Shown piece by piece: positions 1-41,594 of a DNA stretch of 41,594 nt; position 1 is the stretch's first letter, and each line of letters starts with the position of its first letter. The notes beneath the pieces were generated by a model. The model searched no databases and had not been told where the DNA came from. It worked only from the letters and a program-made list of their open reading frames with translations. The translations under genes were made by a program, and so were the position numbers. Source of the stretch: a virus; IMG/VR virus record IMGVR_UViG_3300024261_000065, positions 1 to 41,594 of that record. The stretch is one strand, 5' to 3'.

Positions 1-1
1 A

Positions 2-148
2 GATGTTGATTATATTTTAGACGGAAATCATAGGTTGCAAAAAGCTTATGATTTAAGTAAAAATAATAAAAAATATGAAAATATTAAAGTTAGCGTATTA
101 GATTTGGATGATCCAAGAATTCCTGAAGAATTTGTAAGCATGTTTTGA
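2..148 (+). CDS. ParB-like nuclease-fold protein, C-terminal fragment
   Basis: An open frame enters from the left edge and ends at TGA 146-148, so only the last 48 residues are visible. They contain YILDGNHRLQKAYDL, which matches the DG-x-H-R motif of the ParB/sulfiredoxin-like fold, used in ParB CTPases, phage nucleases and DNA-modification partners. The fragment is too short to tell which subtype this is. The fold call is supported by the motif; the role is not. The gene lies upstream of the tagged-gene block and is followed by the first copy of a 32-bp GC-rich intergenic repeat. Confidence 0.6.
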   Translation, partial: DVDYILDGNHRLQKAYDLSKNNKKYENIKVSVLDLDDPRIPEEFVSMF

Positions 149-154
149 TTTGAC

Positions 155-186
155 TCGAGCTGGGTGTCTCTTGGGTCGCGACGTTT
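155..186 (+). repeat. 32-bp GC-rich intergenic repeat, copy 1
   Basis: It begins TCGAGCTGGGTGTCTCTTGG and ends GTCGCGACGTTT. It matches 922-953 at 29 of 32 positions, all three differences being G in this copy and A in the other. Both copies lie just after a stop codon and upstream of an AT-rich promoter-like stretch, and both are much richer in GC than their surroundings. No hairpin is conserved in both copies, so a simple terminator is not supported. A protein-binding site or a recombination remnant is possible. Confidence 0.6.
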
Positions 187-210
187 GTTTTAGATGAACT
201 TTATTTTGTG

Positions 211-230
211 ATTTGATTGAATATATAGAT
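211..230 (+). promoter_or_regulatory. Promoter-like TTTGAT..TATATAGAT motif
   Basis: This AT-rich string has TTTGAT followed by ATATATAGAT and lies 30 bp before the start of the tag-only ORF at 261. Very similar strings occur at 978-997, 3947-3964 and 4598-4615, three of the four lying 23-30 bp ahead of a tagged start codon. I infer a shared phage promoter; transcription has not been shown. Confidence 0.35.
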
Positions 231-260
231 TTGTATAGAAAATTAAACTGGAATTAACGT

Positions 261-320
261 ATGAATCGAAAAGATACAAAATTATTGGTTGATAGAATAC
301 GATTGGCCGCACATATATAA
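261..320 (+). pseudogene. Orphan N-terminal tag ORF (19 residues)
   Basis: ATG 261 opens a 19-codon frame, MNRKDTKLLVDRIRLAAHI, ending at TAA 318-320. It resembles the first residues of the protein at 548 (MKRNEYRLLVESWREVL) in length, charge pattern and the LLV(D/E) core. Its leader, ending GAATTAACGT before ATG, closely matches the leader of the gene at 2976 (GAGTTAACGT). The downstream sequence has no open frame. It looks like a tag whose cargo has been lost, or an empty cassette; a functional micropeptide cannot be excluded. Confidence 0.45.
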
Positions 321-547
321 AATATTTTTTAATATTTGTGTGAAAGAACAAGTCTGAATGTATTGTGTATAGAGAGAAACGTGTGTTAAATAGTTTTCAG
401 TGTGCAAAACTGTTTTTCTGGATTTTGTGAAAAAACTTCGGGAGAAATTTCGGAAAGCTTTTTGATATATAAAATAAAAAATTTTCGAGCGAGAAAAATC
501 TTGGTAAACTTTATATAATTAAACGTATTAAACAAGCGAGATTTAAA
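321..547 (+). other. Non-coding interval, weak hairpin
   Basis: About 230 bp without a convincing frame on either strand. A weak stem AGTTTT (392-397) / AAAACT (406-411) with an 8-base loop is followed by GTTTTTC and could be a poor intrinsic terminator. A second promoter-like string, TTTTTGATATATAAAATA, lies near 461-478, ahead of the gene at 548. I see nothing else in it. Confidence 0.3.
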
Positions 548-913
548 ATGAAAAGAAATGAATATAGGTTATTAGTTGAAAGTTGGCGTGAAGTTTTAAA
601 AGAAGATGATTCGAAAGAAGATGATTCGAAAGAAGATGACTTATATGCGCCTATAGAAGAGCCTGACCAGTTAGATAGAGGTCTGGATTATGTAGAATCT
701 CAAATAGATTACTTTAAAAAGTCGGATACTGAAAAGGAATTGATGTTGCAAAGATTTTGTGATATGTTTGGAGTGTCAAGAGAAGAGATTGAGGCATTTT
801 TGGAGAATGTATTATTTGATGCAGGACATAATGTGGAAGGAAAAGAATTCGATTCAGAGCAGACACCTGATGATATGCCTTTGGACGATGATTTAGATGG
901 TTATGATGGGTAG
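548..913 (+). CDS. Tagged acidic protein, function unknown
   Basis: A 121-residue, very acidic protein. The N terminus MKRNEYRLLVESWREVLKE is an amphipathic helix-like tag ending in an L-K-E tripeptide (residues 17-19), the same layout as in several neighbours and like a T4-type (I/L)xE prohead-protease site. It is followed by three tandem KEDDS-type units (about residues 18-31). A mid-region helix (about residues 60-90) and another acidic tail with DDMPLDDDLD follow. No enzymatic motif is seen. Its first residues match the large protein at 5639 (MKRSEYR). The high negative charge would suit a scaffold-like or DNA-mimic protein, but that is speculation. Confidence 0.75.
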   Translation: MKRNEYRLLVESWREVLKEDDSKEDDSKEDDLYAPIEEPDQLDRGLDYVESQIDYFKKSDTEKELMLQRFCDMFGVSREEIEAFLENVLFDAGHNVEGKEFDSEQTPDDMPLDDDLDGYDG

Positions 914-921
914 AGTTTTGG

Positions 922-953
922 TCGAGCTGGGTATCTCTTGAGTCACGACGTTT
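922..953 (+). repeat. 32-bp GC-rich intergenic repeat, copy 2
   Basis: It begins TCGAGCTGGGTATCTCTTGA and ends GTCACGACGTTT, matching 155-186 at 29 of 32 positions. It lies 8 bp after the stop of the gene at 548 and is followed by the promoter-like string at 978-997. The intergenic unit as a whole therefore appears duplicated, not just the core. Confidence 0.6.
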
Positions 954-977
954 ACTTCTGGTTGTTTTAATTTTGTA

Positions 978-997
978 TTTTGATATTATATATAGAT
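978..997 (+). promoter_or_regulatory. Promoter-like TTTTGATATTATATATAGAT
   Basis: A near copy of the strings at 3947-3964 and 4598-4615, 23 bp before the ATG at 1021. I infer a phage promoter feeding the metalloprotease-like gene. Confidence 0.35.
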
Positions 998-1020
998 TAT
1001 AGTATAAAGATAAGAGAATT

Positions 1021-2934
1021 ATGAATTACGATTTATTAAAAAGTTATATTGTATCGAGTCTTAATGAAGTAAGAGGCGATTTGGCAAGAGACGATAATTT
1101 TATTAAAGAGTTATGTTCAATTGCAGGTTTGATGTTTTACAAAAGTTATATTAGTAACATAGAAGAAACAACAGTAAATTATGAGTATAAAAGAGATCCT
1201 AATGCGGAAAAGAGTCATTTAAGACCGATTGATTGGAAAAGACATAAACATATTAAAACAATAAAAAAGTGTATTGATGAAGCTTTGGAAGAAAGTAAAG
1301 AAAAATTAACTAGTTTAAATAGTGAAAATATATTTTCTATTGATGATACAAGCAATGAACATTATAGGTTATTCAGAGACAACATACCTTATGATGAGTA
1401 TCATACCATTACAAATACAAGTAATAACAAAAGGTTTAGTATATTAATTTACGATACTGAAAGTTTGCCTTTTATAGAAAAAGGAACTAAAGGAAAAATA
1501 AAAAGATATGATTCAAAAAGAGAGGATCTTTTTGGAAAGCAAGATATTAAGATTCATAAATATCTTGCTTTGTCATTTATTAGTTCTGGCGGGTCAAGCA
1601 AAGAGGAGCGTAAAATGTTTGACTCGAATTCAACCGCGACTTATAGTCCACTTTATAGAAAAAGGTTTTTAAACAAACCTGAGTCTATCTTTGTAAGCAG
1701 TGTAAGATTGTTTTTTAATAATAAACATAATAGAAAATCATTTAAAGAATATATTGACACTCTAATTGGACTAACTTATACACATAGTAAAATGTGGGAT
1801 CATGAGTTGATTAAAAAATATATTTTAGACATAGTTTCAAGTAAAGAAAGTAATTCTTCCTTAGAAGCGATAAGAAATGATCTTAGTCATGAAATAGTTC
1901 ATATGAAACAATACTTAAATAGTTTTAAAATAACAAAATATGATAAAAGATTTTTAGGTACGCATAGAAGATATGGTTTACCAGAAGTTCCTTTTAAAAA
2001 GAAAATGTATAAAGATGAAAGTGAAGGAAATTACTGGAGCGTTGGTTCAAGAAACCCACATAGAAATTCTGTAAGACATGAGATGCAACCTATTGAATTT
2101 TATGCAAGACTTTCAGACGAGTGGGAAAATTTGAAAAAAAGAATTAACCCGAAATTTAAATATAATTTAATTTTTAATATTAATAAACAAAAAATTGTAT
2201 CATTAGAGGAAAGTGTTAATAAAGAAATAAATGAAATAATATTAGATTATAGAGAAGATTCATATTGGCTTAAGCATTTATTTAGCAGTGCAAGAAAACA
2301 TTCTAAAAAAGCAAAAACTTATTATAAGAAAGCAATTCAAGAATTATACAAGTTATCAATTGAACATGTAAATAAAGTTGAAAAAGAATTAATTGATCTA
2401 TACAGTAAAAACAAAGAAAAAGTTTTGTCAGATATTGAAAATAAAAAATATCATCATAGAGCTTTTTATATAACAAAAAATTACTTAGAAAAAATAAACA
2501 AAGTAGAACATTATTCTGAGGTAGAGGATTCAGATAGAATTTATTACCATAATATTAATAAAGATTCTGAAAATAAAAATAAAAAAGCAAAAGATTCTTA
2601 TGAATATTCAAGTATAATAGAGTGGACAAAGGAAGATGTTGAAAATGCTGCTAATAGTAAAGAACATAATTTATCTAAAATTATAGATGATGATGATTGC
2701 AGTGTCTGGTGGTTAGATGAAATGGAAGGAATTATTCCTGAGATTATATACATGTTGGACGAAGATTATTTGGCAGAGCATGCAAAAGAATTATTAATTG
2801 TAATTAGAGAATTAATTATAAAAAAAGATTTGATTACACACAATGAAGATAAAAATAAACTAAAAATTAAAGATTATATTAAAGACGAATATCCTGATGT
2901 TTTCCAGATATTGGCTTTGCCGACAGCTAATTAA
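1021..2934 (+). CDS. Tagged HExxH metalloprotease-like protein
   Basis: A 637-residue protein. It opens with MNYDLLKSYIVSSLNE, a short helix ending in L-N-E (residues 14-16), the pattern shared by the genes of this block. A zincin-type motif H290-E-I-V-H294 followed by MKQY lies mid-protein. About 60 residues later HEMQPIEFYARL (H353, E359) could supply a third metal ligand. The rest is lysine-rich and helical with long charged coiled-coil-like stretches (about residues 390-520). I infer a zinc metallopeptidase; family and substrate are unknown. It stands alone between intergenic regions of about 107 and 41 bp. A structural rather than catalytic role remains possible. Confidence 0.6.
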   Translation: MNYDLLKSYIVSSLNEVRGDLARDDNFIKELCSIAGLMFYKSYISNIEETTVNYEYKRDPNAEKSHLRPIDWKRHKHIKTIKKCIDEALEESKEKLTSLNSENIFSIDDTSNEHYRLFRDNIPYDEYHTITNTSNNKRFSILIYDTESLPFIEKGTKGKIKRYDSKREDLFGKQDIKIHKYLALSFISSGGSSKEERKMFDSNSTATYSPLYRKRFLNKPESIFVSSVRLFFNNKHNRKSFKEYIDTLIGLTYTHSKMWDHELIKKYILDIVSSKESNSSLEAIRNDLSHEIVHMKQYLNSFKITKYDKRFLGTHRRYGLPEVPFKKKMYKDESEGNYWSVGSRNPHRNSVRHEMQPIEFYARLSDEWENLKKRINPKFKYNLIFNINKQKIVSLEESVNKEINEIILDYREDSYWLKHLFSSARKHSKKAKTYYKKAIQELYKLSIEHVNKVEKELIDLYSKNKEKVLSDIENKKYHHRAFYITKNYLEKINKVEHYSEVEDSDRIYYHNINKDSENKNKKAKDSYEYSSIIEWTKEDVENAANSKEHNLSKIIDDDDCSVWWLDEMEGIIPEIIYMLDEDYLAEHAKELLIVIRELIIKKDLITHNEDKNKLKIKDYIKDEYPDVFQILALPTAN

Positions 2935-2975
2935 AGATATTTAGTTATAATATAGAATTAAACGAGAGTTAACGT

Positions 2976-3962
2976 ATGTTATTAGAAGTGTATATAAAAG
3001 ATTTCTTGTTAGAAATTATGAATTCTAGTGATGGGTCTGAAATTGGCGTTATTGGTGAGAAGTTAGATAAAGTGAGTAAGGATTTAAGAGCTCATTTAGA
3101 AAGTGATGATTATAGTGGGGGTATAGAAGATTTGCCTCATTATATTTATGGGGAGTTAGAGAATGTTGCATATAGTAATAAGCCGAGGATTGAGCTTTTA
3201 GATTCGGGTGCTTTTAGGAGTGGGTTTTCTATAAGCGGGAAGCTTTGGGTTTTAAAGATAGCAATGAACCCGATGGGCGCTGAAACTAATGGTAAAGAGA
3301 TAAAAATGTGTTTGGCTAAGGAACATAGTGGTGCAGCTTCAGATATATTTATTAAAGTTTTTGGGTATGATAGAGTCAATGAAAAGCCTTATTGGTATAT
3401 TTGTGAAAAAGTTAGACCTTTGAGTGACATTGAAGATATAACAATATTGAAGAACGTTTTTCCTACGTTTTGGAACGTGTTAGATCATGGTGACAAAAAT
3501 AGAGCAAAGAGTTCAGCAAAGAGTTTTAAAGAGTTTGTAGTTAGTACTATAATGATGTGTGTTTATATGACAAGGCTTCCTGAAATGAGGAGAAAGACAT
3601 ATCGTAAAGATGATGAAGAAAAGTATAGAGAGATGTTGATGTTTAACAGGAATTCTCCAGAAAGTCAAGGTAAAGAAGTTGCTAGTGACAAATTAAAAAA
3701 AGTTACTAGTAATTTTGATAATTCTGGTAAGTTAGATAGAATATTGCCAAAAATAAGTAATGTGATGTTTCATGATGCTGCTAGTAATTTTGCAAATGTT
3801 AAAGATATAGAAGATGTAATGTTTTATGAAGATTTTAAAAGATTATCAGCTGCTTTTGGTTATATTAGTACAAGTGATATGCATGACGATAACTTTGGAG
3901 TAAAGATTGTTGACAATCCTAGTCCAAGTGATATTGTTATATTAGATTTTGATATTATATAG
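2976..3962 (+). CDS. Tagged kinase-fold protein
   Basis: A 328-residue protein. The N terminus MLLEVYIKDFLLE has L-L-E at residues 11-13, the tag pattern of this block. The body fits the protein-kinase-like fold: a glycine-containing loop (GAFRSGF, 78-84), WVLKIA with K94 as the beta-3 lysine, NGKEIK with E108 as the helix-C acid, a hinge-like YICEKVRPL (141-149), a catalytic D301-M-H-D-D-N306, and LDFD (323-326) as the DFG-like metal site, which falls at the extreme C terminus. The D-x-H-x-x-N arrangement resembles the UbiB/ABC1 type more than the HRD type. Because it ends just after DFD it lacks any activation segment or large C-lobe, so an atypical or small-molecule kinase is more likely than a eukaryote-like one. 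The last codons overlap a promoter-like element. Confidence 0.6.
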   Translation: MLLEVYIKDFLLEIMNSSDGSEIGVIGEKLDKVSKDLRAHLESDDYSGGIEDLPHYIYGELENVAYSNKPRIELLDSGAFRSGFSISGKLWVLKIAMNPMGAETNGKEIKMCLAKEHSGAASDIFIKVFGYDRVNEKPYWYICEKVRPLSDIEDITILKNVFPTFWNVLDHGDKNRAKSSAKSFKEFVVSTIMMCVYMTRLPEMRRKTYRKDDEEKYREMLMFNRNSPESQGKEVASDKLKKVTSNFDNSGKLDRILPKISNVMFHDAASNFANVKDIEDVMFYEDFKRLSAAFGYISTSDMHDDNFGVKIVDNPSPSDIVILDFDII

Positions 3963-3977
3963 ATTTAGATTTTAAAG
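3935..3977 (+). repeat. 43-bp direct repeat, left copy
   Basis: Exact 43-bp match to 4586-4628. It spans the final codons of the kinase-like gene (LDFDII and stop), the promoter-like string TTTTGATATTATATAGAT (3947-3964) and the start of the leader. It brackets the Nudix gene together with the right copy. Confidence 0.9.
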
Positions 3978-4036
3978 GAATTGTATAAATGAAAATAACA
4001 GAAAATGATCTTAGGATCCTGATTAGAGAAGTATTA
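3973..4036 (+). repeat. 64-bp RBS-plus-tag repeat, left copy
   Basis: Identical to 4734-4797. It contains the ribosome binding site (AAAGGAATTGTATAA before ATG) and the first 16 codons (MKITENDLRILIREVL). The identity stops exactly where the Nudix body begins (codon 17), including at synonymous positions, so the copies are recent or are being homogenised. Confidence 0.95.
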
Positions 4037-4561
4037 GCGTTTAGTGTAAAGGGTAAAGTGATGAGAAAAAATCCTACATTTTGGGGAACCGCAGGTGCAG
4101 GTATTCTTTTTGTGTGTGAAGAAGATAATACCGTTTTCCTAATGCACAGATCGAGAGATGTGGAACAGCCAGGCACATGGGGTATTCCTGGAGGTTCTGT
4201 AAAAGGTGAGGGTTTTTATGACTCTGGAATGAGTGCTGAAAGACCCACCGACGCTACTTTTTGGAAAGGTGCAAAAAAAGAAACCAAAGAAGAATGTGGA
4301 GACTTACCCAACATGTCAAAGTCGGACATCATTGGATATATCGACTTTGTTTCGGGCAGCTTCATTTATCGAAACTTTATTGTGAGTTTGTCTCTTGAAG
4401 AAAAATTAGAATGGACATCTACAATTGAACTCAACTGGGAGAATGACACTTATGAGTGGATTTCTTTTGACGATGTAGATTCGTATAATCTGCACTTTGG
4501 TGTAGTCTATGTTTTAGATAACGATACCAATTTCCAAGATGCTTCTCAGTTAGATATCTGA
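3989..4561 (+). CDS. Tagged Nudix hydrolase
   Basis: A 190-residue protein: tag MKITENDLRILIREVL, then a Nudix domain from about residue 30. The Nudix box begins at GIPGGSVKGEG (65-75), has an insertion of roughly 17 residues (ERPTDATFW region) and resumes as AKKETKEECG (95-104), with K97 in place of the usual Arg and E98, E101, E102 kept as metal ligands. Nudix enzymes cleave nucleoside diphosphates linked to another group; the substrate is not predictable here. Codon use is less AT-biased than in flanking genes (for example CCC ACC GAC runs near 4244). The tag and RBS are identical to the next gene, and direct repeats flank the gene. The LNE cleavage-like site of the sister tag becomes LAF here, leaving only I-R-E (12-14). 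Confidence 0.85.
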   Translation: MKITENDLRILIREVLAFSVKGKVMRKNPTFWGTAGAGILFVCEEDNTVFLMHRSRDVEQPGTWGIPGGSVKGEGFYDSGMSAERPTDATFWKGAKKETKEECGDLPNMSKSDIIGYIDFVSGSFIYRNFIVSLSLEEKLEWTSTIELNWENDTYEWISFDDVDSYNLHFGVVYVLDNDTNFQDASQLDI

Positions 4562-4585
4562 GTCCACAAGTTCACTGAGTTGATA

Positions 4586-4628
4586 TGTTATATTAGATTT
4601 TGATATTATATAGATTTAGATTTTAAAG
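4586..4628 (+). repeat. 43-bp direct repeat, right copy
   Basis: Exact copy of 3935-3977, here non-coding: it carries a fossil of the last codons of the kinase-like gene plus the promoter-like string (4598-4615). About 105 bp of AT-rich, apparently empty sequence separates it from the second tag repeat at 4734. Confidence 0.9.
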
Positions 4629-4733
4629 TGAGTTGATTTATGATATTAACTATCATATTACATGTTTTTGTATAATTGAGTACACTTTAATCAAATTTAA
4701 TATAAAGTATATGTATATATAAATTAATATTTA

Positions 4734-4797
4734 TAAAGGAATTGTATAAATGAAAATAACAGAAAATGATCTTAGGATCCTGATTAGAGAAGTATTA
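4734..4797 (+). repeat. 64-bp RBS-plus-tag repeat, right copy
   Basis: Identical to 3973-4036. It provides the RBS and first 16 codons of the gene at 4750. Just upstream is TATATAAATTAATATTTATA, which could include a TATAAAT-type phage late promoter. Confidence 0.95.
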
Positions 4798-5073
4798 AAT
4801 GAAGTTGGTTCTGATTCTATTCACGTGTATAACAAGACTTCAAAGAGAATAAAAATAGGAGACATTTTTGAAGGTGATCCTATTAAAATTGGTGGTCAAG
4901 ATATTCAAGATAATCAATACTATAAAGTTATAGGTGAAGATGTTCATGAAGAAATTAAAGGGTCACGTTCAACTACATTTAATGTTATTTTAGGTGTAAT
5001 AGACGATGAAAATAATATGTCTGGTGAAGTGTATTACTTCAAGCCAGAAAGTATCTCTAAAATAGAAGATTAA
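4750..5073 (+). CDS. Tagged small protein, function unknown
   Basis: A 107-residue protein. Tag MKITENDLRILIREVL continues as NEVG, giving an L-N-E tripeptide at 16-18. The remaining ~88 residues look like a small beta-rich domain (alternating hydrophobics: IHVYN, RIKIGDIF, YYKVIG, FNVILGVI, GEVYYF). No known family is recognised. After the TAA stop the same frame stays open to 5178, which may be an old C-terminal extension. Confidence 0.75.
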   Translation: MKITENDLRILIREVLNEVGSDSIHVYNKTSKRIKIGDIFEGDPIKIGGQDIQDNQYYKVIGEDVHEEIKGSRSTTFNVILGVIDDENNMSGEVYYFKPESISKIED

Positions 5074-5178
5074 ATTAATAACCTTAATAACTATATTGGA
5101 ATATATTCTGAAGTAGTGAACTATATCGAAGATTTAGAAAAAGATTTAGGTTATAATATTTTGAGCATAGCTCTGTGA
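5074..5178 (+). pseudogene. In-frame continuation after the 4750 stop codon
   Basis: The frame of the upstream gene continues past TAA 5071-5073 for 34 more codons to TGA 5176-5178. It reads as a plausible helix (SEVVNYIEDLEKDLGYNIL) with normal codon use. There is no start codon or RBS of its own. It could be a former C-terminal part cut off by a stop mutation, or a readthrough extension. Support is weak. Confidence 0.25.
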
Positions 5179-5182
5179 TGTT

Positions 5183-5326
5183 TTAAACATTATTTAGTTT
5201 ATTTATAGTTTTATGTATTCTTATCATTTCATCTTCATCGAAACAATTTCTATTGATAGCTTCTTGGAGACATCTAATAAGAATGTTTATACAAGTTAAT
5301 TGTGTTTGTGTTATTGAGTAATGCAT
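5183..5326 (-). CDS. Possible 47-residue protein on the minus strand
   Basis: A minus-strand frame from ATG (5324-5326) to TAA (5183-5185). The C-terminal half (EAINRNCFDEDEMIRIHKTI) reads like the helical small proteins common in T4-like genomes, and it fills an otherwise empty interval. No strong ribosome binding site is visible, so it is tentative. Confidence 0.3.
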   Translation of the reverse strand: MHYSITQTQLTCINILIRCLQEAINRNCFDEDEMIRIHKTINKLNNV

Positions 5327-5361
5327 GATATTTATCATATAAGAGTTTTAGTGAGTTTACA

Positions 5362-5607
5362 ATGTTTAAGAAAATAATGTTATGTGTTGTATTTTTTGTT
5401 GCATCTGCAGTTTCTTGTAGTAGAACGTATAAGAAGATTGATGAGTCAAAGTCTGAGTGTGAGCAGATTTTGAATGTAGTAACTGATTGTATGGGATTAC
5501 ATCGTGGTGCATTTGATCATATTGCTAATTGTGGTGATGCGTCAATAGAAAGAATAAAACAGTTAAGAAATTGTGATGATATATTAAATTATTTAGAAAA
5601 TGATTAA
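5362..5607 (+). CDS. Small cysteine-rich lipoprotein
   Basis: An 81-residue protein. The N terminus MFKKIMLCVVFFVASAVSC is a typical signal sequence with a lipobox-like A-V-S-C, lipidated Cys expected at 19. The mature part has four more cysteines (in SECEQ, TDCMG, ANCGD, RNCDD) with spacing that suggests two disulfides, which fits a periplasmic or outer-membrane-anchored protein. It is the only protein here with a secretion signal instead of the tag. Phage lipoproteins such as T5 Llp block receptors against superinfection; that role is a guess from class. It supports a Gram-negative host. Confidence 0.7.
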   Translation: MFKKIMLCVVFFVASAVSCSRTYKKIDESKSECEQILNVVTDCMGLHRGAFDHIANCGDASIERIKQLRNCDDILNYLEND

Positions 5608-5638
5608 TATATTAGCTTAGAATTCAAGGATTAAATAA

Positions 5639-7501
5639 ATGAAAAGATCAGAGTATAGAGAAATTTATTTTGCTTTTAACAATTATCTTCAAAAAAGTGA
5701 GCAACAATTATTAAGAGAAGATTTAATTTATGAAAATTTAATTTTAAATGAAGGTCTTAGAGATCTGGCTGATAAATTTGGTAGAGAAGGAATATTATGG
5801 TTGACCTTAACTTCTTCAATAAATATGTTTGGGTTAAAAGCAACTGCTCAAACTTTTAATGCGTCTGAAGAACAGGTCGAGAGTATTACAGAAAATCCGC
5901 CTCCAGGTGTAGAAAATGCTACAAAAGCAGATAAGTTTGTTATAAGTCAGAGTATGGAAAACATGTCTAAAACAGAAAAATTTGACGAAGTATTGACATT
6001 AGATGACTTTGATTTTAAGAAAGAAAATATTGAAGATTTTGAAAATGAGTTAGCAGCATCAGATTTTGTTACAACTGGTGATATGCCTGTAGAAAACATG
6101 AGCGGAATTTTTATCAAAGAAACTTTTAAGTCTAATGATCAAAATAAAAAAATAATACAAGCTATTATTAAAAAAGGAATGGAAATATATGAAAGTGGAA
6201 AGTCTAATCGAGTATTCTATATTAAAGTTAATAATTTAAAATATGCAATTGCAGTTAACCCAAATATTAGTAATAGTAATAGTACTTCTTTAGTTAGTAA
6301 ATCTGCAACAAATATTACAGAATCTATATTAAAACATACTTTGCCCAACATAACGGCTGGTGATGATGAATCAAAAGAAAAATTTAAGCAATGTCGTTTA
6401 ACATTTCATGATACTCTCAACAACATCATATTTGAAGATTTAATAAAAAATACAAATTCTGCGATTGCAAGTTATTTTGATGCAAATGTTTATAGAAATA
6501 TTTTTAATAGATGCTTTTTTAAAGAAGCTGAAAAAATAAAAAGTGTAAAATTTAGCATTAATGAAGGAGACTTAGCAGGAATAATAACATTAAGATGGAT
6601 ATTTTTTCAAGATCATTTAGATAGTTTAAAAGCCTTAAATCCTGAGTGGCAACATGTTTCTAAAGAAATGATGTCTGAATTTCTTGTGCACGAACTTGGT
6701 CACTTATTAAGTGATCAAAGTGGTAGTAACATAATGGCTAAACATGAAATAAGTGAGCTTTATAATGGTATTTCATTAAAAAGGTTTAGAGTTAAAGATG
6801 TTAATAGCTATATAGCACTTCAAAACTTTAATAGATTAGGTGTACTTGATAACTTAGAAGAGTTAGGAGTAAAAAGAGAAGACATAGACACCTATGACGT
6901 ATCAGATTATTTAAGTGAAAAGGCTACTAAAAAACTCACAAAAGTTTCAGTTTATCTTATAAAACAAATGTTAGGTGGCGGAGCAATTGTGAAGGGAGAA
7001 GACAATTATTTTTACTGGACTTTTGCGGATAAAGATAAAAATAAATACTTGTACTACATGAGTCTTGAAGAAAGAATAGAAAATTTTAAAAACTGGGTTT
7101 CTTCTGTTAGATTGAAAAATCAAAAACATAAAACAATTGAAAAGTTTTTTGATGAATTGTTAGAATATACATCGGATTTGTCAAAAGATTCTGAATTCTT
7201 GTCAGATATGAAAGATTTTGCTGAAGATGATAGAGAGGAAAATGACAATAGAAATATTGATAAACTTGTCGACGAGATCAATGGTAAAAGAGCAAGAGAT
7301 AGTTTTGATTATTATTTAAGATACGAAATGAAAATCAAAGGAATAAAGTCTTCTGATCTTAATAGATTTTTAAATCTACTAAATTTTTCAAGATTTGGAA
7401 AAGACAGTGGTAATTTTGAAAAGGGACGTAAATATTTAAATTTTTCTATTGAAAACTTAAAAAAAATGTTTGAAGAGAACTTTAAAGGCCATGATCATTA
7501 A
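5639..7501 (+). CDS. Tagged HExxH metalloprotease-like protein
   Basis: A 620-residue protein preceded by AAGGAT. It begins MKRSEYR, matching the gene at 548, and the first 40 residues offer several L/I-x-E sites (L-R-E 25-27, I-Y-E 30-32, L-N-E 36-38 before Gly). A hydrophobic stretch (about 47-66) is followed by a long polar region. The clear motif is V-H351-E-L-G-H355-L-L, the zincin HExxH signature with the HELGH form typical of secreted metallopeptidases, about residue 350. This is close to the position of HEIVH in the protein at 1021, so the two may be remote paralogues. Substrate unknown. The C-terminal half is highly charged and helical. Confidence 0.65.
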   Translation: MKRSEYREIYFAFNNYLQKSEQQLLREDLIYENLILNEGLRDLADKFGREGILWLTLTSSINMFGLKATAQTFNASEEQVESITENPPPGVENATKADKFVISQSMENMSKTEKFDEVLTLDDFDFKKENIEDFENELAASDFVTTGDMPVENMSGIFIKETFKSNDQNKKIIQAIIKKGMEIYESGKSNRVFYIKVNNLKYAIAVNPNISNSNSTSLVSKSATNITESILKHTLPNITAGDDESKEKFKQCRLTFHDTLNNIIFEDLIKNTNSAIASYFDANVYRNIFNRCFFKEAEKIKSVKFSINEGDLAGIITLRWIFFQDHLDSLKALNPEWQHVSKEMMSEFLVHELGHLLSDQSGSNIMAKHEISELYNGISLKRFRVKDVNSYIALQNFNRLGVLDNLEELGVKREDIDTYDVSDYLSEKATKKLTKVSVYLIKQMLGGGAIVKGEDNYFYWTFADKDKNKYLYYMSLEERIENFKNWVSSVRLKNQKHKTIEKFFDELLEYTSDLSKDSEFLSDMKDFAEDDREENDNRNIDKLVDEINGKRARDSFDYYLRYEMKIKGIKSSDLNRFLNLLNFSRFGKDSGNFEKGRKYLNFSIENLKKMFEENFKGHDH

Positions 7502-7503
7502 CT

Positions 7504-7710
7504 TTACCACTCATATACAAGGCTTGTCTTGATAATCAAGTCATTTGTAAGAATATCTTCTGGAGGTTTTGTGTCGTACATAAAGTTTACAGAATTTTCT
7601 ATAAAAAGGTTTAAATTAGTTATCAAAAGTGTTCTTGCGTTTTCTTCTAAGTTAATTCTATAATCTTTTGGATTGTTAAACAAGGGTTGATAATAAAGAG
7701 TAAACAGCAT
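7504..7710 (-). CDS. Small hypothetical protein
   Basis: A 68-residue minus-strand protein starting 11 bp after the stop of the lysozyme-like gene, with AAGAAAG upstream as a ribosome binding site, so probably co-transcribed with it. It has no recognised domain; several aromatic and hydrophobic positions (LFTLYYQPLF, LLITNLNLFI) suggest a small folded domain. Its 3' end lies only 2 bp from the convergent gene ending at 7501. A structural or lysis accessory role is possible. Confidence 0.55.
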   Translation of the reverse strand: MLFTLYYQPLFNNPKDYRINLEENARTLLITNLNLFIENSVNFMYDTKPPEDILTNDLIIKTSLVYEW

Positions 7711-7721
7711 TAAATTCTTTC

Positions 7722-9101
7722 TTAAGAAAAAAGGTTTTTGTAAATATTTTTTAGTGAGTTATTTTCATTAATACTAGCTTCTAATTCTTCAATTACCCCA
7801 AGAAGTAATTTATAATTTTCTGTAGCTCTATCTCTATTTTGTCTATAATATGTGGGTGCACCCTTTGGAGAAATTTCTTTTGCTGCAAGTTTTAAGTGTG
7901 CTATTGTTTTTTTAATGTCAGGTTTTTCTTTTATGATTTCTTCACTATAATTTACTAAATGCTTGTTAAAGTCTGTATATACTTTTTGTAGAAAAAATAA
8001 GCCAACATTATAATTCATGTCAATAATAACAATTATAACATCTAAGTGCATTTTTTCAAAAGCGTTTTTAAAATCACTTTTTGCTTTATTATATGCTTCT
8101 TGCACGTCAAGTTCAAAACATTTTATAGCTTCCTCAAGCGTTAATACTCCTCTGTCATATGCTGCATCAATTCTTGATTTTAAGTGACTTATTTTTTTAT
8201 CAAGACGCTTTCTTTCTTTTTTAGGGAAACGATACCTATTAGTTTTTCCGACTTTACTGTTTTTTCTTTCTTCTAATTCATCAATTCTTTCTTCTATACT
8301 GGCGACGTATTTTTTTATTTCTTTTTTAACATTATCTATATATTTTTTGTCCTTTTTCAGCTCTTTAATTTTTGCATCAGAATAACCTAATTTTTTATAA
8401 ATAATATCTTTCCAGTTACCGTCTTTCTTGAGTTTTCCAGCGTTTCCTTTTGTCATGAACTGTGTGCCAAATCCTATTGATACACCACTTCTGTCTTGAT
8501 AAGGAAAAGGCTTAAAGTTTTCAAACTCCTTTATTCTTTCAATTGAAATTTCTTTAATTCTGTCGTTTCTTTTGTTTTTAATTGGTTTTGTCAGAGTTTT
8601 TTTGGTTTTTTCTTGTGAATTAATATTTTTGACTGTTGTTTGAGGAGCCACTTTTTGACTTGATTTTGCTTTACTTTGATTAATCATTTGTTCTACAGTC
8701 ATATTATTTTGATGTGCCATCAAGTCTAAAGCTTCTTTTTCTTGTTGCGGCAAATTAGCGTTAAAAAACATACTTGCTGCTAATGAGCTTACAGTTAAAC
8801 CGCCTAATGCTATATTTAGTATTTTTTTCATTTTAGATTTTAACTTAGATGCATATTCTAAATCTTCTGGTTCAACTTTGTCCTCTATTGTATCAGTGTG
8901 AATGACTTCAGTATCATCATCTTTGTAGGCTGGGTAATCAATAACTGTATCATTATTATCTAAAGAAGCTAAATTGAATTGTGTGTGTGCTCCTCCTTGA
9001 GTTTGATTAAGACGAGTCTCTTTTAACTTTTGCTTATTAATTTCATCATAAAAATTTTTTATTAAATAGTGATTTTTTTTATTTTCCGTTATAATAATCA
9101 T
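7722..9101 (-). CDS. Tagged, membrane-anchored GH24 lysozyme-like protein
   Basis: A 459-residue protein with AAGGGAA before ATG. The N terminus MIIITENKKNHYLIKNFYDE shares ITEN with the MKITEN tag and reaches L-K-E at 26-28. A transmembrane-like segment lies at about 93-113. The catalytic region is IKEFENF..YQDRSGVSIGFG: E194, D203 and S208 match the Glu-Asp-Thr triad of T4-type lysozymes, with Ser for Thr. The rest of the fold follows late (LTLEEAIKCF about 321-330, MNYNVG 362-367, YYRQNRDRATENY near 425), after a charged, coiled insertion of about 100 residues (218-318). It should cleave peptidoglycan. The tag and TM segment suggest a virion-borne wall-opening enzyme or an anchored endolysin. 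Confidence 0.7.
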   Translation of the reverse strand: MIIITENKKNHYLIKNFYDEINKQKLKETRLNQTQGGAHTQFNLASLDNNDTVIDYPAYKDDDTEVIHTDTIEDKVEPEDLEYASKLKSKMKKILNIALGGLTVSSLAASMFFNANLPQQEKEALDLMAHQNNMTVEQMINQSKAKSSQKVAPQTTVKNINSQEKTKKTLTKPIKNKRNDRIKEISIERIKEFENFKPFPYQDRSGVSIGFGTQFMTKGNAGKLKKDGNWKDIIYKKLGYSDAKIKELKKDKKYIDNVKKEIKKYVASIEERIDELEERKNSKVGKTNRYRFPKKERKRLDKKISHLKSRIDAAYDRGVLTLEEAIKCFELDVQEAYNKAKSDFKNAFEKMHLDVIIVIIDMNYNVGLFFLQKVYTDFNKHLVNYSEEIIKEKPDIKKTIAHLKLAAKEISPKGAPTYYRQNRDRATENYKLLLGVIEELEASINENNSLKNIYKNLFS

Positions 9102-9135
9102 AAAATTCCCTTATCAGTAAAATATAATTATAATT

Positions 9136-9441
9136 ATGCGAGACAAAATGAACAAAGACAGTTTGTATATGATACAGTCAGATGTAACAGGAATGATAAA
9201 AATAGGTAGATCTAAAAATCCACAAAAAAGATTAAAACAGCTTCAAACTGGTAATCCAAATAAGCTTAAAATAATTGCTGAGTTTAAAGGAGAAGGATGG
9301 AAAGAAAAAATTGTCCATGAAAGACTTAGAAAATATAGATTAGAAGGCGAATGGTTTAGCTATGACTGTGTGGGTAGTATACCTGATACTTTGTATGAAC
9401 AAATATCTTTTGGATCTTTTGATGGCTGGTGGGATAATTAG
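9136..9441 (+). CDS. GIY-YIG-like protein (T5orf172/MUG113 family)
   Basis: A 101-residue protein. LYMIQ, MIKIGRSKNPQKRLKQLQTG, H(E)RL and LEGEWF reproduce the core of the T5orf172 branch of the GIY-YIG superfamily: KIGRS carries the Arg and GEWF the late Glu. Members are nuclease-like proteins common in phages, but the in vivo role is generally unknown. An internal ATG at 9148 is an equally likely start, because the RBS for 9136 is poor. It is divergently arranged with the lysozyme-like gene, sharing a short AT-rich promoter region. Confidence 0.8.
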   Translation: MRDKMNKDSLYMIQSDVTGMIKIGRSKNPQKRLKQLQTGNPNKLKIIAEFKGEGWKEKIVHERLRKYRLEGEWFSYDCVGSIPDTLYEQISFGSFDGWWDN

Positions 9442-9471
9442 TATAGTTATTTAAATAAAAAAGGAAAAATA

Positions 9472-11193
9472 ATGTCAAACTTACTTAGACTTTACGTTAA
9501 AAACTTGCTAAGCGAAGCAGGTCACGAAAGAGCAAGAGAGTCATCGTCACTATCAGGCTTGTCAGAAGATATTCATGAGCCTATTATAGTTACAATTCTT
9601 GACGACAAAGCAGCTGATTTTAATGAAGATTTAACAAAGTTTCCAGTAGAAAAAAGCTTTATTTGCTTTGCAGAGTCTGGTTTTAAAACTAATGTTATAA
9701 AAAGTCTTGAAAAAAAATGGGATGAACGATATGAATCTGATAGGAATGATCCATTATCGATTTTTTCTGCTTATGAAGACTCTAAAACCATTGAAAATGT
9801 TGATATAGGGTTGCAAGAACCAATTGAAGTAGTATATGTTATGTTTACAGATATTACTGGTGTAGATGTTAAAGCTTTAGGAAATCAAGACGACAAAGGC
9901 AACCCAACAAAAAGAAAGAGTCAGTTTGATGAATATCAAAAAACAGATGATTTTGATGATTTTGATGATAAAAAAACGTATAGAAGTCAAAAAAGAAAGT
10001 TAGGAAAACAATTTAGATTTAGTAGGGAAAACTATGGCTCTTCCTACATGCATACAAGTGCAATAGTAAAGCAGCAATTGAGCTTAGCACTTAGAGACTT
10101 AGGTCTTGTAAGAGTTGTAAAAGACATACCTGCCATCTTTAACGAAGAATATATTGAAAAAAGCTTTACAAAAATATTTAATGATAATGGTTGGAGAAGA
10201 ACACTCGCACAAATGGGATATACACCAGGAAGATCAGAAAGTGAAACAAAAAAGCTTTCAAAAGTCTATGGTATAGATAAAGATTCTGTTGCTTCTTCTT
10301 TTGACGAGGTTTTGATGGGTGCTTCATCACTTAATTCAAAAAATGATCTCGTAGATTCTATTGAAAATGGATTTGCTGCAAGTGCTGAAAAATTTATACC
10401 AAGTATATTTGAACTTTTTAAAATGTTTAGAGAAAATCCTGACGGTGTTGTTTGGTCTTTCGGCGCTTGGTTAAAAAGCTGGGAGAAAACTGGTCAATCG
10501 CAAGGATCAGAAGATATTTATAAAATACTTAATGATGCTGTAGTTACTTCTTCAACAGAAGAAAAATATAATCATAAGGGTAAAGAAAAAACACGAATAA
10601 TATACAACACTGGTGAGTTAGACGACTCTCTACTGGAAATAGCTAAAGTTAAGTTATTGAAGATGTTTGCTGATCGATATATTAGTTGGCTTAGTAAACA
10701 GTCAGACTATGTTAGAAGAAAAGACGCTGAGCTTAAGCTTAACCCAAATGAAAAACAAAACTATTCACGAGATAGAATTAAAATGGCTAAGTCGTCTTTT
10801 GTTGATTTCGAAGACAATAATAATACTATTGAAACAGATAGTGCAGGATTTCCAACAAACTTAACAGACCAGCAAAAAGCTTTATTTTTCTCTACAATTG
10901 ATCAAGACTTTAGATTTAAAATAGCAACTTTACCTCATATAAAAAAGCAAGATAATCCAATGGGTTATGCTCCAACTCCTGAAGGTTTAACGCCAGCTGA
11001 AGCTAGGGTTTGGCGATCAACTCAAGATGCAATTACTTCAAAGTATAATACTGATCTCGCAAATAAAGCTCGTAAAAAAGAAGGACTTCCAGCTCTTCCT
11101 CAAAGTTCTGTTGTTACAAGAGTTACTAATCCTATGGATAGAGCAAGAGCAGCAAGAGCAGCTAGTAAAGCAAGAAGTAAAAAAAATAAATGA
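9472..11193 (+). CDS. Large tagged protein, function unknown
   Basis: A 573-residue protein, RBS AAAGGA before ATG. The N terminus LLRLYVKNLLSEAG has L-S-E followed by Ala-Gly (residues 13-17), the closest match in the window to a T4 gp21-type cleavage site. No known domain is recognised. Visible features: a beta-rich N-terminal part (about 35-130) with PIEVVYVMFTDITGV, an acidic DDFDDFDDKK patch (about 160-170), helical central parts, and a strongly basic Arg/Lys/Ala tail (RARAARAASKARSKKNK) that could bind DNA. It overlaps the next tagged gene by 4 bp (ATGA), so the two are translationally coupled. Confidence 0.75.
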   Translation: MSNLLRLYVKNLLSEAGHERARESSSLSGLSEDIHEPIIVTILDDKAADFNEDLTKFPVEKSFICFAESGFKTNVIKSLEKKWDERYESDRNDPLSIFSAYEDSKTIENVDIGLQEPIEVVYVMFTDITGVDVKALGNQDDKGNPTKRKSQFDEYQKTDDFDDFDDKKTYRSQKRKLGKQFRFSRENYGSSYMHTSAIVKQQLSLALRDLGLVRVVKDIPAIFNEEYIEKSFTKIFNDNGWRRTLAQMGYTPGRSESETKKLSKVYGIDKDSVASSFDEVLMGASSLNSKNDLVDSIENGFAASAEKFIPSIFELFKMFRENPDGVVWSFGAWLKSWEKTGQSQGSEDIYKILNDAVVTSSTEEKYNHKGKEKTRIIYNTGELDDSLLEIAKVKLLKMFADRYISWLSKQSDYVRRKDAELKLNPNEKQNYSRDRIKMAKSSFVDFEDNNNTIETDSAGFPTNLTDQQKALFFSTIDQDFRFKIATLPHIKKQDNPMGYAPTPEGLTPAEARVWRSTQDAITSKYNTDLANKARKKEGLPALPQSSVVTRVTNPMDRARAARAASKARSKKNK

Positions 11194-12092
11194 AAAAAAC
11201 AAAAACAACAAAATTTTTGTTAAAGTCTTGGAACAAATATCTTTTAAACGAATCTATTAAATTAGATCAACATTACGAAGACAGAGAAGACTATGAAGAT
11301 TCAGGTTTTCAAATAGAAGACGAAGAAAACTTTTTAGATATTGCTGCTTCTGATCGGAAAGAGACTGGTTTGCATGGCGGATATGACGAAGAAAAAACAA
11401 AAAGACTCTCATCTTTTGATTCTTCAGGAATAAATGTAGGAATTAAAAGTATTATAGATAGATTAGAAAGTAAAGTTATAAATTCTCGTACAAAAACAGG
11501 AGATGAAAACATAAAAGGTAGGATATACCTTTATGAAAATGAATTTGAAGGTTTTATTAAGTATAATTTTGACGATTTGTTGCCTGAAGGTCGAGTTAAT
11601 AGTACATTAGAATTTGAATCTACACCTAAAGATTGGGTAATGGGTTATGGCTTAGGTGCTTATAGACACATGCTTACACACAAGTCAACAAAAGGTGTAA
11701 GCGCATTAATTTTTGAAATTATGTTGGAGTTTGTATCTATAATAAGAGGTAAAAGTTTAGTTTCTGATCGTTACTCTATAACACCACAAGCACAAAAAAA
11801 ATGGCATGTATATGCAAATAGAAATGATGTAGATTTAATACAATTAGATATGATGCCTGATGAGGCTGAGTCTTATAATTTAGAACAACTTACTCCTGAA
11901 GCTCCTGAAGATGATATTTCTCAGAAATTTAGTTTAGATTACTTTGGAGAAGATTGGACAAACTCAGTTTTTTCTAAAGCTTTCAAGAAAACAAACATGG
12001 ATGTAATAAAATATTTAATTGATTCACCGTATATTGAATTAGTATTTTCTATAAACAATGAATCAGACTTGACTTCAAAAATAAGCTTATAG
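11190..12092 (+). CDS. Tagged protein, possible acyltransferase-like domain
   Basis: A 300-residue protein whose ATG overlaps the previous stop. The tag region TTKFLLKSWNKYLLNES ends in L-N-E (19-21). An acidic linker follows (about 27-60). Residues about 150-225 carry MGYGLGAYRHM, ALIFEIMLEF, VSDRYSITPQAQKKWHVY and RNDVDLIQLD. From memory this order (glycine loop, helix, (A/S)DR..(V/I)(S/T).(E/Q)A...W..Y, DV...QLD) occurs in many uncharacterised marine-phage proteins and resembles a GNAT-like layout, but I cannot confirm the fold. Its 3' end meets the convergent gene at 12087. Confidence 0.55.
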   Translation: MKKTKTTKFLLKSWNKYLLNESIKLDQHYEDREDYEDSGFQIEDEENFLDIAASDRKETGLHGGYDEEKTKRLSSFDSSGINVGIKSIIDRLESKVINSRTKTGDENIKGRIYLYENEFEGFIKYNFDDLLPEGRVNSTLEFESTPKDWVMGYGLGAYRHMLTHKSTKGVSALIFEIMLEFVSIIRGKSLVSDRYSITPQAQKKWHVYANRNDVDLIQLDMMPDEAESYNLEQLTPEAPEDDISQKFSLDYFGEDWTNSVFSKAFKKTNMDVIKYLIDSPYIELVFSINNESDLTSKISL

Positions 12093-12575
12093 CTTTTTAT
12101 TTCTATCAGTTTCAGGAAGCCATTCTTCTACGTGTCTATTAAGAACAACATCGTCTTCACTTTTAGACTTAATAATATTGTCACCTTTGAACATTGAAAG
12201 TTTGTTTATAACTGCGTTTTGCAATTCAAATATTTGCTCTCTTAATAATTGCATTTGAATTTGTGAATCACGTAAACGTGCTATTAGTGCAGCTCGATCC
12301 GAATTAGCGATTGCAAGTTTGTCTTTAAGTTCTTCGACTTCACTGGGGTCACGTCCACTTGCTATGGCAAGCATTGAAGAAATACTTCCTGTAAGCATAC
12401 CGATAATTCCAATAAGAATATCACGGTTTTCTTCAACTATTTTTGTTGTTGACAAAAAATAAATAAGTTCACAGATAAGTGCCATGAAAACAACAGAAGC
12501 CCACCACCCTCTTTTTGCTTTGTCAGTCTTTGTGAACTGTTTTTTGGTTATTTCTTCTTTATTTTGATCAGACAT
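12087..12575 (-). CDS. Two-TM coiled-coil membrane protein, holin-like
   Basis: A 162-residue protein with AGGAG upstream. Two predicted membrane helices (about 23-45, WWASVVFMALICELIYFL, and 52-72, ILIGIIGMLTGSISSMLAIA) are followed by a coiled coil (about 78-125) and a charged tail. Size and topology fit holins and similar phage membrane proteins (IGMLTG occurs in many). It is the downstream gene of a minus-strand trio with the cyclase and the Cys-rich protein, 47 bp after the cyclase. A cyclic-nucleotide-binding domain, which a Pycsar TM effector would need, is not visible. Confidence 0.55.
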   Translation of the reverse strand: MSDQNKEEITKKQFTKTDKAKRGWWASVVFMALICELIYFLSTTKIVEENRDILIGIIGMLTGSISSMLAIASGRDPSEVEELKDKLAIANSDRAALIARLRDSQIQMQLLREQIFELQNAVINKLSMFKGDNIIKSKSEDDVVLNRHVEEWLPETDRNKKL

Positions 12576-12622
12576 ATATTGACTCCTGCTTTAATCTGTT
12601 TTAATCTTTTCTTAATTTTAAT

Positions 12623-13495
12623 TTAACTATTAATTATTTTTTGAAAAGCATAAACAGCATACAAAACAATCGTATTTATCCACTCAAAAGGCTCGAGCCA
12701 CCAATAGTCAATGGCCCAAAAGCGCTTATTTTTGCTAGAAGACAATAAAGGCCAAAACAAGAAAAGAAAGTATAACAATTCGATTAATACCAGTCTATAA
12801 ATAAAATAAAAGAATATTTCTTTCCAACGCTTGTGACGAAGTCTTATTTTTACTTTTCTTTTCCCACCAATTCTTTTGGCTTTTTCTCCGTCTTTTGGCG
12901 GCTGTAATTGTATTTCATGCAAACCCAGCGCGTATATTTGTGCTGGTTCTTTTACTCCTTTAAATCTATACAACCCTACAAATACTGAAAGTGCTCTTTT
13001 TGGAATATATCTATTTTTGTTTTTCCTTGCTTTAAAAACTTTAAAAGCATTGTGGCTTAATAGTATCTGTTCTTCTCCACAAATAGACATTGTTCTTGCA
13101 GCAATATTTTTCCCTATACCTTCTAAATTTATTCTTTTTCCACCACCTCTTACGAGTTTATCATCTGATTTTACAAGTATCATTTTATCCCAGTGAATGC
13201 CGATTCTACTTCTAAAAGGAAATTTTTTTGTTCGTAAGAACTTTTTATATTCAAAAGCGAAAGCAATAGAATCCTGTATTGATCCAAAATACATTAGGTG
13301 ACCATCACTATTGTCAACCCACTGGCCGTTAAATCTGGTAATAAGATTCATAACAAGTTTATCGTGAATAGCAAACCACTGCGCTGCAGCTTTAGCGCCA
13401 TTTCTTTGAACAAATTTAGTGCTACCAATAATATCAGTTAAAACGATTGCGACATAAGATTCTGTCATATGCTCTGGTAGTTTTGTCGTATTCAT
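12623..13495 (-). CDS. Membrane-anchored class III nucleotidyl cyclase
   Basis: A 290-residue protein. The catalytic domain (about 13-200) shows the class III signature: VLTDIIGST with metal ligand D21, NSDGHLMYF with second metal ligand D64, RIGIH (97-101), and GIGKNIAAR with transition-state residues N130 and R134. The substrate-selecting positions are unusual: no Lys before the second Asp (WVDNS instead of VKTxG) and Asn in NLEG where Asp is common, so the base made (A, G, C or U) is uncertain. A basic linker (about 200-220) leads to two membrane segments (about 222-246 and 268-286), which puts the enzyme at the inner face of the membrane. The gene lies between a Cys-rich mini-protein and a two-TM protein, 5 bp and 47 bp away, likely one operon. 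Confidence 0.8.
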   Translation of the reverse strand: MNTTKLPEHMTESYVAIVLTDIIGSTKFVQRNGAKAAAQWFAIHDKLVMNLITRFNGQWVDNSDGHLMYFGSIQDSIAFAFEYKKFLRTKKFPFRSRIGIHWDKMILVKSDDKLVRGGGKRINLEGIGKNIAARTMSICGEEQILLSHNAFKVFKARKNKNRYIPKRALSVFVGLYRFKGVKEPAQIYALGLHEIQLQPPKDGEKAKRIGGKRKVKIRLRHKRWKEIFFYFIYRLVLIELLYFLFLFWPLLSSSKNKRFWAIDYWWLEPFEWINTIVLYAVYAFQKIINS

Positions 13496-13500
13496 TTTAA

Positions 13501-13710
13501 TTACTCTTCTTTCAATTTACATTTACAATCGTTAATTAACTCTATACATTTATAGCAAAAGCAACTTACGTCTGGCCATTTGCAATTTTTAGCTTTAATA
13601 TTGCATGGACAATAGTACTCGTCATTACAAAGACAATTATGGTTTTCTTTGCTACACAAAGAACAAATTTCCTGATTGGATAAATCTATATTTTTAAAAT
13701 CAAATTCCAT
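13501..13710 (-). CDS. 12-cysteine mini-protein
   Basis: A 69-residue protein with 12 cysteines (16, 19, 26, 28, 34, 36, 43, 50, 52, 55, 62, 64) in C-x-C and C-x2-C pairs, plus H24. It has no signal peptide, so the cysteines probably bind metal (several zinc sites or a metallothionein-like cluster) in the cytoplasm. Two AAGGAC-type sequences precede ATG. It is first in the minus-strand trio with the cyclase, suggesting a linked role that cannot be defined from sequence. Confidence 0.7.
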   Translation of the reverse strand: MEFDFKNIDLSNQEICSLCSKENHNCLCNDEYYCPCNIKAKNCKWPDVSCFCYKCIELINDCKCKLKEE

Positions 13711-13781
13711 TTTATTAGTCCTTTTAGTCCTTACATAGATAATTATTTTTAAAATATATAAACATAAGAAAGTATTAAAAA

Positions 13782-14039
13782 ATGTTGGACAAGACGCCTC
13801 TCAAAAGCAAAAAGTTTATAGCATACCTTATTGCAGACCTCGGTTGGAAATTTATTATACTGTATTCTTTGATGCACTTAAAGTCTAAGATTGAAGCAGG
13901 AGAGTTAACATTTCTTTTAACAGTAGTTATTACAAGTGGTATAATACAAATTGGTTATATCCTAGGACAAGCAGCATTAGACAAATATATAAATGCTGCA
14001 GTTGAAATATTTGATAAAGACGAAAAAGAGGACAAGTAA
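13782..14039 (+). CDS. Small two-TM protein, holin-like
   Basis: An 85-residue protein with a basic N terminus, a first hydrophobic helix (about 12-32, including GWKFIILYSLM) and a second (about 41-62, TFLLTVVITSGIIQIGYIL), then a charged tail (DKDEKEDK). This is the size and layout of class II holins, but phage membrane proteins of other roles look the same. It is immediately followed (0 bp) by the gene at 14040. A TATAAACA box at 13757-13764 may be a late promoter. Confidence 0.55.
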   Translation: MLDKTPLKSKKFIAYLIADLGWKFIILYSLMHLKSKIEAGELTFLLTVVITSGIIQIGYILGQAALDKYINAAVEIFDKDEKEDK

Positions 14040-14441
14040 ATGAATTTAAAAAAAATTTTATATGAAAACTATGGGATTGTAATTAAAAAGTCAGAGGAAA
14101 TGTTTTGGAATCACATCGTTAAAAATAAGTCGCATCAAAAACTCGCGGAATCTTTGGAAGAATTTTCTTCAACTACAGAAATTCAATATTTCAATCATAG
14201 ACATTTTAATAACATAGCAAACTGTCTCGTTAAAGAAGAAATAAGTCATAGAGATCAAGAGTCAGGATATAAACCGGGCGATTCACAAAATATTACTGCA
14301 AGTGATATACTTTATCATGAATATGATGTCAATGAAGAAGGTTTAGACACAAATGAATTTTCAGAAGAAAGTGATCCAGACGCACAGCATGTTTTTAGTG
14401 TAAATCATCTTTCAAAGAAGATAGGCTCTCATAAAAAATAA
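14040..14441 (+). CDS. Hypothetical protein coupled to the holin-like gene
   Basis: A 133-residue protein whose ATG directly follows the upstream TAA, so translation is probably coupled. No known domain. The N terminus MNLKKILYENYG faintly resembles the tag (L-Y-E at 7-9) but is not convincing. A histidine-rich stretch (FNHRHFNNIAN) and an acidic C-terminal half (about 85-115) are the only notable features. The function is unknown. Confidence 0.65.
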   Translation: MNLKKILYENYGIVIKKSEEMFWNHIVKNKSHQKLAESLEEFSSTTEIQYFNHRHFNNIANCLVKEEISHRDQESGYKPGDSQNITASDILYHEYDVNEEGLDTNEFSEESDPDAQHVFSVNHLSKKIGSHKK

Positions 14442-14473
14442 ATTTTTGTAAAAATAATATAATTTTGTTATAA

Positions 14474-14746
14474 TTATTTTAAATAAGTATTAACAATGTG
14501 CTTTTTCCTATAAAACATCTCATGATATTTTTGCATCATACTTCTAAATATATCTTCTACTGATTTATCAAAGTTTTTATCTAAATCTTTAATATCCATG
14601 TTTTTAACATGACTTTCGATCTCTTTCTTAATAAGAGACCTTAGTTCATTCTTCTTAAGCTTTTCAACTTCAGACTTTATTATACTTTTAATTTTTTTCT
14701 CTTCTGACTTTGAAAACTTTTCGTTTAACGGCTTTTTATTGTTCAT
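14474..14746 (-). CDS. Small coiled-coil protein
   Basis: A 90-residue, lysine-rich protein that is almost wholly helical with heptad-like spacing (about 10-60), ending in a conserved-looking aromatic segment (MMQKYHEMFYRKKHIV). From memory, similar short proteins with this order of helices and an aromatic or Trp-containing end occur in marine T4-like phages and have no known function. It is transcribed toward the gene at 14040 and divergently from the helicase gene, sharing the AT-rich region 14747-14813. Confidence 0.6.
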   Translation of the reverse strand: MNNKKPLNEKFSKSEEKKIKSIIKSEVEKLKKNELRSLIKKEIESHVKNMDIKDLDKNFDKSVEDIFRSMMQKYHEMFYRKKHIVNTYLK

Positions 14747-14776
14747 AGTACTACAATCATCTGGCTAAAATTATAA

Positions 14777-14784
14777 TATAAATA
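14777..14784 (+). promoter_or_regulatory. T4-late-type promoter box TATAAATA
   Basis: An exact match to the T4 late promoter -10 consensus, 29 bp before the GTG start at 14814. Chance matches are easy in AT-rich DNA, but related boxes lie at similar distances from fibre genes (33359, 38519). Confidence 0.4.
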
Positions 14785-14813
14785 TACCTTAATATTTAAA
14801 GAAAGTTTAAATA

Positions 14814-16451
14814 GTGAATCAAAAAATAGAAACAAACGACTGGATTAAATATTTTCCTTACGATCAACCAAGAGTTGCTCAAGAAAAAGTTATCAATAAA
14901 GTATTAAATGACTTTTTAAATAAAAATAAAAAGTATGCAATAATTGACTGTGGTACAGGTGTAGGAAAGTCAGCAATTGGCTTGACTATCGCAAATTTTA
15001 TCAATGAAAATAGTTCTTCTTTTGAAGGCAAATATGAAGATGGTTCTTATTTTTTAACAACACAAAAAGTATTGCAAGATCAATATGAAAAAGACTTTTC
15101 TAATAAAGGTCTCGTCTCTTTGTACTCTGCTTCTAATTATAGCTGTTCTATAGACAATAAAGCATCTTGTAAAGATATTTTAACAGGGATTAGATCAAAA
15201 AGCTTACCAGCTAAATTTGATTGTTGTGGTTATGAATGCAAATATAAAAAGAAAAAGAAGAACTTTGTTGATAATAAACTAGGTGTAACAAACTTTAGTT
15301 ATTTTTTAACTGAAAAGAATTATAGCAAGAAGATGCCTAATAAAAAAGTGCTTATTGTCGATGAAGCACATAATCTTGAAAATGAGTTAACGAGATTTGT
15401 AGAAATAAACATTTCAGGTTATTTTTCTGATAAGATACTGGGTTTAAAAGTTCCAAAAGATTTAACAACTCAGTTTAAAGTCTATAACTGGATTAGAAAC
15501 GTGTATTATCCAAAGCTTGTTTCGAAAATTAACTTTATTAAAAGTCAACTTGAAAAATTTGGTCTAAACTCTTCAAAAATTGAAGAGTTTAAAAAGATAA
15601 CAAATAGACTTGAAATGTTGACTTCACATGAAACAAAAATATTACAATTTATTACTTTGTATAATAAAGATAACTGGATATTTGATTTAGAAAAAACTAA
15701 TGAAAAATACAGAAAATTTATCTTTAAACCAATTGATGTTTCAAGGTACGCACATGAGTATCTTTTGAGTATGGCTGACTTTGTAATTTTTATGTCTGCC
15801 ACTATTATTAATCATGAAGGATTCAGTCTTACGTTAGGTCTTCCCTCAGAAGAAGTATCGATAACATCAGTACCGTCACCTTTTAGTTCAGAAAACAGAC
15901 CTATTATATTTTCTTCTGCTGGAAGTATGTCTTCCAAGAATATTGAAAAAACTTTGCCTGTAATGACACAAATGGTTAAAGAAATTTTAAATAATCACAA
16001 AAAAGAAAAAGGTATTATTCATACACACAGTACGAAAGTAGCTGAACATTTAAAGAGAACAATCAGAAATAAAAGGATTATTGTCGCTTACGGCGCAAAT
16101 AGAGAAGAGTCTTTGCAAAAACATATAAAATCAAAAGAACCAACAGTTTTAATATCTCCTTCTATGGCAGAAGGAGTAGATTTAAAAGGTAATTTGTCAA
16201 ACTTTCAAGTAATATGTAAAGTTCCTTTTCCTTATTTAGGTGATAAAGCTGTAGTTAAAAAAATGAATAGATGGAAGTGGTGGTATAATACACAAACAGT
16301 CAGAACAATTATTCAAGCTGTTGGAAGAAGCATAAGATCTGAAAATGATACAGCTGTTACATATATATTAGATGGTGACTGGAATAGGATAAAATCATCT
16401 TGTAGAGACTATTTTCCAGAAAACTTTTTTGAAAATTATCACGAAATGTAA
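14814..16451 (+). CDS. DinG/XPD-like Fe-S superfamily 2 DNA helicase
   Basis: A 545-residue protein beginning at GTG (no nearby in-frame ATG; AAAGAAAG upstream as RBS). It has Walker A GTGVGKS (47-53), a cysteine set C111, C119, C137/C138, C142 placed like the 4Fe-4S cluster of XPD/DinG, a DEAH box (VDEAHNLE, 182-189), motif III-like MSATI, and a late QAVGRSIRS (motif VI). This family unwinds 5' to 3' at D-loops, R-loops or damaged DNA, so a role in phage replication or recombination is likely. It is shorter than DinG (about 700) but keeps all core motifs. Confidence 0.85.
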   Translation: MNQKIETNDWIKYFPYDQPRVAQEKVINKVLNDFLNKNKKYAIIDCGTGVGKSAIGLTIANFINENSSSFEGKYEDGSYFLTTQKVLQDQYEKDFSNKGLVSLYSASNYSCSIDNKASCKDILTGIRSKSLPAKFDCCGYECKYKKKKKNFVDNKLGVTNFSYFLTEKNYSKKMPNKKVLIVDEAHNLENELTRFVEINISGYFSDKILGLKVPKDLTTQFKVYNWIRNVYYPKLVSKINFIKSQLEKFGLNSSKIEEFKKITNRLEMLTSHETKILQFITLYNKDNWIFDLEKTNEKYRKFIFKPIDVSRYAHEYLLSMADFVIFMSATIINHEGFSLTLGLPSEEVSITSVPSPFSSENRPIIFSSAGSMSSKNIEKTLPVMTQMVKEILNNHKKEKGIIHTHSTKVAEHLKRTIRNKRIIVAYGANREESLQKHIKSKEPTVLISPSMAEGVDLKGNLSNFQVICKVPFPYLGDKAVVKKMNRWKWWYNTQTVRTIIQAVGRSIRSENDTAVTYILDGDWNRIKSSCRDYFPENFFENYHEM

Positions 16452-16465
16452 AGGAATAACTGTTT

Positions 16466-16924
16466 ATGGAAAAATGCACAGGTGCAGGAATAATCTTGTA
16501 TGTTGACAATAGAGGAATAAGTGAAATATCAAATCCTGATTATGAAAAAGATATACTTTATTTTTTTCTTGAAAGGGAAGACGGTCAATTAGATTTTCCA
16601 AAAGGAGGTATTGACAAAGGTGAAAATAGTCCTTTAGACTGTGCAATAAGAGAAACAAAAGAGGAATCTAATTTAAAAACTTTTGATTATGACCTTTTAG
16701 AGCCAGAAGTAAACTTTTTAGAATGTGGAGAAGGACTAATACTTTTTTTAGGTAAACTTCATATGCATTCAATGAAACATGCAAAAGTTTTAAGAAACGA
16801 AAAAACATTAGAGTTTGAGCATAAAGAAGACGGTTGTAGATATCTTACTAAGTTAGAAGGCGAAAAAAATCTTTTGGACTATCTACAAATAGGATTAAAC
16901 TGGGCTGACAAAATCATACAATAA
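16466..16924 (+). CDS. Nudix hydrolase, Ap4A-pyrophosphatase-like
   Basis: A 152-residue protein, RBS AAAGGAATAAC. The fold starts at GAGIILY. The Nudix box FPKGGIDKGEN..CAIRETKEESN (44-69) has one extra residue between the first Glu and Arg62, and Asn in place of the final Gly; E63, E66 and E67 are present. FPKGG is typical of the Ap4A/DIPP side of the family. It lies 14 bp after the helicase gene. It is unrelated in detail to the tagged Nudix protein at 3989 and lacks the tag. Confidence 0.85.
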   Translation: MEKCTGAGIILYVDNRGISEISNPDYEKDILYFFLEREDGQLDFPKGGIDKGENSPLDCAIRETKEESNLKTFDYDLLEPEVNFLECGEGLILFLGKLHMHSMKHAKVLRNEKTLEFEHKEDGCRYLTKLEGEKNLLDYLQIGLNWADKIIQ

Positions 16925-16976
16925 AATTATACAAAGATAACATTTTTCATATAATTTTTATAAAAGTGGCAGTTAT

Positions 16977-18176
16977 ATGAATAGTAAAATTATTGTTTTA
17001 GCAAGAAAATTAAATAAATTTAATAATGACTTTATCAACAATAAATGTAGAATTGTTGATAAGAAAGTATATAGTAGCAAGTTCTTATTTTATTTTTATT
17101 TTTATTGGTCTAAAAATTTCTATAACGAACCTTATAGAAAAATATTGTTAGACTATTTTAGTAAAGTAGAAAAATCATATCCTGGTAGTAGCTATTTTGT
17201 CTCTGTTAAGCTTTGTAACAAAATATTAGGTATTAAACATGATTATGAAAAAGAGTTAGCAGACAGAAAATATAGTAATATCTTAGAGATTCTGAAAAAG
17301 CAAACAAACGAAGAAACTTTTTCTCTTTTTAGAAATATAATAGAATTCTCCGGAGCTGACGCTTCAATATCAGTAGAAAAAAATAATAACGCAGAAATAT
17401 CAGTAGAAAAAAATATTTTTCCTGAATTTAACATAGAAATGTTAGAAGAATTTAAAAATATATACTTTAAAAATATAAGTTCAACAACAAAAGATTTTTT
17501 ATTTTGCGTTGTTGATGGATTTATTGAAAGAGAATCTGAAATTATTCCACTATTGGACAAAGCAAAAAATTTAAATATTCCACTATTAGTAATTACTCGA
17601 GGATTTTCTTCTCAAAGTATTAAGTCGCTCAAATCAATTATTTTAAAAAATAATTTGTATGTTTATCCCTATGTTGAAAAACATAACAACGAAGACCCCT
17701 TCAAATTAAAAGACTTATGCGAAATCAATAATCTACAAATAGTATCTTCAGAATCAGGAGATAATATTTACACATCTGCTGTTGATAAATCAAATATATT
17801 AAAATGTCAAGTTTATAAAAACAAAATAATATTTAGTAGTTTATTGAAAAATAATTTACTCACTAAAATTAATGATCAAATTAAAAAAAATTCTGGCAAT
17901 AAAAGTTTATTAGACTATTTGTCTTTTAGAAAAAAAAGATGTACACCTAACAAAGTAGTTGTTAAAATACCAAAAGAAAAAGAGACTTATTTTATTGAAC
18001 TTAGAGGTTTAATTAAGTCTTACAATAAATGTGTAGTAGGTGGTGTATACGTTAAAAGAGACATTGCTGTTATTTGCGAAGAAATAACAGAATTATATGC
18101 AAAAAAATTATACAATACACTTAAAAATATTAAATTTAAGATAGAGATAAAGGAAAAAGAAAAAAATGGCAAATAA
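16977..18176 (+). CDS. Divergent GroEL-like protein without the ATP-binding half
   Basis: A 399-residue protein (GroEL is about 548). Residues about 172-262 follow the GroEL apical domain in order: FLFCVVDGFIERESEIIPLL (GroEL: [20 protein letters not shown]), AKNLNIPLLVITRGF (AGKPLLIIAEDV), a repeated helix, then LKDLCEINNLQIVSSESG (LQDIATLTGGTVISEE). Further on, KINDQIKKNSGNKSLLDYL matches the returning coil (QIEEATSDYDREKLQERV) and KVVVKI the following strand. The first ~120 residues show no GDGTTTA ATP loop, so chaperonin ATPase activity is unlikely as it stands. It may be an assembly factor or a modulator of the host chaperonin. It overlaps the next gene by 11 bp. Confidence 0.6.
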   Translation: MNSKIIVLARKLNKFNNDFINNKCRIVDKKVYSSKFLFYFYFYWSKNFYNEPYRKILLDYFSKVEKSYPGSSYFVSVKLCNKILGIKHDYEKELADRKYSNILEILKKQTNEETFSLFRNIIEFSGADASISVEKNNNAEISVEKNIFPEFNIEMLEEFKNIYFKNISSTTKDFLFCVVDGFIERESEIIPLLDKAKNLNIPLLVITRGFSSQSIKSLKSIILKNNLYVYPYVEKHNNEDPFKLKDLCEINNLQIVSSESGDNIYTSAVDKSNILKCQVYKNKIIFSSLLKNNLLTKINDQIKKNSGNKSLLDYLSFRKKRCTPNKVVVKIPKEKETYFIELRGLIKSYNKCVVGGVYVKRDIAVICEEITELYAKKLYNTLKNIKFKIEIKEKEKNGK

Positions 18177-18399
18177 AAAAGAAGTAAGTAAAGAAGTAAA
18201 TACTGCTGAGTTTGGAAGAAAATATTATGATATAGTTGATGTTTTTTCGCAAAAGTTAATGTCACAAATCGTAGAATTAAAAAATGACACAAAGCTTTCA
18301 GACGAAGCAATGACTAAGCTTAGCAATGTAGTTATGCAAGAGTCAACAAGCTTTAAAGACTGGGGCTTTGATCAGCTGATCAAAGTTGTTAAAAAATAA
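18166..18399 (+). CDS. Small hypothetical protein
   Basis: A 77-residue protein, ATG overlapping the GroEL-like gene end by 11 bp with AAAGGAAAAAG upstream. Mostly helical (about 15-75), lysine-rich N terminus, and no known domain. The tight spacing on both sides (2 bp to the next gene) places it in the 16977-19354 operon. Confidence 0.7.
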   Translation: MANKKEVSKEVNTAEFGRKYYDIVDVFSQKLMSQIVELKNDTKLSDEAMTKLSNVVMQESTSFKDWGFDQLIKVVKK

Positions 18400-18401
18400 A
18401 A

Positions 18402-18878
18402 ATGAATTTTACTAGACACTTAATTGAGTGTCACTGCACTTTAAAAATATTTGAAAACAAAACAAAACCAGTTTATCATAAGTTTCCTGTTTTCTCTGTT
18501 ATAGATGAAAAAGAAAACATAGATGAAATAAAGTATGTTTCTTGCAATAATTGTGGTGCAATTCATGAAGTTAAAGACTTTTGTAAAAGCGAAATTATCT
18601 GGGGAACAGATGATATGTCTTCTTTAGTCGTTTCTAAAGAAGACATTAAGCATAATCTGATAGAAGAAAATCAAAATAAACTTATTGAAATATTAGAAGA
18701 AAACTTTCCTGAAGACATATCTGCTTGGGAGATGGTATACTATTGTATTGATAATAATATTGACTATTCTATTCCGATTAAAAAAATAGATATTAAAGAC
18801 AACACAGTAATTACTTGCCTTAACATAAAGGGAAAGTCTTATAAAATAAAAAAAGAAGTCATACAGAGGTACATATGA
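18402..18878 (+). CDS. Zinc-binding hypothetical protein
   Basis: A 158-residue protein. Cysteines C10, C12, C48, C51 (CNNCGAIH) and C61 with H11/H55 make a zinc-ribbon-like site. The start MNFTRHLIECHC and the CNNCGAIHEV segment are familiar to me from uncharacterised marine T4-like phage proteins. The rest alternates helix and strand with no catalytic motif. The stop overlaps the next start (ATGATG at 18875). The role is unknown. Confidence 0.7.
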   Translation: MNFTRHLIECHCTLKIFENKTKPVYHKFPVFSVIDEKENIDEIKYVSCNNCGAIHEVKDFCKSEIIWGTDDMSSLVVSKEDIKHNLIEENQNKLIEILEENFPEDISAWEMVYYCIDNNIDYSIPIKKIDIKDNTVITCLNIKGKSYKIKKEVIQRYI

Positions 18879-19117
18879 TGCTAGACCCTTCAGACATTGA
18901 AGACATTAAATCAATTGAAAAATGTAGACAGATTTCTAAAGAAATAATAAATTACGGTGTTACAGACTTAGAAATTAAAAAAATAATATCTTTTTTATCA
19001 CTTGAATTAGAAGATATTGTCTGCATGAAGCAAATACAACAAAATTTAAAACCTCAAGAAAGTCATGATAGTGACTTGCCTAAAAAATCAAATACAAAAC
19101 CAGAAATAGAAATATAA
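18875..19117 (+). CDS. Small hypothetical protein
   Basis: An 80-residue acidic helical protein, coupled to the upstream gene by a 4-bp overlap. Two ATG codons in a row begin it. A hydrophobic core region (IINYGVTDLEIKKIISFLSLELED, about 26-48) is followed by a polar tail rich in Pro, Ser and Lys. No family recognised. Confidence 0.65.
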   Translation: MMLDPSDIEDIKSIEKCRQISKEIINYGVTDLEIKKIISFLSLELEDIVCMKQIQQNLKPQESHDSDLPKKSNTKPEIEI

Positions 19118-19129
19118 AAAGGAATAAAA

Positions 19130-19354
19130 ATGAGTGATTTAGTAGAACAAGAAGTACAGCAGTTAGATGAAGAAACAACACCAGAAAGTATTGAAGAATA
19201 CTATGACATGTTAAAAATTATGGTTGAAGGCATGGAGTCAGATGTACTTAAGTCTCAAAAAGGCAATAAGTCTGCTGCTACAAGACTTAGGAAAAGCTTA
19301 AGACTTATTAAAAATAAGTCTGGTGAATTTGTTAAATTTACATTAGGAAAGTAA
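19130..19354 (+). CDS. Histone H1-like (Hc1-type) small basic protein
   Basis: A 74-residue protein with RBS AAAGGAAT. The C-terminal half, ESDVLKSQKGNKSAATRLRK followed by SLRLIKNKS, matches the core of bacterial Hc1/H1-like proteins, whose typical form is KGNKAAGTRARKALQELK. The N-terminal half is acidic and helical. Such proteins bind DNA and compact it; a phage copy might coat phage or host DNA or act in packaging. The match rests on this one motif. Confidence 0.6.
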   Translation: MSDLVEQEVQQLDEETTPESIEEYYDMLKIMVEGMESDVLKSQKGNKSAATRLRKSLRLIKNKSGEFVKFTLGK

Positions 19355-19358
19355 ATTT

Positions 19359-19610
19359 TTAAGCTAAACTTTTCTTTATTTTTTCAATAGCTTTTTTTTC
19401 AATTTGACAAACTCTCATTCTTGTTATGTCAAACAAGTCTCCTATTTCTTGTAAAGTGAGAGTTCTGTCTTGCGATTCGTTTATAATACAACTATTAGAT
19501 ACGTTTTCATGCCAGTATCTGCATTTTTCCCTCTTGCAGTCTACTTTTTTATTAGCATGTGCAGCAAAGCATGAAATATTGTTAATTGATGTATCTAATT
19601 CTTTTTTCAT
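19359..19610 (-). CDS. Sigma-70 region 4-like protein with cysteine motif
   Basis: An 83-residue minus-strand protein. I chose ATG at 19608-19610 because AAAGGA stands at the right distance before it; an ATG 15 bp further upstream has no such site. The C-terminal third (LTLQEIGDLFDITRMRVCQI then EKKAIEKIKK) is a sigma region 4 helix-turn-helix with the typical EIG...G(I/V)TR.RV.QIE pattern. Upstream, C14, C25, C30 and C41 (including KCRYWH) may form a metal or Fe-S site. No regions 2-3 are present, so it is probably a small transcription regulator that binds RNA polymerase or DNA, not a full sigma factor. It is divergent from phoH and convergent with the histone-like gene. Confidence 0.75.
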   Translation of the reverse strand: MKKELDTSINNISCFAAHANKKVDCKREKCRYWHENVSNSCIINESQDRTLTLQEIGDLFDITRMRVCQIEKKAIEKIKKSLA

Positions 19611-19675
19611 TATAAATCCTTTCATTTTTAATGATAATTACTATTATAGTTTATTATACGGGATTAGGATTTACA

Positions 19676-21025
19676 ATGATAGACAAAAAAATCAATAGCG
19701 ACATTAGAAAACTTTTTATTGTTGATACAAGTGTTTTGCTTTATGACAAGAATGCTTTGTTTAATATGAAAGGAAATGATATTGTTATTCCTCTTATAGT
19801 TTTAGAGGAAATGGATAGGTTTAAAACAAGAGAAGGGCTTTTAGGAGAAAACGCAAGATTTTACAATAGGTTTTTAGACGGAATAAGAGAAAAAGGGAGC
19901 TTAAACACAGGAGTTTGTATTGAAGAGCATGATGTTAATTTAAAAGTAATTTCAAATGCTTCTTGGGAAGGTCTTGAGGGATTAGATAAAAATTTAAATG
20001 ATAATGTTATTATTTCAAATGCAAATTACTTTAAATTAGATAAAAATACAAAGTCAAAAGTAATTGTAATAACTAAAGACATTAATTTAAGAGTTAAATG
20101 TGATGCAGTAGGAATTTTTGCAAATGACTATTATGCAGATTATGAATTTGTGCAAGCAGACAATTTATATCAAGGTCATATTGAATTGACTGTAGATCCT
20201 GATGTCATAAACAAAGCATATTCAGGTAATCATCTTAAAATCAAAGAAGATTTGTCTGATAAAGGTATAGATATAGACATTGCTGAGAATGAGTTTGTTG
20301 TTTTAAGATCAAACAATGGCAGCAACCAGTCATGTTTAATGATGAGAAATAATTCTAATTTAGTAGTTTTAGGCAGCAAGCAGGAATTACAAAAATTAAG
20401 CGGAATAGAGCCTAAAAACAAAGAGCAGATTTTTGCTTTAGAACTTCTGCTTAACGAAGAAATACCACTTGTTACATTGACAGGTATACCAGGCAGTGGT
20501 AAAACTTATTTAGCATTAATGACAGCATTAAAATCTATAGAAAAAAACATTAAGAAAAGAATTATATTTACACGACCGATACAGACAGTTGGCAAAGATA
20601 TTGGATTTTTGCCTGGTGATTTAAACGAAAAAATGTCTCCTTGGCTTGCACCTATTGTTGATAACTTTAGAAATCAATTTGGCGACTTAGCTTATTTTGA
20701 AATGATGATGGATAAAGGACAGATTGATGTTGCACCACTATCACACATCAGAGGAAGGAGCTTTAATGACTCGATAATTATTGTTGATGAAGCACAGAAT
20801 GCAACAGTTCATGAGCTTAAAACAGTAATTACAAGAACAGGTAGGAATTCTAAAGTAATACTTTTAGGTGACATAGAACAAGTTGATTTACCTTACGCAA
20901 ATAAGTCTTCAAATGGTTTGACTATAGTAACAGAAAAGCTAAAAGACGCGTCTTTAACAGGACACGTTAACTTTACAAAAGGATATAGATCTGAATTGGC
21001 TAATGTTGTTGCAGAAAAATTATAG
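19676..21025 (+). CDS. phoH: PIN-PhoH ATPase/ribonuclease
   Basis: A 449-residue protein. I prefer ATG 19676, since GGATTAGGATT precedes it and the PIN domain starts right after; an upstream ATG at 19631 adds only 15 hydrophobic residues. The N-terminal PIN domain shows IVDTSVLLYD (D17) and LEEMDRFK acids and VITKDINLR. The PhoH P-loop ATPase follows with GIPGSGKT (270-277) and Walker B VDEAQN (D371). This PIN plus PhoH order is that of PhoH2-type proteins, which couple RNA unwinding to RNA cleavage. PhoH genes are very common in marine phages. The function during infection remains unproven. Confidence 0.9.
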   Translation: MIDKKINSDIRKLFIVDTSVLLYDKNALFNMKGNDIVIPLIVLEEMDRFKTREGLLGENARFYNRFLDGIREKGSLNTGVCIEEHDVNLKVISNASWEGLEGLDKNLNDNVIISNANYFKLDKNTKSKVIVITKDINLRVKCDAVGIFANDYYADYEFVQADNLYQGHIELTVDPDVINKAYSGNHLKIKEDLSDKGIDIDIAENEFVVLRSNNGSNQSCLMMRNNSNLVVLGSKQELQKLSGIEPKNKEQIFALELLLNEEIPLVTLTGIPGSGKTYLALMTALKSIEKNIKKRIIFTRPIQTVGKDIGFLPGDLNEKMSPWLAPIVDNFRNQFGDLAYFEMMMDKGQIDVAPLSHIRGRSFNDSIIIVDEAQNATVHELKTVITRTGRNSKVILLGDIEQVDLPYANKSSNGLTIVTEKLKDASLTGHVNFTKGYRSELANVVAEKL

Positions 21026-21034
21026 GATTATAAA

Positions 21035-21364
21035 ATGTCAAAAAGAATATACGACTTAAATAGAATGAGAAAAACTTATCCTTTGATAAGAAGAAAACCC
21101 AGACTCGCAGAATTAGATCTAAAAATTATTGAAACTGTAAAACTAAGGTACAATGAGAGTGAATTCTCAAAAACATATAGCTTTAAGAAACTATATGTTG
21201 AATCTCCTATTTGTGTAGCTACTGCAGAAAACGAAAACTTAAATGCTTACATTATTAGTGTCAATAGAAGTGAAGTAACAGTAGAAATATCAGCACCTGC
21301 TTTAGCAAGCCCAGAAGTTTTTGTTCATTTGCAAATAATTAGTAGAAATAGCGAGGAAACATAA
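21035..21364 (+). CDS. Small structural protein, lectin-like
   Basis: A 109-residue protein. After a basic N terminus, the body (about 40-105) is beta-rich: FKKLYVESPICVATAE, NLNAYIISVNRSEVTVEISA, VFVHLQIISR. This resembles the H-type-lectin-like domain found as part of phage fibres and baseplates (pattern F...Y...P.V......N.....V..VT.....). It ends in a 1-bp overlap (TAATG) with the first fibre gene, so it probably works with it. Assignment is by pattern and context. Confidence 0.55.
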   Translation: MSKRIYDLNRMRKTYPLIRRKPRLAELDLKIIETVKLRYNESEFSKTYSFKKLYVESPICVATAENENLNAYIISVNRSEVTVEISAPALASPEVFVHLQIISRNSEET

Positions 21365-24222
21365 TGGCAATTAATTTTACAATATCAGCAGCAGGGACAA
21401 ATATCGTTAATCAAGCTGATATCTCTGGAGATCTAAGTAAAACATTAAGCATAACTAATTTCACTGACGATCTGCTAGCAAACATAGATGATTATACTTT
21501 TGAATGGTACTTTATAGATAAACCACAAAGTTCTGCATGTTCTTTTGATACAACAATAACACCTAATAACAAAACAATTAAAATTGATTCAATTGATACG
21601 TGGGGAACATATAGAGTTTTCTGTATTGCAAAAGAAACTGCTAATGTTGCAAATATAACAAATAATAATCCACTTAGAGCAGAAGAATCTTCTTTTATTA
21701 ATATCATTGTTAGAAGTACTAATAATTTATTAGAAAAACCAGCTAGTTTTCAAAGAAGTTGGAAAAATCAGTACGATAATTTAGTTGAAGTTGTAGACAA
21801 TACAACAAAAACAATTAATAACTTAAAGGTTTCTAATTCAACAACTTTTACATTGCCTACTGCTGACGGTATTAATGGCCAGGTATTAACAACAGATGGT
21901 TCTGGTTTACTTTCGTTTTCTACTTTGGATATTTCAAATATGGAAACTAATCTTTCCATAAATAGTTTATCTGACGTAATTTCAGCTAACCCACAAGATG
22001 GTTATGCTTTGGTCTGGAACACAGACCACTGGGAGCCTGGAGAAATTCAAGGCAGTAATATAGATGGTTTAAGCTCTATAACTGAAAATCTAACTAAAAA
22101 CTTAATAGTTGAAGACGGTTATTCAATAATACCTGAAACTGGCGTGAATATAGCACAAATTACAAATGATATTGGATCTTTAGCAGCACCTTTTAATACT
22201 ATTTATACCAAAGAAATAGATTGCAGCTCAGGCTTTATATTAAATGAAGTAATATATTCAGGATTTGATGGTGCAACAAATACATTTTTAAAAACAAATG
22301 GTGCTGGAGTAACTTCATTTTCTGCAATAACACTTGCAAACATTTCGGATATTCCATTAGAGTTGAGCGGCAATAATATTCTTCAACCTAAGTTAGATTC
22401 AACTTTAAACTTAGGTGCATCAAATAAAAAGTTTTCTAATTTTTATTCAGATACAATCCTTTGTAATAATATAGGTCCAGTTAGCGGAGGAGACAACGCA
22501 CTACCAATTGAAATAGGCTCAAATATACATGTAAATCCGTTCAATGTAAGTAAACGTGCATTAGAAATACAAATTGATTATGCATCTGTTACGCAAAATT
22601 TTGATAATTTTAATAATGATATATTTGCTATAACTACATATGATATAGATTCAGATCCTGTTACATATGATGATGCGACAAAGCCTTATCATTTATTTGT
22701 AGACAAAGATGGAATTTTTAATATTGGAAACAAGAACGCTGTACAACCATCAAATTATTCATTTCCTTTAACAAGAGGCGAGCCCGGTCAAGTATTAACT
22801 TTAGGTGGTTTAGGACAGCCTAACTCAAATGATATTGGCAAATTATTATGGTCAATGCCTTTTAACTCTGTAAGCGCAGTTGCTGCTAATGGTGGTGGTA
22901 GTCTTTCATACACAAACGATACTGGTGTACTTCAATATACTCCACCCGATCTTTCAAATTTTATTGATTTGACCAGTTTAAGTGTTAATCAAGTTGCTGC
23001 TTCTGGAAACGGAACACTTGCGTATAATAACACAAATGGAGTTTTAACATATACGCCACCTGATTTGAGCAATCTTGGCGGCGGAGGTGCAGGAGGATTT
23101 AATAACTGGACAGAAAATGGAAATGGCCATATTATTCCAAATACAAATGAAGCTTATGATATAGGTGAAGCTGAATATAAAGTAAGACATTTATTTTTGA
23201 GTGACAATAGTCTTCATGTGGGTGATTCATCGATCAGTCTATCCACAAACAATGCAGTTGATACTAGTAATTCGCAAAAATCAATTTATTTTAAGTCAGC
23301 ATCGTCTATTAAGTTAGATAATTATAAGTTTTTAGACCAGAATACTTCACCTTCAAATATATTAGGAGGAAATACATATAGAATTAGTGCTACAGGAAAT
23401 GTTGATTTTAAACTTGTTGGTGCAACTTACAATGAAGTTGGGCATATATTTGAAGCTTCAACAGACGGCGCTGTAGCTGGTTTGCAAGATGATGGTGTTT
23501 CTTTTGTTCGTGAAAGTGAAGATTATAATCCTGCAAGTTTGTTTTTTGAAACAAAAATGGACATGATGTCAGATCCTCCACAAAATGTATCAAAACTTAT
23601 GTATAGTCTTAGCGATGGTGGCGGTCAAAGTTATGAAATCTTAGCACTTCCTAATCCGCCAATGATCATTCCTGACGATACAACCTTAATAACATACGAT
23701 GGCAGCGGAAATTATGGATCAACGTTTGCTAGTGCTTTAGCGTTTCCAAAAACTATTCATTTGACCGGCGGAGTAATAACTCGACTTTATGACTATCCTA
23801 CAAACCCAGCTTCTAATACTCTTGAGTCGAGTAAAGGACCGAATCATTTTCTTTTTAAGTTTAGAAACAATTCAGGAAAAAGCATGTTAATAAAAAAAGT
23901 TACTTTGTTTTGTAGTCATATGATGAGTAATGAAATCAAATGGTCATTAGCAACGTGTACAGATGCAGAAATAGTTAGTAATGTTGCCCATAAATTTGGT
24001 AATATGCTCAATCAAACAATGAGCATAGCTAATTATAAAACGCAGCAAGAAGCTAATGCTGATGGCACTTTGCCGGGAGGCACAGGAGTATCAACTTACG
24101 TAGAAAATAATTTTACTACAGTTGCTGATGGTCAATGGTTAGTAGTTTTAGCGATACATTTTGATGATGGTCCAGATGGAGATTCTAATTCTGGTTTTAC
24201 ACTTTCAGTAACATATACATAA
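21364..24222 (+). CDS. Tail fibre / virion structural protein
   Basis: A 952-residue protein. The first ~115 residues look like an Ig-like domain (DDYTFEWYFIDKP, WGTYRVFCIA). The fibre part has two copies of a SLSYTNDTGVLQYTPPDLS-type unit (near 515-570) and repeated IP.T...DIG...... .LFLSD units (near 590-610; also near 255 and 345), plus a GQVLTTDGSGLLSF loop. The C-terminal ~150 residues form a beta domain beginning FKFRNNSGK that resembles the ends of the modules in the protein at 25263. No enzymatic motif was found. It is the first of at least five fibre-type genes, likely receptor-contact or fibre-assembly proteins. Confidence 0.75.
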   Translation: MAINFTISAAGTNIVNQADISGDLSKTLSITNFTDDLLANIDDYTFEWYFIDKPQSSACSFDTTITPNNKTIKIDSIDTWGTYRVFCIAKETANVANITNNNPLRAEESSFINIIVRSTNNLLEKPASFQRSWKNQYDNLVEVVDNTTKTINNLKVSNSTTFTLPTADGINGQVLTTDGSGLLSFSTLDISNMETNLSINSLSDVISANPQDGYALVWNTDHWEPGEIQGSNIDGLSSITENLTKNLIVEDGYSIIPETGVNIAQITNDIGSLAAPFNTIYTKEIDCSSGFILNEVIYSGFDGATNTFLKTNGAGVTSFSAITLANISDIPLELSGNNILQPKLDSTLNLGASNKKFSNFYSDTILCNNIGPVSGGDNALPIEIGSNIHVNPFNVSKRALEIQIDYASVTQNFDNFNNDIFAITTYDIDSDPVTYDDATKPYHLFVDKDGIFNIGNKNAVQPSNYSFPLTRGEPGQVLTLGGLGQPNSNDIGKLLWSMPFNSVSAVAANGGGSLSYTNDTGVLQYTPPDLSNFIDLTSLSVNQVAASGNGTLAYNNTNGVLTYTPPDLSNLGGGGAGGFNNWTENGNGHIIPNTNEAYDIGEAEYKVRHLFLSDNSLHVGDSSISLSTNNAVDTSNSQKSIYFKSASSIKLDNYKFLDQNTSPSNILGGNTYRISATGNVDFKLVGATYNEVGHIFEASTDGAVAGLQDDGVSFVRESEDYNPASLFFETKMDMMSDPPQNVSKLMYSLSDGGGQSYEILALPNPPMIIPDDTTLITYDGSGNYGSTFASALAFPKTIHLTGGVITRLYDYPTNPASNTLESSKGPNHFLFKFRNNSGKSMLIKKVTLFCSHMMSNEIKWSLATCTDAEIVSNVAHKFGNMLNQTMSIANYKTQQEANADGTLPGGTGVSTYVENNFTTVADGQWLVVLAIHFDDGPDGDSNSGFTLSVTYT

Positions 24223-24238
24223 TTAAAAAGAGATAATA

Positions 24239-25192
24239 ATGTTGTACATTATAAAAAATTATATTGATTTAGGATTTGGTAATCCAGAAGTTGATTTTAC
24301 ACTTAGTTTATTTTCTGATATTGAAAACAAACAAGTTTCTAATCACGGCTTTAGCAGTCAAGAATTGGATTTTAAAAATAATGATTATATTAATCAAAAA
24401 GATTTTAATTTTGGATCAAAAAATGTAGTTTTAACCAAAAAAGATGTTGAGTATATTTATGATGAAATATCTGAAAACGGAACTGTTATTGTTGAACCGG
24501 AAAGTTTTACAAATATAAAAATAAAAAACAGGTTAATGTTTAGTCCTAATATAAACTATAGTATAAAAAATAATAGTCATAGAATAGACTACAGCATCTG
24601 GATTGAAAAAGTAAATGCTAAAAACTTTAAAATGCATAACTTTAGTAATAAAAAATTAGAAATTAGTTATATTGCAACATCAAGCCTCGTTAAAAAAAAT
24701 AATTTAGAAATTAATCAAAATAAAATAAATAGACTTAATGATAAAATTAAAAAATCATTAGAAGACACTGTTACAATTACTCCTCGGTATACAACATCAA
24801 CATTAGCTGATGATTCTGTCACAATTTCAGCTTCGCCAGGTGCAGAAGATTTTGATGTAATACAATATGGCATACATAATATTTTTGTATCATACGACAT
24901 AGCTGGTGTGTTTGATATTACTACGCCGACAGCAGACTATTTTTCTTTAGAAATACCACAAATTGGATGGGACGCTGATGTTTATGTAGCTGCAACAAAT
25001 GATATAAAGGTTTACTCAGTATTTAACCCTAACAATATATCAAGTAGATCATTGTCAACTATCAATATTAATCAAGCTTTTCCTTACGGAACATTACTCA
25101 TTTCTTTAAAAACATATTATTTCTGGAAAGAAAATGATAATAACTGGTATTATAGCTTTGTTGGATTTCCTGATAATATAGAATATTCTTAA
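24239..25192 (+). CDS. Probable virion structural protein
   Basis: A 317-residue protein, 16 bp after the preceding fibre gene. No known domain. The sequence is asparagine- and lysine-rich, with alternating hydrophobic patterns typical of beta-rich structural proteins, a helix about 148-168 (NLEINQNKINRLNDKIKKSL) and a C-terminal beta region with aromatic ends (YYFWKENDNNWYYSFVGF). Role inferred from its position between fibre genes. Confidence 0.6.
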   Translation: MLYIIKNYIDLGFGNPEVDFTLSLFSDIENKQVSNHGFSSQELDFKNNDYINQKDFNFGSKNVVLTKKDVEYIYDEISENGTVIVEPESFTNIKIKNRLMFSPNINYSIKNNSHRIDYSIWIEKVNAKNFKMHNFSNKKLEISYIATSSLVKKNNLEINQNKINRLNDKIKKSLEDTVTITPRYTTSTLADDSVTISASPGAEDFDVIQYGIHNIFVSYDIAGVFDITTPTADYFSLEIPQIGWDADVYVAATNDIKVYSVFNPNNISSRSLSTININQAFPYGTLLISLKTYYFWKENDNNWYYSFVGFPDNIEYS

Positions 25193-25262
25193 TTAAACAC
25201 ACTGATGATTTGTATTTGTTGACATATTTATAATCGAAAGATAATTAAAAGTAGGAAATATT

Positions 25263-28200
25263 ATGTCAAGAGACTTTTTAGCATCAAGAGTTAGATCAAG
25301 CGCTTTAATAGGTAATAATAATGGTCAAGAGCCTTCTTTACTATTATATCCGTCAAGTGAAGCTTCTAATAATACAGGTGCAAGATCAGCGTCATTAGCA
25401 AGTTTTTTAAGCGATTCATCTAACTATCCTGTAAATACCTTTTTATATGTGTTTGGAACACCTACAACTTCACAACAAGCAACAGGAGTTTTGCCTGGAA
25501 ATAATTCTACAATTTTTGGTGGTGATGTTGTTTTAAAAGGCACTTTATTTGCTGATTACTTAAGAACAAATAGCGGTGTATTGATTGATTTTGCAGGAAT
25601 AGCGTATATAACGCCGCAAGGAACAAATTACATTTCAGATCCAAATGGTCCAACTACTGCAGCAGACGCTGACGTTATTCTGGATGCAAAAATAAAAACC
25701 AATGTAGATAATATAGATTTAAATCTACAAGCTATTAATAATAATTTAGCATTATTAAATACACATGAAGCTGCAATAGGTTTAAACTTAGCCACAGGAG
25801 ATTTTGTTGCTAAAGTTAATTCAAACTACTTGGACGCAGCAACATCTATATCAAATGAAATATCTTTATTAGATACACAAATTGGTGCAAATGAAACTAA
25901 TATATCATCTAAAGTGTCTCAAGCTTCTTTTGATACGCTCGAAGAAAAAGTTGATAAAATACAAATAGCGTCAGGATTAGATGTTAACGGTGATTATGTT
26001 GTTAATAATCCAAGCAATTATATTGGTAATGCAATATCTTTAAATGATGCTGATTTAAAATTAGACACACAAATAAAAGCTAATACAGATACAATCAGTG
26101 CTTTTGGCGTTGGTACTTTTGCCAATTTACAAGGTCAAATAACTCAAAACACTAACGATATAACAGACTTACAGGCTGCTGATATTGTACTGCAAAATAA
26201 TATTAATGCTGAGGTGGGTACAAGACAAACAGCTGACGAAACGCTTCAGGGTAATATAGATGCTGAAGAGCTGAGTAGAATAGATGCAGATGCAGTTCTA
26301 CAGGGTCAAATAACTCAAAACGAAGGTGGCATATCTGGTCTAAGAACAGACTTAACAACTGCAGAAGTCAATATAACTGGCTTAAGAACGGATTTAACAA
26401 CTGCAGAAGGTTTGATATTAACAAAAACATCACAGACTGAAGTAGATACAATTAAAGAATCTGTTGGATTAGAAGCAGCCGACGGAACATTATCTAACTT
26501 TTTAAGTACTTTTTTCATTGATAATGAAGATACTGTAAAGTCTGCTATCGAAAGCTTAGACACACAACTTGATTCAACACAAAATAGTCTTGCTGGCGAG
26601 ATATTGAATAGACAAACTGAAGATTTGAGTTTACGTAATTTAATTAATTCCGCAACAAGTAATGTAGGACTGGCTTTAACAGGACTTAGAGGAAATTATT
26701 CTTCTACAAATTTTATAAACAATACACAAACACATCATACAGCTTTAGGTCAGCTTGATACGACTTTAGACACAGTCTTAACTTCTTTAAATCAAGAAAT
26801 AACAGCACGACAAACTGACGATCAAAGTCTTAGAAATGATCTTAATACAGAAATAACTAATAGAGAAAATGCAGATACAGCACTTCAAGATCAAATAACA
26901 CTAAACGATAATGATATTCAAGGCTTACAAGCAGCTGATATTGTGCTACAAAATAATATCAACACAGAGACTACTACGAGACAAACAGCAATCGAAACGC
27001 TTCAGGGCAATATAGATGCTGAAGAGCAGAGTAGAATAGCTGCAGACATAGTGCTACAGGGTCAAATAACACAGAATTCTGATGATATTGTTGTGATAAG
27101 AGGGGATGTAACTGCAGCAGAAAGTAACATAACTGATTTAAGAACAGACCTGACATCAGCTGAAGATGATATTTTAACAAAAGCGTCTCAAGCTGAGATC
27201 AATGTCATAAAAACTTCAGTTGGTTTAAATATTGATGGTTCTTATGACACACACGACGATTCAGAGTTTTTAAACAATGCAACATCTGTTAAAGACGCTT
27301 TAAGTAAGCTAGATACACAGCTTGAAGCTACGCAAAAAGAAGTTGACGATGAAGAAACTTTAAGAGCAAGTCAAATTAGCAGCTTAAATAATGAAATAAA
27401 TACAATTGAAAACAGCTTAGGCCTATCAGGTGCTGGTCTTCGTGGAAATTATTCAAATACTAATTTTATTGCTAATACAGATACACACCATATTGCACTT
27501 GGTAAATTAGATGGTGCTTTGGCATCATTTGATAATGCTGGTCAAGTCGAAAGCTTACAAGCAATAAAACAGTCAGTAGGAACTGATAACGGTGGTGATA
27601 TTCAAGATTATAGCTCAAATAACTTTATTGTTAATGCTGATATACAAAACAACATTACACAAGATTCGCATCATGTAGCTATTGGTAAACTTGATGCTGC
27701 GATTGGAAATCAAAGTATTTTTAGTCTTGTTGATATAAATGATGAAAACAAAGCTGATGGTAAAATTCTGCAATATTCAATCGGAGGCAATGAATTTGTT
27801 TATGTTGATGCTGCTGCCGGCGCACAAGGTGAACAGGGACCACAAGGTGAACAGGGACCACAAGGTGAACAGGGACCACAAGGCCCACAAGGCCAACAGG
27901 GTCCGCAAGGCGATGCAGGTGTGCAGGGTGTACAGGGTCCAGCAGGCCCTCAAGGTCCAGCAGGACAACAAGGTGATGCAGGTCCGCAAGGTGATGCAGG
28001 TCCGCAAGGCGATGCAGGTCCGCAAGGACCACAAGGCGACGCAGGTCTGCAAGGTGACCAAGGACCACAAGGTGATGCAGGTCTGCAAGGTGATGCAGGC
28101 CCACAAGGCCCACAAGGACCACAAGGCGACGCAGGTCCTCAAGGCGACGCAGGTCCTCAAGGTGACCAAGGTCTTCAAGGTGATGCAGGTCCGCAAGGTG

Positions 28201-31200
28201 ATGCAGGTCCGCAAGGTGATGCAGGCCCACAAGGACCACAAGGCGACGCAGGTCTGCAAGGTGACCAAGGTCTTCAAGGCATTCAAGGTGATGCAGGCCC
28301 ACAAGGACCACAAGGTGACCAAGGACCACAAGGCGAACAAGGACCAGCTGGTGCTGCAGGATCAGATGCACCAACAATATCAGGAGTAATCATAAGTGGG
28401 TCAACAATTACTACGTCATTTAATGGAGCAAATGACGCTGTTACTAATAACGCATTTGCTGTTTCTATTGCTGACCTTGATAATGTAAATATTGACTTGA
28501 ATACCATTGCAGATGGTAAAATTCTTAAGTGGGATGATGACACAAGCAATTTTATAGCTGCTAATGACATAAACGGTGGTGGTGGAGTTGACCTAACTGT
28601 CACAGACAATACAACTTCAGTTGCACAATCTGCAACTCTGGATGTACAACAACTTGCAACAGTTACAGACTCAGGAAATAATGAAGCAACATTAGTAGGC
28701 ATAATTGGAAATGCAGAAGATGCTGATTATACAGATGGGCTTTTTACTGACTTTACAAGTGCAACAACAATAGGCACAGCAATCGATAGATTTAATGAAG
28801 TTTTAAAGGCTTTAGCTCCTACACCTGCTCCAGATCTTGATCAATTTGATGTCGATACTGCAAACAGTTTGTTGCAGAATATTAAATTATCATTCGGAAC
28901 ATCAAGTGACCAGACTGCTGCGGGAACACCATATGCGTCTGCTGGAGACATTTCAGGTTTTGTTGCAACAAACGTAAACGAAATATTTGCAATAGAGTCA
29001 GCAAACGGAAACTATAGAAAAGGCGTTTATACAGGTAACACAACAATAACAGGTACTCTTAACGAAGACGTATCTAATGACACTTATACAAATAACATTG
29101 TTAACTATACAGACAATAGCTTTGGCAATGGTGATCAAGGTACTTTGCAACTTTGGTTAAACGGTAACAAGTTAGATTGCGATGTAGATCTTTCAAGTGA
29201 TGGTGCAGGCGATTACTTAGATGCAGATGGAAGTGGATTTATTAATCTTACAGCAGCAATTAGCGGAAAGTTTTCTTCAGATACAGAATTTCCAACATTT
29301 AAACATAGACAGGGTGAATGGAAAGTTGACTTTGCAAGCCAAAGAGATGGCTGGAATTATGCTCAAGTAAAGCATGTAGTAGGGGAAAGTACAAAAGAAA
29401 CAGGCTATGCAGAGTGGGTTAATGATAGTAACAATGAAGCTATTTCTGTTACAAATAAGAGCTTATCGTTAAATATGGCCGGCAGTAAATACCTTTCAGG
29501 AATTCAGTATCATACAAACGGAACAGCAACTTATACTGCAGATATTGATAATTTTTATAAATATGTATACGTAACTGATAATGTGACTTTTACTGAAAGC
29601 CCTGATGCTATAGCAAATTTTGACAGTATTGCAATATCTTCTATTAACACAGTAAATGGTGAAGATCACACTAAACAGATTAACTTATCACAAGTATCAA
29701 ATCTTTTACCAGAAAATAACAGACTTTTAAATCAATCTCTCACAACAGGATTTTCACTGTCACACCCTATAAAAGCAAATGTTACAACAGCATCTACTAA
29801 CGAAACAGTTACAGGAATATTGCTTGATAATGCTGCTGCAAATAGCACTGTTATATTAGATAATTTTAATGATGAACAATATAGACAAACAGTAGAAAAT
29901 GCTTATACACAAACAAATTTAGCTGATGCTGGTGTAGGTGATCCATCAAATACATATTCATGGGACTCAACAGAAAGTCTAATAGGAGCAGATTTAGGAC
30001 ATAATACAGGATTAATTGCTTATAATTCAAGATTATATTCTCCTAAAAATAATGACTTGCCTAATTCGGGTAATTTTAGTACACTAAGCTCTTCTTACGC
30101 AAACCCAGACTACAGTGTTATTAACGATAACGACGTTAAGGTTTGGATAAGGAAGTTTAAAAATAATAGTGGAAATACAATAAAAGCTTTATTGTTTAAC
30201 ATGAGCAAAAATAATAGTGATATTGTTAATTCAAATACACCTAATAGTGATGAAATTAACGTACAATTTAAAGTTCCCTCAAAAGATGGTAATCCATCTG
30301 AGTCTGAATGGCTTACTGTAGCGAGTGATTTTAATTTATCGAATTATGAAGAAGGAACACTTATATCTTGTGGGGATCAAGTTTACAACGGAAATATTGA
30401 CGGAAATACGGTTAATAATAAAATAGCAATTTTAAAAGATAATATACTAAACGATGAGTATGTTTTGGTAAAAATTACTGCAAGCGCAGATTGGGCTGGT
30501 TATGTTGACTCAATGAATGTAAGTTTTGTTGATGTAATAGGCAATGTAATAGATGCGCCAGAAATCGAACATATTGATTTAGAACAGACAGGAGTTTTAG
30601 GAAGACTTTCCTTTGGCACAACTAATAGCGTCAATAATTTTACTAATTATACATCAGACATAAATACACTTTTTGATTTATCTGGTAATAAATCTGGTAT
30701 ATTTGATAATACACAAACATTTACAGGCTTTATTAATGACTTGACAAATGCTAATGGAAATAATTACATGCAATATGCTTTTGGTGGCGGCGAATCACAC
30801 AAAGGTACATTAAAACTGCATGTTAATGGTCAAGATATTCATGCAATTAATTTGGCTGCTAGACCTTATTTAACAGGAAATCAACTAAACAACAGCGGAA
30901 GTGGATTTACAAACTTAACTAGTCCTACACCTGCAAGAGACGCCAATAATCGACCAGACTTTGACAGCGTTTATAGAACATCAAAGTTTGTTATAACGCC
31001 TACAGATCAAAGATTAGGATATAATTTTGCAAAAGTTATTCATGTTACTGAAAATGGGGATGAAGAATCAAATACAATTGAGTGGATTAATGACAATAAC
31101 ACAGATGCACCAGATTTTACAAACAACGGCGTACTAACCTATTCAATAAATGAAGCGCTAATATCATCAACAGAAACAAACAGCCTATCTGGAATTTCAT

Positions 31201-32291
31201 ATTATAAAGAAGTAACAACCGTGCCTTATGAAATAAGTGTAAGAAATCTATATAAAAACATATATAGCTCATTAAATGACGCTGTTTTAGTGTCAGATGC
31301 AGACAATAATTCAAAAATTAAATCTATTTTACTGACAGGCACAAATAATAACGCAATCACAAATTCAGGATCACATACATTACCTGGAAATTCAAGATCT
31401 GGAAGTAAAGCTTTGCCTGCTATAACTGCTGCAAATGATGAGTCTGAGATATTAAAAGTGGAGTCAGTCTTTGAAGTTGATTATGTTAAGTCCATATTAG
31501 ATTTAGACGCAGTTAACAATTATGCAAATATGAATGACATTACTATTAATACAACTGTTAAGCATCCATTGAATGCAGCTAATGGCGAAACAACAAGTGG
31601 CGCTGATGAAACTGCAACATCAAATAAGTTTTTACAATATACAGTCAGTACCGATAATCAGTCTTTAGTTGAAGAAGACTTTAGCAACGAAACAAGAAGA
31701 ATTCTTTCGAACTGGGCAAACGCAAATGACAATCAAGCAGCAGCAAGTGGATCAAGTTGGGATTCTATAGTAGAACTTACTGATGGATTGATGATGTATG
31801 ACGATAAACTTAGATATCCTGACGGTGACTTTAGAGATGCAAATGCAAACATACACGCACCAGTTGGCAATCCAAATTATACAGGATCTACTGGTACAAA
31901 AAACTTTTATAGAATATTTCAAAATACTACACAAAATGCTAAAACTGGATTTAGCTTGCAACTCCAAGGTAATGGCAGTGTTATAGTAGACCCAGACACA
32001 GCTTTTTCTGTAATAAACATTAAAATATCAGTTAAAATACCAGAAACTGGCGATGCACAATCAACTGGTTATCTAAATATTGCAAAAGCATTTGAAACAG
32101 GACAGTACAATGACGGTGATGGATCGTTAAGTGGAAATTTATCAAATTCTATTACAAGTGGACAGACAACAACAAATGCAATAACTTTTGGACAAAAGTT
32201 ATTGCAACCTAGCGAATACTTTGTTTTGAAAATAGAAGCAAATGAAAGTTGGACAGGATATTTAAGTAATATAACAGTGGATTGGAGTTAA
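25263..32291 (+). CDS. Giant collagen-like tail fibre (2342 residues)
   Basis: The largest gene here, RBS GTAGGAAAT. Order: an N-terminal domain (1-~130) with [10 protein letters not shown]; a long helical coiled-coil region (~135-815) with two copies of a ~250-residue module (each with [38 protein letters not shown]); a DG(K)ILQY loop; a collagen-like stretch of 60 G-X-Y triplets (853-1032, mostly GPQ, GDA, GEQ, GLQ); a second DGKILKW loop (~1085); then two diverged ~570-residue beta modules (~1190-1770, ~1770-2342), each with WI(K/R)xF.N...G, LFNMS/LQLQG-type strands and final YVLVKI.A...[19 protein letters not shown] trimeric, elongated fibre fits. The two ends are probably virion anchor and receptor-binding parts. 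Confidence 0.85.
27819..28358 (+). repeat. Collagen-like G-X-Y repeat DNA (60 triplets)
   Basis: 540 bp in frame with the 2342-residue protein, encoding 60 uninterrupted G-X-Y triplets. The GC content is visibly higher than around it, and 9-bp units such as GGTGATGCA and GGTCCGCAA recur many times, so slippage and recombination are expected here. Open frames on other strands and frames in this region are by-products of the repeat. Confidence 0.95.
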
Positions 32292-32294
32292 TAA

Positions 32295-33308
32295 ATGGCA
32301 TTATCATCTTCTTCAAAAGAAAACATTTCTCTTAAAAAGCTAGTTGGCAAATCACATACTTCCAATTCGCTAGAAGCATTTAATGAAAATAAAACTACAA
32401 GTTTATCTTTAAGTACATTTTCAATATTTGCTGAAACAATATCTGCAGCACCTGATAGTACAGACTTGTATGATACTACAGATAACATTGTAGAATATGT
32501 TAGATTAGTTGCAACAGCTTTACCTGAGTCATTAGTAAATGGTAAATTTCACGCATTTAAGTTAAGTCTTCCTGCTGACTATGTTGCGAGTTCTTCAAAT
32601 CCTAAAAAAGATACACTATCTTTTAAGGATAGCGAAGATTTACATTCATCAATAGGAAAATTACAATTAGTTCCACCGCAGTTTTCTGATTTATACGAAG
32701 CAAAAGTTTATTATGGTGGAGATGAAACAAAGTCAAACGGTACAAGAATTCCTTTGTTAGATGATAGATCATGGTATTTAGATTATTTTAATGGTATACT
32801 TTTTCAAGAAATACCTCCAGGTAATGCCAATGAAAACCCAAGCCATGTTGAAGCTTACATTTATATTGGTAATATGGCTTCAACTGAAATAGAAAACGGA
32901 AGTGTCGATTTAACAACATCATCAGTTGGAGATTTAAGCGACGTTAGTATTGCAGGAATACAAGACGGCCAAATTTTAAAATGGGATGCAGATGCTGCAG
33001 GTGGCGCAAAATTTATACCATCATCGTCATTTTCAGCGGATACGTCAACTTTATGGGCTGTAGATGACAATGGAAATCTTTTTCCTCACGGGATAATTGA
33101 TGGAACATTAGACACAGGTATGTTTGCAATAGAATTAAGTGCTGGCAATATGGATTTTACCAGCAATAATACAACTTTAGATAATATAGTTACTGCAATA
33201 CAAAACATGAATGCTTACACATTATCTGGGCGCGCCCAAGGCAATATAAGCGACACGTATTGGGAATTTGACGAAAATGGAAATGTCATGCCAAAGGAAG
33301 CAGTTTAG
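32295..33308 (+). CDS. Virion structural / fibre-associated protein
   Basis: A 337-residue protein, only 3 bp after the giant fibre gene. The middle (about 115-200) has the layout seen in marine-phage structural proteins: an A.VYYGGDET, RIPLLDDRSWYLDYFNGILFQE, then VEAYIYIGN. It ends with fibre-type motifs, LSDVSIAGIQDGQILKWDAD (near 215-235) and DDNGNLFPHG, which recur as WEFDENGNVMPKE at the end. No enzymatic motif is seen. It may be a connector or an adhesin part. Confidence 0.7.
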   Translation: MALSSSSKENISLKKLVGKSHTSNSLEAFNENKTTSLSLSTFSIFAETISAAPDSTDLYDTTDNIVEYVRLVATALPESLVNGKFHAFKLSLPADYVASSSNPKKDTLSFKDSEDLHSSIGKLQLVPPQFSDLYEAKVYYGGDETKSNGTRIPLLDDRSWYLDYFNGILFQEIPPGNANENPSHVEAYIYIGNMASTEIENGSVDLTTSSVGDLSDVSIAGIQDGQILKWDADAAGGAKFIPSSSFSADTSTLWAVDDNGNLFPHGIIDGTLDTGMFAIELSAGNMDFTSNNTTLDNIVTAIQNMNAYTLSGRAQGNISDTYWEFDENGNVMPKEAV

Positions 33309-33358
33309 TTATATATTATATTAAATCAATTAAAACTTTTTAAGATTTGATAAATAAT

Positions 33359-33366
33359 TATAAATG
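33359..33366 (+). promoter_or_regulatory. Late-promoter-like TATAAATG
   Basis: Seven of eight matches to TATAAATA, about 30 bp before the ATG at 33396, in the largest gap within the fibre run (33309-33395). Suggests separate late transcription of the 1568-residue fibre gene. Confidence 0.35.
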
Positions 33367-33395
33367 AAATAAAATTAAGTTAGGAATAAGATAAT

Positions 33396-36300
33396 ATGGC
33401 AACTCGAAATTTAGTACCAAGAGGCAATAATGAAGGTAGTTTAGGAATCGATGGTCAACGTTGGTCCGCACTTCATGTTGCCAGCATATCGACTGATACT
33501 CTAAAAGTAGCAAACATACAGCTTAAAGCAAACGACAATCTACCTTTATTTGTCAAAGGCCCAGGAATTGATGATATTTCAACCAATAATAGCGGACAAT
33601 TTGTTATACAAATGGATAGCAGTTTCTTGGAAGATTTAGGGTTTAACACAACAACAGGTTTAAATGCTGGATTTACAAGAAATAACGGTGAAGCTTTAAC
33701 AAATGACGATTCTATAGCGTCAGGTGATTCTTTAAAGGCAGCAATTCAAAAATTAAATGATGACGTAAGAGGAGTAGCAGTACCTACTACATTAACAGTT
33801 GGTAACTTTGCACCTGCAGCAATTTTAGTAGCTGGGGAAGCTTTTGTTGACGATGATAATCACTTAATGACAGCTGAAGCAATTAATGATAGAATTGAAT
33901 CTTTTGGTTATACAACTAACACAGGTGACATAACAGGAGTTACTGCAGGTGCTGGTCTTTCTGGCGGTGGGCAAGACGGCGCTGTTTCAATTGCCATAGA
34001 TAATACTGTAGTAACAACTTTAACTGACACTCAAATACTCACAAATAAAACTTTAACTACACCTATTTTAACTACTCCAAAAATAAATGACACGTCAGCC
34101 AACCACACATATAATTTTGTCGTTAGCGAGTTAGCTGCCAATAGAAATATAACATTACCTCTTTTAGCTAGTAATGATACCTTTGTTTTTGAAAGCCATA
34201 CTCAAACTCTAGCAAATAAAACTTTGACATCTGCTGTACTAAATACAAATGTTTCAGGTACAGCAATTAAAGATGAAGACAATATGGCTTCAGATTCTGG
34301 CACACATTTAGCTACGCAGCAATCAATTAAAGCATATGTTGATAACCAAGTAGGCTTAGTTGACTTAGATCTTCAAGGTGATGACAACGTTGCTTTAGCA
34401 ATAGATTTAGATAGCGAAGTTCTTACAGTTGCAGGCGGTACAGGTATTAGTACAACAGGTGCAGCTAATACTTTAACAGTTGGTCTTGATAATACCGGTA
34501 TAGCTACCCAGCAAGGTGGATTATTTATTGAGCAAGATTTAGATGTAAACGGTGACCCTGTTCACAGAACAGATGGAAACGGTGATGATTTAACTGTTTC
34601 TTCAATAGGGTCAGGTACAACAATTCCTGTTTTGACACTTAATAAACAAGGTCAAGTAACAGCAACTTCAACTGCTTCAATTGTGACAACGCTTACAGTA
34701 GATGCAGATGGGCCTACGACTTCAGATGTGAGTTTAGCAACAGATGACTTGAAAATTGCAGGCGGTACTGATCTAACTTCAGCAGTCGCAAAAAATGTAA
34801 CAGATGTAACTGTTACACTCGATTTAGATGAAACTGCTGTTATTGACGGTGATAATCAATTAGGAAATGCACAAGCAGCTTGGGCAGGAGGCGACGCATC
34901 ATTTCAATATGGCGATGAAAATACCGTAGCACAATTTACTGTTGACAGAAAAGGTAGACTAACTCAAGCAAAAAATATTGACATTAGCATTCCATCTTCT
35001 CAGGTTAACGACGCAGCATCTGCAAATACTGCAAATAGAATTGTTATAAGGGATGGAAGCGGTGACTTTAGTGCTGATACAATTACAGCAACCCAATTTT
35101 CAGGACCTCTCTCTGGTAGTGTTACAGGAGACGTTCAGGGTAATGTTGCAGGAAACGCAACTTCTGCTGACACTGCAGACAAGTGGGATTCTGCTCGAAC
35201 TATAACATTTGCTACAGGCGATGTAACTGGATCTTTTTCTACTGATGGTTCTGCTGATGTTGCTAATGTTGAACTTACAATTGCAGAAAATAGTGTCGCC
35301 TTAGGGACAGATACTACAGGAAATTACGTTCAGAGCGTAACAGCAGGCGCCGGTATTGCAACGATACCAGCTGCTTCAGAAAGCGCTGATGTAACTGTTG
35401 CTGTTGATGGAGTATTGCTACAGTTAGATGGTTTAGCTCCTCTAGCAGGTGGAGATGACAACGGTAAATTTATTGTTGCAACTGAAGCTAATACATTTGC
35501 GTATGAAAGTGGAGATACAGCAAGACTTAGTCTAGGGCTAGGCTCAACTGATAGTCCTTCTTTTGAAGGAAATACTTCAGGAAATATTCAAATTGGAATT
35601 ACTGGTGACAATAAGATTGATACATCTGAAGGTAATCTTACAATAGACTCAGCTGGAGGAACAGTTACCGTAGACGATCACTTAATTGTTTCGGGTGATT
35701 TAACAGTAAACGGCGATCAGTTTCAAATTGATGGTACTACAATACAGTTAGATGACAACTTAATTGAATTAGGCTTGATTAACAAAGAAGCACCGACTGT
35801 GTCAGTAATAAAAGATTTAGGTTTATTATTGCATGATCATACTGCAGGTGAAGGAGCTGCAGCAACAATTCATAGTATATATTGGGACAATAGCGATTCA
35901 AAATTCAGATTAGAATCAGGTGTTTCAGAAGACAATCAAGGCGTCTTATCAGATGGCACAGCTGCAGGTTTGGTTGTAGGTGCTCTTGAAGCTTCAAGTT
36001 TATCTTTAACAACAGATCTTGCAGTTTCGCATGGTGGTACAGGAGCTTCATCACTTACAGATCATGGAGTGTTAGTGGGGTCTGGAACGGGTGCAATTAC
36101 AGCACTTGCAGTAGGAACTAATGGTCAATTATTAATGGGAAGTACAGGTGTAGATCCTGTATTTGGTACTCTGTCAGCTGGTGATGGTTTAACATCCACT
36201 TCTGATGCTGGATCTTTAGGCTTAGCTGTAGACCTTAAAGCAAATGGTGGTTTAGTTATAGAATCTACAGAAATAGCTGTTGATTTAGGAGCAAGTACTA

Positions 36301-38102
36301 TTACAGGAACATTAGCAGTAGCTGATGGTGGTACTGGTGCTACTTCGCTAGATGATATAGTTAATGCAGCAAATGGCGGAATTACAGTAACTGATGGCGA
36401 AGAAACGGTAATAGGCGGCAACGTTTCTTTATCTTTAAACTTAAATGATCTTACAGCTATAGCAACTAATGGTGAGCATGTCTTAGACGTGGCGAGCGAC
36501 AGTATTGCGATTATCGACAAAGATAATGGTGATGGCGATGTCGTTAATGTTACAAGAAAAGAAACAATTGGCAATCTCATAAGTGCAGCAGCAGGAAATG
36601 GTCTTTCTGCTACAAATGGCGTTCTAGCACTAGACTTAAGCGAAATTGGTGATGGTGCCATTGCATCTGGTGATAAATTCTTAATGTTAGATTCAGATAA
36701 TTCAACAGAGCAGCTTGAAACAATTGATGATATTGGGTCTTATATTTCTAGCGCAACAAACAGCGGTTTGACTTCTTCGAGCGGACAGCTATCATTAGAC
36801 TTAAATGATGTTGCAGCAGCTGGTATTGCTGTTGGCGATGATAGCATTGTGTTTGTTGATAAAAATAGAACAGATAATACATGTGATTATAATAATTCTA
36901 CAACGATTACGATGGATGATACTTCCATCCTTTCAGTAGGAATGACAGTTACAGGAACAGGTATACCTAACGGTGCTACTGTTGATAGTATTACAGACGG
37001 GACCACATTTGAATTATCGGCTGCTACAACTGACGGGCAAGTAACAAATGGTGAACTAACATTTGGGGTTAACGCTACAAGAAAAGAAACGATTGGAGAT
37101 TTAATTACTGCAGTAGCAGGCGCTGGACTTGGCGCATCTTCAGGAGTTTTATCAGTAACAGTTGATGATTCTACAATAGAAATAGATATAGACACAGTTA
37201 GAGTTAAAGATGATGGAATTACATTAGCTAAACTAGCTCCTCTTTCTACTTTATCTATTAACGCAGGTGTAGATGGAAATCGTATAACTGCTGTTGTAAT
37301 AGGTGCTCAAGCAAATGCAACAACGCCAGCTGAGATAACAATTTTAGATCAAGCCGGACTGGCTTCAGACTCTGCTACATCTTTAGCAACGCAGAAATCT
37401 ATTAAGTCTTATGTTGATTCTCAAGTAGGTTTAGTTGATCTAGACTTTACAACTGATACTGTGGATGGAAATGGCGACAAAGTAGCAGGTAGCGTTGATT
37501 TAGATAGTCATACTCTAGCTTTTGCAGGTACAACAAATAAAATTAGTGTAACACACGCTAATCAAGCAATAACAGTAAACGTGGGATCTGATATTGTTCA
37601 GCTAAACGAAGCACAAACGCTAACGCATAAAACTATAAATGCATCTAGCAATAATACAATTACAAATCTTACTACATCTGCAATACATGCAGACACACTT
37701 GTTTTAGAAGCAGAAGGTATTGCTAGTAATGACAACGACACAACTTTACCCACATCGGCTGCAGTTAAAGATTACGTAGACGATCAGCTTGGTCGTTTTG
37801 GTGGTATATTTAGAACAGATAGCAGTGATAACGAACTTGGAGCCAATGTTCAACACAATAGAGACGTAATATTTGATTCTTCTCCTTTAGTTAGATCACA
37901 CTTCGGACCTTTTGGCTTTGATTTAGGCCAGCTTGTAACAGAAGATGAATCAGATCTTACATTCTTTGGTTCGACTTCAACACAAGCTTCTGACAGACAT
38001 TTTCTTGTAATAGGTTCAACTGTTGGCAATGATACAAAAGGTGATTGCAAGTTTACAGGAGCTTCTTTCGTAGCAGGCAACGAAGATCTACAAACACCTT
38101 AA
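33396..38102 (+). CDS. Large tail fibre protein (1568 residues)
   Basis: RBS GTTAGGAATAAG. The N terminus LVPRGNNEGSLGIDGQRWSA (then LHV) is the frequent marine-phage fibre start (LG....RW..L.V). The body is Gly/Thr/Asp/Val-rich and repetitive, typical of beta-solenoid or beta-helical fibres: LTNKTLTTP-type loops, GAGLSGGG, VSHGGTGASSLTDHG and VADGGTGATSLDDIV. Near 766-855 is a module LTVNGDQFQIDGTTIQLDDN...DSKFRLE that is shared with the next fibre. Two RKETIG(N/D)L units (near 1050 and 1229) flank an inserted ~65-residue TVTGTGIPNG domain. No peptidase or lyase motif was found. The role is probably receptor binding. Confidence 0.85.
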   Translation: MATRNLVPRGNNEGSLGIDGQRWSALHVASISTDTLKVANIQLKANDNLPLFVKGPGIDDISTNNSGQFVIQMDSSFLEDLGFNTTTGLNAGFTRNNGEALTNDDSIASGDSLKAAIQKLNDDVRGVAVPTTLTVGNFAPAAILVAGEAFVDDDNHLMTAEAINDRIESFGYTTNTGDITGVTAGAGLSGGGQDGAVSIAIDNTVVTTLTDTQILTNKTLTTPILTTPKINDTSANHTYNFVVSELAANRNITLPLLASNDTFVFESHTQTLANKTLTSAVLNTNVSGTAIKDEDNMASDSGTHLATQQSIKAYVDNQVGLVDLDLQGDDNVALAIDLDSEVLTVAGGTGISTTGAANTLTVGLDNTGIATQQGGLFIEQDLDVNGDPVHRTDGNGDDLTVSSIGSGTTIPVLTLNKQGQVTATSTASIVTTLTVDADGPTTSDVSLATDDLKIAGGTDLTSAVAKNVTDVTVTLDLDETAVIDGDNQLGNAQAAWAGGDASFQYGDENTVAQFTVDRKGRLTQAKNIDISIPSSQVNDAASANTANRIVIRDGSGDFSADTITATQFSGPLSGSVTGDVQGNVAGNATSADTADKWDSARTITFATGDVTGSFSTDGSADVANVELTIAENSVALGTDTTGNYVQSVTAGAGIATIPAASESADVTVAVDGVLLQLDGLAPLAGGDDNGKFIVATEANTFAYESGDTARLSLGLGSTDSPSFEGNTSGNIQIGITGDNKIDTSEGNLTIDSAGGTVTVDDHLIVSGDLTVNGDQFQIDGTTIQLDDNLIELGLINKEAPTVSVIKDLGLLLHDHTAGEGAAATIHSIYWDNSDSKFRLESGVSEDNQGVLSDGTAAGLVVGALEASSLSLTTDLAVSHGGTGASSLTDHGVLVGSGTGAITALAVGTNGQLLMGSTGVDPVFGTLSAGDGLTSTSDAGSLGLAVDLKANGGLVIESTEIAVDLGASTITGTLAVADGGTGATSLDDIVNAANGGITVTDGEETVIGGNVSLSLNLNDLTAIATNGEHVLDVASDSIAIIDKDNGDGDVVNVTRKETIGNLISAAAGNGLSATNGVLALDLSEIGDGAIASGDKFLMLDSDNSTEQLETIDDIGSYISSATNSGLTSSSGQLSLDLNDVAAAGIAVGDDSIVFVDKNRTDNTCDYNNSTTITMDDTSILSVGMTVTGTGIPNGATVDSITDGTTFELSAATTDGQVTNGELTFGVNATRKETIGDLITAVAGAGLGASSGVLSVTVDDSTIEIDIDTVRVKDDGITLAKLAPLSTLSINAGVDGNRITAVVIGAQANATTPAEITILDQAGLASDSATSLATQKSIKSYVDSQVGLVDLDFTTDTVDGNGDKVAGSVDLDSHTLAFAGTTNKISVTHANQAITVNVGSDIVQLNEAQTLTHKTINASSNNTITNLTTSAIHADTLVLEAEGIASNDNDTTLPTSAAVKDYVDDQLGRFGGIFRTDSSDNELGANVQHNRDVIFDSSPLVRSHFGPFGFDLGQLVTEDESDLTFFGSTSTQASDRHFLVIGSTVGNDTKGDCKFTGASFVAGNEDLQTP

Positions 38103-38176
38103 TACTCAAGATATGTAATTTACTTTCTGTTTAAACTTTTTAAATTATACATTAGTTATTAATTAAAAGAAGAAAA

Positions 38177-38467
38177 ATGAAAAACAGAAACATATCTGAG
38201 TCTATGAAGAAATTTTGGGATAGCAAAGGTAAAGACTATCTTGAACAAACAAATAAAAAGCGAAGTGAATCTTTAAAAAATCAATGTATCTGGCTTAAAA
38301 AAGAAGGTGAAAAACCTTTTCCTTGCAATATCGAATTTGTTTTAAGTAAGATTTCAGAAGGATTTTTAATTGTAGACACAAAGAAAAACAGAGAAAAAGT
38401 GTATAGCTTTTTTGGTGAAGTTCCAAGTTTTTTTTGGGCAAAAAAAACAAATAACAATCTTAACTAA
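38177..38467 (+). CDS. Small hypothetical protein between fibre genes
   Basis: A 96-residue basic protein with AAAAGAAGAAAA upstream. No known domain. It is Lys/Asn-rich with several aromatic residues near the end (YSFFGEVPSFFWAKK). It is not built like the flanking fibres. It could be a fibre chaperone or an unrelated moron gene; I see no way to choose from sequence. Confidence 0.65.
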   Translation: MKNRNISESMKKFWDSKGKDYLEQTNKKRSESLKNQCIWLKKEGEKPFPCNIEFVLSKISEGFLIVDTKKNREKVYSFFGEVPSFFWAKKTNNNLN

Positions 38468-38518
38468 TAATTAATATTAAATTAACCAAAATCAAATTAC
38501 TTTTGTGGTTAGTTTACT

Positions 38519-38526
38519 TATAAGTA
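38519..38526 (+). promoter_or_regulatory. Late-promoter-like TATAAGTA
   Basis: Seven of eight matches to TATAAATA, 24 bp before the ATG at 38551. The preceding bases (TAACC...GGTTA, about 38483-38511) could form a weak hairpin. Confidence 0.35.
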
Positions 38527-38550
38527 TAAAAAACGAAAGGAAAAGACAAT

Positions 38551-41500
38551 ATGTCAGCACTTAAGCCTGATACAATAAATAAACACGATTTAGGCACAAC
38601 AAATCTACCTTGGAGAAATCTTTACGTTGATAAAATAATTGCAGGATCTAGAGCAGGTGGAACCTCGTTAGAAATTGGTTCAACAGCGCTTTGGGACGGC
38701 GGAGTTGGTACAGCTTCTAATCTTACAGTATACGGTAACTTAACAGTTGAAGGTACTACAACTACAATTGAGTCAACAACTCTAGTTGTAGAAGATCCAT
38801 TAATTAAGTTAGCAAAGGATAACGATTCAGCTGATGCTATAGATATTGGTTTTTATGGATTATATGATAATTCTGGAACAGATGAGTATGCAGGTATATA
38901 CAGAGATGCATCTGATAACAAATTTAAGCTATTTGTAGACTTGCAGGCTGAGCCTACAACAACAGTAAATGTAGGTGGAGCTGGCTATACTCCTGCGACT
39001 CTTGTTGTAGGAAATCTAGAGGTTGGTACTGCTGTACTTCCTGATGCAGATAATGACGCTACATTAGGTGCAGATCATAATCATTCGAGTGGTGCAGGCT
39101 TAGGATGGTCAGACTTATTTTTGACAGAAACAGCTACAATTTCTTTCTTAAATACCGCTGCTGATGCTATTGACTTATCTTTAACACATACTGGAGGCGC
39201 TTTAACTATTTCTGCCGCTGATAAAATACAGTTTAGAGATACGGGCGCTTTTATAAACTCTTCTGAAGCTGGTCAACTTGATTTAAGTGCTAATGGTGAC
39301 ATGACCGACGCAATTTTACTTACAGCAACAGTTGGTGGAGTTACAATAGACGCAAAGACCGACATTACTTTAGACGCAGAAGGTGATGACATTAAATTCT
39401 TGGCAACAGGTGGAACTGGTGGAGGTGATACAACAGGATTAACATGGTCACAAAGTGCTGCCGGAACATGGACTCATAAAGTAACTACTGCAGATGCTGA
39501 TCTTATTTTCAACATTAATGACTCAGACGGAGGTGGTGATCAAGAATTATTTAGATTAGATGGCTCAGCTAGTTCTCTTGTTATGAGCACAGATCACAAG
39601 ATTGAGTTTAGAGATAATGGTATTTTTGCTCATTCCGGTGCTGACGGTGAATTTACACTTTCTTCAGACGGAAATTCAGCTGATGCGATCAATATCGTTA
39701 CATCAAATGCAGCGGGTGGTATTGATATTGATGCAGGAACTGGTGGTATTTCTATTGATTCAACAGGCGCTTTCTCTATCGATGGCGCTGCTGCTTCAAA
39801 CATTACAGTTACATCAGATACTGATGCTGAAGATTTAACAATCTCGTTAGCACACGAAATTATTACAGCCGGAAACTTTGTAAATGGTGATGTATATGAA
39901 GTATTAACTGCTGGCAATACAGACTTTACTAATGCCGGTGCTGCAGATAGCAATGTTGGCACAGTTTTTACAGCTAATGCAGCAGGAGCAGGAACAGGAA
40001 CTGCAGCAAGACTTACTGGACTTAATTCTTCACTAGTTTTATCTTCAGATGGTACAGGTGCAGATGCATTACAATTAAACACATCTAGAGGTGGTATTGA
40101 TATTTTAAATGGTGGTGCAGCTGGCGGTGAGGACATTGATATTACTTCTACAAATGCTTCGATTAATTTAGAAGCAGGTGAAGCAGTAGGAGCTGCAATT
40201 CAACTAAATGCTTCAAATGCTGCGGGTGGTGTTCAAATCCTTGGTGGTACTGGTGGTTTTGATTTAGACGTAACTGCTGCAGGTGATGGCGCAGGTGACG
40301 GTGCGATTACAATGAATGCAGCAGCAGCATCAACAATTGATGTAGCAGCGGCAAATTTAACATTAAGTACTACAACTAGTGGTAACGTATCAATAAGTTC
40401 AGCTGCAATTGTTGACATTGATGGTGCGAATGTTAAAATTGATGCATTAGATGCAGGTACAATTGACATCGGTGCGAGTGCAGATGGTACATCAGATACT
40501 TCTAATATTAATATTGGTACTTCAGCAACTGCAAGAACAATTACTGTTGGTAATGATGCGTCAACAAAAGTTGATGTTAATGCTCTAGCGATTGAACTAG
40601 ATTCTGCAGGCACTGTAGTTGTGGATGCTGCTTCTACGGCAGTAAAAGCTTTAGACATACACTCAGCGGGTGGTATTGAAATTACAGCTGCCGGTGCAGC
40701 TGGATCAGATATAGACATATCAAATACAGCAGGTTCAGTTAACATCTCGGCTGATGAAGTTGCTACTGATGCAATTACTATCGATGCATCAGGTAATAGT
40801 GGTATTGATATTACAGCAGGTAATGCAGCTAACGATGCAAATGCTAACTTAGATATTGTAGCAATGAATAACTTGACAATTGATGCACAAGGTACAGATG
40901 ATGGTGACGGTGTTGCTATTACATTGGGTACAGATACAACTAATGCACAATTTAAAATTCTCAACAACTCAAATAGTGAAAAGTTTAAGGTTGATGGATC
41001 AGGTGCTATTTTAGCTAGTGGTACATTAACCGTTGGTGCTAATGATACGGGACATGATGTACAATTTTATGGTGCAACTGCAGGAAAACATTTATTATGG
41101 GATGAGTCTGCAGATGAATTAGCACTTATTGGAAATGGAACAAAGCTCTCTTTCTTTGATGCAGAAGGTGGAGAAAACATTTCTGCTGATAATGCTGGAG
41201 CTTTAAGTATTGCTGCAGGTACTCAACTTTCTTTAACTTCACCAACACTAGCAGTAACATCAACTACTGCTGTTACAATAGTAACTCCTTCGCTACAGGT
41301 ATCGAGTGCAACAACAACCAAGCCGACTTTTGAAATTATAAATACAACTGATGACGATAAGGGTTGTGAGTTAAAACTTAAGTCAACTCAAAATGATACT
41401 GCAGGCGTTAATAATGACGTTGCTGGTAAGATTACTTTCTTTTCTAATGACAACGCTGCTCCAGATCCAAATAATCAATCTTACGGACAGATTCAGGTCC

Positions 41501-41594
41501 TTGCAGCTGACGTTACATCTGGTAGCGAATCAGGCAAGATGACTCTTGGTGTTGCAACAACTGGTTCAGGTGCTGTTGCTGACGTTTTAACAAT
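38551..41594 (+). CDS. Large tail fibre protein, 3' end outside window
   Basis: Starts at ATG 38551 after AAAGGAAAAG and stays open to the window end (1014 codons plus two bases). The N terminus has LGTTNLPWRNLYVDKI, the fibre start pattern. It is followed by LTVYGNLTVEGTTTTIESTT and VEDPLIKLAKDN, then GFYGLY and YRDASDNKFKLF, a module also present in diverged form in the 1568-residue fibre. The rest is a low-complexity Gly/Ala/Asp/Thr/Ile repeat (ITSTNASINLEAGE, GGIDITAGNA types) suggesting a beta-solenoid shaft, and then ATAGKHLLWDESADELALIG near 840. GC content is higher than in the rest of the window. Receptor-binding fibre. Confidence 0.85.
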   Translation, partial: MSALKPDTINKHDLGTTNLPWRNLYVDKIIAGSRAGGTSLEIGSTALWDGGVGTASNLTVYGNLTVEGTTTTIESTTLVVEDPLIKLAKDNDSADAIDIGFYGLYDNSGTDEYAGIYRDASDNKFKLFVDLQAEPTTTVNVGGAGYTPATLVVGNLEVGTAVLPDADNDATLGADHNHSSGAGLGWSDLFLTETATISFLNTAADAIDLSLTHTGGALTISAADKIQFRDTGAFINSSEAGQLDLSANGDMTDAILLTATVGGVTIDAKTDITLDAEGDDIKFLATGGTGGGDTTGLTWSQSAAGTWTHKVTTADADLIFNINDSDGGGDQELFRLDGSASSLVMSTDHKIEFRDNGIFAHSGADGEFTLSSDGNSADAINIVTSNAAGGIDIDAGTGGISIDSTGAFSIDGAAASNITVTSDTDAEDLTISLAHEIITAGNFVNGDVYEVLTAGNTDFTNAGAADSNVGTVFTANAAGAGTGTAARLTGLNSSLVLSSDGTGADALQLNTSRGGIDILNGGAAGGEDIDITSTNASINLEAGEAVGAAIQLNASNAAGGVQILGGTGGFDLDVTAAGDGAGDGAITMNAAAASTIDVAAANLTLSTTTSGNVSISSAAIVDIDGANVKIDALDAGTIDIGASADGTSDTSNINIGTSATARTITVGNDASTKVDVNALAIELDSAGTVVVDAASTAVKALDIHSAGGIEITAAGAAGSDIDISNTAGSVNISADEVATDAITIDASGNSGIDITAGNAANDANANLDIVAMNNLTIDAQGTDDGDGVAITLGTDTTNAQFKILNNSNSEKFKVDGSGAILASGTLTVGANDTGHDVQFYGATAGKHLLWDESADELALIGNGTKLSFFDAEGGENISADNAGALSIAAGTQLSLTSPTLAVTSTTAVTIVTPSLQVSSATTTKPTFEIINTTDDDKGCELKLKSTQNDTAGVNNDVAGKITFFSNDNAAPDPNNQSYGQIQVLAADVTSGSESGKMTLGVATTGSGAVADVLT

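Follow-up and report, generated by a model that had tools for sequence, protein, structure and literature searches.

A Nudix hydrolase gene of an uncultured T4-like phage, carried on a metagenomic contig, probably sits in an exchange slot of a T4-type cargo island, where a body with foreign codon use has recently been joined by recombination to a copied leader and a predicted capsid tag. The exchange can be read from four features: the same slot contains different cargo in a related phage, a remnant of a displaced gene persists, an identical tag precedes unrelated bodies, and one body occurs with different tags. The window, i.e. the whole stretch of 41,594 nucleotides analysed (IMG/VR record IMGVR_UViG_3300024261_000065, positions 1 to 41,594), is a phage fragment without head genes, and it is compared here with ten related contigs, the largest of 211 and 239 kb.

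Repeats framing the Nudix hydrolase gene

Two direct repeats frame the Nudix gene (Table 1). An earlier note on this DNA reported that the Nudix gene and the next gene have 64 bp in common, covering the ribosome binding site and the first 16 codons, and that a 43-bp repeat of the kinase-gene tail and a promoter-like string occurs on both Nudix flanks. Both repeats proved exact (64/64 and 43/43 bp), while the longest exact repeat expected by chance is 17 bp (30 order-2 Markov shuffles of 15 kb). The 16 shared tag codons encode MKITENDLRILIREVL. The two repeats share five bp (TAAAG, 3973-3977), an overlap suggestive of a short-homology joint linking the kinase tail to the tag leader. The identity between the Nudix gene and the next gene had been said to end exactly at the cargo boundary; this is slightly inaccurate, as it stops at Leu16 inside the tag, two codons ahead of the downstream Glu18 (LNE followed by V). 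No Pfam family was found for the 107-aa product of the next gene.

The gene upstream of the Nudix gene had been labelled a kinase. The motifs G-x-G, WVLK, HxxN and ILDFD, conserved in the alignment of its family, agree with this label, but no kinase match for the product of 2976-3962 was obtained in Pfam and PDB profile searches, so that the designation kinase-like is motif-based only. Boxes of the ATA(A/T)ATAG type are found ahead of 20 of the 70 tagged genes, mostly 33-43 nt before the start, versus nine of 478 other genes. The second copy of the kinase tail had been taken for a fossil, and it is indeed a tail without its gene; given the enrichment of ATATAG-type boxes before tagged starts, however, it is better read as a preserved promoter, and the duplicated tail probably keeps the predicted promoter of the displaced gene.

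Table 1. Coordinates of the features in the window (all on the plus strand)
Feature	Position	Description
27-bp intergenic element	157..183	GAGCTGGGTGTCTCTTGGGTCGCGACG
Class B tagged gene	548..913	MKRNEYRLLVESWREVLKE; body behind a class A tag in G007 (36% identity, E=5e-10)
27-bp intergenic element	924..950	10 nt past the stop of gene 548, 70 nt ahead of the next tagged ATG
Class C tagged gene	1021..2934	MNYDLLKSYIVSSLNE, then V; 637 aa; tag match 19.9 bits
Upstream tagged gene	2976..3962	328 aa; kinase-like motifs; class C tag MLLEVYIKDFLLE, then I; tag match 20.8 bits
43-bp direct repeat, copy 1	3935..3977	Last kinase codons and promoter-like box TTATATAG; exact repeat
Promoter-like box TTATATAG	3955-3962	Overlaps the stop codon of the kinase-like gene; inside the 43-bp repeat
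64-bp direct repeat, copy 1	3973..4036	RBS region and 16 tag codons of the Nudix gene; exact repeat
Tagged Nudix hydrolase gene	3989..4561	190 aa; MKITENDLRILIREVL, then AFSVKGKV, then MRKN...; PF00293 match
Junction linker	4037..4060	24 nt, AFSVKGKV; possibly an old 5' untranslated region of the Nudix gene
Nudix body	4037..4561	Atypical codon use; 0/314 control windows as deviant; GC 39%
43-bp direct repeat, copy 2	4586..4628	Kinase tail without gene; promoter-like box kept at 4606-4613; exact repeat; single copy in L005
Putative leader and ATG (4640) of displaced gene	4629..4642	Short frame MILTIILHVFV, then stop; weak similarity to the L005 leader
64-bp direct repeat, copy 2	4734..4797	RBS region and tag of the next gene; exact repeat
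Next tagged gene	4750..5073	ORF, 107 aa; MKITENDLRILIREVLNE, then VG; function not assigned
Remnant 3' end of the L005 slot gene	5107..5178 (about)	SEVVNYIEDLEKDLGYNILSIAL, then stop; downstream of the next gene; 95% DNA identity with L005 from 5119
Conserved small lipoprotein-like gene	5362..5607	Right border of the variable slot; 81-aa homologue in L005
Class C tagged gene	9472..11193	MSNLLRLYVKNLLSE, then A; 573 aa; tag match 18.7 bits
Class B-like tagged gene	11190..12092	MKKTKTTKFLLKSWNKYLLNE, then S; body family is that of the L005 slot gene

The same slot in a related phage

Two further IMG/VR contigs contain the kinase tail, namely a near-identical contig and L005, which shows 96.6% identity to the window in the kinase region. 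L005 is the only relative covering the same slot, as the sole other Nudix-bearing contig is nearly identical to the window. The slot in L005 contains one copy of the kinase tail and no Nudix gene, and is occupied instead by a different tagged ORF (7016-7852, 278 aa, tag MNRKEWNILVESWNKYLNE followed by SP) which starts 28 bp past the kinase stop. The Nudix gene is absent from all nine other relatives searched. The last codons of the L005 slot ORF remain in the window; the slot thus once held different cargo, the end of whose gene persists. In the window the two 43-bp copies have the same sequence, which departs from that of L005 close to the end of the repeat, and the duplication of the kinase tail thus most likely postdates the split between the window and L005.

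These observations bear directly on the cargo exchange that the earlier note had proposed for this junction, together with a search for relatives that lack the Nudix cassette or have another body at the same place. L005 provides both, and its single repeat copy and different tagged gene, together with the remnant in the window, bear out the exchange. The relatives do not all carry the same Nudix arrangement with matching codon use, since L005 lacks the Nudix gene. At the right border of the slot, ORFs similar to the lipoprotein-like gene were seen by inspection at the same place in other relatives. A further tagged gene of L005 (8312-8815), absent from the window, is flanked on both sides by the tail of the lipoprotein-like gene upstream of it, in the form of an exact 46-bp repeat. 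The possibility that the inserted L005 gene MLIKES is a truncated copy of a metalloprotease-like gene was dropped, the match being unconvincing (E=0.047).

The Nudix body and its junction

The Nudix domain (Pfam PF00293, 37 bits with a cutoff of 21, E=3.6e-9) includes the catalytic glutamates, in a Nudix-box-like KETKEECG read from the sequence in which Lys replaces the usual Arg. No donor was found in phages, GTDB genomes, IMG/VR and the PDB, where the sole match was gene 242 of Salicola phage SCTP-2, a distant homologue with 29% identity. The body had been described as less AT-biased in codon use than its neighbourhood, and this holds, with a GC content of 39% compared to 26-36% in the neighbours and a GC3 reached by none of the 314 control windows. 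A codon comparison of 4037-4561 against the genome, proposed at the same time, gave a synonymous-codon log-likelihood of -1.12 for the body, compared to -0.87 +/- 0.08 for the controls, with none of the 314 windows as low. This deviant codon use and the tag identical at 48/48 positions fit a recently placed foreign body.

The sequence AAGGG occurs shortly upstream of ATG 4061 (Met25), within the linker, while similarity to the SCTP-2 Nudix begins at FWG, a few residues past Met25. As this similarity starts just past the linker, AFSVKGKV may represent the former 5' leader of the Nudix gene. The conversion of the LNE site to LAF in reading across the junction, also noted earlier, is confirmed; the Nudix gene thereby lacks the usual (L/I)xE site at the tag end, and the internal IRE (residues 12-14) near the N-terminus is still present. 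AlphaFold models of the Nudix and kinase-like proteins were discarded (pLDDT 30 and 41).

Tagged genes in the hypervariable island

In most contigs a variable stretch adjoins a conserved block comprising the lipoprotein-like gene, an inverted gene coding for 420-470 aa and a T5orf172 gene. The variable stretch is a hypervariable island encoding unrelated proteins with three types of tag, mostly ending in (L/I)xE, for which the consensus sequences are M(K/R)ITESxLRxIIRxVIxE (class A), MNRKEYKLLVEGWxxYLNE (class B) and M(I/L)LExYIKEfLLE (class C). In IMG/VR, class A tags occur in 79 stretches, on 82 distinct proteins; 76 of these are long enough to compare and fall into 60 body families. Among 341 class A pairs with unrelated bodies, the DNA identity is 0.84 at the start, decreases to approximately 0.5 at the tag end and is 0.3 beyond it. 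Three body families occur with different tag classes, namely the family of the L005 slot gene (B and C), the kinase-like family (C and B) and gene 548 (B) with its G007 relative (A), so that bodies and tags recombine independently over long times.

Identity among class A tags is 0.73 within genomes and 0.68 between genomes, and at the third codon positions of the tags it is 0.47, versus 0.71 and 0.76. General concerted evolution of the tags was rejected, as the within-genome value is barely above the between-genome value and synonymous sites are near saturation. Both observations indicate that tag sharing is, in most cases, old and kept at the level of the protein, with recent DNA copying evident in only a few pairs. 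The tags of the Nudix gene and the next gene, identical at 48/48 positions, are the most similar among 300 class A tag pairs, and the chance of identical coding at all 15 codons in this pair is about 3e-5. Two adjacent genes with unrelated bodies in G010 similarly share exactly 14 tag codons, MILENYIKEVLLFE, extending from the ATG to the GAA of the Glu at the predicted cut, and nothing before or after; under independent coding this identity has a probability of about 3e-4. A PDB profile match of A1 to a tendon-repeat design, which is a helix-composition match to one part, was not used.

A 27-bp intergenic element is found in one subgroup, mostly 2-30 nt past a cargo stop codon and approximately 70-78 or 130-150 nt before the next tagged ATG. 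All of its 25 copies are in islands; the remainder of the 95, 211 and 239 kb contigs has none. In IMG/VR, the element is matched exactly in seven contigs, six of which were already known. The element folds into a weak hairpin (-4.5 kcal/mol) and does not flank the Nudix gene, and a hairpin-defined recombination site was rejected on both grounds.

The tags as predicted capsid-targeting sequences

A T4-type S77 prohead protease and a gp23 capsid protein are encoded in the relatives G004, G007 and G010 and in SCTP-2, rather than in the window itself, and S77 is present in ten of the 20 other tag-bearing contigs. The presence of both in the relatives suggests that the tags are most likely capsid-targeting sequences (CTS), with packaging and cleavage predicted by analogy to T4. 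An (L/I)xE motif with Glu at positions 17-24 is found in 50 of the 60 class A families, versus 59 of 406 control ORFs (p=1e-26). An (L/I)xE site is present in all 11 class C tags and in 15 of the 22 class B tags. With a looser window for class A (Glu at 14-26) the count rose to 60/60, a figure that the IRE within the tag had inflated, and the stricter range was used. In the capsid protein, LRE59 (followed by SST), a candidate (L/I)xE cleavage site, falls just ahead of the region aligned to mature T4 gp23.

The T4 CTS consists of 10-20 residues, is taken off by gp21 and is able to carry foreign proteins (PMC9026906, PMC5694885, PMC3012670). Residues 4 and 7 of T4 IPIII serve targeting and residues 8 and 10 processing, and Asp at position 10 stops processing, not targeting (PMC9026906). 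As the Nudix junction destroys the usual cleavage triplet, the tagged Nudix would, by this analogy, be packaged but cut poorly or elsewhere, and if release requires processing it may be non-functional as cargo.

It is rather improbable that the tags represent another conserved N-terminal signal, which would bind a different assembly or replication structure or act as a translation or regulatory leader. Such a role draws on the fact that packaging is deduced from sequence, and that seven of the 22 class B tags and the Nudix tag lack (L/I)xE in the expected window. The strong enrichment of this motif at the tag end, however, the occurrence of S77 protease and gp23 in the same genomes as the tags, and the similar N-termini (MAKVSRSMLKSIVKECLVELLAE followed by GL) of short conserved genes adjoining the protease all argue for capsid targeting, while the protein-level conservation of the tags, evident in their codon positions, speaks against a purely DNA or RNA leader.

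Origin of the Nudix arrangement

In the preferred reading, cargo proteins would be made with one of the three short N-terminal tags, which would bind the prohead core; the T4-type S77 protease would then cut after (L/I)xE, and the mature protein would stay with the DNA and enter the host on ejection. Once the window lineage had parted from L005, a Nudix body of foreign codon use would have been fused to a duplicate of the leader and tag of the neighbouring gene and set between two kinase-tail copies carrying the promoter-like box of the slot, leaving the displaced gene with a promoter. Separately, the older slot gene, whole in L005, would have been lost save for its 3' end. Packaging, cleavage, promoter function and the recombination route are all predicted components of this reading. 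No match to tyrosine or serine recombinases (PF00589, PF00239) was found in six contigs, including those of 211 and 239 kb, and a RecA-like gene is encoded in the two largest relatives, G007 and G010. Both results favour homology- or microhomology-driven recombination. The likeliest route would thus involve co-infecting or concatemeric phage genomes and no dedicated integrase, and integron-like site-specific exchange was rejected for want of any integrase or resolvase match.

The exchange and the foreign codons support the earlier proposal that recombination at repeats put a foreign Nudix body behind an existing tag, but this one locus also fits tandem alleles with later copying of the tag. 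An already-tagged Nudix allele, the normal occupant of the slot behind the kinase tail in another phage, would in that case have been placed by unequal or illegitimate recombination before a second slot allele with a kinase tail of its own, the tags being later converted or recently shared. Such tandem joining is unlikely, although worth weighing, as a single event would then put the tail of the upstream gene on both sides, in the window as well as at the lipoprotein slot of L005 with its 46-bp repeat. Tagged Nudix alleles may, moreover, be old, the SCTP-2 Nudix also having a short N-terminal extension ending in ILFE, followed by S. However, no contig was found in which the Nudix occupies the slot directly and the second allele is missing, the 64/64 tag identity, compared to about 73% in other within-genome class A pairs, still demands recent copying, and both the linker AFSVKGKV and the loss of LNE resemble a fresh, unrefined fusion.

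An assembly artefact, in which short repeats led the assembler to join different strains, is very unlikely, even though the contig is metagenomic and the 43 and 64 bp repeats fall exactly at the joints. The same arrangement is present in a second public contig (IMGVR_UViG_3300024339_000062), with one mismatch in 11,063 bp, which may not be independent and may share the assembly origin of the window. All joints are read through by ORFs, L005 has the same anatomy at a different slot, and misjoining at repeats does not account for the remnant of the L005 gene. Ordinary tandem duplication of a gene, followed by divergence of the bodies, is scarcely credible: the neighbouring genes have the same start, but beyond the 100% identical tag the Nudix gene and the next gene are without similarity (0.30 DNA identity), a Pfam Nudix domain is found in one and not the other, and their codon use differs.

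These phages may carry a standing plug-in system for injected proteins, in which interchangeable tag cassettes capture outside genes and the Nudix is an early-stage capture with its cleavage site and codons unadjusted; this wider reading is plausible, if somewhat short of probable. The cassette would comprise a promoter box, a leader and a tag of 13-19 codons, with the 27-bp spacer element added in one subgroup, and homology-driven capture would duplicate the tail of the upstream gene and so leave the displaced gene its promoter. That T4 internal proteins sit behind a CTS and that T4-type phages shuffle regulatory cassettes is already known; what is new here is how many and how varied the tagged cargos are, that their tags fall into three classes, and that recent swaps can be seen directly. 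The tag with (L/I)xE provides a simple sequence handle for listing candidate injected proteins in uncultured T4-type phages, and the locus offers a testable rule for the gain of such proteins.

Comparison with known systems

It has long been suspected that the internal proteins of T4 are cargo that can be exchanged behind a constant tag; several of them block host restriction enzymes. IPI, IPII, IPIII and Alt, which carry a CTS cut by gp21, resemble the proteins described here in the short N-terminal tag on otherwise unrelated proteins, the (L/I)xE at its end, the S77-type protease and gp23 in the genomes (here in the relatives) and the variability between related phages. Unlike in T4, many genes per phage are tagged, with three classes of tag of 13-19 residues, the cargos include enzymes (Nudix and AAA_33 P-loop) and recent swaps are visible; packaging and cleavage are also predicted rather than established here, and the Nudix is without the usual site. 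The internal proteins of T-even phages are diverse and only the CTS is conserved (PMC3012670), the leader being their sole homology and the genes lying in a hotspot (PMC12373910), and the CTS has been suggested as an evolutionary route for the incorporation of various proteins (PMC9026906). In giant phages (SPN3US and the phiKZ group), ejected head proteins likewise lose N-terminal propeptides to a prohead protease (PMC5694885), but these propeptides are mostly far longer (about 124-127 residues), whereas in the present phages the tags are short and the capsid protein is of the gp23 type.

Integron gene-cassette arrays are alike in forming a row of small genes parted by a repeated element. They differ in that no integrase match was found here, the element is conserved as a sequence rather than as a folded site, and a promoter-like box and a tag accompany every gene. 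The PeSL mobile regulatory cassettes of T4-type phages, as cited through PMC4503421 (Arbiol 2010; Comeau 2014), are similar in that a regulatory sequence recurs among the small genes of a hyperplastic region and that related phages exchange genes. As far as these citations and general knowledge allow comparison, the shared unit here differs in extending into the coding tag, its box is a putative promoter of the ATA(A/T)ATAG type, and the 27-bp element forms a hairpin only weakly. PeSL-like traits are nonetheless present, with the promoter-like sequence repeated between cargo genes and the 27-bp element at a fixed spacing to the next tagged start.

Identical tag codons and a second bracketed insertion

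Two neighbouring, unrelated genes of a related phage (G010, of which the stretch L014 forms part) share 14 tag codons, MILENYIKEVLLFE, that are identical in DNA, the shared sequence running from the ATG exactly to the predicted cleavage Glu. In the Nudix-lacking relative L005, a tagged gene, MLIKESQLRAIIREELL..., is flanked on both sides by an exact 46-bp repeat corresponding to the tail of the lipoprotein-like gene, and is a second case of bracketed insertion. The 105-bp stretch following this gene is similar to window positions 7528-7632. The cargo genes are punctuated by a 27-bp intergenic element, whose spacing to the following tagged start is fixed and which, in IMG/VR, is confined to this phage group.

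Coordinates of the features described
Feature	Location
Neighbouring genes with identical tag codons	L014 4087-5714 (= G010 203734-205361)
Bracketed insertion	L005 8201-9048
27-bp element, GAGCTGGGTGTCTCTTGAGTCACGACG	window 157-183, 924-950; 23 more copies in L005 and the related stretches L008-L013
Small gene adjoining prohead protease, conserved N-terminus MAKVSRSMLKSIVKECLVELLAEGL	G007 7692-8117; G010 121786-122202; G004 85427-85855
SCTP-2 gene 242	L017 2402-2929
Untagged Nudix gene (PF00293)	window 16466-16924
Gene with cyclase-like motif	window 12623-13495 (-)
Conserved inverted gene	window 7722-9101 (-)
2342-aa protein containing collagen-like repeats (PF01391, E=1e-26)	window 25263-32291
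836-aa protein	L005 3431-5941

Related genes outside the slot

The Nudix homologue of Salicola phage SCTP-2, gene 242, carries an N-terminal extension, MRLDNVDNVDNVDRILFE|SDP, which resembles a capsid-targeting tag, and the phage also encodes an S77 protease and gp23. The small gene beside the prohead protease in three relatives possibly codes for a core protein with a tag related to those of the cargo. A second, untagged Nudix gene adjoins a helicase gene in the window, with similar ORFs occupying the same position in relatives.

Other genes of the window and island

The gene with the cyclase-like motif is kept in nearly all relatives; the motif, VLTDIIGSTKFVQRNG..., resembles class III nucleotide cyclases. 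A Pfam search of this gene gave no match at 0.01. The conserved inverted gene, likewise without a Pfam match, encodes a lysozyme-like stretch, FENFKPFPYQDRSGVSIGFGTQ, and an N-terminus, MIIITENKKNHYLIKNF..., that is a possible tag. The collagen-like repeats lie in a 2342-aa protein. The 836-aa protein, encoded within the L005 cargo island, has repeats that weakly resemble those of MopE-like metal-binding and thrombospondin type 3 type, which is unusual in a phage and may hint at the host group.
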